Of a stretch of 64,000 bases of DNA, positions 1 through 64,000 are shown in pieces. The notes under the pieces are model-generated. The model was not told the DNA's origin and ran no database searches. It saw only the letters and a list, made by a program, of their open reading frames with translations. Source of the stretch: Asparagopsis taxiformis (Eukaryota > Rhodophyta > Florideophyceae > Bonnemaisoniales > Bonnemaisoniaceae); assembly GCA_030407315.1 (NCBI GenBank), contig JALQPE010001880.1, positions 31,106 through 95,105 on the forward strand. The letters run 5' to 3'. Position 1 is the first letter of the stretch. Every line of letters begins with the position of its first letter. The position numbers and the translations under genes are program-made.

Positions 1-1240
1 AGAAAAACTTGGCGTTGTGACCTGAGAATCCAATTATCTTACTCGCGGCTGGGAAATCTGCTGTAATGAATATAACATGTGCTTTCAGTTTCCTCTCCTT
101 CTTATCGTAGCACTCAGTCATAACACCTTCCTGTAATCGACGTAAGTCCTCGACAATGGGGTGTAGAAATGAATCGAAATATGCAGAACTATGCGAACCA
201 GGAATAAAGGCACAAACAAGAGAGTTACAAGCCTGGAATCTGTGTTTCACATCGAAATTGAGAACAGAGAAAGCTACCGGCCATGTTTGATGTGCAGTTC
301 CCCGCCCTTGAAAAAGCTCAAATCCGTCAGATGAAAACGAGAGAAATATATTGATTTCGTTTCCGTCATCCCATTCCCGAGCTCTATGACCATGAAGTCT
401 TCGGAAGAGAGCTCCGTCATAATAATCAGTGAAAAGTTCACCCTGAGGGAGTGATGCAGCTTGCTTAGCTCTCTTACAGCCTTCTATTATTTCTAAGAAT
501 GATGTCTCAGAGGCGCAAAGAACTTTCAGCTGATCTGATAAAAGCGAGTACCAGTACCGCCTGGCTAAGTCAACTTTCTTTCCACAAGAGGGTAGAGGAC
601 AACGTTTTACATTTGAAAGGGTACCAGTAGCGGCCATGTGGCCCTCTCGACACATAGAAACGAATCTACGCGGTACATTACCACGCCTTCTCAGTTTCGA
701 CACCAATGACTTGTACGACATTCGAGCATCGACAAACTTTGTTTGGAGAAGGGCAGAAATTTTAGATTGGGACATTTTCGATCGCTCAGTTATTCTCAGA
801 ATTTCAGATAGCTCCATTAGCTCCTGAGTTTCAGAATCTTGGGAGGAAGCTGTAAAAATACTAGAAGAGTCCGAGCTCAGCAAAGATTCTCTGTCAGAGA
901 AGACCTCACATGGAAGACCAGCCAGCTCAAGTACATCCTCAGAAACTACAGGAAGAAGCTGTGATTCGCCAGATTGCCATCGTCTTACAAATACGTTCCG
1001 CTCCTCCGAAGTATCAGAAGACGTTGTTTGAGAGTTGCTCTCATTGCTCTCCGTTGAACTGCTCGGGGAGTCCTCCTCTTCATCAGGGCACCGTAAAAGT
1101 TCTTGCCGAAGCCAAGAAGCTCTCCGACCATGCGTTCTTTCTTGATTCAACTGTTCTGAAACATCACCTGCCTGGTCGAGTTCCATTGATGAGGTAATGA
1201 TACCCTTTTGGCTGCCCATCGTGCTAGAAGAGCTTTCCAT
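1..1240 (-). CDS. Tnp2/CACTA-type transposase, N-terminal part, runs off window
   Basis: A single open frame runs from an ATG at 1240 to the left window edge (413 codons, no stop, so the 3' part lies outside). The N-terminal ~200 residues are Ser/Glu-rich. A Cys/His cluster follows (CREGHMAATG, then CPLPSCGKK), which could be a zinc ribbon. From about residue 290 the pattern is that of Tnp2 (Transposase_21) transposases: DYYDGALFR, DGNEINIFLSFSSDGFELF with the conserved Asp in SSDGF, then HQTWPVAFSVLNF, CAFIPGSHS and IFITADFPAASKIIGFSGHN. Family members are DDE transposases of CACTA/EnSpm-like and Plavaka-like DNA transposons and act in the nucleus on terminal inverted repeats. Codon use and the uninterrupted frame suggest a recently intact gene. 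Whether the catalytic triad is complete cannot be judged because the C-terminal half is missing. Confidence 0.82.
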   Translation of the reverse strand, partial: MESSSSTMGSQKGIITSSMELDQAGDVSEQLNQERTHGRRASWLRQELLRCPDEEEDSPSSSTESNESNSQTTSSDTSEERNVFVRRWQSGESQLLPVVSEDVLELAGLPCEVFSDRESLLSSDSSSIFTASSQDSETQELMELSEILRITERSKMSQSKISALLQTKFVDARMSYKSLVSKLRRRGNVPRRFVSMCREGHMAATGTLSNVKRCPLPSCGKKVDLARRYWYSLLSDQLKVLCASETSFLEIIEGCKRAKQAASLPQGELFTDYYDGALFRRLHGHRAREWDDGNEINIFLSFSSDGFELFQGRGTAHQTWPVAFSVLNFDVKHRFQACNSLVCAFIPGSHSSAYFDSFLHPIVEDLRRLQEGVMTECYDKKERKLKAHVIFITADFPAASKIIGFSGHNAKFF

Positions 1241-1771
1241 TCTGTTATCTTACTTCGCTTATGAGAATTGGAAATAATGATACCAATTTGTTGCTTCTCT
1301 TGAGCTTTTCGATGGGTACACAAACTTCCCGGATAAGTAGTGGATCATTTCTGTTTCCTGAGCGTTGAATCTATTCTACTAAGATAGTTCAAGGCGTTTT
1401 TGTATTGGGGTACTCTCCAGAATTACGATGAAACGAGCAAGTTTATCGTTCTGATTGAAAATGGTCAATCAGAAGTATCAGGATCCAGCGTAGAAAAGAG
1501 AAAATGGAATCCCTGTTTCCCTAGAGGAAAGAGCGTATTCATGAAATAGAAAACCTACATCAATTGATAGGCTTCACGTAAATTTGCGGCTCAGGAAGAT
1601 ATCCTGGAACACGAATAGAACGGGCCCTCACATGAAGTCCTTTTTCCGCTTCCAAGTTGTGGAGGCTTGAAAAGCTACCGTAGGAATTCCTATTAATAAG
1701 ATCCTTTGGATAGACCATTTTCCCGTGTAATTGAATCATCTCCTTTCCCAGCTGCCTCCCATTGCCTCCCG
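1241..1771. promoter_or_regulatory. Divergent intergenic region between transposase and unknown gene
   Basis: About 530 bp separates the transposase start (minus strand) from the first ATG of the plus-strand gene at 1772. The geometry implies a bidirectional promoter. I see no convincing TATA box or other motif. No open frame in it looks real. Confidence 0.4.
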
Positions 1772-2701
1772 ATGCCATACTATCTTTCACAGCCAAGCGA
1801 GGAAATTCAGGATCTTGAAGATTGTACAAGGAATGGAGATAGCAATTCAGATGTTTGTGGAGACTTTCCAGGAATAGAGCTTCAATCTCGATGTATACCA
1901 CTGCCGCCTACCAGTGTATCCAGATTTCCAGGCCGGGGTGGTACACCAGGATCTGGTAGTCAAAGAACAACAAGAGAAGTTTACAACAGGATGTACGCGC
2001 AGTTTGTCGGTGGTGAATACGACGAGAATCACCCAATATCGAGAGAAATGGTAACTGAATGTGCGGAGATATGTCGAAGCTTCTTATACCTTGAGAAAGG
2101 CATCGAATTAGGGATGTATACTTGGAAAGGGTTGCGTGCATCTCATAGTCAAGCAATATTCGAGTTGAGAAGAATATTGGAGAGAACATTCAAGGAATTT
2201 ACCCTTGCGAAAGGATATTGGGCAGCAAATCACTTCATAAAAGCAATTCTACGTCGTGACAAGGGACGATTACGAGTTGCAGCCGTTGACCAGTCTACTT
2301 CAAACGATCAAAGACCTCATCGTAATGCAACAAATATAGAAATGAACAATAGGAATGATGGACAAGAGATACAAGCTGCTGCTAGGAATCCGGTGAGACA
2401 AAATAACACTGTGGAACCGCCCAATTCCAACCTAAGGACAGCAATTACTCAAGAAGGGCGCACGTCGAATAACAATTCATCATCCCCCACAGGAAGACGC
2501 TCTACAGTCTTTATACAAGTACCGCGAAGATCCTCTAGACGTCTTGGGCAAAGGAACTCAGCCATACGAAACAACACATCTGATCTTGTGAACGGTACAC
2601 CAATCAGTAGAGGGAGAACGCGTACAGTGAATGGAGGGGCAGGCCGTCATGGTGTACTACGTCAAAACAGGCAGCTTAGAAATATTCGGAGAAGACCTTG
2701 A
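1772..2701 (+). CDS. Unknown protein, possible accessory ORF of the CACTA-like element
   Basis: The frame is open further upstream, but only from a TTG, so the first ATG (1772) is used; the product is 309 aa. I do not recognise a family. The N-terminal ~65 residues are polar with SQPSEE and RGGTPGSGSQ stretches. Residues about 70-170 look globular and mostly helical (MYAQFVGGEYDE, ICRSFLYLEKGIELG, AIFELRRILERTF). The C-terminal ~140 residues are rich in Asn, Arg and Ser with several RR clusters (PRRSSRRLGQR, NIRRRP), like a disordered nucleic-acid-binding tail. The gene lies back to back with the transposase, and a possible CACTA-type end follows 60 bp after its stop. A second element-encoded protein (TnpA-like) is therefore one option; a retrotransposon gag or a host gene are others. 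Confidence 0.5.
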   Translation: MPYYLSQPSEEIQDLEDCTRNGDSNSDVCGDFPGIELQSRCIPLPPTSVSRFPGRGGTPGSGSQRTTREVYNRMYAQFVGGEYDENHPISREMVTECAEICRSFLYLEKGIELGMYTWKGLRASHSQAIFELRRILERTFKEFTLAKGYWAANHFIKAILRRDKGRLRVAAVDQSTSNDQRPHRNATNIEMNNRNDGQEIQAAARNPVRQNNTVEPPNSNLRTAITQEGRTSNNNSSSPTGRRSTVFIQVPRRSSRRLGQRNSAIRNNTSDLVNGTPISRGRTRTVNGGAGRHGVLRQNRQLRNIRRRP

Positions 2702-2739
2702 TGAATAGTTCGACGTGGGTACAATGTGATCGGAGACAG

Positions 2740-2765
2740 AATAAAATCTCGACAGGCCTGTAGTG
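2740..2765 (-). repeat. Candidate CACTA-type terminal end
   Basis: Read on the minus strand from 2765 inward the sequence starts CACTACAGGCCTGTCGAG, which resembles the CACTA start of EnSpm-like terminal inverted repeats. It sits 64 bp beyond the stop of the unknown ORF, and a Tnp2-type transposase lies in the same block. The partner end would be outside the window, so neither inverted repeat nor the 3-bp target duplication can be checked. Confidence 0.3.
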
Positions 2766-3683
2766 AGAAAGAGAAGAAACAGAGTAGTATGTATGTAATT
2801 CAAAGATCCACTGATTTTGACAGTTGAAACGTTAGTTTGTTTGCTCTTTCACTTCTCGCAATTTTTCCTTCGGTACCGCAGAACATACGCATGTATAAGC
2901 TCAGAACAGAGTCGTACGAAAATCCATCGACCCGTCAAATGCCCTCTCCCGTCGTAGCACTAAAAACTGCAAGCTACTGCTTTTCAAATCACTCTATGTC
3001 CGGAAATAGTCAAGCCTGCGCGAGAAGCTGATGAGCTTCTCGCGATACGTGGTCCTGTTGGTCTCCAGTTGGATCCGAACTTTGGTGAAATATAGTTCGG
3101 TTTGCAGCTGCAAAATATAGTTATTTTGAAAATAGAGTTTTTCTTAATATGATTTCGCAATGCAACTAGTTTCAATAACTGGACCAATAGCATTTGATTT
3201 ACAAGGGATCGAATTTATGAACTGGGACAAAACAGCATTGCTGTAAAGAGAGATTAATTGTTCCCGAACATAGACACCATACATGTACGAGGAAAACTTA
3301 GGATGCACCAATGTCGAAATTGTGTGAAAGGTTTCGGATTTTATACAGAAAGTAGAATGAAGTATTGTTCTCCAAAATGCCCGTAAATTATCAGCAGTTA
3401 GTATTCCAAGTGCCAGAAACCGCACTAATCATCATGTTATCTAAATTGTAGCGAACAAAAATAGAGGTCACTATCGTATCTGTAGATCTCTGGTTCATCA
3501 ACAGTATATCATGCGTATAGGACTTGAATAGGGAATTTTAAGCGGTATGGAATATCACTCCAATTCAGGCATCGTTAATCTATCGTATATCTTCCGCCCA
3601 TATTCTCCTTTTCGAGGTATCCCAGGGCATTCTTTGGCTCATCATTATGGGAAAGGGGAAACAACACGAGAATTGAGTTGACA
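2766..3683. other. No recognisable gene; one 11-bp hairpin
   Basis: No frame here has a family signature. A perfect 11-bp stem with a GATG loop lies at 3019-3044 (arms CGCGAGAAGCT and AGCTTCTCGCG). The stretch probably holds the lost 5' part (LTR and gag) of the copia-like element that follows, but no repeat partner was found. Confidence 0.4.
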
Positions 3684-3702
3684 TCTCCCGTTCATCGGGA
3701 GA
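3684..3702. repeat. Short hairpin before the copia-like polyprotein
   Basis: TCTCCCG and CGGGAGA flank a 5-nt loop (TTCAT), forming a perfect 7-bp stem 28 bp upstream of the in-frame stop (3730) that precedes the polyprotein frame. It may belong to the leader of the retroelement RNA. Its role is unknown. Confidence 0.35.
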
Positions 3703-3750
3703 ACGTCGTAGGTTCATATTTACAGAATTTAAGTCTATCACGAAGCCATC

Positions 3751-6700
3751 TTGTGTTCATCATTTCATCTCACTGGGTCTGATGTACCGGATTCATCTGC
3801 TCCAGATATCAATTTCATTGGTCCGCTCCTAGACGATGGAGCGCCGTACAGTGGTATTGGTCACGATGAATTCATGAAGATACAACCTCTTATTCTCCCT
3901 GAGTGGGATGGCACGATCGATCCGTTACCTGATTCTATTCGTAGCCGCCCATATTGGCAATATGGTTCTGGTCTCCACTCTAGCGATACACGAAAGATCA
4001 TTGGTTCTATAATGCTATCTGCTACCTCCTCTAATGGTAGGCCTATACAAATCAAACATCTAATCATAGATGGATCGTCACAATGGATCATTGGCCGGAA
4101 TGTTACAAGCCGTTGCAATATACAACACATGGGTGATAACAGGCTACAGATACCTGTCACAAAGTCTGATGAGTTTGACTACATACCCCTCGTTGATCAT
4201 GATCTACACTGCTTTATTCCTTATGATATATTCTTGAAAAAGAGCCATCGATCAAACCCCATCACGAACAGTACATTGTTCTGTGCTACTGCTCAGTTCC
4301 CCAGAAATCATAGATCATCACACATTTCGGATTGGCCGCAGAGGAAAGCTATCATTGACAAAGTACACACCCACGTCTGTGGACACTCAAACTACACAGA
4401 TATCAAGATGCTACTTGAACGCAATCAACTATGGAATAATGATGTACACAAGTACTTATCAAGATTGCTGGAAACATGTCCAAGCTGTACAAAGACTGCT
4501 ACACCGAAAGCAGCTCGCAAGGTTTCTCTAAGCTCAATGTCACGTGAGTTTAATAATGTGGTGTGCATCGATCATATGTTTCTAGATGAGCATATTGTAC
4601 TCCATGTAATGGACTCTATGTCTAGATACTCGACTGGTACTGTAGTACCAGATACCTCTATGGACAATGCTATTATTTCATTCGATTCCAGCTGGGTGAC
4701 TAGCTTCTGGACCCCTTCCAAGGTTGTATTCGACCCGGCGTTTAAAAATGAAAAGTTTCAATCCTATCTTCGGTCAAATGGAATAGATATTGGTCCGCTA
4801 CCGCCGAGGCGCCACAACAAGAATGTGTTAGAATCCAAGCATCGTATAATACGTGACATCTATCTCCGCCTGAAGAATGATAATCCTGCTGCCCCTCCTC
4901 CACTCATTATACACCAGGCGCTGAGAATCTCAAATGACCTTTATGGAAATCAGCTGACATCAGCACATGAGTTAGCAAAAGGCTATACACGTCCAGTTGT
5001 TCCCGGATGTGCGCCGATCGCGATATCTAAAGAAATTTTAGATGCTCAGCATCTGATACATGCTAAACGCAAACTATCACTCATCTTACGTTCTAAGTCA
5101 ACTACGGATGAACCTCTAGCTGTTGGGGATTTGGTTGAAGTTTACATCAAGGCTTCTAATGCAAAACGCGGAGTGTGGTCAGCACCCAAACCTATCTTAG
5201 GTTATGATCATTCTAATCGCACCATTAGGGTTCCAGGAAAGAACGGTCGTACAATTAATGCGTCAATTGAAGATGTTAGACCTGCGATTCAGGATAATAT
5301 ACTGGCGTGTGCTGTACAAGAATCCCTTGATACTCTGGACAGATCTCTAGAAGACTCAATTGACATTGCCTTCCCCAGCCACAAAAGTGTCAGCATACCT
5401 ATCGCTAAAGACGGTATCGACGCTAACTTCAAATTGGATACAGGCAGTACCTCAAAGAGTGCCTCAATGTCCTCCTGTAATCCAATTGGACTATCCAAAA
5501 ATGATATATCAGGAGCCGATGTTACCCCCGATGATACTAATAAGCTGCAAACTGACTATATTGCACCTAGTACTGGAGACTCTATAGAAGTTTATTGGCC
5601 CCTTGATGATAAGTACTATCCAGGTACTGTAGAAGAACATTTCGCTATTGATGATACATTTAAGATCAAGTATGATGATGGACAAGATGAGACTCTCCAT
5701 TTACAGGACGAGAAATGGAGATACATGAAGGACTCCGATACAGCAATTCACACAAATGAGGTTCAATTGTCTCCGGGACAAGACCTATCAAGCACTGAGA
5801 AAGAAGCTACAGCTCTATACTACGATCAATTCCAGTCTAAAGAATTTCTCATTGGCCATGCTCAAGGACTTCCATCATTCGTTACCCAAAATGCTTACGC
5901 AAAAGAAGAGAATTCATTCAAGAAAACTGTTGAGGAAGTGCACGTCTCGAAGCTTCCTAAAAATGCAAATGTTATTTCTAGTCACGTTCTATACAAAGTC
6001 AAGAAAACAGATGATGGTTCACTCATGGTGAAAGCTCGCATTGCACCACATGGAAACAAAGACAGTGACAAAGATACATTGAAGAAAGATTCTTCCACTT
6101 GTCCTCCGGTCGGAACAAGGATGTTACTGTCTATGTGCAGTATTTTTAAATGGTCTCTCGTTAAGATTGATGTGAAATCAGCTTTCTTACAAACTGGACA
6201 TGCCAATAGAGATGTTTATGTTGTGCCTCCGCGTGAATGCTCTAAGCGATCATTTTATTGGTTGCTGCTGACTGCTTCATATGGATTGGTTAATGCAAAT
6301 GCCAAGTGGCAGGAGCACAGTGATACCTTCTTCAATGAACTCGGTTTCTATCAGTTACCATATATACCGCAACTGTTTTATCTATCACAGAACAACTCAT
6401 TACTTTTATTGGCCGTGAAGGTTGTGGATGACATTCTAGTTGCTGGACCTCTTGAGGATTTGCGTTTGTTCGTTGGTAAGATGTCTAAGACCTACGAGCT
6501 TGGTACTATCGTATACGGTCCCAGACAGTTTGGATTCTATGGATTATCAATTGTACAAAATGATGACTTCACCATCTCGATCAATGGTGATGAGAAGCTC
6601 AGTATGATTCAACCATACCCAATTGATCGCACTCGGCGCAAGCAACAAGATCAAGCTCTGAATGCTGTTGAGCTTTCATGCTTTCGCTCTATCAATGGTT

Positions 6701-7416
6701 CGATTGGTTGGTTGGGCACTACAGCTAGCCCTTTCTGCTCTCTTGCGTCTAGTATGCTACAACAGCGTGGTATCAAAGCCACCGTGAGCGATATTGTCTC
6801 TCAGATTAATACTCTCCACAACCTTAAGAAGCTCGGAACTGCATTGCATTACAAGCACCCTATTGATTCAAGAAACTACAGTTTGTCTATTCTTGTCTTC
6901 TCTGATGCCAGCCGACCAAGTGAAACAGGTCAGCTTGGCTTTATTGCTGGACTACTCATCGGAGACTTTGCATCAGGTTCTATATTCCATACTCTGAAAT
7001 GGAGCTCCTCTAGGTCAAAAAGACCTGTCAAATCTATAGGCGCAGCAGAGACACTAGCTGCTGGTATTGCGATAGACGAAGGAAAGATGCTTTCGAAGGC
7101 GTTTGAGGTACTACTGGACATCAAAATTGACCTTATTGTTTGTGTTGACTCTAAAGATCTATTCGACACACTATCTACTTGTCACAACGCTACTGACAAG
7201 AGTATTAGAGCTGATGTCGCTGTAATTCGATACGAGTTTGAAACTCGTAATGTCAACCGCATGATATGGATTCCGGGCAGCAATAACCTCAGTGATCCAC
7301 TCACCAAGACAGACAGTCCTCTGACGCAGCCTCTCCAGCTCCTACTCCATTCCGGGGAGCTACCATTCGACTTCTGTAAGAAGTCCATCCGAGCGTCAGA
7401 TCAGTTTCTTGGATAG
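3751..7416 (+). CDS. Copia-like retrotransposon polyprotein (PR-IN-RT-RH), gag missing
   Basis: A 1,221-codon frame with no ATG before its protease; the upstream in-frame stop is at 3730, so the 5' part is truncated or was expressed by frameshift from a lost gag. Domain order is Ty1/copia: protease (DDGAPYSGIG, later SQWIIGRNV), integrase zinc region (HTHVCGH ... CPSC), integrase core with Asp near 4570 (VCIDHMF), Asp near 4730 (VVFDPAF) and Glu near 4830 (NVLESKH), reverse transcriptase (KIDVKSAFLQ near 6165, VVDDILVAG near 6421), and RNase H (VFSDASRP, AAETLAAG, VDSKDLFD). Motif wording differs from plant copia and resembles the divergent GalEa/PyRE-like lineages known from algae and animals (inference). 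The frame itself is intact. A second copia element is inserted 31 bp after its stop, which separates it from any 3' LTR. Confidence 0.88.
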   Translation: MCSSFHLTGSDVPDSSAPDINFIGPLLDDGAPYSGIGHDEFMKIQPLILPEWDGTIDPLPDSIRSRPYWQYGSGLHSSDTRKIIGSIMLSATSSNGRPIQIKHLIIDGSSQWIIGRNVTSRCNIQHMGDNRLQIPVTKSDEFDYIPLVDHDLHCFIPYDIFLKKSHRSNPITNSTLFCATAQFPRNHRSSHISDWPQRKAIIDKVHTHVCGHSNYTDIKMLLERNQLWNNDVHKYLSRLLETCPSCTKTATPKAARKVSLSSMSREFNNVVCIDHMFLDEHIVLHVMDSMSRYSTGTVVPDTSMDNAIISFDSSWVTSFWTPSKVVFDPAFKNEKFQSYLRSNGIDIGPLPPRRHNKNVLESKHRIIRDIYLRLKNDNPAAPPPLIIHQALRISNDLYGNQLTSAHELAKGYTRPVVPGCAPIAISKEILDAQHLIHAKRKLSLILRSKSTTDEPLAVGDLVEVYIKASNAKRGVWSAPKPILGYDHSNRTIRVPGKNGRTINASIEDVRPAIQDNILACAVQESLDTLDRSLEDSIDIAFPSHKSVSIPIAKDGIDANFKLDTGSTSKSASMSSCNPIGLSKNDISGADVTPDDTNKLQTDYIAPSTGDSIEVYWPLDDKYYPGTVEEHFAIDDTFKIKYDDGQDETLHLQDEKWRYMKDSDTAIHTNEVQLSPGQDLSSTEKEATALYYDQFQSKEFLIGHAQGLPSFVTQNAYAKEENSFKKTVEEVHVSKLPKNANVISSHVLYKVKKTDDGSLMVKARIAPHGNKDSDKDTLKKDSSTCPPVGTRMLLSMCSIFKWSLVKIDVKSAFLQTGHANRDVYVVPPRECSKRSFYWLLLTASYGLVNANAKWQEHSDTFFNELGFYQLPYIPQLFYLSQNNSLLLLAVKVVDDILVAGPLEDLRLFVGKMSKTYELGTIVYGPRQFGFYGLSIVQNDDFTISINGDEKLSMIQPYPIDRTRRKQQDQALNAVELSCFRSINGSIGWLGTTASPFCSLASSMLQQRGIKATVSDIVSQINTLHNLKKLGTALHYKHPIDSRNYSLSILVFSDASRPSETGQLGFIAGLLIGDFASGSIFHTLKWSSSRSKRPVKSIGAAETLAAGIAIDEGKMLSKAFEVLLDIKIDLIVCVDSKDLFDTLSTCHNATDKSIRADVAVIRYEFETRNVNRMIWIPGSNNLSDPLTKTDSPLTQPLQLLLHSGELPFDFCKKSIRASDQFLG

Positions 7417-7447
7417 ATTCTCCAAGGAACAAAATTGGGTGAATATG

Positions 7448-7574
7448 TGACAAATAATTCTCTAACACTTTAATTAATTTAATTACATTCACAGTAGACT
7501 CAAGCGTGAACATATACATGGCCGACGACGCGCCATCAAGTAAACGTCCGGTAGGACGAATCTCTTTCTCAACA
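7448..7574 (+). repeat. Left LTR of copia element
   Basis: 127 bp starting TGACAAATAATT and ending TCAACA, immediately followed by the primer-binding site. It matches the interrupted right LTR (12051-12171 plus 12435-12440) with four substitutions. Confidence 0.92.
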
Positions 7575-7590
7575 GGTTATCGGCCCAGAC
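7575..7590 (+). promoter_or_regulatory. Primer-binding site, initiator tRNA-Met anticodon arm type
   Basis: GGTTATCGGCCCAGAC directly abuts the LTR. Apart from one base it matches GGTTATGGGCCCAG, which is complementary to the anticodon arm of initiator tRNA-Met. Drosophila copia uses this internal site with a 5' half-tRNA primer. The TRIM at 12242 has the exact form. Confidence 0.8.
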
Positions 7591-7670
7591 GCTACAATTT
7601 GCGCTTGATCTCAAGCCCACCCTTCCGCGCCCTCCGTTTCAGCAACGAAATCAGCTTGACTTTCACACCC

Positions 7671-7799
7671 CGCCTGCACCCCCGACGTGCCCACTCCGGC
7701 GACATTCACAACACGCCTGCACCCCTGACGTGCCCACTCCGGCGACATCCACACCCAGCCTGCACCTCCGACGTGCCCACTCCGGCGACACCACCTACT
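7671..7799 (+). repeat. 43-bp tandem repeat (three units) in copia leader
   Basis: Three head-to-tail units begin at 7671, 7714 and 7757, each containing GACGTGCCCACTCCGGCGAC. They end just before the gag ATG at 7808. The unit is not a multiple of three, so it is an untranslated minisatellite, not a protein repeat. Confidence 0.85.
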
Positions 7800-7807
7800 C
7801 ATCCATA

Positions 7808-8544
7808 ATGGATAACAATCCCGCCCAGCCTGCCGTCCCTGCCCATACTTCGCCCCCTTCCATATCCCCTCTTCACTCAGTTGAAATCCCAACTTTGACC
7901 ACAGTCAATTTCATTGCATGGCGTATGAGCGTTGAGCATGTCGCCCGCACCCAGGACCTCATGCATTACCTTTACCAACCTATACCGCATTCCGAGTCGC
8001 AACAAGAAATTGATGCACACCTCATCCGTCATGCTCAAGCACAAGTTCTTATCATACCTTCTCTCTCAACGGAGATATTGTCCTACTTCACGGACATAGA
8101 GCTACAGGGTCCCCTACACGTTTGTACGACAAGATCCGTCTCAAGCTCACCTCCCCCAACCCAGCCCATACCCCAAGTCAGCTGCGTCGCAAAGCGCATC
8201 AAATCAAGTGGCAGCCTGGCACTACAGCAGTCGAATATGTTCAACAGCATACTGAACTGCGCCAACTCATGGTTAGGTCAAACTATCCAGATATATCAGA
8301 TGAACAAACTACAATTCGCTTCATCCTGGAAGGGCTTGAACATGACCCTTCTTGGATCGTCTTCTTACAGACCATCTCTATGCACAATGATCTCAACCCT
8401 AAACATCTACTTTCCTTGGATCAAGTAATTACTATGATCATCAAACAGGCTGACATTGCCCAACAAGCCTCGCCCGCTTCCCATACCTCTCCGGCGCCAC
8501 GAATTTTCACAAACCCCCCACCGCTCCCGCCGCTCCCCCGCTAG
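7808..8544 (+). pseudogene. Copia gag, frameshifted
   Basis: The ATG at 7808 opens a gag-like frame (SVEIPTLTTVNFIAWRMSVE, as in UBN2/Retrotran gag proteins). Around 8115 the homologous reading continues in another frame (LYDKIRLKLTSPNP, AVEYVQQHTELRQLM, FILEGLEHDPSW) up to a stop at 8542-8544. The pol frame that follows is back in the original frame, so two compensating single-base indels (near 8115 and in the C-rich run near 8535) would explain everything. The ancestral element probably had one gag-pol frame. As it stands gag is broken and the copy is unlikely to be autonomous. Confidence 0.8.
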
Positions 8545-11500
8545 TCAGCGACACCCAGCCGAACAACGCTACACACAAAAATTCCGGCCGGACAATAACA
8601 TACTACCACCGAAAAACTACAGAGGTCCCTGGTGCAAATTCCATGGCAGCCCACACCACACCACGGAAAACTGCAGAGCCAGACAGTTCTTTCTTAGCCG
8701 CCACGAAAGGAAAGAGAAGCCTCACAAACCCGTTCGTGCTCTTGCAGTTACTACAGACCCATATCAACAACATTTCAGCGAAGAGTTTGAAAACGACTCG
8801 TCTGACAGTGTAAGTGCCCATGAGCCTCAAACCTTCATACTAGACTCCGGCGCTAACCCCACTCACCTAACTCGGGCCCTCCCAGGAATGACAAAGCACA
8901 AATCCAAGACCGTCACTGCAGACGGACATGCGTCTCGAACAACCCATCGTGACACAGTCACCCTATCTTTGTCCGACAAAAGCACCTTAACCCAGCATAC
9001 TGCTGTTGTTGCACCTTCATTAAGCACAAACCTACTTTCCGTAGGACAGCTTACTAAAACGCATGACGTCATCTTCACAAATGACCGTGCTTACATCACT
9101 TCACCCTCTGCTCCTCCCCCACCTGAGTCCATACTGGCCACAGTTCCAAAAACCTCCAAAGGCCTCTACCAGACCACTCCTCATTCACTTTCCTGCACTA
9201 CTCACACTTCCGCCAGCAATGCTGCTCGCTCCTTCCCCATCAAGGATAAGCGTACTAAAAATCCCAAACGTGGCAAGAGCAACCTACCCACTCCGAACCC
9301 ACCTCGACTGCCAAGAGCACCCCTCTGTAAACCACCACCATTCCGTCACAGCAATATCCACAAAAAACTGCGTAAAGCGAAGCAGAAGCGACGCCTGGCG
9401 AGACGTAGTCACCCCCCTCCGAAAATTCGAGTCCCACTTCCGTCAACCCTCCGTGACTATTATCATTGGCACATCAAGCTAAACCACATTCACCCGGCCA
9501 AACTTCATCATATGGCGAAACATAAATTAGTCAACGATCTGCCCCACACCCTTCTCCGCACACCTCCGAAGTTTACATGTTCGGGTTGCGCGATGGGAAA
9601 AATGCCTGCTGCCCCCTTCCATCGCCACCCGCGCACCGACCCCATCGGCTCTCACCTACACATTGATATATGTGGCCCCATGCCTATCCCCTCTCTCTCT
9701 AATAACCTCCATTTCATAACCTTCCTTGACCAGGGGAGCCGATACCTTCGTATAGTATGTGCTCCGACAAAATCAGAAGCGGCCAGAAACATTCAACCTC
9801 ACATCGACCATGTCCATCGCACTACCCCCCATCGCATATCTCAGCTTACATCCGACAATGCCCGTGAGTTCTATACTCACGTCCTCAATAGGTTCTACTC
9901 AGATAACCACATTTCTACAAACCCTACGATTCCCCATACCCCGCAGGAAAATTCGCTGGCAGAACGAATCAATCGCATCATAATGAATACTGCACGAACG
10001 ACCCTGCTGTCCTCCGGCCTCCCCCTCGAGCTCTGGGACTATGCAGCGTTAGCTGCAGCTGACGCATACAACCACACCCCTCATAGCGCAACAGCACAGC
10101 TTCCTGCTGCACTATGGTTCGACTGCAAACCTGAGATCCACACCATCCTTCCATTTGGTACGACTGGATACGTATACGACCCTGCGCCGCGAAATAAGCT
10201 CCAGCCACGAGCTGCCCTCCACCATTACATTGGTCGTTCCGATTACTATCACTACTTCATATACAATCCATCGACACAGAAAGTAACCCGATGCCGAATC
10301 GCTGATTTCCATCCCTATAATCCTGCAACTGACCCTGTCAGCACCATTCATACTGCTAACTTCAGTACCCTTCCCGATACCAACAGCATCATCCCCCCTC
10401 GGCCATATACAGAGCCCAAATCACTCAAGGCAGCTCGAGAAGCCCCGGATGCCACTGAATGGCAACTTGCATGGGACAAGGAATTGGACACTCTGGAACA
10501 GCGTGGTACATTGACCTTCATCCCCAAATCCCAGCTTCCCCCAGGAAACCAGCTGCTCCCATTCACCACCGTGCTAAAATTAAAACGCGACGAAAATGGC
10601 ACCCCGATCTCCCGAAAAGTCCGCTGTACAGTACGCGGAGACCGGCAGGTAGCCGGTCTACATTTCGATCCAACAGACCTCTCCAGCCCAGTGGCGAATC
10701 GCGATACTATCCGTGCGTCTCTCGTCTTTGCAGCAGCACACAATTACACTGTGTTACATTGGGATTTAGAATCCGCCTTTCTGCACGAAAAATTTACCGA
10801 AGACCGCAACATATACCTCCACCAACCACCCCGTTTCGACGGCTCACTCAAGTATCCAAATCATGTAGCACATCTGACGGAAAACATGTACGGGTGCAAA
10901 CAAGCCTGTAAGATTTTCACACAAGGCCTAGCTGACTTCCTCCATTCTATCAACTTCCAACGACTGAACTCAGATCCATGCTCATTCATTACCCACTCGG
11001 AAGACGATAAGTCCCAATTCGTTCTCCTCGTCATAACAGTCGATGACTTCTTGGTTATCACTAACCACATACCCCTAGCTAACAATATCCGCGACCGACT
11101 CTCTGAAAAATACAAAGTCAAAGACTTAGGCCAAGTTCAGCACATAATTGGTTGGAAAGTTGAGCGTGACGACAGTGGAATCACTATTTCACAGCCTGGC
11201 TACATAGCTTCCCTCCTCGAACGATTCAGAATGTGCGACTCAAAGACCTTCACTTCTCCTATCGCATCAGAACTCCTTTCCCCAAACCAGTCTTCTGCCA
11301 AACCGCTCGACACATCACGCCACGACTACAAAGCCCTAATTGGGTCACTACGATACCTGGCCGATTCAACTCGACCAGACATTGCGTTCATTGTCGGATA
11401 TCTAGGTCTATCTGCCCATAAACCAACGACTCACGACTGGCAGGCAGGCCTACGTGTTCTGCGCTACCTAAAGGGCACTCTTACCACTGGTATATACTAT

Positions 11501-12004
11501 AGCAGCCTCTTGACCTCCACTCTATCTGCGTATTCCGACTCTGACTTCGCAGCATGCCCCTCTACTCGTCGCTCCACCACTGGTTCCGTCATTTTCTACA
11601 ACGGCTCGCCGGTGGCCTGGCAATCTAAACGACAGCGGCACGTATCATCTTCTACGTTTGCAGCCGAATACACTGCTGCCTTTCACACAACACAGCTAAT
11701 TCAAAAAATCGTAGGCTTCTTAGCCTCCCTCCCGGGCCATGACAACACACCTGTCGACCTTTTCATCAACAACACAGCAGCTATCACATCTGCAACGGCC
11801 AAACACCCCACGCCTAGATCGCGCCATGTCGATGTTAAATATCACTGGCTCCGGGAGCAGGTTCAGAACGGCCTCATATCACCAACACACATATCCACAA
11901 CACAAAACCCCGCTGACCTACTCACGAAGTCACTCAAACCTGCCCAGTTCACACACAAACTCCCATTACTTCGCCTCGCAGCACACACGGTGCGCGGCGA
12001 CTGA
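8456..12004 (+). CDS. Ty1/copia pol polyprotein (PR-IN-RT-RH)
   Basis: The frame has no ATG at its start and overlaps the end of gag; it must be reached from gag. A Cys/His motif (WCKFHGSPHHTTENC) is followed by protease (FILDSGANPTHL), the GAG-pre-integrase zinc region (HWHIKLNHIHP ... CSGCAMGKM), and integrase core LHIDICGP, LTSDNAREF and PQENSLAER with DD35E spacing. Then come reverse transcriptase (HWDLESAFLHEKF, NMYGCKQACK, TVDDFLVIT) and RNase H (AYSDSDFAACPSTRRS, SSTFAAEY), ending NPADLLTKSLKP. All catalytic residues of a canonical copia pol are visible and the 1,182 codons are uninterrupted. It differs clearly from the two other copia-like polyproteins in the window. Confidence 0.93.
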   Translation: MPNKPRPLPIPLRRHEFSQTPHRSRRSPASQRHPAEQRYTQKFRPDNNILPPKNYRGPWCKFHGSPHHTTENCRARQFFLSRHERKEKPHKPVRALAVTTDPYQQHFSEEFENDSSDSVSAHEPQTFILDSGANPTHLTRALPGMTKHKSKTVTADGHASRTTHRDTVTLSLSDKSTLTQHTAVVAPSLSTNLLSVGQLTKTHDVIFTNDRAYITSPSAPPPPESILATVPKTSKGLYQTTPHSLSCTTHTSASNAARSFPIKDKRTKNPKRGKSNLPTPNPPRLPRAPLCKPPPFRHSNIHKKLRKAKQKRRLARRSHPPPKIRVPLPSTLRDYYHWHIKLNHIHPAKLHHMAKHKLVNDLPHTLLRTPPKFTCSGCAMGKMPAAPFHRHPRTDPIGSHLHIDICGPMPIPSLSNNLHFITFLDQGSRYLRIVCAPTKSEAARNIQPHIDHVHRTTPHRISQLTSDNAREFYTHVLNRFYSDNHISTNPTIPHTPQENSLAERINRIIMNTARTTLLSSGLPLELWDYAALAAADAYNHTPHSATAQLPAALWFDCKPEIHTILPFGTTGYVYDPAPRNKLQPRAALHHYIGRSDYYHYFIYNPSTQKVTRCRIADFHPYNPATDPVSTIHTANFSTLPDTNSIIPPRPYTEPKSLKAAREAPDATEWQLAWDKELDTLEQRGTLTFIPKSQLPPGNQLLPFTTVLKLKRDENGTPISRKVRCTVRGDRQVAGLHFDPTDLSSPVANRDTIRASLVFAAAHNYTVLHWDLESAFLHEKFTEDRNIYLHQPPRFDGSLKYPNHVAHLTENMYGCKQACKIFTQGLADFLHSINFQRLNSDPCSFITHSEDDKSQFVLLVITVDDFLVITNHIPLANNIRDRLSEKYKVKDLGQVQHIIGWKVERDDSGITISQPGYIASLLERFRMCDSKTFTSPIASELLSPNQSSAKPLDTSRHDYKALIGSLRYLADSTRPDIAFIVGYLGLSAHKPTTHDWQAGLRVLRYLKGTLTTGIYYSSLLTSTLSAYSDSDFAACPSTRRSTTGSVIFYNGSPVAWQSKRQRHVSSSTFAAEYTAAFHTTQLIQKIVGFLASLPGHDNTPVDLFINNTAAITSATAKHPTPRSRHVDVKYHWLREQVQNGLISPTHISTTQNPADLLTKSLKPAQFTHKLPLLRLAAHTVRGD

Positions 12005-12050
12005 CAAATAATTCTCATATTCTCTACGCACCGTATCTACTGCTACCACC

Positions 12051-12440
12051 TGACAAATAATTCTCTAATACTTTAATTAATTTAATTACATTCACAGTAG
12101 ACTCAAGCGTGAACATATACATGGCTGACGACGCGCCATCAAGTAAACGTCCGATAAGACGAATCTCTTTCTGTTGGATAAATACCTTTATCCTCGTATA
12201 ACCACTAAGTCACACCGGACATGTGGTTCATTGGTTTTACAGGTTATGGGCCCAGGCACTCCACTGGCACACTTCACACCATCCCGGGTTCAACTCCCGA
12301 CGACTACACACAACTTCCCTCCTGTCCGGGCCAAAATAGGCAGGTCTAAATACCGTGAGTGTTGGATAAATACCTTTATCCTCGTATAACCACTAAGTCA
12401 CACCGGACATGTGGTTCATTGGTTTTACACTTTCTCAACA
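12051..12440 (+). repeat. Right LTR of copia element, split by TRIM
   Basis: 12051-12171 corresponds to the first 121 bp of the left LTR. The last 6 bp (TCAACA) lie at 12435-12440. The 263 bp between are the TRIM plus its target duplication CTTTC. Confidence 0.92.
12172..12429 (+). mobile_element. TRIM: 258-bp miniature LTR retrotransposon
   Basis: Two identical 70-bp LTRs (12172-12241 and 12360-12429, TGTTGGATAAATACC ... GGTTTTACA) enclose only 118 bp. The internal part begins with the primer-binding site GGTTATGGGCCCAGGCAC at 12242. The 5-bp target duplication is CTTTC (12167-12171 and 12430-12434). There is no coding capacity. The element sits inside the copia right LTR, so it is younger than the copia insertion; identical LTRs agree. 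It shares the initiator-tRNA-Met half-primer type with its copia host element, so that copia family could have mobilised it (inference). Confidence 0.9.
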
Positions 12441-12445
12441 ATATG

Positions 12446-13020
12446 AATATCATATTTCGTGTCTGTGATTGGCGCAATATACTGTCTGCAAATTTCCCTT
12501 ATTTGATCTTTGATCTCTCCCCTCCCTGTGATTACAGAGAACCATTGCTTCCAAGGTACGGGTACATAGCTATCCATCCCTTGACCGAAGATCTTTTGAA
12601 TTGCTGATACAGAACTGTTATACTGCTGACCAGGTGTTGAAATTGTCCGCTCTCTCCAATGCATTGACAACAGGATATCAAAACACTATTTAGAACAATG
12701 ATGCTATGCTAGCAATTAAACTGATCATCGGACCAGCTCCCGATCAACCTCTTTCTGAAACCAGTCATCAACATACTGCTCCTTGCCGCTGCTGCAGAGA
12801 ACTAACACGTCGATCCAAGATAAGTTACCTTCTTTCATAACAGCTCTCTCCTCTGTGTTTGCATCTCCTGTTGCGGAAGAGAACGCAGCCAAATTTCTCT
12901 CCTCCCAAGATATCAGTTTCCAAACTGAGCGCTAAGGAAACTGTCCGTTCTGTCCCAGCTCGAAGGGCAGTTTTCGAGAAGCGACTGCTTTTTTCATTAC
13001 CTTATGCGCTCAAAGACGTA
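12446..13020. other. Intergenic, nothing recognised
   Basis: This follows the copia target site. It should contain the 3' flank or LTR of the older copia-like element (3751-7416), but I found no copy of it upstream of 3751. Confidence 0.35.
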
Positions 13021-13025
13021 ATTGT

Positions 13026-13253
13026 GTGGTCGTGAACGAGGGCGGTCCCGACGACAGAGATTGTTTTCGTTGTATACTACCATCACCGTCACCCTCTGTG
13101 ACACCCTCACCATCTGTTGGGTCTTCTACGGTACCACTCATAATTCCACCGTCAATCGCCAGCGTACCGTCTACTATTGGCCCAGTTATATCGATGGCGC
13201 CAGCTCCGGTGGAAATAGTGTTTGCGACAGTGCTCCCTGCACCGAGGCCGTGA
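13026..13253 (+). pseudogene. Fragment of the Cys-rich SPSPS-linker protein family
   Basis: One frame reads DCFRCILPSPSPSVTPSPSVG and continues Pro/Ser/Val-rich to a stop. This matches the end of the Cys-rich repeat (FRC) and the SPSPSVTPSPS linker of the four intact genes at 14.9, 21.4, 36.5 and 41.7 kb. No signal peptide and no C-terminal domain are present in frame. I read it as a decayed paralogue; a chance low-complexity match is possible. Confidence 0.45.
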
Positions 13254-14818
13254 AGGAGCTAGGATATAGCTGAGTAAGGTTTGTGATAGTCATCAGCATT
13301 TCTAGTCGGTGATGTCGCGCCAGTTGTAGAAGGGCGCAGCCAATGATAAAGTATGTTGTGAAAAAGTGAATTCTGAAAATGATTTCTCGGCAATCGCTGC
13401 CTTCTACGGCGGTGCTCGTGAGAAAAACCTAAGACTTGCAGTGTCTCTGAGGGACGATGGCTGGATGACGCCGACGAAATACATGGCAACCTTTTTCGAC
13501 CTCTGCAACATCTATCGCTGCAAATGGACCACATTACATTCGTTGAAAATAGGCATCACATTTGACATCGTTACCGTGGACTACTATCTTGTCTGGGCGG
13601 AATTTGTCGTTGCTGAACGCTGATCGGCAAAAGTTGCGTCGCAGTGAAGAATATACAGTACTATGTTACGGTTTGCATCTAGTAAGACGCTCACCGAGAT
13701 CGGCCCATACCCTATTCGACTCAACCCGATTACAGTTCTGCACAGCATACTGCAACGAGAAGCCTTCTATCCGTGCGACAAGTGTTCACACACTATTAGT
13801 GCACCTTTCAAATGTCCACCTACTCCCAACGGTGCGTTTTCGACAGCTGTCCGCCGAGAGTCAAACATTCATCATATATCATCCCGAAAACAACACCCAA
13901 ACCGCTCCAAATCACGCGAAAACGGCAAGTACAGTACAATACGATTTCCCATCACCCAACCACCGCGCATCGAAAACAACACGACCCAGACGCGAAATGC
14001 GACCGCAATCAGAACCGCAAATGTGCAAAGCAACCAATCAGCACCACCTCGGTCCTGTCGACGAAGCATTACGTCACACCGACACCACCGCAACGCCCAT
14101 CTCAACACGGCACGTGCCGTACCAAGCTACATCATCTCCAAGTTTCCAATCCGCAATCCAACCGTCACAATTACAGCCGGTCCACCGCGCGTCCAATGGC
14201 CACGCGGCGCGCAATGCCGCCCGAGCTTCCACGTCGCGGGAGGTGTGGAAGACGTGAATACCGTCCTTGACACATGACAGGACATGGCGGTGATGTATAA
14301 CCGACGAGATGTCCGTGACTGAATTTGAGTAGGCCGATAATTCACGATGGGATCTGTCTTCGCTGATTGTCATACATGGCATGGTCGCGATTTGATGACA
14401 TGTTTTGCAACGTGTCTGCGTGAAATTCGACTGCGATATACGTCACATACGATACGCGGCTTGTTGGGTGGTTTTGCTACGTGTTTACACAAACTTGCGT
14501 ACCGCTGTCTCGGTTCGCTCGGTGCTTGACACCCAATCGTGACAGTGGACATGTGTCATCCGATTCGATTCGCCGCTTTTCGCACACCTGTCCGTCGCCC
14601 TTTTCAAGTCACCCATGTCCTGTAAACATCCGACCGATGCACGTCTCGTACCCAAATTCCACATCTCGATGACAACCATATCCCGGAGGGCACGGGCCAT
14701 TCCCCGCCTCATTCCCGGATCATCTGTCAATCACCCGATCCACCAGACACCACTTCCACGTTCAACAAACCCATCACACCCACATCCCATCCCAACCCAA
14801 CCAACCTCCCACAAACAC
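13254..14818. other. Intergenic, no supported gene
   Basis: Several overlapping frames exist on both strands, but they are compositionally driven (His/Arg/Thr/Pro-rich), have no family signature and overlap one another. I annotate none. Confidence 0.5.
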
Positions 14819-14826
14819 TATATAAA
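14819..14826 (+). promoter_or_regulatory. TATA box of Cys-rich gene 1
   Basis: TATATAAA lies 96 bp upstream of the ATG at 14922. A C/A-rich, G-poor leader follows. The same arrangement is seen at 36421 and, less exactly, at 41546. Confidence 0.65.
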
Positions 14827-14921
14827 CCCACGCCAACCCGCATCAACCCCAACCACAACCACAATCGCACCCACAGCAACAACTAGCAACCAGGACCCAG
14901 CATCATCCCATCACCGCCACA

Positions 14922-15863
14922 ATGAATACATTCCAAACCCTGCTATCCGCGCTGCTCTTCATCGCGCTCCTCGCGCCAGCCATGGCCGAGACGCACGACT
15001 TTGACACAATGCCCACGATCCTACGCCAGCGCGGACGCGGCAACGGCCGCGGCCGTCGCTGCTCCGCGTGTCCAAGCGCATGTCTCCCCGTGCGTCGCGA
15101 AGCGCGCGATCTGTGTCGCACAGCCTGCGCGAGGCGTCGCAACTGCCGCGTACGCGGCTGCCGTATCCGCGACGGAAACCAAGTACGTCGTGGATTTCAA
15201 TGCACAAATCGTCCGCGTCGCACCCCGCGACCGACCGTTCCGCGTCCCGTCGTCCCCGCCCCGGCCCCAATCCCGGCACCCGCCCCCGTCCCTGCTCCCG
15301 CGCCGATCCTTGGTGGATTCTGCCCGAATGTCTGCAGGTTTAATAGTGATGTCGTCGGCGCTGAGTGCAACCAGCCCCTGTTCAGGGCGCGCGGATGCGT
15401 CGTGAGGACGTGTTTTGTCGGTAGTGCTCGAGGCCTCATCTGCCTGCAGGGTGTGCTTCCGACTGCTACGGCAACTGCTACGGCAACTGCGACCGCGACG
15501 GCTACGGCGTCGATGAGTCCTGGCGCTTCGCCGACGCCTACCGCGACGCCGTCGATTACGCCGACGCCGTCTCTGACGCCTTCGCCGTCGCCTTCGTGTG
15601 AGTTTACGGTGCAGGGAGCGCTGGGTGCGACGCCGATTGATGGGGTTTGTCGATGTGGTAATGTGGCGAGATTTGTTACTGTGCTGAGTCCGATCGGTAC
15701 TATTCCGGCGTGTTACAACTTGTGTCTGTCTCCGTTGTTGAATAGTAGATGTACGCCGGATAGCTTTGACCAGTTCTCTTCGGATGGAAGCACTGTGATT
15801 ACTACGTGTTGTACGGTCTGCCAGGGTACTGTTTCGCTGGTGACGAATCAGTGCATCTTCTAG
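14922..15863 (+). CDS. Secreted Cys-rich protein 1 (two Cys repeats)
   Basis: 313 aa. Residues 1-22 are a signal peptide (LLSALLFIALLAPAMA). An Arg-rich segment leads to Cys repeat 1 (CSACPSAC ... CRTAC ... CRVRGC ... GFQC), a Pro/Ala spacer (PAPAPIPAPAPVPAP), then Cys repeat 2 (CPNVCRF ... GCVVRTCFVG ... LIC). A TATATATA-coded Thr/Ala run and an SPTPTATPSITPTPS linker follow. The C-terminal domain is CEFTVQGALG ... GVCRCGN ... CYNLCLSPLL ... TTCCTVC ... TNQC. Four paralogues in the window share this layout. I know no named family for it. A secreted, possibly O-glycosylated wall or matrix protein is plausible because of the Ser/Pro/Thr linker; no enzymatic motif is visible. Confidence 0.8.
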   Translation: MNTFQTLLSALLFIALLAPAMAETHDFDTMPTILRQRGRGNGRGRRCSACPSACLPVRREARDLCRTACARRRNCRVRGCRIRDGNQVRRGFQCTNRPRRTPRPTVPRPVVPAPAPIPAPAPVPAPAPILGGFCPNVCRFNSDVVGAECNQPLFRARGCVVRTCFVGSARGLICLQGVLPTATATATATATATATASMSPGASPTPTATPSITPTPSLTPSPSPSCEFTVQGALGATPIDGVCRCGNVARFVTVLSPIGTIPACYNLCLSPLLNSRCTPDSFDQFSSDGSTVITTCCTVCQGTVSLVTNQCIF

Positions 15864-17182
15864 GAGGAATGTTTATGAATATGTGCGCGGTAGTGGAGAG
15901 TATAGAGGTAGGACTAGATGTTTTTGCGAGTACTCTTCAATTATAAATGTGTGATCGTTGATGTTTGAGATGGGATGTAGACGCAAGTGAAGGATAAACG
16001 ACGCGTATGTACGTTCAACGGGGGTGTGGTGGCGTTCGGAGCACGGTATGGATGGTTGTGATGAGACATCGCGTTGCTGGCTTGCGAACAATGAGAGTAT
16101 TGAGCGAGCTTGGTGGCAGGGAGGTTGGGGTTATTCGTTTGTAGACGTCTCGACGAGCGACACATTGTTCATCTCAGGATGCGGTCAAACAGCGTCAGCG
16201 ACTTACAGACGGTATTCTCCATGCGCCGTTGCAGATCGCAAGACTGCAAAAAATTCGGGTACATACAGGGGTAAGCTTGTAAGATACCGGGACATGACAT
16301 CAGTGTACACTAATCCCGCGAGTGTCAAGAACAACCCTATAAACGTGAACTGCACAACAAACAAGAGTACAGTAAAAGACAGGCTGTCCTATGGACTGCA
16401 CTGTCCAACAAGAGTGGAACGAGGCTCTACTAACGGTGTCCAACGATCACGTGAACGAAGATTACAGTGCCGAGGCCATCTCGATCGCATCGCACGCCTA
16501 CTATCGGCATACCGTCTGTTTGCGATATGGATAGGTATCTAGTTGTGAAGAAAAACAAACATCCCTAGCGCGTTTATTCCCGGTTCCCCAGTGCTCTTCG
16601 ATGAGCAGTTTGGTCGATAGACTGCTTCCAAACGCAAATTCTGGCACCAGTTTGGTCGCCGTTTCCGCGTGCGGTGGTGTGTGTTGAATTAAGAATTGAT
16701 GCTCTAGACGAGCCCTACCGCAATGGAGCGTGTATCGTGCAATGTGCGCTCGGGTTCCCGCTCGCATTTCTCGACTACAATGGGCTACTGTTCATAGAAT
16801 AGTATCAGTGCTTTACATTCATTCACTCTGCCTGCATTCGACAGTGAGAAGCTATTCGCGTCCTTTGCTGATCCATGTCACAAAACCCGGAATTGCACGC
16901 GCTTATCACCGCGGAAACTGATCGCACGTCTTCATCAAAACGTTCATCGCAACCCTGTGAGACGCATATAACGCATCCCTCCATCCATCCGCTCCAAAGT
17001 CTGCCGCAGGCTTGGTGGCAGTAGATCCGCAGTCACAATTACTTAAACAAGCTGTACACCGTATTTATCACCCTTGGTCGCAATAGCATCGATCCTCGCA
17101 AACGTATATTCCTAGAAACAAACACAAAACAATCATCACAAAACGCTCAGTCAGCCACCTGATTCACATCGCCAAACGCGCT
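15864..17182. other. Intergenic, no supported gene
   Basis: About 1.3 kb between two genes. Frames present are short and without signatures. Confidence 0.5.
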
Positions 17183-17962
17183 TCAAAACGCGCCACCTAC
17201 CAAAGTAGTTCTATGCACGAGCAAAAAGCCCAATTGCTCCATCTGCCGCACGCTCTGTCGAACCCTTTCCTTGCCATCACTAAAATACCTCGCATGAAAC
17301 TCGACAAGCACCTGATCCGCATTCAACGCCTCTCTCTTCGTCCACCAATCAGCAATGACATCAAACTCGGCGCCCTCGATGTCCATCTTCAAAATCGCAA
17401 GCCGCGTATGTCCCTCCGCGCGCATCATACTCCGCAGCGTCTGCACGTTGTACAGCCCCACGGTACCGTTCTGCGCGACGCCGTTCTGCTCCATGACTGT
17501 ATAGCTATCGATGTTTCCCTCGGGAAGCTTGAGACGTATGACGCCGTTATGGGCGGCGAGTCCGACGGGGTGGAAGATATATCCGGGGGGGATTTCACGC
17601 TTGGAGAATAGCTTTCGCGCGGATGGGGTCGGATCCCAACCGTGATGTTCGGTGCCGAATTCACGGATCATCGCCTCGTCCCAGCCGATGTTCTGTCCGA
17701 CGCCCACGGAGTACACCAGCGCGCCGCTGAGATGCGGCGACGCGCAGATCGTCCAGCCGCCGTACGAGTCGCCGCGCGACACGAGTTTGCGACAGTCCAG
17801 GAAGCGCGACGGGGCGGGCGCAGGCGGCGTCACGGCGGGACATGGCAGACTGCGCAGCAGCGTGGTGGTGTGGAGAGACCAGAGAGAGAGGGCGAAGATT
17901 ATCGCGCAGCTGAGAGGGATGATTGCGTTGGATAGACAGGCGCGCGTTTTCAGTCGATTCAT
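17183..17962 (-). CDS. METTL24/FkbM-like methyltransferase, type II membrane protein
   Basis: 259 aa from an ATG at 17962 to a TGA. Residues about 12-32 form one hydrophobic segment after a short basic N-terminus (MNRLKTR), as in Golgi type II membrane proteins. The catalytic part begins YSVGVGQNIGWDEAMIREFG, the SAM-binding glycine loop typical of the METTL24/Methyltransf_22 group. It continues with FHPVGLAAHNG, then LAILKMDIEGAEFDVIADWW, the conserved KMDIEGAE block shared with FkbM methyltransferases, and DQVLVEFHARYF. The length fits a complete family member. The substrate is unknown; related proteins are thought to methylate small molecules or glycans. The gene is single-exon and looks intact. 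Confidence 0.82.
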   Translation of the reverse strand: MNRLKTRACLSNAIIPLSCAIIFALSLWSLHTTTLLRSLPCPAVTPPAPAPSRFLDCRKLVSRGDSYGGWTICASPHLSGALVYSVGVGQNIGWDEAMIREFGTEHHGWDPTPSARKLFSKREIPPGYIFHPVGLAAHNGVIRLKLPEGNIDSYTVMEQNGVAQNGTVGLYNVQTLRSMMRAEGHTRLAILKMDIEGAEFDVIADWWTKREALNADQVLVEFHARYFSDGKERVRQSVRQMEQLGFLLVHRTTLVGGAF

Positions 17963-20900
17963 GGTGTGGCGGGCGGGCGGCGGTGGGGGCGGTGGTGGAG
18001 TTGGTGCGCGGGGGGAGGAGTTGGGTTGAGGGGGCGGTTGGATTGGAGCGGTGCTGATTGGATGGGGAAGGAAACTGGGTGTGTGGTATGATTATTTTAT
18101 GGTTTTTGGGAAAGTTTCGGTTTATGCATCTGCAGACCGGCGAAACCTGGTCCCGCAGAATTGGCAAGTGGCATTGAATGATTGGGGTACGATGTTTTCA
18201 GTGTCGGATTATTGGTATATTGATCTGCAATTAATAACATTATTCAATGTCATTAATTAATTATAGAATAACGGCCTATTCAGTTGTGAGAAAGTCCATA
18301 GTGGAATGCCAGCTGAAGGGGTGGAACACTCTACGAGGGTAGTTGGCATCAAGTATTTGGCACGTAGCCTCTGCGGTCGCTTGTGTGCCTTTTTTGTAGC
18401 TAGCTGGTAAAACGCTTCCTATTTATACACCCGCGCTCCCTGTGAGCTGCCAGTAATGCCACTACGTTCCAGGTGAATTGTCAGTGTAGTTCCTGCGCTC
18501 CTGGTGAGCTATCAGGGGTGGTTTTACTACTGATATTAAATCTGCCTCCGTGCCCCTTTAGCTTTTGTAAGCTAAGCTGCTGATGAGCGCGGCGCGTCCT
18601 TGTTTGTGGGGCGGTGACGATCCTAAGCCATTCGATGTCGTGTCGGCTTTTAGGAATATAAGCACACTGACATGGCTTAGGCACGTCAGTCTGATATCAC
18701 GATGTGTTGATTGACCGACGCAGCCTTGGCATGCATGTGTCGACGAGTGGACACGTATGACACAGCACACGTGTCGTCCTGGATCTCTTTCCATTATTGA
18801 TATTGGAACGTCAACTTGTTACAACAGTACAGTAGGATTTCAAGCAACGCAGAAGGTATTTCAAGTTGAAATTTTCAACTTGACAAGCGCTAATAGAAGC
18901 ACAAACGCAATATTGACAGAGTTACAACGGTTGTCGTGCAGCCGGCCTGCGAGAGGCAAACATACTGCTTCGCTGCCAGAACGCAAGTTGTTGACGGAGC
19001 GTCGCCCACAGGCACGTCAATTCTTCAGCCTAGGCGTCGCTTTCGTTCCCCTCCCACCACCCCACTCTATCGTTGATTCTCAGTAGCTTAGCATGGAGCG
19101 CTACTGGGGGGCCTACCGCTACACGCTCAGGCAGGCCTCTCGGTCTGAAGGACTACAGAACTCCTACCCCCCAGTAGCTGTCCGGAAAGTTCCGGTAAAC
19201 CCTGCGGTTATACTGCGTTCTACTCATGATCTTATCGAGGTTCACATCGAGTTTTGGGCGTTGACCGGAAGCGAAATGACGTTGATTGAATATACACTGA
19301 AGTTCCGTACCATTCGGTATGCATCCATGTTTGAATGCTGTTATAGCAGCTGAAACAGTCCCGGAATCTGTACAGCACACCGCTTGTCATCACAAGCACC
19401 TCGCGGTAGTAATAGAAGATGTTCGGGGAATATATACACCAAGGTAGCGATGGAAGCAGGAGAATAGAAAGCTAAGCGGGCTCAGAGAGCCCTGACAGAC
19501 GGATGAAAGGAACACGGCAAAGGCTGTTCCAGCTAGACATCTTCGCACTGGCCCCTGCGCTGGAGTGGGGCTGGAGATGGCTGACTTGTCGTAGCGGGAT
19601 TTGTCGTCGCTGGTGGGCGTTGTAGAATTAATTGTTGTGGGTGGTTGTGGGAATTGAACTCGGGAAGTTTGGCTGGTGAAAAAAGGCGGTATTCTGTGCG
19701 GTTGTGTAACTGGGAGAGCTGCGTGTCCAGGCTGCTCGGGATGACAATAATGGACTGCTGAAATCAAATAGCGGCGACGAATGGAGTCGAAACGGCGTCA
19801 ACTCTAGACACTACGCGCCCAGACTGTGATCCGCTGCAGACGGCAAGCAGCGGACGCAGTGCCACGAGTCGGATACATACAGGCATACGAGTATCGACAC
19901 GATGGAACGGCAGTCCATCTACAGACCCTCTATCACAATATACAACACAACTCTACCGATCTACCACACCATTGCGTGCCACAAATCGCCCAATTTTCCG
20001 GCATGATAATTGCACGCGTCTCATCTCCATCTCTCGCCACCGCAACGCACACCGCATCCACGCAGCTACAATACGCGCCATGCAGAACATCGATCAGCCA
20101 TCGCCAATGCCTACATCAGAAGCGCACCACGAAATAACGGATCGTCACAGGAAATGCCGCGCAGCATATCACGCACAGCAGACAACTCACCATCGCAAGG
20201 ACGTGCCCGCACGGTGCGAAAACGCCGCACACGATGCCATACACGGGTGCATCATGCACGGCATACACCAACCGGGCGCATACGGCATCGGATATCCAGC
20301 GCAGGTCATGACAGCACGCGCGTCGAACAGTCGTGCAGACATGGCGGCGGGCGCGGGAGGGGCCCAACGGTACATATGATAGCATAGTGTAGCACTGCAG
20401 GAACGGAAGCGACTCGGAGACGACATCGTGCGCATCTACACCGACGCACACGTGTCGTGCGACAACGGCCGCGCTTGAAGCGCGTGCGGTCGGAGGTGTG
20501 CGATGTGTACATGTGTAATACGTAGATGTGCTGCAGAGGCACTGACTGCTACTTGGGTGAGTTGGGGTGTTGCAGCAGCCTCGAGACCGAGTTGTTTGCT
20601 GCTGGGCGGATGGGTGGTAGGGTACTACTCGCGCTGACGGGGATGAAAATGATCATGACTGCGCATCGTGACAGCGATGCCACCTGGTGATGCGGCGTCG
20701 CGTCCGGTCGTGCAGAGAGTGGATGCGGTAAGCGGCTGTAACGCCGCGCGCGAGTGCAACTGACGTGCAGACGAGATGCGTTGGAGATAGACGGGCGTGC
20801 GGTTGTTGAGATGGCATGACGTGTGCGGTGCTGTTGACGAGCGCGACGTCACGTTGGCAGACAGCGAGTGCAATTTGGATGGGGATATACACTGACACTG

Positions 20901-21380
20901 GGGTGGATGAATTTGGGGATTACAGTTATCGACATGCATGCATATGACGATTCGGAGGAAAATAAGGAAATGAGGCCCGTACATGTGGCCGATTTTGGCC
21001 TGGACAAAAGGAGGAGCGATCATACCACTCTCGAGACCGTTGCCTTCATTTCTCCGTCCAGCCCTGAGTCAGTTTCTAGATGATACGCATCATGTCCAAC
21101 ACGAGCGGAACGCCGCGCCACGCCACCAACACAGACAGCCTGTCAGGCCCGCACGACCATCGCAGCCTCTGACAACGCTTTCCAGGCATGTCACGCATCG
21201 GCCACCCAGCGCATGATCTGGCGGATCGTCGTCGCAAATCCAACACGTGTGTCAAACCGCCATCAAATCGCATCCACACGGCCAGACAAAACGCACGCAT
21301 TCAAATTGCACCACAGCCATGTAACCCAAACCCAACCCAACCACTCCCGTCCAACGCTCCCATCGCCTACACAACCCGCC
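17963..21380. other. Intergenic, 3.4 kb, repeats but no supported gene
   Basis: No frame has a recognisable signature. An AT-rich block lies near 18215-18265. Three imperfect ~35-bp tandem units (GCTCC-TGTGAGCT-CCAG type) lie near 18443-18520. A 12-bp inverted repeat (GCTACTGGGGGG / CCCCCCAGTAGC) spans 19100-19178. The rest is GC-rich sequence with overlapping spurious frames on both strands. Confidence 0.45.
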
Positions 21381-22418
21381 ATGCAGCCCGCAAACATCCT
21401 GTCCCTCCTCGCCGTCCTGCTGCTACTCACGCTCGCGACGCAGACGCCGGCGCTGACGGCGGTCGCGCCGCCGCTGCGCCAGACGCGCGACGCATGCACG
21501 TCGCGTTGTTTCCGCATGCGCGACAACGCGCAACGCGCATGCGCGCGTCGCCCGCCGCGCGTGGGATGTCGTGTACGCTCGTGCATGCGCGCCGACGAAC
21601 GTCGCGGCTTCCAATGCACCACGGGACGTCCCGTATGTCCCACACAGTGCTTTGTGCGACGCGTACGCGCGACGCGTAACTGCGCGCAGCCCGCCGCGCG
21701 CGCGCTGGGTTGCGTCGTGCGTCGTTGTCGCCGTGCGGATGCGCGTTTTGGATTTGCGTGTCGACGACCGTTCTTTCCGCCGATGGTGATGACGATGCAG
21801 CCGACGCCGTCGCCGTCGCCCAGCGCGTCGATGGCCTGTCCGCAGATCTGCATCCCGGACCGCGCGACCGCAGAGGCGCTGTGCGGACAGCTGTTCGTCG
21901 TGGCGATGGGGTGTGTGCTTAGGGATTGTGGACTGCCGGATGGGTCTGTGGGTAGTATTTGTGTGCTGCCGGTGCAGGGTGTGGCGTTTATATCGGCTAC
22001 GCCGTCGCCGAGTGTTACGCCGTCGCCGTCGAGTCTCGCGCCGGGTGCCAGTCCGTCGCCGAGTAGCTCGGTGTCGCCGTCGCCGAGTGTGAGCGCGTCG
22101 GTGACGCCGTCGGTGTCCGTGTCGCCGTCGCCGTCGATGATGTGTGAATTTTCGCTGCAGGGTGGCTTTGGGGAGGTGGCGTTGGATGGCGTGTGTCGAT
22201 GTGGTGATTCCAGTCGTACGGTGCTTGTGTTGAGTAATGCGCTGGCCGGTCCGAATATGGTTTGTTATAATGAATGTTTACAAAGATCGTTGACGAATAG
22301 TTGCTCGCCTAATTTGTTCTCGATGTTCATCAGCGCGTCGTCGGCAGATGTGACGACTTGTTGCACCTCCTGTGGAGGGAATCCCATGCCCGCGACGAAT
22401 CGTTGCGTCGCCGCATGA
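21381..22418 (+). CDS. Secreted Cys-rich protein 2 (three Cys repeats)
   Basis: The frame opens earlier, but the ATG at 21381 is chosen because it directly precedes a signal peptide (ILSLLAVLLLLTLATQTPALT); 345 aa. Three consecutive Cys repeats follow: CTSRCF ... GCRVRSC ... GFQC, CPTQCF ... GCVVRRC ... GFAC, and CPQICI ... GCVLRDC ... GSIC. Then a long SPSPSVTPSPSS linker and the C-terminal domain CEFSLQGGFG ... GVCRCGD ... CYNECLQRSL ... TTCCTSC ... TNRC. It is the largest of the four paralogues by repeat number and the most Arg- and GC-rich. No TATA box is evident upstream, unlike paralogues 1, 3 and 4. Function unknown; secretion is inferred from the signal peptide. Confidence 0.8.
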   Translation: MQPANILSLLAVLLLLTLATQTPALTAVAPPLRQTRDACTSRCFRMRDNAQRACARRPPRVGCRVRSCMRADERRGFQCTTGRPVCPTQCFVRRVRATRNCAQPAARALGCVVRRCRRADARFGFACRRPFFPPMVMTMQPTPSPSPSASMACPQICIPDRATAEALCGQLFVVAMGCVLRDCGLPDGSVGSICVLPVQGVAFISATPSPSVTPSPSSLAPGASPSPSSSVSPSPSVSASVTPSVSVSPSPSMMCEFSLQGGFGEVALDGVCRCGDSSRTVLVLSNALAGPNMVCYNECLQRSLTNSCSPNLFSMFISASSADVTTCCTSCGGNPMPATNRCVAA

Positions 22419-23697
22419 CGACGCGCGATGATTGTAGTTTAGAGCATAACCGCTGTTAACTGTTGCACATTTAGCTACGCATGGTGTAAAGTCTGACTCT
22501 TCCGACCAATCTGTACACGTGTACCGAAAATATCTCCGCTGTGACTTTATCGCAGGCCGGTTACAGCTATCGATACAAACTGCACCCGCGCCGCTCCGGC
22601 AGCCGGCTGGCCGTCCGGTCAGCGGGCGGGGAGCTGACCAAATGGGGCGTACAGACGCTACACGCCACGGCTGAAACGCTCGTCGAGTGGAGCAATGCTC
22701 TTTCCCTGCACCGCGTCGAATCAGCACCACCCGACTGACGGCGCAGAAATCAGGAGGCGCTGCTACGCCTCTGCGCCAATTCATTGATGCCGCACACGTA
22801 CGAATCGTAGCATCCAACCACAACTCGTCAAAATCCACAACGTGACCTTGTTGGCAATGTCCATCCATCCGCGCGCCACGCCACGTGTCCGTCGCCTACT
22901 TTGGCGTCTGCTGACACACCCGATCCGCATCGTCGCGCCCGTCATGCTGCTTGCATACCCGCGCGCCTTTGCCGCCATTCGTGGCACACACACCCGCTCG
23001 TCACTCGCGCATCCGCGTCACAACGACACCCGCCGGAGCCCGCGCCGCGGGAGAGGTTGGTGGTACTGGCGAGCGGCTGTGACCGCCGATGGCGTCGTGC
23101 TGCAAATTCACCGCTCGCGTCGCGGGGATATACTGCGTGTAGGACGCATGTTCCGGCTCGGACGCGCCGTTGTGCGTCTGGACGGAGGCGCGGTGTCGGC
23201 GACGATTTGGTCGGCGTGCGGTAGACGAGCTTGTGGGTGCGCATGGCGCGGACCGTGACGCGATTGGAACGGGATGGAATGCTTTGTAACGAGGTGGACG
23301 ATGCGCGTGTAGATTGTGTGATCGCATGACCTGTTGATTGATTGCCGTGCAGGAAGATGCCGTGCATGGTACTGGCGGCTGGTGCGTTTGATTGGGTGTC
23401 TGTGGATGCGGGAGCGCTGTGGACAGAGGATGGATATCTCGGCCGAGATGCCTCGTATCACGCGTCTCGGAGCGGATTTGGTACGACACGTGCCGTTGTC
23501 CGTTTCTGCGCACAACTACTCGATGTGATTTTCAATTTCGAGAAAATATCTGCGCCAATTACAATGGCCAGTATGCCCCGAGAAGCCCGGTTTGGACCGG
23601 TCAGATTCTGGAACCTCGAATGGTGGATACGTGTGTTTGCTCGATGTCTTGTCTGTCTGTCATCTTGCTTCCAGCAGGTTTCCAAATGTCTCGACAG
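22419..23697. other. Intergenic; 5' flank of LPMO copy A
   Basis: From about 23080 this stretch is a diverged duplicate of 32290-33000. Frames in the two copies are not conserved relative to each other, which argues that they are non-coding. Confidence 0.5.
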
Positions 23698-24658
23698 TAG
23701 ACGATTTCTGGTGTTGCCATATGGGAATATATGGAAATTGCATGGAAATTTTTGTGGCGCGTTTTGCTCAGCAGGCGGTGCCAGTATGGAGCCGAGTTTC
23801 GGCATACCTACGCCTGGGGGGAACTGGGTTACGATCTTACAGCGTAAATGTTAGGGCTAGAGAAGTAGAAGTTTTGCTCAAAAGTTTAATTGTGTGACGT
23901 AACGGCCTCGCTCCTAGTAACGCGCTGTGGTAAAAGACAGTTGTCCCCGAATCGAGATTCTGAAATGTTATGTAATGGTGTATTGCTTCGTTTGCTGAAC
24001 TTGGTGCTGTGGAACTCGTTGCAACACCGAAACATTACCTTGATCTCATTTCGATTGTTACTGCACTGCTGTAGAAGCACTACCCAGAATATAGAGAGCA
24101 ACGGTACGATTTGCAAAGGATTCCAAGTTGATCGCAGATGACGTTAGGTTTGCGTTCTGCACGGCGCACACCAAACGTCATCTTCGATGAATTTCACAAC
24201 CATGGCTTCTCGGAGTGCTGGACAAGCAGGCAGTGCTAGTTGCAAAGGCATATCTCACTTCAACTGACTACCTTTCGAAATGGATTAATTGCTTGCAGCT
24301 AAGCTGAGGCCGCAGCTTTTCATCTGTCTTGGCGTTCGCATGTTACTCCATCGAACGACAGCCAAATGAGATTGATGAGTGCAAAATCTCGCGCAGTGCA
24401 GCAGCATATCTCAGGACCTCGATTCGGGGACAACTGTCTTTTACCACAGCGCGTTACGTCACACAATTAAACTTTCGAGCAAAACTTCTACTTCTCTAGC
24501 CCTAACATTTACGCTGTAAGATCGTAACCCAGTTCCCCCCAGGCGTAGGTATGCCGAAACTCGGCTCCGTACTGGCACCGCCTGCTGAGCAAAACGCGCC
24601 ACAAAAATTTCCATGCAATTTCCATATATTCCCATATGGCAACACCAGAAATCGTCTA
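23698..24658. mobile_element. 961-bp inverted-repeat element without ORF
   Basis: The left arm (23698-23956, 259 bp) and the right arm (24418-24658, 241 bp) are near-perfect inverted copies beginning TAGACGATTTCTGGTGTTGC. They differ by two substitutions and an 18-bp insertion in the left arm (GGCCTCGCTCCTAGTAAC). The ~460-bp centre has no coding capacity. The paralogous 5' flank of LPMO copy B lacks the element at the corresponding point (ctcgacag at 32991), so it was inserted after the duplication. The target duplication is ambiguous (AGTA or TA). It looks like a non-autonomous foldback or MITE-like element. Confidence 0.8.
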
Positions 24659-25528
24659 GTATCAAGTGTCCTGTTTATGCGCAACATGATGCAATTCAAA
24701 TCAGTGTTGCTGGAACACCAAGTCACATCACTCGACCAACAAGTTGTGCTCTCCTCGCCATTGCGCTTGGAAAGTCACAGCGATGAACGTCGCCCCAGTT
24801 GTTTTCAGCAACATTTAAGGGAACACGAACGGTAGTTGGGGTGCTCTCCATATTTGTCCATGATACAGAGTTAGACTTAGCACCTATTGTTTACACGTCT
24901 ATCACCAATGAGTAGAATACCATTTATAATATCCCTATCATTGCTCTGCGCACTGTGGGACGCAGTCGCATCACATGGCTTTCTTTCAGATCCTCCACAG
25001 AGAGGAAATTTAGTCGGTAGATGGTCTGATATTGTAGTGGACCGTAACGCACCAGCAGACCCGTATCTACACTTTCCGGCGGGACGGAAGGGGGGAGGAC
25101 CTGGCCAAAACGTAGGGTCTAAATCTCAAGAAAAGGCTGGAAACTTCAATTGGACTCCATACGACCCATTCTCTCCCTCTTTCGTATGGCGAGCCGGCGT
25201 GTGCGGGGATGAAAAGGGGAAGAAGCAGGACCATTTGCGTGGTGGAATCTACTATTACAATGCAACCATTGTACGTACATACCAGAAGGACAGTGTGATT
25301 GGCATTTCAGTAAAAATCATATCAAACCATCGCGGAATCATGGAGCTTTTTCTGTGCGATGTTGATAAATGTGGAGGCGAAATATCAGAGCAATGTTTCC
25401 AGAAGGGGCATTGTTTCAAATTGAAACGAGCGCAATCGCAATGTGACCGTCCGACGGAAAAGAGGTGTGGACCGATTGATGAGAAGTATCCAGGCAGATG
25501 GTATTTTCCATGTAGGCACGGTGCAGTA

Positions 25529-25895
25529 TGTAGCAAATCTTTGTTCCTCTCTTCGCAATATCCTGTGACCTTTCTTGACAATGTTCGATACACTGTGGAG
25601 TTAGTTTAATTTTTGTTTATGACCAGAGTTTTTGATCCTGGTCAAAGTTGATCATTTCAGATGATGATCTGATATTGCCTCCTCTGATGATGGCTCTCTC
25701 TCTATTAGAGGGCATTTCATCTCCACTTAAATGTTGTTTGTGGAGTCAATGTTGATTGTTATCAACATTATCTATCCGTTTGTGATATGTCTGAAGTATT
25801 CTATCTAATTATTTCAACGGTAGTTCAAGTTGTCTGTTATTTGCATTCTGCAAATATTTTGTAGCTTGTATCGCTTCAAGCCACAAATGGCTACA
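25529..25895 (-). repeat. 3' LTR of gypsy element
   Basis: 367 bp, TGTAGCAAATC ... AATGGCTACA on the plus strand. It contains 64 bp (after GTTGATTGTTAT, before AAGTTGTCTG) that the other LTR lacks. Confidence 0.93.
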
Positions 25896-25928
25896 CCGCC
25901 CCATGCTCTGGAACAGAGTATCATTATG

Positions 25929-28900
25929 TCATTTGCTTTGATCAAGTTGTCTGATGGCTTCCTTGGCGGTCTTCGTCCGATGTTTTGATAGGAATGTCTT
26001 CAACATTTCAGGAACGTCTTGATGTATGTTCTGTAGTGGCTCCCATGTGTGATCTTTTTGATTAGGTAGTCCATCCCATTCAACATAAATGTAGAATCTT
26101 CCCATTCTCTTCTTCACGTCCTTGAGATGTTTTATGTCCTCATATTCTGCCTCTGTATGTGATGCATGTCGTATGAGGTCTGGTGATGCATCAACACCAT
26201 CCATATCATTTCTGTATAGCATGAGCCTTACAGCGTGTACTCGTTGTGTTTTGTTATCGGTGAGGCTTGTTACTTCATATACCCAATCGCTAATTATTCT
26301 GGTGATCCTTTGTGGTCCTTGCCATTTGAAAGATAGCTTATGACCTTTCTTCTGTGCTCGATGCACTAAAACAAAGTCTCCAGTAGTAAATGTGGGTGTG
26401 ACAAGTTTCGTTTGCTTGTTATGTTCTATAATATGCCGTTCCCTGTTTTCTCTGACAAGTTTTTCCACATCTTGGTGCATCTTGTCGATACATCTTTGTA
26501 GTTCGTCAATGTTGACAACTTGTCTGCAGCGAGTGTATGTCATTCTGTCTCCTGTATCTTTCATATAACCAATTGTTCCTCTGTTTGGTTTTGTCCCTGT
26601 CATAACTTCCAGAGGGGATCTGTATGTTCCGTCCTCTCTTCTTCCGAGTCTTTGCAGTGGAGATTCGTTCATGACACGTTGTATGATGTGTACAATCGTC
26701 GGCCAGTCTTGAGGTGCAAGACGTAATTCGGAAAGCAGTGCAGATGCTGCTCGTAATACTTCTTTGCAACATCTCTCCACAGAACCGTTACTCCATGGGG
26801 AGTATGCAGTAGTGAAATGGTGCTTGATACGATATTCTCTGGTCAAATGTCGTATGACCTTGTTTTTGAAGTGGGAACCTCTGTCGGATACAAATACATC
26901 CATCGTTGAGAATGTCTTTATCCACGACAGGATTTGTTCAGCAACGTGTTCAGCCTCAGCTACTTTTGCAGGGCAAAGCCAGACGTAGCTTGATAGATTG
27001 TCCTTCAATATTAAAATGTACTTCAATTCATCTATTCCTCTTCCCATGTAGAGGTAGTCAAAGTGCAGGACTTGATTCGGTGTTTTTGCCATTATGCTAT
27101 GTCCTAGTGGTCTGGGAACTCTTTCACCGCTTCTTGATAGGATGCAATGTACACAGTTCTGTACAAATACCTTGGTGTCATTGGTCATGTTATTCCAAAA
27201 GTACTGTTCTTTGAGTGTGCTCTCAGTGGCAGCAGCACCTCTGTGACCTCCAGTACCGCAGTGTGAAATGACAAGTAGTTTCATCTGCAATTCAATGTCA
27301 TTGTCAGGAATCCATAATTTCTTTCTTATTGTCATCATTCCATCATTGTCTGCGTGAACATGTTGTGGTGCATGTTTTCTGTGGTGTATTTGTGATTTAC
27401 GAATGGTTGAAATGTCAGGCCAGGTGAATGTTTCCTTGAATGGTGATTCCACAATGTCCATGCTTTTCAATGTTTCTCGTATGGAGCGTATTGCGGAAGT
27501 GCGCTTCTTCCTGTATCCAACAAGCCATCTAGTCATGATGTCTGCCATGACGTTTTCGTTTCCTGCTATGTGCTCGATGGTGTATTGAAATCTTGACAGA
27601 TAGAGTGCCCATCTTTGAACCTTATTGACAATGTGTCTGCCAATTGTCGGCTCTATTGATAGCGGATTGAATATGAATAAGAGGTTTCGGTGGTCTGTGT
27701 AGATGTGTGTGTCATGTTGTCCAACCAATAGATAGTCGAGTTTTTTGAAGACTTGGTAAACTGCAAATCCTTCCTTTTCGAAAGTGGTCCAATGCAGTTC
27801 GTTGTTCCTGAAAGCGGAGCTGATGAATGCGAGTGGTTGGTGTCGTTGCGACATGGTGGGTTTTTGAAGTTCGTCTGCGTCACATTGTGTGACAACAGCA
27901 GCCCAGTGAGTGTCAGACGCGTCCGTGTATATGCACGTCTGTTTGTTTGGGTGAGGATGAGCAAGTTTGACTGAGTCGCGAAGACTGTTATGTAATGAAG
28001 TGAATGCGTTCACGTGTATGCGGCCCCATGACAGTCTAGCGAGAGGTATGCTTGCAATAGACTTTCGGGTGCGCTTGCCAGCTAATTTGTATGCATCTTC
28101 GATAATTTGTTTGAGTGGTTCTATCCGGCTGGCGAAGTCCGGTATAGAATAGGACATCCATTGTAGGCAGTGGATGAACTGTGATAGTTCTCCAGCGTTC
28201 TCCGGTGTAGTGATGTTCTGTAGTCCATTCAAGTTCTTTGGATCAAACTGAACTCCTGCGGCGTCGATTATTCTTCCACACCATTTGATAGATGTGCTGT
28301 ATAGCTCGCATTTTGTTGCAGAAACTTTAAGGTTTCGTTGACGGCATATTTGTAGGAATTCTCGTAGTGTCTCGAGTAGGCCATGTTCCGTACTATGATG
28401 TAAGATAAAATCGTCTTGCCAGGCTTTGACATTATTTCGTAGTGATGCAAAGCATGGTTCAACTCTTGATTGAAAGTTGGAAGCGGAGTTTTTCGCGCCT
28501 TGTGGTGAGCGAGTTGGAGAAAATATGCCTTCGGGGGTAGTGAAACTTAACACGTCCATGCTTCCTTCATCGAGGGGTAATTGCCAATATCCCGAGCAGA
28601 AGTCAATCGAGGCAAAATGTTTGCTACCTGCAAAGTCGGCGCACTCGCTGTCGATATGTGGCATGGGCCATCCGACTGCCAGAGTGGCAGCATTGACAGG
28701 TCTATAGTCGAAATTGATGCGATATTTCTTCGACTTTGGTTTTAGTACCAAAAGTGGTGCAGCAGCCCATGTGGCGTTGTAGTTAGGCTTGATAAATCCG
28801 TAGCTCTGTGCACGATTCAGGAAGGCAGTGAGGTATTTCCGTTGTTCAGGACTGTATCTCCTAGTTCGTGTGAGAATTGGTGTGGCATCTGAGGTGATCT

Positions 28901-29831
28901 GCACCTTCATTGGTTCCACGTCTGTTGGTGGGTCGTTTCCTAGTCTGATCCTGAATACATCTCTATACTCGCGCAGCATTTCTCGCATATGCTTATCGCC
29001 TGTATGAGAAAGACCGTTGTTATTTGACTTTATCACCAGTTCTTCCAGTGCCATTTTGATATCCTCTTCCTTGTCTTGCCCAAGTTCGAGGTATATGGAG
29101 TTGTCATTTTCATTTTCATCAGTTGTCCCTCTGTCGCAATGGTATACGCCATTCTCGGACAGGAGTCTTGCAATGCTTCCATTAACATGGTTGTCGTCGG
29201 GATGCAATTCATTCGCATCTACCGATCCATTGTATTTGTCGCACGCTGCAGCCAGGGCTTTCTTGGCGTCTAGGCCGAGTGCCGTCAGTAGTCCTCTGCT
29301 CAGCAGTGGATCGCTTGCATTTTGTGTTGAGACATACCAAGTGACATTTCGAATGGTGAGTGTTGTCGCGTGTCTGACGATTATCTGTATGTCCAGTGTG
29401 ACCATGTTGTCGCATTCGACAAATACGTTTTGCCCATTGGAGTCTTCCTTGACTGCCATTTCGAATTTTCGTGGCACTTCTAGTCGCTGTATCTGCATAT
29501 TTGCATTTCCGGAGCGGAGAGTGTGGAAGAGATCAGGTGGCATTAGATTGATACAACTGCCGATGTCCGCGCAGGTTGGTCTGCGCTCAATTCCTGCAAA
29601 CACTGTGTCAATCATTGAATTATCTTCTGCCTGTGTTCCTCTGACATGTCTCGTCAGGTTTCCTTCCGGTGTCGCGTTTGAGCTTTCTCGATTCTTGCAC
29701 TCTTCTCTCCATTTACGGATGATTCCGTGTTTTTCTTCCTTCGGTGTCATCTTGCAGTCTCGTAGATAGTGTTTCATGGAACATTTCTTATTCAAACATG
29801 CTGGAAGTTCGTTCATATTATTCCCATTCAT
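25929..29831 (-). CDS. Ty3/gypsy pol polyprotein with C-terminal chromodomain
   Basis: 1,300 aa. A zinc-knuckle variant (CLNKKCSMKHYLRDC, residues 12-26) precedes a protease with an altered active site (CADIGSCINL, D89-I-G instead of D-S/T-G). Reverse transcriptase has FASIDFCSGYWQLPLDE (Asp 410) and WQDD (471-474) in place of YVDD. RNase H has Asp 637, Glu 685 and Asp 713. Integrase has an HHCC zinc region (H857, H863, C893, C896) and a DD35E core (D925, D983, E1019). The C-terminus (about 1226-1282) is a chromodomain (YIYVEWDGLPNQKDHTWEP), which in chromoviruses can direct insertion to modified chromatin. The ATG overlaps the stop of the upstream gag frame as ATGA. The frame is intact. Confidence 0.92.
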   Translation of the reverse strand: MNGNNMNELPACLNKKCSMKHYLRDCKMTPKEEKHGIIRKWREECKNRESSNATPEGNLTRHVRGTQAEDNSMIDTVFAGIERRPTCADIGSCINLMPPDLFHTLRSGNANMQIQRLEVPRKFEMAVKEDSNGQNVFVECDNMVTLDIQIIVRHATTLTIRNVTWYVSTQNASDPLLSRGLLTALGLDAKKALAAACDKYNGSVDANELHPDDNHVNGSIARLLSENGVYHCDRGTTDENENDNSIYLELGQDKEEDIKMALEELVIKSNNNGLSHTGDKHMREMLREYRDVFRIRLGNDPPTDVEPMKVQITSDATPILTRTRRYSPEQRKYLTAFLNRAQSYGFIKPNYNATWAAAPLLVLKPKSKKYRINFDYRPVNAATLAVGWPMPHIDSECADFAGSKHFASIDFCSGYWQLPLDEGSMDVLSFTTPEGIFSPTRSPQGAKNSASNFQSRVEPCFASLRNNVKAWQDDFILHHSTEHGLLETLREFLQICRQRNLKVSATKCELYSTSIKWCGRIIDAAGVQFDPKNLNGLQNITTPENAGELSQFIHCLQWMSYSIPDFASRIEPLKQIIEDAYKLAGKRTRKSIASIPLARLSWGRIHVNAFTSLHNSLRDSVKLAHPHPNKQTCIYTDASDTHWAAVVTQCDADELQKPTMSQRHQPLAFISSAFRNNELHWTTFEKEGFAVYQVFKKLDYLLVGQHDTHIYTDHRNLLFIFNPLSIEPTIGRHIVNKVQRWALYLSRFQYTIEHIAGNENVMADIMTRWLVGYRKKRTSAIRSIRETLKSMDIVESPFKETFTWPDISTIRKSQIHHRKHAPQHVHADNDGMMTIRKKLWIPDNDIELQMKLLVISHCGTGGHRGAAATESTLKEQYFWNNMTNDTKVFVQNCVHCILSRSGERVPRPLGHSIMAKTPNQVLHFDYLYMGRGIDELKYILILKDNLSSYVWLCPAKVAEAEHVAEQILSWIKTFSTMDVFVSDRGSHFKNKVIRHLTREYRIKHHFTTAYSPWSNGSVERCCKEVLRAASALLSELRLAPQDWPTIVHIIQRVMNESPLQRLGRREDGTYRSPLEVMTGTKPNRGTIGYMKDTGDRMTYTRCRQVVNIDELQRCIDKMHQDVEKLVRENRERHIIEHNKQTKLVTPTFTTGDFVLVHRAQKKGHKLSFKWQGPQRITRIISDWVYEVTSLTDNKTQRVHAVRLMLYRNDMDGVDASPDLIRHASHTEAEYEDIKHLKDVKKRMGRFYIYVEWDGLPNQKDHTWEPLQNIHQDVPEMLKTFLSKHRTKTAKEAIRQLDQSK

Positions 29832-30621
29832 GCTGCTTCCGTGAGATTTGTAATCACGGTTAGAGTTGTTTTTCTCTGGTTCCTTCTGGAGTTACTGTTA
29901 CTCCTTCGTGATCGGCTAGACGACTGGTGGTGTTTTTGGTTGGCGTTTGTTTCGGAATTCGAAATTCGTTCGCTCATTTCTTGTATGCTTTCTGCCTTCT
30001 TGGATGCATATTCCAGAAACTCCTTCCAATTCTCGCGCAGTTCTTCGTTGTATGTGAATGCGTTGGTCACGTATTCGCGCAGAGTCCGGGGGTGAAAGCG
30101 CTGAGTGATGAGTTTGATAGCCATTTCTGTGTTTTTTCACGAAAATCCTTATATCCTATCTCCTCCATTTTGTCTTCGAAGTCGGCAGCTAGTTGATACA
30201 CTCTGCATCCGGCATCATCAATTGTCGTGTCCATTTTTAGGCTTGATACTGCATGATTGATCTTCCTTGAGCAAATCTTCTCTTCGCTTCTTGGACCAGC
30301 AATCTTCTGTATGCACTGCTTAATATGATCCCCAGTGATTCTTCTGAGATCCACATTTGGTGCTATGTCGTCGAAGTATCCAAATCCGTGCATGGACTTG
30401 AGAAGTCTTGGACAGAGTGATAATCGCATGGAAACTGGTTGTATTGGTTGTCCATCTCTTTCTCTCAATGCGATTTCTAGTTCATATTGGTGCCTTTCCC
30501 TGAGAAATCTGACAGCGTTGGCTGGGTCGATTTTCTCTAGTTTTGGATGCGCAATGGGCTCAAATATTAGAGGAGCCCGGTTGTTTGTGGTTTTGTTCCT
30601 GCTTCTTGTAGCTTCAGCCAT
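29828..30621 (-). pseudogene. Gypsy gag, frameshifted
   Basis: The ATG at 30621 starts a gag-like frame (ANAVRFLRERHQYELEI, a capsid-like helical region) that ends at 30067. The continuing sequence is in another frame from about 30124 (QRFHPRTLREYVTNAFTYNE, coiled and basic, ending SRSRRSNSNSRRNQRK) and stops at 29828, overlapping the pol ATG by ATGA. One indel near 30110 would join the two. The zinc knuckle is placed at the start of pol. This copy probably cannot make full-length Gag unless the junction is a programmed frameshift. Confidence 0.75.
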
Positions 30622-30866
30622 TTTGGCGTGATCGGAGGTGGCTCCGTTTTTCCTGTGTGCTGCCGTGACAGATCAATGTGTCTGTTCGAGATCCTTCCTT
30701 TTGGTGATTGTCGGAGGATGTTTATGCTTTATGCTCAACAGTGTTCTGTTGTCTGGTACGGTTTTTGTCTTGAAAGAAACGTCAGATTGGTGATGTCAAA
30801 CTGAACAGTTCAACAAGTGTTAAGGGTCAAATGTTGAGAAGTTCCAGTCAACAACAGATATATATC

Positions 30867-31169
30867 TGTAGCAAATCTTTGTTCCTCTCTTCGCAATATC
30901 CTGTGACCTTTCTTGACAATGTTCGATACACTGTGGAGTTAGTTTAATTTTTGTTTATGACCAGAGTTTTTGATCCTGGTCAAAGTTGATCATTTCAGAT
31001 GATGATCTGATATTGCCTCCTCTGATGATGGCTCTCTCTCTATTAGAGGGCATTTCATCTCCACTTAAATGTTGTTTGTGGAGTCAATGTTGATTGTTAT
31101 AAGTTGTCTGTTATTTGCATTCTGCAAATATTTTGTAGCTTGTATCGCTTCAAGCCACAAATGGCTACA
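30867..31169 (-). repeat. 5' LTR of gypsy element
   Basis: 303 bp, same termini as the 3' LTR, with a 64-bp deletion relative to it and otherwise no difference seen by eye. Confidence 0.92.
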
Positions 31170-31422
31170 AGTAAAAGCGAAATTTAGCACGTCGGAGATT
31201 CACTATGAATTGCCTAAAGGGCTCAAATGTGAGCATTGTGTGCTGCAGTGGTATTGGGCTTCGGCAAAGCAGTGTAGCGTAGAAGGAATATTGGACTATT
31301 TGAATATGGTTGCTGATCGAGGTCAATGGAGGCGGTGTATAAAAATTAACAGTGGGAAGGCGTGTGGAGGTCGTTTTTTTCCACAAGAGTATTATCAATG
31401 TGCTGATGTAAGAATTGTGTGA

Positions 31423-33275
31423 ATCGGACGGAAGCAAGTCCCAAATCAAAATTGCACGGTACAGGTGAGGGAACAGATACAACCTCCCGCTGCACACCGA
31501 ATACAGCGTCAGAGCTGGTGATTCAATTACAACAATGGACTGCACCGGACTGATAAAGTAGCGGCCGTCGCCACAAACTAGAATGAACAACGAGAAGAAT
31601 CATCAGACTCGAGGTTGCCATACAACAGAGGATGGGTGAAACCAGTATGATTTGTAGTTACGATCATAAGCTTAGAATCAGAGCCAATTACTAAGGCAAT
31701 TGAATCACTCTCTCAGATGAGATCAGAATAGACAAAAAGATGCCCTCCAAATGGCCTCACAGGGATTCGAACCCACGCACCCAAAGAGAGAATTCGAGAA
31801 TGGCAAAGTCTCATGCTACAGCCCTGGAACCAAGTACAATACAAACCTCAACCTCCATCGACATCGCTATCGAGAGCAATAAACAGCGTGCAGCGTTCAA
31901 TTCTTTCCCGTTCCTCTATTTAAACCAGAACGTCTAAAAACAACGCAGTTCAACCCCATAGCTTGGAAAGTGCGTGGCCAATTCAGGCAACAGCATTCAA
32001 TTCACAACGAAAGCTGCAAGACGCAAAAGCACAATAAGCTTCAGGACGTTTCGCAGTTGGAAACGCAGCACGCCTAACAACGTCAGTTCGATACCCCTGT
32101 ACCAACGAGCTTCATCGTCACTTGTGGCGTGCATTTCATCCGCTCATCCCCGCCTCCCGCCCTCAGCGCTCGCATTGTCGCCGCATAAACCTCTCCACAC
32201 CGCACGCGCCACGACACGGGCATGCGCTGCGGTGACACCAGGGCACGAGTCTGGTTGAAGCGCCACCGAGGCTGAATGTTAGCGAGGGCCTGTTGGCGGA
32301 TGGCGGGGTGCCGCAAATTCACTACATACACATCGTGTGTTATAAACTGCGTGTAAGACGCCCGATCCGGCTCCGGCGCGCCGTTCCGCATCGATTCGTC
32401 CGGACGCCTCGCACTGTTGTGGGAGCACAGCCTGGAGCGATTTAGTCAGACATGTGCGGTGCATGCGTCCATGCTGTGGTGAATGTGCGGGGAGCTGTGT
32501 GTGGACACCGGGACGAGATTGGAACGGGATGGAACAAATTGTAACGAGGGTGGATAATGCGCAGATATCCTTAGCGATCGAGTGCGGATGACCTCTTGAT
32601 TTAGGTGAAGGACGATGCGGTCCACGATACTGGGAGGGCGGTCGATTTGAATTGACGTGTGCGGATGGGAGGAAGGTCCTGTATGGGATGGATCCCCGCC
32701 CTGCATTGAACAGATAGACACTTTGCCTTAAACTGGTTCTTTGCCGAAGTGCTTCGCATCTAGTGTTTTGGGTGGAGAATTGAGAACGACACGTGCCGTT
32801 GGGCATTTCTGCGGACAACTACTCGACGCCAATTTCAATTTCGAAAAAACATCTGGGCCAATTACAATGCCCAACATGGCCCAAAAGCCCGGCATTGAAA
32901 TGGTGAGTTTCGACAACCCTGAACGGTATCAACACATGTTTGCTCGACGCTATCTGTCTGACATCCTGCCTACCGGGTGTTTCAAAATTTCTCGACAGTT
33001 TCTAGTGTCCTACATGTTCGCAAAATTCTGCAATTCAAATCAGTGTTGCTGGAAAAGCAATTCGCATCACTCGACCAATAAGTTGTACTCTTCTCGTCAT
33101 TGTACGTGAGACGTCGCGACGATGAACGTCGAATCAGGCCACGTTTATCGTGGCAACTCGCCTCAGTTGCTTTCAGCAACATTTAAGGGAACATGAACGG
33201 TAGTTGGGGTGCTCTCCATATTTGTCCATGATACAGAGTTAGACTTAGCACCTATTGTTTACACGTCTATCACCA
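31423..33275. other. 3' flank of LPMO copy A and 5' flank of copy B
   Basis: 31423-31800 matches the sequence after copy B (34149-34390) with much divergence. 32290-33275 matches the 5' flank of copy A. No gene is supported. A T-arm-like stretch (GGGTTCGAATCCC, minus strand near 31765) is not part of a foldable tRNA. Confidence 0.55.
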
Positions 33276-34148
33276 ATGAGTAGAATACCATTTATAATAT
33301 CCCTATCATTGCTCTGCGCACTGTGGGACGCAGTCGCATCACATGGCTTTCTTTCAGATCCTCCACAGAGAGGAAATTTAGTCGGTAGATGGTCTGATAT
33401 TGTAGTGGACCGTAACGCACCAGCAGACCCGTATCTACACTTTCCGGCGGGACGGAAGGGGGGAGGACCTGGCCAAAACGTAGGGTCTAAATCTCAAGAA
33501 AAGGCTGGAAACTTCAATTGGACTCCATACGACCCATTCTCTCCCTCTTTCGTATGGCGAGCCGGCGTGTGCGGGGATGAAAAAGGGAAGAAGCAGGACC
33601 ATTTGCGTGGTGGAATCTACTATTACAATGCTACTATTGTACGTACATACCAGAAGGACAGTGTGATTGGCATTGCAGTCAAAGTCATAGCTGAACACCG
33701 AGGAATTCTGGAGTTTTTTCTGTGCGATGTTGATAAATGTGGAGGTGAGATATCAGAGCAATGTTTCCAGAAGGGGCATTGTTTCAAATTAAAGCGTGCA
33801 CAATCACGGTGTGACAGTCGGACTGAAAGGAGGTGTGGGCCGATTGATGAGAAGTATCCGGGCAGATGGTACTTTCCATGCGGGCCACATCCGGAGAAAA
33901 CGATGAAATTTAACACGTCGGAGATTCGATATGAATTGCCTAAAGGGCTGAGTTGTGCGCATTGTGTGTTGCAGTGGTATTGGGCTTCAGCACAAGAGTG
34001 TAGGGTAGAAGGAATATTGGACTATTTGAATATGGTTGCTGATCGAGGTCAATGGAGGCGGTGTACAACTCTTAAAAGAAGGAATGCATGTGGAGGTCGT
34101 TTTTTTCCTCAAGAGTATTATCAATGTGCTGATGTAAGAATTGTGTGA
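33276..34148 (+). CDS. AA15-type lytic polysaccharide monooxygenase, copy B (intact)
   Basis: 290 aa from the ATG at 33276; an upstream TTG is in frame but the ATG directly precedes the signal peptide (1-22). Cleavage after VAS leaves His 23 as residue 1 (HGFLSDPPQRG), the first ligand of the copper histidine brace of LPMOs. The second His is 141 in AEHRGILEFFLC, matching the NHxG block of AA15 enzymes. The C-terminus HCVLQWYWAS ... CGGRFFPQEYYQCADVRI matches the AA15 ending, with a Tyr (281 or 282) at the axial copper position. AA15 enzymes oxidatively cleave chitin and/or cellulose outside the cell. Substrate here is unknown. The gene is Cys-rich as expected and no CBM is attached. It is the functional member of a duplicated pair. 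Confidence 0.85.
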   Translation: MSRIPFIISLSLLCALWDAVASHGFLSDPPQRGNLVGRWSDIVVDRNAPADPYLHFPAGRKGGGPGQNVGSKSQEKAGNFNWTPYDPFSPSFVWRAGVCGDEKGKKQDHLRGGIYYYNATIVRTYQKDSVIGIAVKVIAEHRGILEFFLCDVDKCGGEISEQCFQKGHCFKLKRAQSRCDSRTERRCGPIDEKYPGRWYFPCGPHPEKTMKFNTSEIRYELPKGLSCAHCVLQWYWASAQECRVEGILDYLNMVADRGQWRRCTTLKRRNACGGRFFPQEYYQCADVRIV

Positions 34149-36420
34149 ATCGCACGGAATCGACTGCTAATTGGAAGATAGGCTGCACAGAGAAAGAGGA
34201 ATGAGCCAAACGCTCGTCTAAGATGATTTGTAATAGTGATCTAAAGCATAGAATCAGAACTAAATTTATTTACCAGGCGATTGGATCACTCTTTCAAATC
34301 AGATCGGGACTGACAAAAAGATGCGTTTCACATGGCCCCACGAGGAATTGAACCCATGAAACAAGGGGAATGTTCGAAACAGTCGTACGAAGCGGATTTA
34401 CAAAAAAATTAGGGATATTCACAGGTAAAAGTCGCGGCGCTTTACGCAATGAAATTGACAATCAGTCGCCTGCATTCAAACCACTACCGAGTGTAACCGT
34501 TACTCGGCCAGACGAGAGGTTTTGTCAACAATGCACGACTTCCACGATTACTGTGGACCATGAACTAAGCGATCTCGAGACTTTGTCCTACAGCGGTCCT
34601 TCCCAACTTGTCGAGAAATCAATGGCCTCCGCAAATTTGATGCATCCAGCCCCTCCAACATTGTACCATCGCTGAGATCTACCACGTACAGTCGATTCTC
34701 CAGCCTGTAAGCGCGTCTAGCGACAGTCTTCGCAGCGGCGTCTACGTTCTTCACTTGTTGCGCGTCTGATGACACCCACAGAGCATTTGCTTTGCTTCAT
34801 TGACATTTCAGACAGTAATGTGTGGTGTACGCACGTCCAATGAAACTTCTACTTCGAGAAACGGGCCGATTTCCAACATGTCTCGAGACTTGTTGAATGG
34901 CGATTGTCTTGTTTGATCGCAGATCGATACATACCGTACCGTGTAGACCGTGCTCCGTCATAAATTTCGCATTTCTTTCAATAGTGATATCGCAATTGAC
35001 CATGTGAGATTTCGCAACGTTCCCATTCCGTCGTTGCGTGTCTTGATTTCATTGCTCGTGTGATAAAATGTCACCGCGTTTCAACGTGCTTTACTGCACT
35101 TGCGTAACTGAATTCGCGTTTGTGGTGTTGCGCCCATGTAAACTTGACACCAGATGCCAACGAGGATCCTTGTTGGCAGTTTTGTTCCCGCCTCCACGTT
35201 CAAACTCTACTATTCCCTTCATTGGGAAGCAATTCGAATATGTAACACACCAGGAACTACATTTCTTATCGTCCATCATCTTGGCACATGTCAATTGTCA
35301 CAATCCCCCGCTTCCTGACCAAAGTATCTTCGATACGTGGTCTACATCAGCAGTGACGACCTAGAATGTTATGTAACCTGTGGAGAGAATGGCAGACATC
35401 TGCCTCATGTCCGACATCGACAAGTCATTGAGCCTACTCCTATTGTCCTCCCTTACTTCCTACGAAAGATTGAGCGGTCTGTTTCCACCCTCCATGAAAG
35501 CTTTTGCCGAATCCGACTAATACAACAAGGATTCTTGAGGGTATTATGAGGATATTGCGCAAGTTCATTCCCTACTTTCCTCTTAGTTTTACGTTTTTTC
35601 TAGAGTGATAATGGCTTCCAATTCAACTGTATGAATTCTAAGTAATCAATAGGCAGCACGTGCCATCACCCGTGTAGCACAGGTGTTGCTAGTAACATAT
35701 CCGTACAGGGTGTGCAGATGTGTTTCTACTCGGGTCCTTCGCTGGGCCTCCTTGGGGCAACAACCTTAGACATGCAACGTAGGCAATGCCTCACAGGTAA
35801 TGGGAAGTCATGCAGAAAGGGTGTGAGAGGGAAAGCTCAGCGAACATTATCACCTCTTTCGCGTATCCCTTCTTTGTATGGCTTGATTGTACTTACCTTT
35901 GATTTTGATTTTGATGATACAGAGGCGTTTCAACTAGAGTCATCACGCTTTCTGTCGTAATACACATATTGGATGCGGACTGTTTCCGAAGGTATGAACG
36001 TGTCTCCCAATGCATTGAAGACACTGTCATGTGTTCCGAATTGATGCAATAAAACCACGTAATATTCCATATGGAAGAATTGTATGATACTCGTAACGGA
36101 ACTAGATGATTTCCGCACCTGTGTACGCGGAAGCAAGTCTTCAAGGGTCATTTCCTCTGTTCTCCTACTATTGATACGTCAGCATAAATGAAAGAAATCC
36201 TTCAGTGCTTTCAAGATACCCAAAATTTTACTACGTACTCACCTTTTGCGATACAAAGCATCATACAACACTTCTAATGATGAACTGTTTTGAAACACCA
36301 CACATTGAATGCATTCATGGTGCGCAAAATTATCCTAGGTATCATCGCAGAGATTCTCTAATCTACCGGCAATGCTGTGGCCCTGAAAAGGTTGTACAAT
36401 GTAGAATGAAAGTGATTTAC
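34149..36420. other. Intergenic, no supported gene
   Basis: 2.3 kb. The first ~240 bp is duplicated from the copy A 3' flank. Frames beyond are short and without signatures. Confidence 0.5.
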
Positions 36421-36428
36421 TATATAAA
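36421..36428 (+). promoter_or_regulatory. TATA box of Cys-rich gene 3
   Basis: TATATAAA, 84 bp before the ATG at 36512, at nearly the same distance as in Cys-rich gene 1. Confidence 0.65.
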
Positions 36429-36511
36429 GACGAAATGGGTCCCTTCCGCACTAAACAGGTAGTGGATCCATCGTGTAACAAAATCACAATTTGAATCGCA
36501 CCACATACAAC

Positions 36512-37354
36512 ATGGCTTCTTCCAGAATGCTCACGGCATCATTTATCTTTGCGGCCGTTTTACTGTCAACCACATTGTGTGCAGCAAATGAGAACAAGAA
36601 TGCTGTGAAGAGCGTTGAAGAATTGAAGAATCTTGTTTCACGACAAAGATGTCGGCAATGTCGTAGCGGATGTACAAGCCGTCAGCGTGCAACTAGGCTA
36701 TGCGAGTCACCTTGTGCACAGTCCCTAGGTTGTAGAGTGGTCCGGGACCGGTCCTGCCCTCGTCGTCGTAGAAGTTTCCGGTGTTTCAGAAGAGTTACTC
36801 TACCACCTTTGACCATGGTAACTTTACCACCATCCACAACCGCGATCGTTGCTCCAGTTATTGTCGTGGCACCGACTGCAACAGCATCTGCCTCTCCTTC
36901 ATCCGCTGTCACTCCTTCGGTGAGTCCCAGCGTTACACCGACCCCATCAGTGACGCCATCAGTTTCTGTGACGCCCTCAGTGACCCCGTCGACGACTGTT
37001 TCTCCAACCCCGTCCCAAATGTGCTCTTTTGTTGTGGCAGGAGACATTGGGGTAACGGCAATAAGTGGAAGATGCATTTGTGGAACGTCCACAGCCACAG
37101 TAACTGTATTGGCTGCTGTCAAAAATAATGGCAATATGCTTGCAGATGGAGATGCCGCGGACGAGGAAGCGATGACTTGTTACAATGGCTGTTTGGAAGA
37201 TAATTTCGACCGGGCTTGTGATCCAGGAAGTTTCGCTGATTTCACTAGTGATGCACCGGCAATTGTTAGAAGTTGTTGCATGCGTTGCATCGATACGGTC
37301 GGAATGGGTGAAGGGGTTTCCCTTGCGACGAACCAGTGCCGACTGTCAGATTAG
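36512..37354 (+). CDS. Secreted Cys-rich protein 3 (one Cys repeat)
   Basis: 280 aa; the frame opens 21 bp earlier at a TTG, but the ATG at 36512 begins the signal peptide (SFIFAAVLLSTTLCA). A Lys/Glu segment (AVKSVEELKNLVSRQ) is similar to one in paralogue 4 (GKELKEILSRQ). Only one Cys repeat is present (CRQCRSGC ... CESPC ... GCRVV ... FRC). A long SPSSAVTPSVSPSVTPTPS linker follows, then the C-terminal domain CSFVVAGDIG ... GRCICGT ... CYNGCLEDNF ... SCCMRC ... TNQC with a small acidic insertion (DGDAADEE). Smallest member of the family. Function unknown. Confidence 0.8.
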   Translation: MASSRMLTASFIFAAVLLSTTLCAANENKNAVKSVEELKNLVSRQRCRQCRSGCTSRQRATRLCESPCAQSLGCRVVRDRSCPRRRRSFRCFRRVTLPPLTMVTLPPSTTAIVAPVIVVAPTATASASPSSAVTPSVSPSVTPTPSVTPSVSVTPSVTPSTTVSPTPSQMCSFVVAGDIGVTAISGRCICGTSTATVTVLAAVKNNGNMLADGDAADEEAMTCYNGCLEDNFDRACDPGSFADFTSDAPAIVRSCCMRCIDTVGMGEGVSLATNQCRLSD

Positions 37355-40300
37355 AATGGAAGTAGAGATGGCTTTCGATGAAAGATGTTGTATAGGAAAG
37401 GCAACAAGCTGGATACCTAGATGATCACTTCTTGTGTCGTGGCGTAAACATTTTTTCGCGAGCATTCGAGTCTCGATGAATCCATATCAACCTATTTCAA
37501 GTGTGGCATTTTCAGACTGCTTTTTAGGCTAGATTTAGTGAAGGGATCGATAGTTGGCGTTTGTTACATTAGGCGCTAGATAATATTTGTATGAATGTTA
37601 ATTACAACATTGGTACAGTGGCTCCAATTGTTGAACTGGCATTGTTTCGATGTTCTGTTGTACATGAGAAATCGAGTATCGATATTGACTTCGATATTCG
37701 TCCTGCATTTGGACATATTTGATGTGCTGTTCTATGACGTGTCTTCGGTGTTTACGGTTTATGATTGATTGCTTTTGGCTGGAATATAACTGTGGATATT
37801 GTAGTATAGGTTGTAGAGCTAGACCGTGCAGCACGACGACGACGACGACGACAACGAAACGAAAAACTATTCTTTCTTCCAACTACCGAGCATCACCAAC
37901 TTATCATCACACCTTTATTATGAAACGTTTAAACTTGAGGTCTTCAAAATGAGGGAATCACGGAATGTTGTTTCTTATTATGAAACGAAGTGAGGACGTT
38001 CTGTCAAGATTGCCTCTGTATGGAGCCCCAAACTTTCAGTGGAGTAGTGTCGAGCTGGGTGTCTACAAAAAGAAAGCAAGAGGAAAACATATTGGGCTGC
38101 ATCTATTCTTATTCGTTCATTTATAAAAAATGGCCCGTGACAAGTGAAGCTTTGTGAGAAAGGGAAGAAGTTGTTAAGCTATCGTTATCGTTTACAGATT
38201 CATCATAGTTGAGATGGGTTTTCGCGCACTTATTAAACTGTGAAGAACCAAAATTATAGGTTTTCAAGGCACGCAGAAAGTACTTTTTAACCTCGGTCCG
38301 TCAGCTTCGAAACGAATGTTTGGCGGATGGATTGGTGTCTCGGTACAGTACATATGTGCACCACATGAATAGATTGTATGTGACAAGAGACTGATCTATG
38401 CTAGCGTGTGTATTGCTCGGCTACCAAACTGCGTCGGCGGTTCAAGCATTACTCCATCCTCCATCCAGGGCCTACTCTACTCAACAGATCCATACCAGAT
38501 GTCTTGAGAAGCGCGACAACTTTCAGTGCCTGTGACAGAACACTATTTTGATACTCTACCTCCATCCCTAGAGTAAAATTTCAACTAGTCTGGCGACCCG
38601 GGGGATCCATCATATGCGATGGTGAAAGCGTCGCTCAAAGAGCCGCAAACCCTAGGTTTAGCGCAGCAAATACCTGACAAACCCTGCATTAAAAATGCGT
38701 TTTACTCTTCTTCGGGACCCGAACTTCTGGGTCGACAAGCGGAAAGTGGGGAGGATGTTAATGCATAATACTTTCGCGCCTAATCTTGCGGGGTATTGGC
38801 ATGTACGGCTGCCTTCGCTATTCCAGATTTGGCGATCTAGGCACAGAGGATTTGGAATATCGGGGTGTGAACTGCTGACGTGTTGCATGTGCAACCAACA
38901 TAATCCCATCGGCGACGCCTAATGGCACACGGGAAAATCTCAATGAACAAACCACGCCGAGTACACATGCTCGATGTAGATCTAGCTCTAGCGCGGTGAA
39001 ACCATGAAGAGTGAGAACTAAATTTAATACACTGCCAACCTGAAAGTGTAGCGGGACTAACAGTGTACAAATTGCTTTCAAAATCTTGGGCGTTTTGCCA
39101 GATCACATCGAAGAATGTGAATTCGGGACAGCTGTCAAACACCTAAGATCAACTTGTACCGTATTGGCGGCACAAACTATATGGGTGGTGTCGCCGCGGA
39201 TGATTATGTTTGCTCGGCAACCAGCTGATTGCATGGGTGTGCGGTCGTCGGTCTCTCCGATATATCAGTTCTCTGGCGCTGGAGAGCTCGACGATAGTTG
39301 GTGCCGTTGATGCACCCGTATCGTTTCCTCGTGCGATCGTCCGACCCCCGGCGCTGGCTCCAGGTTGTGCTGATAGGCAACCGTGATCCTGTGGCGGGAA
39401 CGCAGATGATGTGTAGGAACTGTTTTTGATTTTTCGGGCCTACATTCACTTGGTTGCGATGAACACGTTCATTCAATTGCCGCCATGGTTGCAATTTAAC
39501 TGGGTGAATTGCATTCAATTGGAAATTGAATTCACCTAATTCGTAGAACGAATTCGTAACCTTCACTCGCGAAGAAAGTTTAAATTTTATCTTTTGTTGA
39601 AAAACTTTTCATCTTTCAATCCAAAAGGTATTGCCACGTGCCTATGAGACGACATGTCGTAGTCATAACTAAACCCTAAATTCCGGTACCAACTGGTCCG
39701 TTAATTGACACGCAGTTATCGTTACATCCGCCACCGAAACGTCCCTGAAGCAAGTTGTTTTCCGCAATATCTTTCATTTAAAAATCTCCCCGGAGGACAG
39801 TTGACAATAGAAGCACATAACGTACAACTTGTCGCGATACGAGTATCTCTCTGCCGTGCAATCAATGAGATCATGAAAAGGGCAATGTCTACTGTCAGGC
39901 CAGGAAGCAAGTCCAATAACTTTACTGTCATATACACGCGTATATTTCAGGTTTCCCAGAGCCTTTCTAGAGGCTGCCACCGTCAACGTGACGGACCTGT
40001 ACCTATAAAATCCAGTGAACCACACGTTCTCTGCGACTTCTGGGGTTCTCTAAGGAATATGGAGTTATCCTTCAGTAGCTTATCCTCTGGTCCTCATGTA
40101 AAGTGTCACACTCAACCAGCCCTATGACACAATGTTACCAATAAAAAACCGCCTCCTTCACTCGCCCCAGCAGACATCTTCTATGAAACATGAAGTGGAA
40201 TGAAATTGGTAGGGTGCAAATCCTGATAGGCCATAGCTGAGATCGTGCGACCTTCAAAAGCGCAACATGAAAACTTGTCTTGCGTTTTGTAGCGCTAGGA

Positions 40301-41545
40301 ATTAACCTCCAACGTCCCGATATCACTTCATCTATGACGTATTGCTGTATGCTTCGTTACTAGCATAACACTCTGCATTTTTAGATCGAATTAAAGCACA
40401 TTGGATGTCAGCCGTTTCAATCCCGACGAGTGGAAAGATATGCCGCACATAGTTCTTTCCCGAGAACACTTGTCATTCTAGTCTTGTTGTCTGTGAACTT
40501 ACGTTGGCCGCTTTCGTCATGTGCTATAATGTCACTACGTTATTGGCCGAGCGGTACGCAAAGAAAATCCCAAGTTTCTCATGCGTGGTAGAAACCATGC
40601 TTTCAGCTCTCGTAGAGCGAAACGGTCCCCGATTCAACATCTGATCTTCCAACACAATTTGCGTACTTCTTTGTAGCCTGCTTGCGCACTTCACGTCCAT
40701 CGGAGGATAGTGTGGCACAACTTGTGCCAGCACTATGGTTCGAGTCCTCCCCATAAATCCTGTTGTCATATTACGTGTCCTCTGGTTGGTTTTCTCAAAT
40801 GCATGGTGGCCTTGGGAGTTGTTCGATTTCTGAGCTGATAAACCATCTTTCGCGAGAGTACTGGAAACCTAGAAAGAAAACGGTGCTCTTTGCAGCGTAT
40901 ATCGCATACAGCTGATGTACTGGGTGTGTTCATTTCCCATGCGTGCATATGTCAGACTGTAGGGCTTCTGCATCACATGTGGAAATCCATGCTTCGCGAT
41001 GCACTCTTCGACGGTGGAATACTTGGAAAAAACTCAACAACATGTAGACTAGGAGGAAACGTATGACTATACTTGCAATGGAGTTAGTATCTGGGCTCAC
41101 TATTGGGATATCCTCATACATCACCAAGGCAGGAGCAATATTCATCCACCGCGCAAAAGTTAGGGCGACGTGAATATACTGGAGCACTTACACGAGACAC
41201 GAGACATTGTAGCTCCTTTTTTTTCTTTGATACTATTACTCGAGATAAAAAGGTTTACGGAAAGGGATGCTTCTCAGTCCAACCGCCCTTTATGTTCTTC
41301 AACGGAAAATGTATGAAGATCCTTGTGACATTTTCTGGCAGCTCTCAATAATGCCAGAAAAATCGGTTCAACTTCATCATGTGGATAGAACTGAGTGTGA
41401 ACTACGAAAATGTGTAACACCCTGGGCGTGACTAGACTGGGAGTAGAACCATTCCACTCATCAATGTGTACAACTCTTCTCTCCCCGTTTACAGTTTTTT
41501 CTCGTTACAAATGAGGAATAGAAAATCAACGAGCTGGGGCATTAT
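37355..41545. other. Intergenic, 4.2 kb, no supported gene
   Basis: Frames are short and shared by no other region. A short ACG microsatellite (about seven units) lies near 37833-37854. Nothing else recognised. Confidence 0.5.
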
Positions 41546-41553
41546 TATAAATA
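41546..41553 (+). promoter_or_regulatory. TATA-like box of Cys-rich gene 4
   Basis: TATAAATA, about 128 bp before the ATG at 41681. Weaker context than in genes 1 and 3. Confidence 0.5.
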
Positions 41554-41680
41554 CCCAGCCGATTCACGGTACCGCGTCATAAGAGCTCTCTTAGTACCGG
41601 GTTCCGAACCATTCTGGAACTCTTTGCATCCTTCTTCGAACAAATCAGGCTATTTGAAGACCGGCAACCAAGCATATGTC

Positions 41681-42598
41681 ATGGCGTTCATCAGATTGGT
41701 GACCGCACTCTTCTTTATCGCAGCACTTTTGCTGTTCACAACCGTGCATGCCGGGAGTGATGGCAAAAAGGTTGTGAGAAACGGTAAGGAGCTGAAGGAA
41801 ATTCTGTCTCGGCAAGTCTGCCCCACCTGCCCTAGTCGCTGCCTGAGACGCAGACGTGCTAACAGGTTTTGTCGCACAATATGTGCGAGAAGGATTCCAT
41901 GCAGAGTAGTCCGAGATTTTTCATGCCCTCGTCGTAGACGGTTCCGATGCGTGCCAAGGGCAGGACAGCCAGTTCCGCCGCAGCCAGTTCCACCGCAGCC
42001 GGCCCCACCGCAGCCAGCCCCACCGACAACATGCCCGAATATATGCCGAGGGGCTATCGGCCAGGCAATTAACGAATGCTCACCAGTTGTATTCCGTGTC
42101 CTGGGATGCGTTGTTAGAAACTGCGTGTTCGGCGGCGGGGTTTCTGGATTTATCTGTGCTCTACCTCTGCCAAGCACAACTTCACCGCCAACGGTCACCA
42201 CTACGACGACTATGAGCATTGCTGCAACTACTATGGCGACGACTGCGAGTACAGCGGCTACTACAGCCGTATCACCTACACCGACAGCTACACCTTCACG
42301 TACTCCCACACCTTCACCGTCCTGCCAATTGACAATGCAGGGATCTATTGGTCAGCCTGGTATTTTCGGTGTTTGTACTTGTGGTACTTCTACTAGCACT
42401 GTGATCCTTCTCCAGGCTACAGGAGGAATATCGCAGGCTTGTTTGAATATATGCTATGATGACTTGCTGGAAGATATTTGTGTGCCGAACACGTTCTTTA
42501 GGTTTGCGAGTCTAGGAAGTGGAGTGGTTGCTTCTTGTTGCACAACGGTGTGTGCGGGTAGGACGATTCCAGAGTTCAACCAATGTGGGCCGCCGTGA
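41681..42598 (+). CDS. Secreted Cys-rich protein 4 (two Cys repeats)
   Basis: 305 aa from the ATG at 41681, which starts the signal peptide (FIRLVTALFFIAALLLFTTVHA); the frame is open 57 bp further upstream. Cys repeat 1 is CPTCPSRC ... CRTIC ... CRVVRDFSC ... FRC. A five-residue tandem spacer (QPVPPQPAPP) leads to Cys repeat 2 (CPNICRG ... GCVVRNCVFG ... FIC). The linker is Thr/Ala-rich (TTTTTMSIAATTMA), not the Ser/Pro type, then TPTPSPS. The C-terminal domain is CQLTMQGSIG ... GVCTCGT ... CLNICYDDLL ... SCCTTVC ... FNQC. Repeat 2 is most like repeat 2 of paralogue 1, so these two share a common layout. Confidence 0.8.
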   Translation: MAFIRLVTALFFIAALLLFTTVHAGSDGKKVVRNGKELKEILSRQVCPTCPSRCLRRRRANRFCRTICARRIPCRVVRDFSCPRRRRFRCVPRAGQPVPPQPVPPQPAPPQPAPPTTCPNICRGAIGQAINECSPVVFRVLGCVVRNCVFGGGVSGFICALPLPSTTSPPTVTTTTTMSIAATTMATTASTAATTAVSPTPTATPSRTPTPSPSCQLTMQGSIGQPGIFGVCTCGTSTSTVILLQATGGISQACLNICYDDLLEDICVPNTFFRFASLGSGVVASCCTTVCAGRTIPEFNQCGPP

Positions 42599-42897
42599 AG
42601 AGGGTAGTCATCCCTTGACTCTGTCATCCTTTTACATGTCTTATTGCTCATCATAAAAAAGCGAATTGCTTGCTTTTTGTAGTGTCGGTGTACGTCATAT
42701 TAGTTTGTGTCGTGACTGCCATGTCAAGTGTATTAATTTAGCGTCCTGACAGCCGCTAAATTGAAATGGAAAAATGTTTTTCAGAAATAATTGAAGTTTA
42801 AATGATTACTTTCAAAGATATTGGCAGGGCGACTCCACAGGCTGAATCCATGACCAAGCGATGGAGTGACAGCACGTCTTTCCCACTCGTCCATGTG

Positions 42898-43339
42898 TGT
42901 CGAAATATTGCGGATTTAACTTAATGTAGTTTACTTTAACGTGATGTTACTGTAAGCTAGTAGTCTGTAATTCACAAGCCCCGCACGCCGGAGCTGGCTC
43001 CGGCGGCGTCGAGTCGTTCGATACGTTAACTACATAGGATACGCTCGAGCCCTGCCTCCCAGTCTTGGAAGGAAGAAGAGGGAATTGAGTAAAAACGCGG
43101 TCTAGCGACGAAAGCTAGCTCGCTGTTGCTCCCACCCACTTCGTCCCACTTTCCAGACTTCCTTACACTTCCCTTTGCATTCCATAACGTTCCACTGACG
43201 CGCGCACACCACTCGAACGTGGGAAGCAACAGCTGACTCTACAGGTCTGTTGACATACGTTGTTGTCAGTCCCTCTCATAGTGGCTTGGACCGATATTGG
43301 CAACATCCTCTCGCTAACAAAAGGCCGCGCACACTGTCA
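42898..43339 (+). repeat. Left LTR of copia-like element
   Basis: 442 bp. It contains a perfect 8-bp hairpin (GCCGGAGC-TG-GCTCCGGC, 42987-43004), conserved in the right LTR. Confidence 0.93.
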
Positions 43340-43375
43340 ATCCGGATTTGGTGTCACGAACGCGAGTGATCCGCG

Positions 43376-45236
43376 ATGTCCAACACGCCTAACGCCGCGA
43401 AAGTAGCTCTCCGCGAGCAACTGATCAAGATGTGTAACGACTGCGAACCAATCACCCCTACAGGTGAAATGTTCCGTTCTGCAGCACGTCAAATACTGAC
43501 GAGTAATGAAATTGGTTCAGAGAGTCCCCCAGAGATCTTAACTGCCCGTATTTTGTCACTCATACCCCCACCTAAAAAGCTGTTTGACCAGGAACTATTC
43601 GACAATCCTACCTACCCTATGCTACTCCTGAAAGAAGCATCAGAACTCTATGGATGTCTAAAATTCCTGAGAGTATCCTCGAACTTGTTGCCCCTGAGAT
43701 GCTTGAGAATAAGTCATGCAGACTGTTTATCTGGCTTGCTTGTGTCCATAACCCCTCCGAAAGAATGGTCAATAGATACTTGAGACAATTCTGGAATACA
43801 AAGAGCATAGTGAAAGTCTCTCCTCCTTTGTCAGAAGCGCATCCTGTTACTGGAGATGTTGAAACTACGCCGCGAACTGCTCGCACTCCTGTTCGCCGAT
43901 CCGAGCTCAACTCACCTCTCTATTTCGGATCTGATGACAATTCCTCAGATTACAGTGAAGTTCAAGAAACGCCTGTCGCTAAACCTGAACGCTCATATGT
44001 GACCAAACCTAGACGTAGATACTTCCAAGTATTCGACGGTACTACCTCCGCACCTCGCTCAAGGCAGAAAAAGCCTGACGCTAAAAATGGACAGTACAAT
44101 GACGGAAGCGATTCACACAGAAAGGCATCAGAGGGGTCATCACATTTTCGCGACATGAAATTTGACGGATCGAAGGAACAATCTATCAGACGAAGCATCA
44201 TGGATTATAACATTTGTGCTAGTCAATACGAGTTGACATACGTCCAAAAGACACTCTTCTTTATCAATGTATTTGACGGAGCAGCACGCATTTTCTTTTG
44301 CGATAATACGCACGAGAATATGAGCTTCGATGAGCTTGCTAAAGTTATGAGCGAAGAGTACGACAATGATGCACGTCAATTGTCACTACTCATAGAGCTA
44401 AGCACTATCACGTACGAGAAGATGTCCAGAAGATAGAGTCTTCCGACCCTGATGTTGTGTTATCTAAACTAGTTGACACAATCAACTCTCTCTCACCACA
44501 ATGTCCACCAGCATTCAGAAGAGATGAGAACAAATCTCACTTCTTGAGACAAGCTGTCATTCGACAACCCTGGGCTGAGAATGCTATATCCGAAATTACA
44601 ACGGTCGGCTACAACTTCAACAAGTTCGTAACTTAACTTCGAGTCAAGATGCAATTGTACGAAGAGAAGAAATCGTTGGAACCCGAAACGGAGACCTTGT
44701 ACCAAAGGTATGGCCGAAAACCATCACAAGTATCGCGCCGCGCAAACCCGTACGACACACAGCGTCCAATGCTAAGCCTCAAAGGGAGGAAGAACAAGAA
44801 TCCCCTTGACAGTGATGGAAGACGTATGTTGTGTAAATTGTGGGATGGTGACGACCACTTCGCCCGAGATTGTGATGAGAGAAACATGAGAAGAGCCGTT
44901 AGAACGCAACTTCTCAAAGGTGTCCCTGCCGTGACCCTCCTCTCAAGCCTCGTCTCGAATTATGAGAAGACCAGCCCCGCACAAGATCAGGCGGAATACT
45001 CAAGTTCGAGCCCGATAGACGAACCCGAACTAAGAATGTTTGACAACCTCGAGACCGATCCCGTTGACATGACGGACAACGCCGAGGCAGACAACATCTT
45101 AGCGGAAGCTATCGACAGTAGTCGTGCTGTCAACCACTTTTCATTGGCCACTGCACCCACCGTTGGTAGCCCTAACAGCACTGTCATACCTGACATCAAC
45201 TGGGTGGATCAACCTGGGGTGGTAAATTTTCATTAA
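43376..45236 (+). pseudogene. Copia-like gag, several frameshifts
   Basis: The ATG at 43376 lies 37 bp after the LTR. The frame breaks near 43650 (continuing in SKIPESILELVAPEM from 43654), again near 44430, and has a stop near 44633. The late part (44649-45236) carries a degenerate zinc knuckle (MLCKLWDGDDHFARDC, where the second Cys is lost). Pieces are clearly parts of one gag; none is complete. Confidence 0.75.
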
Positions 45237-48219
45237 GGCGTCGCGACTCCTCGTCTCACCGACGACGCCATAATTGGGACGACTTATCCCACCGGACAAC
45301 GATCCCGAGACGCAAAGAGTACAAATACTATGACCGTAATACGGCTGAGATACCTATATGTGTATCTGAGTTCTCACGTACATCGAAATATTCAAACCAG
45401 AACGCTTTTTGTATCGATACTGGAGCCCCCTGCTCAGTAAATGGTCTCCCTGAGGCCAGGAAACTTGCCAACAGTGTTAGAAGAAGATTGAGAATGACCA
45501 CTTCTCACCACCGTTTTCGTTTTGCAGATACGACTTTCCAGTCACTTGGACAACTATCAATTCCACTTGCTACTCCTCCCGGAATTTCCCCGATACATGT
45601 CAAGATGGATGTCATTAATGCTGATATCCCAGCTTTACTTGGTCTTGATGTACTTGACCGACATAACATGTACCTTGACACTGTCACAAACCAACTTGTG
45701 AAATGCACGACGATTGATAACCCCAAACACCAAAGCCATCACGTCATAAGAGATTGGTCTTGTTGCATTTGGAGCTGAACATGTGAAGTTTAATGAAGAA
45801 CTCCTTATAGATATTATGTATCTAGACGGACGACCCGTACTGCATATCGTTGATGCAGGAACGCACTTCAGCGCTGCACGCTTCTTACCAGACGTAAGCG
45901 TCAATACAATTTGGTCCACATTGGTCGATTGTTGGTTTTGTATCTATACAGGTTTACCAAACAAAATCCTTGTCGACCAAGGAACCTCTTTCGGACAGCC
46001 ATTCGTTCAACTTTCCCGTGCCTCAGAAGTACAAGTGAACAGAACAGGTGTGGAAGCACATTCTAGTCTTAGTATTTGTGAGAGATACCATCAACCACTG
46101 CGGAACACATTCCGCAAACTCAAGATTGCATGCCCCAACGTCCCGCAAGAGATGCTACTATCTCTATCCGTTCATGCGATGAACAATACGCTTGGGCCTG
46201 AAGGACTAGTACCAGTCGCACTTGTCTTTGGCGAATATCCCCCCCTTCGAGTACTGAATGAGCCACCTTCTCCGCGACTATCACTTGTCAGTAGAGCTAA
46301 AGTGGATGAAGAGGCACGCAAAGAAATGGAACAGCAGATGGCACATCTGCGTATTGCAAGAGCCCTCCGCCATCAGTCGCCCGCCTCCGCTCACGTAACA
46401 TTTGAACCCGGTCAGAAAGTGTTAGTGTGGAGAGAAAAGTTGATTGCGAATCGAATAGGAGAATGGAAAGGACCCTATACTGTCACTACTGTTGACAGAG
46501 AGAAGAAACTCATATACGTCAGAGACTGTGACATAGGACCTGCCCGTCCATTCGGCATTGCACAGGTTAAACTATACCTGACACCCACGGAAGCCGCTGA
46601 CACATTCCTTACTCAAATCCATTCAGCACTCAAGTCATTCAAGTCATGCGACGAACTAAGCGATACGTTCATGACAGAAATTATCTCACCTACGGATAAT
46701 CGATGTCACACACCGGAAATGAACGAAGCTAAACGCAGAGAAATATGAGACCTAATCGCCCGAGGCACTTTCAAGGTAATACTGCGCAGCGAAATACCGC
46801 CTGACGCTGACGCAAATGTACTACCCAGTCGATTTGTTCTCTGTATCAAGTCAACAGCTTACGGAAAAGTCAAACATAAAGCCCGCTATGTCATTGGTGG
46901 ACACCGTGACAAGCTGAAAGACATAATGGTTCACACGACACAAACTGTGCAACCGTCTTCAATTCGCATGCTTCTTTCAGTTGCCACGATTTGCCACTTT
47001 GATGTATGGACATCTGATGTCCGACAAGCTTATTTAAAGTCAGCTGAACCCTTGTCACGAGACATTTTTATCAAGAATCCCGTGCCAGAGTTTGAACTTA
47101 CACGTTCGCAAGGCCTGAAGCTGCTACGCCCTCTATATGGTTTATGTGAATCAGGTGATATGTGGCATAGCACCCTAGATGCGCACCACCGTGACAGACT
47201 CAACATGCGTCCCACACGTTCTGATCCAGCGCTATTCTACTGATACAAGGATGGAAAGCTTATCGGAATGTCAGGCATATATGTGGACGACATGCTACGA
47301 GCTGGAAATGATATATTCAAGAAGTCTTGTTTTGCTACTTCAGAATCATTTGAGATGTCTGATGACGAAGTCCCACCTAGTCGCTTCACTGGTTTCAAAC
47401 TATCTAATACCGCAGATGGTCATATTGAAATCAATCAAAGCGAATATTGTAGTATGCTGAAGCCGATGCCAGCCGACTCCTCTTATAACACACTGTGTTC
47501 AGTGCGTATGAAATTGGCCTGGCTAGCTCACAGTAGACCCGATGCCCTCTACGAGATTTCGCAATTGACACAAATTACATGTCAAATATTCGAAGAATCT
47601 AACCGAGAATTCATCCGAAGAGCCAACAAGCTAATCAAGTTTGTCAAAGAGAACGATGTTTGTATCCGTTTTCCGACACTTAAGAAAGACACACTCAAGA
47701 TCATTGGTTTTCCGACGCATCTTTCCTAGCAACTATGATTGCACATCACATCTGGGATATATTATCTTTATTGCAGATGATACAAATCAAGTGATACCAC
47801 TACAGTTCAAATCGTACAAAGCGCGAAGAGTAACACGCTCTGTAATGGCCGCAGAACTTATTGCATTCAGTGATTTGTTTGACGCATCGTACACGCTTGC
47901 TAACGAGTTACGAACTCTACTTCCACAGCGCAATATCCCACTGAAATTATTTACGGACTCAAAGTCATTGTTTGACGTCATCTCTAAAGGCACTCGCACA
48001 TCAGAGAAGCGTCTAATGATTGATGTTGCTTGCGCCCGAGAAGGTTTTAAGAAGGGAGAAATTTCTGATATTGGCTTTTTCCGTAGCGGACATAACATCG
48101 CTGACGGTCTTACAAAGGCGATGAACCAGTCATCTATGCTACAATGTTTACGGCGATCCAAACTGGAAGTTAATCCGGAGCAATGGATTGTACGCTCTCC
48201 TCTCCCTGAAGACAACTGA
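45237..48219 (+). pseudogene. Copia-like pol (PR-IN-RT-RH), several frameshifts
   Basis: Protease motif FCIDTGAPCSVNG lies near 45410-45450. Integrase fills 45783-46748 (IDIMYLDGRP, KILVDQGTSFG, ERYHQPLRNTF). Reverse transcriptase starts near 46926 (WTSDVRQAYLKS) and meets an in-frame TGA near 47241, after which GIYVDDMLRAG (intact YVDD) follows in another ORF. RNase H (ELIAFSDLFDAS, FTDSKSLFDV, GHNIADGLTKA) ends at 48219 after one more frame change near 47725. The catalytic residues persist although the reading frame is lost. Confidence 0.8.
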
Positions 48220-48270
48220 ATACGGAACCTATGTAATTGAATCGACCGACTCCATTGCGAATGGAGGGAG

Positions 48271-48712
48271 TGTCGAAATATTGCGGACTTAACTTAATGT
48301 AGTTTACTTTAACGTGATGTTACTGTAAGCTAGTAGTCTGTAATTCACAAGCCCCGCACGCCGGAGCTGGCTCCGGCGGCGTCGAGTCGTTCGATACGTT
48401 AACTACATAGGATACGCTCGAGCCCTGCCTCCCAGTCTTGGAAGGAAGAAGAGGGAATTGAGTAAAAACGCGGTCTAGCGACGAAAGCTAGCTCGCTGTT
48501 GCTCCCACCCACTTCGTCCCACTTTCCAGACTTCCTTACACTTCCCTTTGCATTCCATAACGTTCCACTGACGCGCGCACACCACTCGAACGTGGGAAGC
48601 AACAGCTGACTCTACAGGTCTGTTGACATACGTTGTTGTCAGTCCCTCTCATAGTGGCTTGGACCGATATTGGCAACATCCTCTCGCTAACAAAAGGCCG
48701 TGCACACCGTCA
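48271..48712 (+). repeat. Right LTR of copia-like element
   Basis: 442 bp, three substitutions relative to the left LTR (near the start and in the last 20 bp). Confidence 0.93.
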
Positions 48713-48717
48713 ATGTG

Positions 48718-49222
48718 ATTGAACAGTTTGGGATCAGTGAACTGGAGGTAGTTCAATGATCTCCACGAACAGTGAACGATTCTCATTGGAAGAAAATCGA
48801 TAGATCAGTAAAAACTGTCCTAGATTTAAACTGTCTACGGTCTCTGATTTTCTCGATGCCGATATTTTCTGCAATACTCATTCGGACCGGAGGCCAAAAG
48901 CTTCGCTATATCATTCAAGTGGGTGATAAAGCCGAGTCCATAGTGAGCGGTAATGTTATTCCTCTATAGATGTATTCGTGGATTATTGGCTTGGTTGATA
49001 CAGCCTGTTGATCGATTGAGATGCTCGACAGACTATCTGCGGCGGATCCTGGAGTTGGCATGTCGCCTGATTGTATGGATATTGTGAAGTGTAGACAATC
49101 GAGGTTGTGAGATGGAATGATTACTGCTGATGCCCTCCTTTTTCTTTCATTCTGGGTTTGTCAAGGGCTCTATTTATACTAAACTGCTTTGATGAGCGGT
49201 CGCTATCCACAACTGTTCAGCG
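48718..49222. other. Unassigned spacer between two retroelements
   Basis: 505 bp with no recognised gene or repeat. Confidence 0.4.
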
Positions 49223-51362
49223 TGTAATCGTGGGTAACACTAATGTGTATGATAACCCAGTTTGATTAGACCCTTACTCTCAATGATCTACTAACTTGGC
49301 CTTCATAATACGGTTCTCTGTCCGTATGTGTCCTATTATTTGTGCACACACTGCACCGGGTGCACTACCCTTACTATTCGTGGGTGGCAAGTGCTATTCG
49401 TATTTCAATTCTTGATTGTTATGCCAGCTCATAACGCGCAAAGCGTGTTACACTGCCCCAATGGTCTGGAACGTTTTTGTTCAGATCATTAGTTTCTCAT
49501 ACCCACTTGGACACTCGCTTCCTTGACCAATTTGGTCTGTTTTTGCGACATCAAGAACTGTTGCACCATATCCGGTATGTCCTCGTGTAGCTTTAGCAAT
49601 GATTCCCATGTATAATCCGCGACATCTGGTAAACCTGCCATTCTACCTGAATGAATTTGGAAGTTCCTATAGTGCGCAATGCGTGTAGCTTTTCTGCCTC
49701 CTCATATGTAGCTTCCGAGTGTTCTGCGTGACGTAGTAGCGCATCTGAAGCCTCCATATCTTCTGGGCTAGACATATATATCTTCATTCGCGTTGCGTGC
49801 ACTCGTTCTGTTTTTCCATCCACCAGACCAGTAACTTCATATACCAACGGATGCAGTATTCTCGTCACTCGCCTTGGACCGGTACATTTGAAAAGAAGCT
49901 TGTGTCCTTTCTCTTGCGGTCTTTTGACGAGAACAAAATCTCCTAGAGTGAAACTGGGAGTGACAACCTTGGTGTGCTTGTTATGAGCATGTATCTGCCT
50001 TGCTCTTTCGGCGCTTACTCTGTCTGATACATTTTTGTGCACATTTTCGATAGCTTTTGCAGTTCATCCAGATTTGTGATTGTGCCAATTTTGTTGCGAG
50101 TTAAATCTCCTCCATGTATGAATCGGAGATCGCCTTGTAGAGAGCTGTCACGTGTGGGCCTGATGCCTGTCATTACTTGTAGTGGGGTACGACATGTATT
50201 GTCTTCGTTCATCCCCAACCTCGCCACCGGTGATTCGTTAAGCACAACTTGTACCATATTGATAATTTTTGGCCAGTCCTGTGGCGCTAGTTTCAGCTCG
50301 GATAACAATGCGCGTATTGTCCTCAACACCTCGCGACAGCATCTTTCGACAGTGCCGTTTGCCCACGGACTATAAGCGGTGATAAATTGATGTTTGATAC
50401 CGCAATCTTCTGCAATGTTTTTCATTACTGCGTTCTTAAAATGACTTCCTTGATCCGATACCCACACTCTCATTTTGGAGAAAGTAGTGATCCAGCGAAT
50501 AATTTCGGTGGCCACTACTTCAGCGTTGGCGTTTCTAGCGGGACACAGCCAAGTGTACGATGACAAGTCGTCTTTGATGATTAATGCATACTTTAAGCCT
50601 TCCATTCCATGTCCAAGGTACAGGAAGTCGAAGTGTACTACTTCATTCGGCTTCTGGGCTGAAATTGTACCTGATAAGGGACGAGGAACTCTCTCCCCAG
50701 AACGAGAGGTCAGGCAGTGGATGCAAGCTCTGACGAATTCCTTGCAATCGTCTTCCAGCGTCTTCCAATAGTACTGCTCTTTGAGAATACATTTGGTGGC
50801 GTGCGATCCTCTGTGTCCGCTTCTTCCACAATGAGCAATCACCGGAATTTGGGATTGTAACTCCAGATCTTGTTCAGGGGTCCAAACCTTTTCATTCATC
50901 GTCCATACTGCCCCTGGGATTTTTTTGCGTTCTTTGGTTCTGATTGTTCGTGATGTGTTTGGGAGTTACGCACCGCATCGATTGTCGGCCATACAAAATC
51001 GTCATCGAAAGGTGATCGGACAATGTCGTTGGGTGTCTCTATATTTCGTACCCTGCGTATTGCAGAGCGCTTCCCTCTATAGCCTAGCCAGCGTGTCATT
51101 ATATCTGGCATGACATTATGCCAGAAATATGCTCAATAGTGTAAGCAAACTTGGAGAGATGCAATGCCCATCTCTGCACTTTGGAGACTACGTGTCGTCC
51201 CAGTGCTGGCTCCAATGATAGCGGATTGAACACGAACAGCAGGTTCTTGTGATCAGTGTACACGTGTATAGGTCTCTCTGTGAGAAGTAGGTAGTCCAGT
51301 TTCTTAAAAACTTGCAGTATTGCAAATGCTTCTTTTTCGAAGGTGCGTCTGTGTTCTCGGAA
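49223..51362 (-). mobile_element. Second Ty3/gypsy chromodomain element, degenerate and 5'-truncated
   Basis: The 3' LTR end at 49452 (GCGTGTTACA) is fixed by the adjacent polypurine tract, which resembles that of the first gypsy element (CCAGACCATTGGGGCAG against CCAGAGCATGGGGCGG, minus strand). The LTR start at 49223 (TGTAA) is a guess. Pol pieces read upward on the minus strand: RNase H C-terminal half (about 51360-51099), frame change, integrase (50899-50015, VWVSDQGSHFKN, NGTVERCCREVL), frame change, C-terminal integrase plus a chromodomain that is itself frameshifted near 49640. RT, protease, gag and 5' LTR are missing: homology stops abruptly at about 51360, where unrelated sequence with GGACGTCC motifs begins. 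Confidence 0.82.
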
Positions 51363-51620
51363 ATGGACGCGGACGTCCACAACCTCTAGTACACCTAGTA
51401 TTACTAGGCGGACGTCCATGTTCTCCAGTATTTTTGGATGTCCGCCTAGAACCGGACGTCCATGCGGTCTAGTACGTCTAGTATTACTAGGGCGACATTC
51501 ATTGTTTCTAGTACCACGGATGTCCCCCTCGGGATGGACTTCCGCCATGTCTATGTCCACCTAGGACGGGCGCCGGTTCAGAAATTCAAAAATTTCGACC
51601 CCAGAAATTTCTGCCGCCGT
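51363..51620. repeat. GGACGTCC-rich palindromic segment at the left junction
   Basis: Repeated GGACGTCCA/GGATGTCC motifs (near 51372, 51411, 51447, 51463) alternate with CCTAGTATTACTAGG, a 15-bp perfect odd palindrome, which recurs in part near 51480. The same GGACATCCACCGGACGTCC motif closes every unit of the arrays further right. This suggests the segment is the left end of the region that holds genes A and B. Confidence 0.55.
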
Positions 51621-52978
51621 GCTCGACATGGATGTCCGCATCCATCACGGCGACCACTCTATTTTTCCTTGTCGGTCGACTCCAATTTCGTCTTTAATTT
51701 TTTCATCCTCTCGCTCACACCCCCTTCCTGTTGGTGCTCACCTCCCCCGTACTGTACCTCAAACACCCCAATACCACTCTAGCACGCATTTTCAGATACC
51801 TATCCCCGCTTCCACGGTGCACACCTCCATTCCATACCTACTTTTCTGCTCTACCGTACAGATTTCGTATAACCAGTCCTCATACTACCTCAGAATAGGG
51901 CAAAACACCCCCTATCTCCTCGACCATGCTCTCCCCCATCACCTTTGAAACGTATTGTTCTTCAGTACCCTCTCTCCTCTACCCTCAACCCCTCTCCTTC
52001 GCCCTCTACACAAACTTCCCCTGCAGCTTACTCTTCCAAAACCTCTCACTCCCCATCCCGTACCCGACCTGCTCCACCCCTCCCTCCCTCAGCTGCTCCA
52101 TGCCCCCACGCCATCCGCATCTTCGATACCGTATACACCACCACCACCGGCCCACGCTCCCGCACTGCGGGGTGGCTCCCCCGCCGTATCCCCAGAAACC
52201 TCCCCGCTCTGAAACACATATCAACCCCCCACTTCGCACCCTTCCTCCCACTCCCCTCCCTCCCCAAATACAATAACCCCCTTCTTCTCCATCACATCCC
52301 CACTCACCACAGCCAGAACAGACGCCACCCCCTCCCCTTCTTTCTCCTCACTTTCCTAAAAACCCCTCCTCTCGGCGCCTTCAACCGCACCCTCCTACGG
52401 TCCCACCTAAACACCTCCTCCGCCCTCACTACCCCAACACCCCGCAGCGTCTCCCCAATCCCCATAATATGCTTGTCGGCACTCCTCTCCGAATCACAAT
52501 CCATTCTAAACCCGCACTCCGTACATTTCCACCTCCCCCTGTACCATCCCAAGATTCCATCCCCCCACAGAACACATCCTCATACCACAGAAGAATTTTC
52601 TTCCTCTCATACCTCATCCTTAAAACCTCCATCAGCTCCATGTAAATTTCGATGAAAATATTTTCTCTACTATGCAATCTCAAACATGTATGAGCCTATG
52701 CCTTTCCGCTTTGTCAACCCTGAATATTGGTACTCATGTATTCATAAAATAGGGCCACCCACATCCCTATCCCGTTCTGCAAGCTTTACAAACCACTAGA
52801 CGCATACTCCACAACTATACAACAAACACTACTCGCTATTTCAGACGACGCGGTACACAAGTAGCGTAGTGTCAACCTTCCGTGACGCCTTCCCTGATGC
52901 GTACAAGTGGGAAACACGTCTAGACGTATATCAGAACTGAGTGCGGGAATTTTCGGCACAGGAGATGCTGGGCCACCA
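51621..52978. other. Strand-asymmetric C/T-rich segment, no supported gene
   Basis: Between about 51900 and 52640 the plus strand is very poor in G and rich in C. Long frames here (for example 51945-52655 plus) are Pro/Ser/His/Leu-rich and look like composition artefacts. A minus-strand frame (52304-52552) has CTECGFRMD, which is too little to call a zinc finger. Confidence 0.5.
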
Positions 52979-54410
52979 AATTGATTTTTCGGAAATTTTA
53001 GAATTTCTGGGCTGGCCAGCAATGCAATCGAGCTGGACATCCACCGGACGTCCATTTCAGGTTGGTCGCGAGAGGGTGGGGCGGGACCATGATGAAACAA
53101 GGACCAAGACCTTTCCCTGACGTGTTGAGCCTGAAATCGACCCTTCGTGAGACGCGATTTTGGCTTACAGTTGGTGCTAATAGAAGCCAGTGATAGCCCC
53201 GATCGGGGCGGCAGCCGGCTCCGGCTTACAGTTGGTGCTTACAGACGCCAGTGATAGCCCCCGATCGGGGCCGGCGGTCGGTTCCTGGGGCCGTTGTGGC
53301 CAAATTAGACACCCTGATTTGAATTAAAATTTGGGCTATTCTCAAAAACATGCACATGTGAACATGTTTTTGAGATGGGGGTGTGCCGTACGGCACAATC
53401 GACCGCCCAAATCGTTGATTTTTGCAAGATTTTTTGTGCCCGAAATTTTAGAATTTCTGGGCTGGCCAGCAGTGCATCTGAGCTGGACATCCACCGGACG
53501 TCCATTTCAGGTTGGTCGTGTGCTGCCTACATCCACGCATTGCAGAAACTAAGCCAGCGGGTTCACTACTAATACAAAGTACACGGAATATGAGTAACGT
53601 GATAGGTGAGTAGTGTTTGTGTTGAGGGAGTAAGGCGGGACCATTATGAAACACGGAAGAAGATGCGTACCTAGCATAACTTAGGCTTGAAGCCTGGAAT
53701 CGACCCATCTTTCGGCGCCATTTAGCCTCACAGTTAGTGCTTACAGAAGCCAGTGATGACCCCGCTCGGGGCGGCGGTCGGTTCCTGGGGCCGTTGTGGC
53801 CAAATTAGACACCCTGATTTGAATTAAAATTTGGGCTATTCTCAAAAACATGCACATGTGAACATGTTTTTGAGATGGGGGTGTGCCGTACGGCACAATC
53901 GACCGCCCAAATCGATGTTTTTTGCAATATTTTTCTGTGCCCGAAATTTTAGAATTTCTGGGCTGGCCAGCAATGCAATCGAGCTGGACATCCACCGGAC
54001 GTCCATTTCAGGTTGGTCGTGAGAGAGCGGGGCGGGACCATGATGGAACAAGGACCAAGACCTGTCCCTGGCGTATTGAGCCTGAAATTGACCCTTTGTC
54101 AGACGCCATTTAGCCTTACAGTTGGTGCTTACAGAAGCCAGTGATAGCCCCGATCGGGGCCGGTGGCCGGTGCCTGGGGCCGTTGTGGCCAAATTAGACA
54201 CCCTGATTTGAATTAAAATTTGGGCTATTCTCAAAAACATGCACATGTGAACATGTTTTTGAGATGGGGGTGTGCCGTACGGCACAATCGACCGCCCAAA
54301 TCGATGTTTTTTGCAATATTTTTTTGTGCCCGAAATTGTAGAATTTCTGGGCCGGCCAGGAATGCATCTGAGTTGGACATCCACCGGACGTCCATTTCAG
54401 GTGATCGTGT
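52979..54410 (+). repeat. Left iteron-like array: one partial and three full units
   Basis: The partial unit starts at 52979; full units start (GACACCCTGATTTG) at 53308, 53808 and 54197. Each full unit has a 34-bp palindrome (arms CTCAAAAACATG / CATGTTTTTGAG around CACATGTGAA) at 53341, 53841 and 54230, the 16-bp perfect palindrome TGTGCCGTACGGCACA at 53382, 53882 and 54271, and ends with GGACATCCACCGGACGTCC. Spacers between units are of two kinds, ~300 and ~190 bp, giving periods of 500 and 389 bp. Some spacers contain CCCCGATCGGGG. It lies just beyond the 3' end of gene A. Confidence 0.9.
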
Positions 54411-54676
54411 ATCGTGCACGTCCAGCCATTACCAGAAGCAAGTTGGCGATGAAGCACGTATAAACCCAATTGTTCTGCTATTTCTAGCATAGACCATCGA
54501 GTCTAGAGATGTGAGGGAATCGTCCTGGAATCATGCTCCAACCCACTAGGGAATGGACAATCTAGTTTGAAAGCATGGAACGGAAGTGCATTATAGTAGG
54601 TTCATAGATTGAAAGTGATAAAGGAGATGATTATATTCTCGATAATTGTTTGCTAAAGTAGTTGTTGTTAAGATAT

Positions 54677-57600
54677 CTAGCCGTCGGAAAACTGTTCTTC
54701 CTCTTCGTCCTCACTATGATAGTGAACTAGATATCCAGGTTGTCCCGGCAGAAGAGGCACTACCGGGGCCACACTCGGTGTGTGCATTACATCCTTGCGA
54801 GGTTCTGTCGTCTTCATCCGCATCATTCGGAGCTGCCCTGTCTTCGGCCTACCATCTTTCTTGACCGGGATGGGAACAACTGTCTTGTGGCGAACATTGA
54901 CAGGTGCCGGTTGACTTTGCCTTGCAGACCGGCGCGGAGCATTGGCGATGACTTCTTCTTCGAATCCCAACCGCCTGATGAAACCAAACGAAACATTGTC
55001 GGGAATCGGATACGACGCATTCCTGAAATACGTGTGATACCTCGTTGTCGTGTGTGACACAACTCTGTCGACATGCCCTGCCCCGGCATGTTGTACATGG
55101 CCGTGACCGATGAAGACTGAACGTGGCGGAACGATTACCTTCTTCAGCTTCATCGTCTTGGCGTACATATCTAATTCCAGCGCTTTGGAAAAGACGTACT
55201 TGTGGGACCCTGGACACACCCAGATAGGGAATGGGTCATCTCCGTTGGCAATAACAAAGTAACCCGGAAGTTGATCTTTGCGGTCGCGAGGAGGAACAGG
55301 GAAATCATTGTGTGGGACCTGCCGAGGACACCCCTTTCCCGTTATCAAAAACCGTCCCCCAGATGCCGGCATGACAAGTTTTTCTCCCGGTAAACCGCAC
55401 TCCTCCAGCCCTGTCAGCCGGACAAGGATTCCCAACCACACATCCAGCAGGGCTCGTCGCGTCACAAACTTGAACCGGTCGATATGCGTCTCATCGTTCT
55501 CGGCATAGTCAACCAGGCAGTGGCGCGTAGACGTGAAGCGAGCCCTCCCCTCATTCCGGTTCTTCTCGTCTGTTTCATCGTCCCCCGTATTGACAATGGG
55601 ACTCCACAGCTGCCGGTTCCCAGGGTCCTTGTGCACCTGCTCCCCCTCCCACGTTCCCAAAAAGTACCGAAACAATTCCTGGTTAGGAATTTCTTCCATG
55701 AGACCCAAGTCAAATGGGAACTTGTCCGACGCATCTAGGTAGCTTACATCCGCGAAATTGTGCATCACCGTATACCCTCGCTCGTTGATTTCCGTTCGGC
55801 AATTGTGGAAGTACGCCATACCAGTGCCGGCCTCATACGAATCCTTCCAGCTTGTAGACATTCGCGCAACCTGAGCGAAGTCCAGCCTCGAGGGTAGAAA
55901 CGTCGATGTAGGCTCACACATCGCCTTGGCAGCCATCTTCCACGCTGCGAAGAACATCGGATAGACGTGATCGATTTCGAATAGCACACGAGCCCGATGT
56001 TCTTCCGGAATATGCAGCCCCTCAAACACAGGGTCCATCGCCACTTGCTTCAAATACCTCACCTCTCTGCCCTCCTCATCGATTTCCACACTCTCCAATA
56101 ACAACCTGAGCTCAATCGGGGGCAGACAGCCAACCCTCACCGATGCGATGACATCCGCGGGACGCTGCGCCAGATGATGCCCTTCGGCTCGGTCTTCGAA
56201 ATCGTCAGGAAGAGACGGCATACGGTCGTCGAAGAGGAGGTCGTCTTCAGAAGGAGAGTCACGAACGATGTAACCGTCTTCATCGACTTCCACTCCTTCC
56301 GGAACAGTGAATGTAATTGTCACTTCGCGGACCCCCTTGCTTTCGACTTGGCCCTCGTCTGCACCCTGTTTGTCTTCCTCGTCCGAAGCGGTATGGACAG
56401 ATTCTTGGTTGGAGGGAGTCGCACCAGCACGTTGGTTATCTTGGGGGACAATCTCAACGGCAGAATCGGGGGAACGGGCGGAGTCTTCGTCAACCTCATC
56501 ACCGGAAGCAGTGGCTTGTTGTTGATCGGTGGGTTTATCAACAACGGCCTGCTCTTCTTCCCCGGCGGATTGTTGTACCACAACCGGCTCTTCTTCCTCG
56601 AGGCGTGTGCTCCCCGTCGAGCGAAGTCGCTGTGAACGGCGGCGGATGCCATGCGAAGCAGGCTCATGTTCGACATTCCGCTGCTTCTTGTGAGTGAGTC
56701 TCACATTGGCAGCAGAAGGGCGGCGTTTGCGTCGAGCCTTAGTCTTCTTCTTCAATGTCGGATTGAAAAACTCTTTCAAGTTCGTTTCCAAATCCTGTAA
56801 ACGCGTGGTTCTCCGTCGCATTCGAACCTCACTGCTCCGGTCGTCCCCTCTATACATTGCAATGGCATTGGTGAGATGCCATTGCAACTCCTTCGGCTGC
56901 TTAACCGACCCAATTGCCATCTCTGTGCTCAGAAATGACTTGCGCATAATACTCTTTGGGCGCCCAAACGCAGCGTACAGAGAATTTGCTATTGCAGTCA
57001 CGCGACGGACGTATGTATAAAAGTCGTTCACGTCAAAGCGTCCATCCGGACGTCCGCCATGAGCAGGGTTCAAGTACTCCGAAAGACCACGCAAGACGAA
57101 GACAAAGTTTTCTTCCAGCAACTCGCGCACTATCTTGTGGTCCAGGTGCGTTATCCCAATCTCGTTGCGGCGCTCGGAATTGTTCAGCTCACGCAACACG
57201 TCGTCGAGAACAGGATGCTTCAGCGTTGCTATAGCCAAACGCGTCCACCGCCGAGCCGTGTTCGTCGAATTCATCATCCCCATGAACTGCGCCTCGAACA
57301 ATGTTCGGATGACATCAGACTCACGCAAGTCGCCAGCGTTTTCCACGTTGTTTGCAACAGCAATCGTACGGATGAACTGCTGGATGGACGACAAGATTCG
57401 AACCAGGGAGCGCTCCGTCAGTTGCGTCCCAGTCGTATGGTTCGACTCTGCACTCTTGTGGATGATCTCATGAGGCTGGAGATCACTGTCGTCCTTGCGG
57501 CGAAGGTAGTACACATCCAGAGGCTGAGTAACCCAGCGCAAGCGGTTTGCCTCCTGTGGCAGCTTGGTTCTGTGCATACGGGTGAGGCGCGTGAAGTCAT

Positions 57601-58609
57601 CCGCAATGCTATGCATAGCATTGAGACGATGCAGTCCGTCGATCACGGTCACGTTCGCATTGGCATGGAATTTGCCATTCTGGAACAGACGCGTGTCGGC
57701 GGACAAATGCGTGTTCTGCGACCTCAGCACCGTCACAGTGATACGCGAAGAGCTCACATACCCCACCGCCAACATATTGTTGCGCAGGTCCTCCACGTGG
57801 TCTTCTTTGACATCGCGAAGGGTCACGGCCGGTTCCACTAGCTGCCTCACCAACACAGTCGCTCCTTCTCCGACGTAATCCGACGTCACAAACTTGGGCA
57901 CCATAATTTGCGTCCCCTGCTGCTCACGAATGCTTTCCGCCACCTCCGGTTCGTCGTCCACCTCGGTTACGTCCTGCGTAGTAGCTTCGGTGACGTTGGA
58001 GCGAGCAGGGTGCTTCGTGCCTCCACTGGAGGCTCTGGCAGAGCGAGCAGGGCGCTTCGTGCCTCCCGAAACCGGGACGGAGCGTGCTGGATGCTTCGTA
58101 CCCCCCGAACCAGTGATTTCGCCTGCTGGACCGGTACTGGGCATCCGTCCCGAGCTGGCCTGGTTCGTCGCTGCGTTGAAGTTTGACGCTGCAGCAGGGG
58201 TACGAATGTCGCTAGAGCCATCCTCCGCAGCGGGGCGCATCATCCGAGTATCCCAAGGGTAAAACGCCGCGGCGTATGCTCCACCCATCGTCTCCGGCGG
58301 TCCCTCGGCGCCATCAAACATGTACGGGAACGGGAGGTCCTTGAACTTGTCCTTAGTCGCAATGTTGCGCACGACGATATAGTCGGCCTCGTCGGTTTCC
58401 GGCAGCTTGTGGTTGTGCAGCGTGCGCGGAAGGCCAACATCGCCACCAGCAGTGCTCACCGAAGCCGTCCCAATATGCACAGCCGCACCGTCCACGTCCG
58501 CAAACAAGTCGACATCGACGCCGCGCTTGAGTCCGCGCGACTCCGCTGACGCGCTCACTTGATCGCCGCAAACCGTTGAAAACAAACTGCTGAAATGCGT
58601 ATCCGCCAT
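54677..58609 (-). CDS. Gene A: ParB-like domain plus 2OG-Fe(II) dioxygenase-like domain
   Basis: 1,310 aa from the ATG at 58609 (ACCATGG context; the frame extends upstream but without features). Residues 1-230 are polar with three GGTK(H/R)PARS repeats (169-204). About 250-340 is ParB-like: VRQLVEPAVTL, DHVEDLRNNMLAVG, then VIDGLHRLNAM (322-332), the box typical of ParB/sulfiredoxin-like folds. A helical region, a basic stretch (KKKTKARRKRR) and a long acidic/Ser segment follow. Residues about 1040-1220 resemble phytanoyl-CoA-dioxygenase-type 2OG oxygenases: HND (1100-1102), PGYFVIANGDDPFPIWVCPG, VPPRSVFIGHG, VQHAGAGH (His 1174) and a later Arg (RYHTYF). The fold suggests oxidation of a nucleic acid, protein or other substrate with iron and 2-oxoglutarate; the substrate is unknown. 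It lies between two near-identical repeat arrays and upstream of it lies gene B on the same strand. Confidence 0.78.
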   Translation of the reverse strand: MADTHFSSLFSTVCGDQVSASAESRGLKRGVDVDLFADVDGAAVHIGTASVSTAGGDVGLPRTLHNHKLPETDEADYIVVRNIATKDKFKDLPFPYMFDGAEGPPETMGGAYAAAFYPWDTRMMRPAAEDGSSDIRTPAAASNFNAATNQASSGRMPSTGPAGEITGSGGTKHPARSVPVSGGTKRPARSARASSGGTKHPARSNVTEATTQDVTEVDDEPEVAESIREQQGTQIMVPKFVTSDYVGEGATVLVRQLVEPAVTLRDVKEDHVEDLRNNMLAVGYVSSSRITVTVLRSQNTHLSADTRLFQNGKFHANANVTVIDGLHRLNAMHSIADDFTRLTRMHRTKLPQEANRLRWVTQPLDVYYLRRKDDSDLQPHEIIHKSAESNHTTGTQLTERSLVRILSSIQQFIRTIAVANNVENAGDLRESDVIRTLFEAQFMGMMNSTNTARRWTRLAIATLKHPVLDDVLRELNNSERRNEIGITHLDHKIVRELLEENFVFVLRGLSEYLNPAHGGRPDGRFDVNDFYTYVRRVTAIANSLYAAFGRPKSIMRKSFLSTEMAIGSVKQPKELQWHLTNAIAMYRGDDRSSEVRMRRRTTRLQDLETNLKEFFNPTLKKKTKARRKRRPSAANVRLTHKKQRNVEHEPASHGIRRRSQRLRSTGSTRLEEEEPVVVQQSAGEEEQAVVDKPTDQQQATASGDEVDEDSARSPDSAVEIVPQDNQRAGATPSNQESVHTASDEEDKQGADEGQVESKGVREVTITFTVPEGVEVDEDGYIVRDSPSEDDLLFDDRMPSLPDDFEDRAEGHHLAQRPADVIASVRVGCLPPIELRLLLESVEIDEEGREVRYLKQVAMDPVFEGLHIPEEHRARVLFEIDHVYPMFFAAWKMAAKAMCEPTSTFLPSRLDFAQVARMSTSWKDSYEAGTGMAYFHNCRTEINERGYTVMHNFADVSYLDASDKFPFDLGLMEEIPNQELFRYFLGTWEGEQVHKDPGNRQLWSPIVNTGDDETDEKNRNEGRARFTSTRHCLVDYAENDETHIDRFKFVTRRALLDVWLGILVRLTGLEECGLPGEKLVMPASGGRFLITGKGCPRQVPHNDFPVPPRDRKDQLPGYFVIANGDDPFPIWVCPGSHKYVFSKALELDMYAKTMKLKKVIVPPRSVFIGHGHVQHAGAGHVDRVVSHTTTRYHTYFRNASYPIPDNVSFGFIRRLGFEEEVIANAPRRSARQSQPAPVNVRHKTVVPIPVKKDGRPKTGQLRMMRMKTTEPRKDVMHTPSVAPVVPLLPGQPGYLVHYHSEDEEEEQFSDG

Positions 58610-58952
58610 GGTTGTTGAGTTGGAAAGGAAAAGAGATGGTTGACGTTGACGTATTCGAGTGATGTGGATGGTATGTTTCACGTTAAGTTGAAGAATGGTC
58701 GTGAACGCCAATCGCTGGAAATAATAACACAATACAACCGAAATTTTGTTAGGTACACACCTATCGTGACCGCTGGAATGCAAGACAGGCAATCGAGATG
58801 TGAGTGTCCGTTCAGAACGGGCCCGAGTCGGGCTCTCGAAACCTGACGAGGTGGCGTGAAGCAGGCAGTGTCCTTGATGTGTAATGTGTTAAAATTACAG
58901 CTGTCAAGCTAGGCGGCTTTTGGGGCGGCTGCGAGCACCCCTTTATCCGGGG
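58610..58952. promoter_or_regulatory. Upstream region of gene A
   Basis: About 340 bp between the gene A start and the first unit of the right array. I see no TATA box. Its position implies that the array flanks, and may be part of, the promoter of gene A. Confidence 0.4.
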
Positions 58953-60055
58953 AACACCCTGATTTGAGTTAAAATTTGGGCTATTCTCAAAAACATGCAC
59001 ATGTGAACATGTTTTTGAGATGGGGGTGTGCCGTACGGCACAATCGACCCGCCCAAATCGTTGATTTTTGCAAGATTTTTTGTGCCCGAAATTTTAGAAT
59101 TTCTGGGCTGGCCAGCAGTGCATCTGAGATGGACATCCACCGGACGTCCATTTCAGGTTGGTCGTGTGCTGCCTACATCCACGCATTGCAGCAACTAAGC
59201 AGGCGGGTTCACTACTAATATAAAGTGCACGGAATATGAGTAACGTGATGGGTGAGTAGTGTTTCTGTTGAGGGAGTAAGGCGGGACCATGATGAAACAC
59301 GGAAGAAGATTTCTCCCTAGCATAACTTAGGCTTGAAGCCTGCAATCGGCCCATCTTCCGGCGCCATTTAGCCTCACAGTTAGTGCTTACAGAAGCCAGT
59401 GATGACCCCGCTCGGGGCGGCGGCCGGTTCCTGGGGCCGTTGTGGCCAAATTAGACACCCTGATTTGAATTAAAATTTGGGCTATTCTCAAAAACATGCA
59501 CATGTGAACATGTTTTTGAAATGGGGGTGTGCCGTACGGCACAAACGACCCGCTGAAATCGTTGATTTTTTACAATTTTTTTGTGCCCGAAATTTTAGAA
59601 TTTCCGGGCTGGCCAGCAGTGCAATCGAGCTGGACATCCACCGGACGTGCATTTCAGGTTGGTCGTGAGAGAGTGGGGTGGGACCATGATGGAACAAGGA
59701 CCAAGACCTGTCCCTGGCGTATTGAGCCTGAAATTGACCCTTTGTCAGACGCCATTTAGCCTTACAGTTAGTGCTTACAGAAGCCAGTGACAACCCCACT
59801 CGGGGCGGCGGTCGGTTCCTGGGGCCGTTGTGGCCAAATTAGACACCCTGATTTGAATTAAAATTTGGGCTATTCTCAAAAACATGCACATGTGAACATG
59901 TTTTTGAGATGGGGGTGTGCCGTACGGCACAATCGACCCGCTGAAATCGATGTTTTTTGCAATATTTTTTCTGCCCTGAATTGTAGAATTTCTGGGCTGG
60001 ACAGCAATGCAACTGAGCTGGACATCCACCGGGCGTCCATTTCAACTTGGTCTTG
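58953..60055 (+). repeat. Right iteron-like array: three full units
   Basis: Units start at about 58953, 59454 and 59842 (periods 501 and 388). The 34-bp palindromes start at 58986, 59487 (one outer mismatch) and 59875; the 16-bp palindromes at 59027, 59528 and 59916 are all perfect. The spacers match those of the left array in order (long, then short), so the left and right arrays are direct repeats of about 1.1 kb on either side of gene A. The last unit has small changes (TCTGCCCTGAATTGTAG) shared with the inverted copy at 63775. Confidence 0.9.
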
Positions 60056-60272
60056 TATTTTGCATCTGCACGCATAACAGCAACCAAGCAGTCAGGTTCA
60101 CTGCTCGGACGAAGTGCACCTAGAGTGTGAACGATTGGTTTTTGACAGGCGAGTACTGCCGAATAGGTTTCACCCTGGACTAATGGTGGCTGGACATTCT
60201 GCATTATATGATATACTTCAACTCTGGAACGTAGCTTTATTTGTAGTCGAAATGAAAACATCTTTCGTGACC

Positions 60273-61013
60273 CTAATTCCATGCTCTAAACGCTGTCCCA
60301 TAATGAACGTAGAGCTCCTGCCCCGGACGGATATCGCGGATTGCACGTACTACAATGATCTTCGGATTTTCTAGGTCCTTCGCCTTGAGCTTCTTCCCCG
60401 TCGAACCGCTGCTGTAGTTCTCGACAAACTCGACGTTGGCCATCCGCCTGGTGTCTTCCGCCGGAGTGTCCTCACCTCGCAAATACCGCGGGTCGTTGAT
60501 GAACTGCGCCGAACAGAACGGAGCCGGAACAATCCAAATTGGATGCTCGATGTTTTCGTCGTCCTCCGCTGTTGCATACAGCTTGATAGCATACATCAAG
60601 AATGTTTCCTTCGTTATCGCCATGTGACCCTCTCCGTACGCGAACCTCATCGACTCCTTGCTCATATCAGAGTACACAACAGTTCCGTAGTATGCACATA
60701 CTTCGTCACCAACATTAAATGTCTGTTCAGCGAAGAGCCCTCTTCCTGCATTTGGATGCTTAATCAGCGATGGTCGAACGCTCAATTTTTTCGCAACACA
60801 ATCGTGTGCCCGCATCACGCGAGGGTTTTCAGTTTGCAACCAGCGGCGCAGGGAAGGTGGCCAATAATGTACCGGTTTCTCCATGTGCTCGCGCGACGCA
60901 ATCGACTCTGGGCACAGCTGCCAGAGGTACTGCCGAATATATTTCGGGAACCTCTGGTACAGGGGAAGGCCAGGTGGGGGTTCGATGATCCTGCGTTCCC
61001 TCTGCGTACGCAT
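60273..61013 (-). CDS. Gene B, second frame: SET-domain lysine methyltransferase-like
   Basis: 246 aa from an ATG at 61013, overlapping the end of the DNA methyltransferase frame by 199 nt in another phase. Residues about 77-241 form a SET domain: GRGLFAEQTFNVGDEV (90-105), YYG (108-110), FINDPR (171-176) with NVEF (193-196) in place of the usual NHxCxPN block, and GQELYVHYG (231-239), the closing ELxxxYG motif. Residues 1-75 are a conserved-looking basic/aromatic linker (PKYIRQYLWQLCPES). SET proteins transfer methyl groups from SAM to lysine, usually on histones. An in-frame stop lies just upstream, so it is either translated separately, reached by frameshift, or was once fused to the methyltransferase. 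Confidence 0.82.
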   Translation of the reverse strand: MRTQRERRIIEPPPGLPLYQRFPKYIRQYLWQLCPESIASREHMEKPVHYWPPSLRRWLQTENPRVMRAHDCVAKKLSVRPSLIKHPNAGRGLFAEQTFNVGDEVCAYYGTVVYSDMSKESMRFAYGEGHMAITKETFLMYAIKLYATAEDDENIEHPIWIVPAPFCSAQFINDPRYLRGEDTPAEDTRRMANVEFVENYSSGSTGKKLKAKDLENPKIIVVRAIRDIRPGQELYVHYGTAFRAWN

Positions 61014-63469
61014 CGTGACAGAGGGGACGCCAAGAACTTCTCAGCACTCTGTTTCGCTTCTGTCGTGACCCTCATGTCAGTGTTGTTTGAAAGAATTACA
61101 CGTGACATGACTGCACACAGCTTTGGAAGCGATCGTACCACACACAATTTGTCCATGTCACTGCCGACGAAAACACGGTGCTCAGGCAAGCTCATAGCTG
61201 CTTTTCCCGTTGCGAAAGTGCCAGAGAATGGATCGACAACAATATCACCAGGCTGTGAATGCTGGCTGATCAACTCCATCATGAGAGCGACGCTCTTCTG
61301 CTCTGCACGAACTCTGACCGTAGCACCGGTTGTGCTCCTTGTTCGCCACACCATCTCATTCGAATCGATGGCGGGCATATTGATGGTGACGTTGCACCAC
61401 GCCGGGTACGTGCCGTCCATGTATCCGTGGTTCCTATAGGCCACCATCTCGCTTCCGGTCTTGAACGGAACACCTCGCTTCCAGAAGTGGATAGCGACCT
61501 CTGCCATGTTCATGCGTTGGTACCTCTTCCGCCCCGGCATTTGATAGAGGTGCCCAGGTAGTCGGACAAACAACAGAGGTACCTCGTCAACGAAGAAAAC
61601 TGAATTCCGAACGACGTCCTCCTCCTCCTCGTCCTCCTCCTCATCCGCACTTTCTTCGCCACTGTGCTGCGATGCTTCGGAGTCCGAATTCATGGACGTA
61701 ACCTCTTCTTCATCCGACCCGTCATCACTGGCAGCAGTATCGGTTGGGCCTTCTGACTGCGGTCCTTTGTACGTTTCCAAGTAATGGAACCATTCGTAGA
61801 ACTGCAAAACCGAGCAGAACACGATGCCGTGGCCACCGGGGCGCAACAGCTCGTCAAACACTTCGATGCTAGCCTGCATATCTTCTGCAGTTAGCCTGTC
61901 GTACGAAGAGTTGGAATCGTTCCTCTTACGACGAACATTGTAGGGCGGATCAGTCAGAATGAGCTGAACGTTGCCCGTGATGGGCACGTGTTCTCGGCTC
62001 TCGTCGGCACTGACCAAATCTTCGAAAGGGACGTCGTACACCCGGCAATACTGACTCATTTTCGAAAGAAAGTCCTTTGCGAGAGCCTGCCCTTCACTTT
62101 CCTGCTCTTCTGTCGCATGGGGTGACGGTGACGGGGGAGACGGCCCTTGGGCAGTAAGACTGGTCCTCCCAGGTCCAAGTTGAAGCCTGGTTGTGTGTCT
62201 TGTCGACGGAACCAAACCTCTCCCTCCTGTGTTGCGACGAGTGGGAGTGTCATCAACCGGCTTGGGGACCTTTTCTGCGTCCGCGGCTTGTGGTGCCGGG
62301 CGGAGGACAGCCATAACGTCTTCGTCGAGGGTGTCAAAATACGCTGGCAGCTTGTCCGGATTTCCGCTTGAGAAGTATATTTCCAGTGCCCCCCAGCGGT
62401 CGGACTCCGGCCAGGTGTACAGGTCCGGGTTGACGATAAGAAACTGCAACCGGTCGAAGAACTTCCTCACAAGGTCCCTAAATGCACTGTGCTGCGCACT
62501 GGTTCTTGTCTCTACTTTTCCACCATATCCATCAGGATGAGATAGGGGAGCTTTGTTGTGGTAGAGATCTAGCTTCTGCTCCATCGGTGCGAATAGACCT
62601 TCATCGAGCACGTCAAACCAATGCTCACTGCTGTCGAAAATGATGTACGGCGCCATCAACTCTTCGAAGCTGGAAAACTTTGCGGCGTAGGCCACATCGG
62701 TCCAAGCATGGTATAAAACTTGAACCACGTAACAAGCTCGATTAGTGCTTTTCCGATGGGCTGGGACGCGTGCGGCTTCGTTCCCCTCTTCGGCCGCATC
62801 TCCTATTCGGCGACGCGGCAGGTTCTTGTTGTGATTTCGGATGATAGACAACGCTTGGAAATACATCAATACCTCGAACGTTTCCGGTGGAGCAAGAACG
62901 AAGGCGCTTGGTTCCCCGCGCTGCGGCGCCTGTAGTGGCGAAGGAAGCATGTTACATCCAATAAGGAAGGTCTGCGGCACGATCCCAGAAAGGATGCAGT
63001 GCTCAACCCATTGCCCGATACGCTCATCCTGTCTTGAAAACTCGGCAATGGGTAATGCCAGACGAACAATCTGCTTGGCTCGCTCAACGTTCATCTCTGC
63101 CATGACGATTTCGGCAACATCCGCCTCGACTCCAGCATTCTTCGAACGACCGCTGAAGGACATGCTGAGTCGACCTTGCAGCGCCACAAATTGTTCTTCC
63201 GTGCCCTGCGCAACCCAAGCGCCAAGGTCCGCGTATGTGAAACCTCCCGGCTTGTCCGTCAAGTCTGCGAAACTTGAGTGGGCGAATAAATCCAGCAAGA
63301 GGCGGAGGAAGTCTTTGCCAGCGAGAGTAGTTTCGCGGGCGGCGCGACCTACGTTTCGACGTGTACCCATGTCACTAGAATCCTCCCAAGGGCTAGCGGG
63401 TTCGCGCAGAATTGGCACGGTTGCGTCGTCAACGATCGGATTGCTGTTGCGCCTGCGCTTATTCGTCAT
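60815..63469 (-). CDS. Gene B: beta-class DNA amino-methyltransferase (DPPY)
   Basis: 884 aa from the ATG at 63469. The N-terminal ~460 residues are of unknown fold, followed by a Pro/Ser linker. The catalytic domain starts near 465: ILTDPPYNVRRKRN (DPPY 507-510, motif IV), an acidic insert (about 570-620), LPGHLYQMPGRKRYQ, RAEQKSVALMMELI (motif X), VVDPFSGTFATGKAA (744-758, motif I, FxGxG) and RVFVGSDMD (motif II). Motif IV before motif I is the beta arrangement of N6-adenine and N4-cytosine methyltransferases (N6_N4_Mtase), a bacterial and phage type that is rare in eukaryotes. DPPY favours adenine, but N4-cytosine is possible. Beyond about residue 810 the sequence in this frame loses character while the overlapping frame encodes a SET domain, suggesting a frameshifted fusion. 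Confidence 0.88.
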   Translation of the reverse strand: MTNKRRRNSNPIVDDATVPILREPASPWEDSSDMGTRRNVGRAARETTLAGKDFLRLLLDLFAHSSFADLTDKPGGFTYADLGAWVAQGTEEQFVALQGRLSMSFSGRSKNAGVEADVAEIVMAEMNVERAKQIVRLALPIAEFSRQDERIGQWVEHCILSGIVPQTFLIGCNMLPSPLQAPQRGEPSAFVLAPPETFEVLMYFQALSIIRNHNKNLPRRRIGDAAEEGNEAARVPAHRKSTNRACYVVQVLYHAWTDVAYAAKFSSFEELMAPYIIFDSSEHWFDVLDEGLFAPMEQKLDLYHNKAPLSHPDGYGGKVETRTSAQHSAFRDLVRKFFDRLQFLIVNPDLYTWPESDRWGALEIYFSSGNPDKLPAYFDTLDEDVMAVLRPAPQAADAEKVPKPVDDTPTRRNTGGRGLVPSTRHTTRLQLGPGRTSLTAQGPSPPSPSPHATEEQESEGQALAKDFLSKMSQYCRVYDVPFEDLVSADESREHVPITGNVQLILTDPPYNVRRKRNDSNSSYDRLTAEDMQASIEVFDELLRPGGHGIVFCSVLQFYEWFHYLETYKGPQSEGPTDTAASDDGSDEEEVTSMNSDSEASQHSGEESADEEEDEEEEDVVRNSVFFVDEVPLLFVRLPGHLYQMPGRKRYQRMNMAEVAIHFWKRGVPFKTGSEMVAYRNHGYMDGTYPAWCNVTINMPAIDSNEMVWRTRSTTGATVRVRAEQKSVALMMELISQHSQPGDIVVDPFSGTFATGKAAMSLPEHRVFVGSDMDKLCVVRSLPKLCAVMSRVILSNNTDMRVTTEAKQSAEKFLASPLSRCVRRGNAGSSNPHLAFPCTRGSRNIFGSTSGSCAQSRLRRASTWRNRYIIGHLPCAAGCKLKTLA

Positions 63470-63774
63470 AATGGAATGAGTGGAAAATTCGGTACAGGAT
63501 GGCGACCGCTCGGCGAGACAGTCAAATTTGACGACGTATCTCGTGACGTTTGCACTCTTTCGTGAGGAACACTGGTTGATATCGAACGGAACAGAGTATA
63601 CGGGTACACAGCACTGGAAAGGTCTTGAAACCCGTAACCGGTGTAGGTAATAAGTTGTGACGGATACGTGGTAGAGAAAAAATTTTAAAAAGATTGTGAT
63701 TCCTGCCTTTGAGTGTTGTACTGCAAGGCCGCCAGTCACATAGGTTGACACAGGTGCCTCACGCTTACCAGGTG

Positions 63775-63979
63775 AGCGACATCCGGACGGCCACTGGACG
63801 TGGGGATGTCCGACTCAGATGCATTGCTGGCCAGCCCAGAAATTCTACAATTTCGGGCAGAAAAAATATTGCAAAAAACATCGATTTCGGCGGTCGATTG
63901 TGCCGTACGGCACACCCCATCTCAAAAACATGTTCACATGTGCATGTTTTTGAGAATAGCCCAAATTTTAATTCAAAGC
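63775..63979 (-). repeat. Inverted iteron-like unit upstream of gene B
   Basis: A reverse-complement copy of the array unit: GGCCAGCCCAGAAATTC at 63831, 16-bp palindrome at 63899-63914, 34-bp palindrome at 63921-63954, ending AATTCAAA at 63979, where similarity stops. It lies about 300 bp upstream of the gene B ATG. With the last direct unit of the right array (59842) it brackets gene B as an inverted pair of about 200 bp. It may be the right end of the element. Confidence 0.88.
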
Positions 63980-64000
63980 AGGATGCAGATATTCGTCTTC

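Follow-up and report, generated by a model that had tools for sequence, protein, structure and literature searches.

The window analysed here, 64,000 nt long (G000:C1756:31106-95105), finishes at the end of its contig, and its right part joins two large genes to a set of palindrome-bearing repeats. The original prediction, made from the letters of the sequence, proposed that this block is a mobile or selfish unit able to mark both DNA and histones. What is this unit, where does it end, and what may its genes do to the DNA that carries them? We addressed these points in an assembly of 141 Mb and 3156 contigs. Since the genome searches list scored candidates, the copy numbers obtained are lower bounds.

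The element, its ends and its insertion sites

We demonstrated that a Plavaka-type DNA transposon begins at position 51346 of the window and that its left 12.7 kb are present, up to position 64000, where the contig end cuts it. The unit was delimited by comparison of the window with three other copies, two of them from contig C1778 and the third from contig C135. The C1778 copy that spans 23.7 kb is the sole one followed end to end, and its inverted termini, CGTCTGTGTT...AACACAGACG, lie at this distance from one another; in the C135 copy, 23.3 kb separate the two ends. Mapping the ends by means of other copies, as had been advised, was thus successful, and the predicted end at 63979 had to be given up: the contig stops there, and the element continues. 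A right boundary that we had placed earlier turned out to be the mere point at which two copies diverge, the true end being about 6 kb beyond. From left to right, the element has its left inverted end, a palindrome cluster, gene A, a second (middle) cluster, gene B, and a third cluster; gene C follows on the opposite strand, and then come the transposase, the 43-bp tandem array, and the right inverted end. The features are listed below, with positions in the window except for the last line. Rfam, searched with the window at gathering thresholds, gave no match.

51346-51378, plus strand: left terminal inverted repeat CGTCTGTGTTCTCGGAAATGGACGCGGACGTCC, which differs by two substitutions from the right end of the C1778 copy in inverted form
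51370-51513, plus strand: subterminal repeats GGACGTCC / CTAGTA motifs, two imperfect 61-bp units (repeat family D6)
52969-54400, plus strand: left cluster of palindrome modules, palindromes at 53340-53375, 53840-53875 and 54229-54264
54677-58609, minus strand: gene A, uninterrupted open frame of 1310 aa
58955-60119, plus strand: middle cluster, between genes A and B, palindromes at 58985-59020, 59486-59521 and 59874-59909
about 60273-63469, minus strand: gene B, amino-methyltransferase (PF01555) fused to SET (PF00856)
63804-63985, minus strand: inverted palindrome module at the start of the third cluster, near the contig end, palindrome at 63920-63955, inverted repeats I1-I15
L065:4140-5041: 43-bp tandem array, between the transposase and the right inverted end

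As had been seen from the letters, the block has an abrupt start, at 51346, within a gypsy element that it interrupts. Among the matches listed, 12 further gypsy copies are almost the same in sequence as the interrupted one, and all six that we examined are empty sites, uninterrupted across the insertion point and without the CG that starts the element. We had suspected this CG of being a target duplication, an idea dropped since the empty sites do not have it; for the same reason, the element start is read as CGTCTGTG. With this boundary, a 2-bp direct duplication (AA, TG, TT, GA and TA) flanks five of the 12 copies checked at both ends, which by chance, at 1 in 16 for each copy, has a binomial P of 5e-4. 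The other seven have no target duplication, and in two of them the terminal base is altered (on the left in C69, on the right in C135). The terminal pattern is found 1254 times in each direction in the genome, counts that are maybe not independent, against 0 for the reversed control; the first 100 places comprise 51 of the left type and 48 of the right type.

The transposase frame lies outside the window (L067:1338-4373, 1012 aa) and matches the Pfam Plavaka profile PF18759 with an E value of 1.6e-24 and 87.2 bits, for a cut-off of 26.3. Genome-wide, at least 123 Plavaka matches are listed, while none of the 14 controls (0/14) gave any. The transposase goes along with the cargo: among the 27 nearest SET-Plavaka pairs on common contigs, 18 are on the same strand and 9.19-9.69 kb apart, and four more are on opposite strands and 4.63 kb apart. 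One of these 4.63-kb pairs (contig C1954, L174) was examined and is an inversion whose breakpoint falls inside the palindrome modules; the remaining five pairs match neither spacing. The element is hence a DNA transposon of the Plavaka group, related to CACTA/EnSpm, with the transposase domain, terminal inverted repeats, and, in five of the 12 copies, a target duplication whose 2 bp are within the 2-3 bp range. It is the transposase that assigns it to Plavaka. Its termini, CGTCTGTG...CACAGACG, differ from the TGT..ACA of PlavakaA and the CATCA..TGATG of PlavakaB, as given in the part of PMC12730594 used here, and place it in neither of these published sub-lineages.

The family is young and present in high copy number. 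Gene A has at least 35 matches, the window copy included, all at 100% protein identity. When 20 copies were fetched, 19 were mutually identical over 3933 bp and the twentieth had one further synonymous difference, and a single synonymous site separates all 20 from the copy in the window. The family also has more diverged copies: for gene B, L010-L014 are 98.5-99.2% identical over the stretch compared. Polishing of the assembly might inflate these identities. The SET frame has at least 149 matches in the genome. A transposase, inverted ends, duplications in five of 12 copies, empty sites, and many near-identical copies strongly support the mobile, selfish unit that had been supposed. The alternative that the block consists of host genes, or is an assembly artefact, could appeal to the position of the window copy, which adjoins a contig end. 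However, the SET frame is found in at least 149 places, ten left flanks all differ, ten end pairs all differ, and the ends are defined. The flanks and the empty sites refute this alternative, which keeps practically no probability.

Palindromic modules and cargo genes

The palindrome is 36 bp long and imperfect, and the window holds the seven copies that had been counted in it, six direct and one inverted. The accompanying statement that the rest of the window is free of these repeats is right, the 51 kb of neighbouring DNA (1-51345) having no copy of the palindrome; in the genome, the repeat has at least 40 exact 151-bp copies. Ten palindromes are present in the complete copy and six in an 11.1-kb copy on contig C14, the one gene-less copy that we examined. 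The latter has the element ends; BLASTN found in it no stretch of more than 200 bases that matches the transposase or any of genes A, B, and C, and it has no open frame of more than 160 aa. It is a non-autonomous derivative of the transposon. Other end pairs 11-12 kb apart are also among the end-pattern matches listed.

The two large minus-strand genes of the original prediction were both found as open frames. In gene B, the bacterial-type DNA methyltransferase is recognised by PF01555 (N6_N4_Mtase, E 2.2e-15), with DPPY at residue 507 and DPFSGT at residue 746, and the SET domain, which is in a second frame in the window copy, is recognised by PF00856 (E 6.5e-8) over all 105 profile positions. 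Both domains were thus correctly called, and they belong to one protein: in the C1778 copy (L041), they form a single frame of 1065 aa, of which the window copy lacks one base near 61020, hence its frame break. Elsewhere in the genome, 109 of the 148 SET-containing frames transcribed, from the 149 listed, reach at least 1065 aa, which leaves room for both domains. Seven database proteins match gene B, one at 98% identity and six at 28-33%. Both Pfam domains are listed for four of these six distant relatives, and the seven-sequence alignment has SET sequence in all, shortened in P0005. The aligned sequences indicate that the fusion of an amino-methyltransferase to SET is retained over deep divergence in seven proteins. 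Motif IV is DPPY in gene B and P0003; the other distant relatives have DPPQ, YPPY, APPQ, DPPL, and DPPF. Judged by the usual form of this methyltransferase motif, four of the six distant relatives depart from it, so that catalysis has possibly been lost in several of them.

Among the variants of gene B shared between copies, 13 of 21 are synonymous against 25% expected (P 4e-4), a count biased in the SET half by the choice of copies, L010-L014 having been ranked by SET similarity. In the part that is free of this bias, 5 of 11 shared variants are synonymous (P 0.11); the private variants are synonymous in 9 of 27 cases. Taken together, these counts do no more than suggest that gene B is under purifying selection in this family.

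Gene A had been described as joining a ParB-like domain to a 2OG-Fe(II) oxygenase-like one. At the level of motifs, this stands: the ParB-like region has IDGLHR at residue 323, the 2OG-like region has H1100, D1102, H1174, and R1190, and IDG-HR and the four latter residues are identical in the sole relative found, P0001 (1377 aa; BLASTP identity of 27% with 29% of the query covered, global identity of 34%). Profile searches, on the contrary, did not confirm it. With E values allowed up to 10, no Pfam family, ParB_N (PF02195) and Tet_JBP included, matched gene A or either of its two pieces, and PHROG, NCBIfam, and PDB searches with gene A gave none either; a gene A profile had one PDB match, with an E value of 2.2, in the low-complexity middle. 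Two AlphaFold runs, one for residues 225-1240 and one for the 2OG piece from an alignment of two sequences, reached mean pLDDT values of 29.9 and 31.3, which are unusable. In a profile-profile comparison, for which the P0001 row was taken from a gapped alignment and realigned, the ParB piece was not significantly similar to six phage ParBs (P 0.19), and another stretch of gene A did better by chance (P 0.02). Judged by its conserved motifs, gene A may carry the two domains. Gene C is a coiled coil on the strand opposite to genes A and B. It has 761 aa in the near-identical P0009, besides which no relative was found, and its frame is broken in two in the C1778 copy; a PDB search with it gave no match.

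Phages and prokaryotes were also considered as a source. Phage records gave nothing for gene B at E up to 1e-5, the search of prokaryote genomes for the fusion returned 56 pattern stretches and no relative, and the 78 loci matched in viral contigs are all confined to residues 497-813, the general methyltransferase region. With gene A, phage tblastn gave no match to the 2OG piece at E up to 1 and a single 37-residue match to the ParB piece (E 0.5), and viral contigs gave none. These searches therefore lend no support to the idea that the whole unit came from prokaryotes or phages.

It could be argued that these genes are passengers, kept by chance during the recent burst and without any role in transposition. 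Selection on gene B is indeed not demonstrated in its unbiased part (5/11, P 0.11), and the catalytic motif departs from its usual form among the relatives of gene B. Yet the two-domain fusion is retained over deep divergence in seven proteins, and gene A is 34% identical to P0001 globally, though BLASTP covers only 29% of it; we regard a passenger cargo as very improbable.

Host context and proposed role of the cargo

Our best explanation, to which we give a probability of about one half, is that of a young transposon, in an alga with phycobilisomes that is probably a red one, carrying a private chromatin-marking kit that activates its own copies. The Plavaka transposase would mobilise the unit between its inverted ends. 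Gene A would be recruited by its ParB-like part to the palindromic modules of the element, the methyltransferase-SET protein would put an amino-methyl base mark (6mA or 4mC) and a histone-lysine mark on element DNA, and the 2OG-like part of gene A would take off or modify one of these marks. The copies would in this way be kept expressed, and the element proteins would recognise their own copies, including the shortened gene-less ones. We infer the binding by the ParB-like part, the oxygenase, the substrates, and also that the marks activate, this last point from the recent burst and from the association of 6mA with permissive chromatin, as presented in the part of PMC12695648 used here. As to the functions foreseen in the original prediction, a putative writer of DNA and histone marks is supported at the level of domains, with the reserve that motif IV is unusual in four of six distant relatives, and the oxidation of a mark and ParB recognition are suggested by motifs, to which Pfam, PDB, and the two AlphaFold runs added nothing.

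The same two writers could act in the opposite direction. The element might place repressive DNA and histone marks on itself and so limit its copy number and the damage to its host, and the profile-supported domains of the cargo, MTase and SET only, are both writers. Its recent spread to at least 149 near-identical places nevertheless fits effective self-silencing poorly, and we hold this unlikely. Another use of the base mark would be to license transposition. Bacterial transposons are controlled by Dam, and by analogy amino-methylation could flag the ends or the replication state for the transposase, while a ParB-palindrome system would pair or partition the copies. The presence of a bacterial-type amino-methyltransferase and a transposase in one unit, and the retention of palindromes in the gene-less copy examined, speak for it; but there is no predicted target site, the SET domain is left unexplained, and the ParB assignment is weak, so that licensing is likewise an unlikely reading.

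The anti-silencing could also be TET-like, the 2OG part oxidising host 5-methylcytosine on the element and the other genes being accessory. It has a close precedent in the Plavaka elements with TET/JBP genes described in the consulted part of PMC12730594. However, C5-cytosine methyltransferase (PF00145) had no match in the 141-Mb assembly, which is possibly incomplete, when the same search was positive in 10 of 14 control genomes, and gene A and its pieces matched neither Tet_JBP nor any other Pfam family. The missing C5 methyltransferase match makes the removal of host 5mC unlikely and a mark borne by the element therefore more plausible; the TET-like reading appears quite improbable to us. 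A stronger form of the preferred chromatin-marking reading would be a closed private epigenetic code, in which the writer would join a base mark of bacterial type with a histone mark, and a reader/eraser with sequence specificity would target the palindromes of the element, in a host with no detectable C5-cytosine methyltransferase. We advance it tentatively, as a possibility with the odds against it. If true, the element would mark its own DNA independently of the host.

Gene B is not the only amino-methyltransferase of its kind in this genome. PF01555 has at least 150 matches, which fall into several classes by score; the largest class (79 rows at 65.6 bits, 37 of them in frames of exactly 1186 aa) is distinct from gene B, and there is therefore more than one high-copy amino-methyltransferase family. 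No constant spacing was seen between the other methyltransferase families and Plavaka in a comparison of 45 of 150 MTase rows with 25 of 123 Plavaka rows, hand-picked and with one dummy entry. On the rows compared, these families are untied to the Plavaka transposase, and such genes may thus spread otherwise too.

Related elements and significance

The original prediction knew of no described system with this set of genes. For the exact set, this agrees with the literature searched, mostly outside subscription journals and Repbase, in which we found no description of a transposon with amino-methyltransferase-SET or ParB cargo; but DNA transposons carrying dioxygenase or SET genes have already been described (PMC12730594, in part), and the interesting part here is the combination of the cargo. 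According to the sections of Kojima 2025 (PMC12730594) that we used, TET/JBP dioxygenases are present in eleven lineages of fungal DNA transposons, Plavaka included. The fungal TET/JBP Plavaka elements have in common with ours the Plavaka transposase, inverted ends, a 2-bp target duplication, and an epigenetic cargo enzyme, and escape from silencing is proposed for them as it is here. They differ in that the present element has an amino-methyltransferase-SET fusion and a ParB/2OG-like protein, no TET/JBP match, and an algal host. The same sections cite SET genes in the HarbingerS and MuDR families of Phytophthora, which are likewise DNA transposons with a SET-domain gene, but their transposases belong to other groups, and these sections say nothing of a fusion with a DNA methyltransferase.

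Giant Plavaka repeats are known from Amoebidium (Sarre et al. 2024, PMC11244446, in part), where the cargo consists, unlike here, of tandem gene clusters, many for tyrosine recombinases. In the Arabidopsis VANDAL/VANC system (Hosaka et al. 2017, PMC5735166, in part), a protein coded by the element targets its own repeated non-coding motifs, a step that would be the same here. VANC21 binds YAGTATTAY, which is unlike our palindromes. A bacterial-type amino-methyl mark in a eukaryote is exemplified by the 4mC writer of bdelloid rotifers, which in the part of PMC8885841 used here is not given as transposon cargo. Single epigenetic enzymes on transposons are thus known; a unit that joins an amino-methyltransferase-SET protein and an oxygenase that may bind palindromes would amount to a system for marking loci, ready for use. 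As this is a recent family of many copies, with one natural gene-less form or more, native long reads from this species can test directly whether a mobile element imposes a base modification of its own on a eukaryotic genome.

Concerning the host, the assembly has 13 matches to phycobilisome linker domains (PF00427), two of which are on contigs that also bear element ends (C38) or repeats (C340).

Relatives of gene B and other methyltransferases

In the alignment of gene B, the transposon-borne amino-methyltransferase–SET fusion, with its six distant relatives (A2), we observed that motif IV is not DPPY in five of them, P0004 to P0008, which among them carry DPPQ, YPPY, APPQ, DPPL and DPPF. 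DPPF is a usual variant of this methyltransferase motif. Because motif IV departs from DPPY, these sequences suggest that some relatives among P0004–P0008 may have lost catalysis although the fusion is retained.

A genome-wide PF01555 search also revealed amino-methyltransferase frames of several classes distinct from gene B (for instance, C116:39516-40187, C2279:19831-20469 and C609:24681-25331).

Amino-methyltransferase classes among the 150 matches listed
65.6 bits: 79 matches, 37 of them in 1186-aa frames
64.2 bits: 12 matches, 8 of them in 943-aa frames
73.3 bits: 6 matches, 2 of them in 1106-aa frames

Profile searching of the whole 141-Mb assembly for the C5-cytosine methyltransferase domain (PF00145) returned no match at E ≤ 0.001, an absence that would be surprising were 5mC used by the alga.

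Rearranged and gene-less transposon copies

In one copy (L174, C1954:10400-15300), the transposase half is flipped relative to gene B, and the breakpoint lies within the palindrome modules. SET–Plavaka pairs on opposite strands with 4.63 kb spacing occur four times among the matches listed, L174 being the one of the four that was read. Another copy, of 11 kb (L088-L089, C14:6155-17359), is devoid of genes, and its palindrome clusters form a large inverted repeat.

The transposon left end contains two matches to YAGTATTAY (window 51396 and 51479), which one study gives as the motif of VANC21, an Arabidopsis anti-silencing protein (PMC5735166); one match is found in window 1-51345. The two at the left end are probably a coincidence.

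Other features of the window

3733-12001: two copia-type frames (RVT_2)
25932-29891: gypsy element whose chromodomain match is weak, falling short of Pfam's cut-off
33249-34145: lytic polysaccharide mono-oxygenase-like frame (LPMO_10, E 7.9e-11)
50018-51345: gypsy element broken by the transposon

The LPMO_10-like frame is possibly a host gene.
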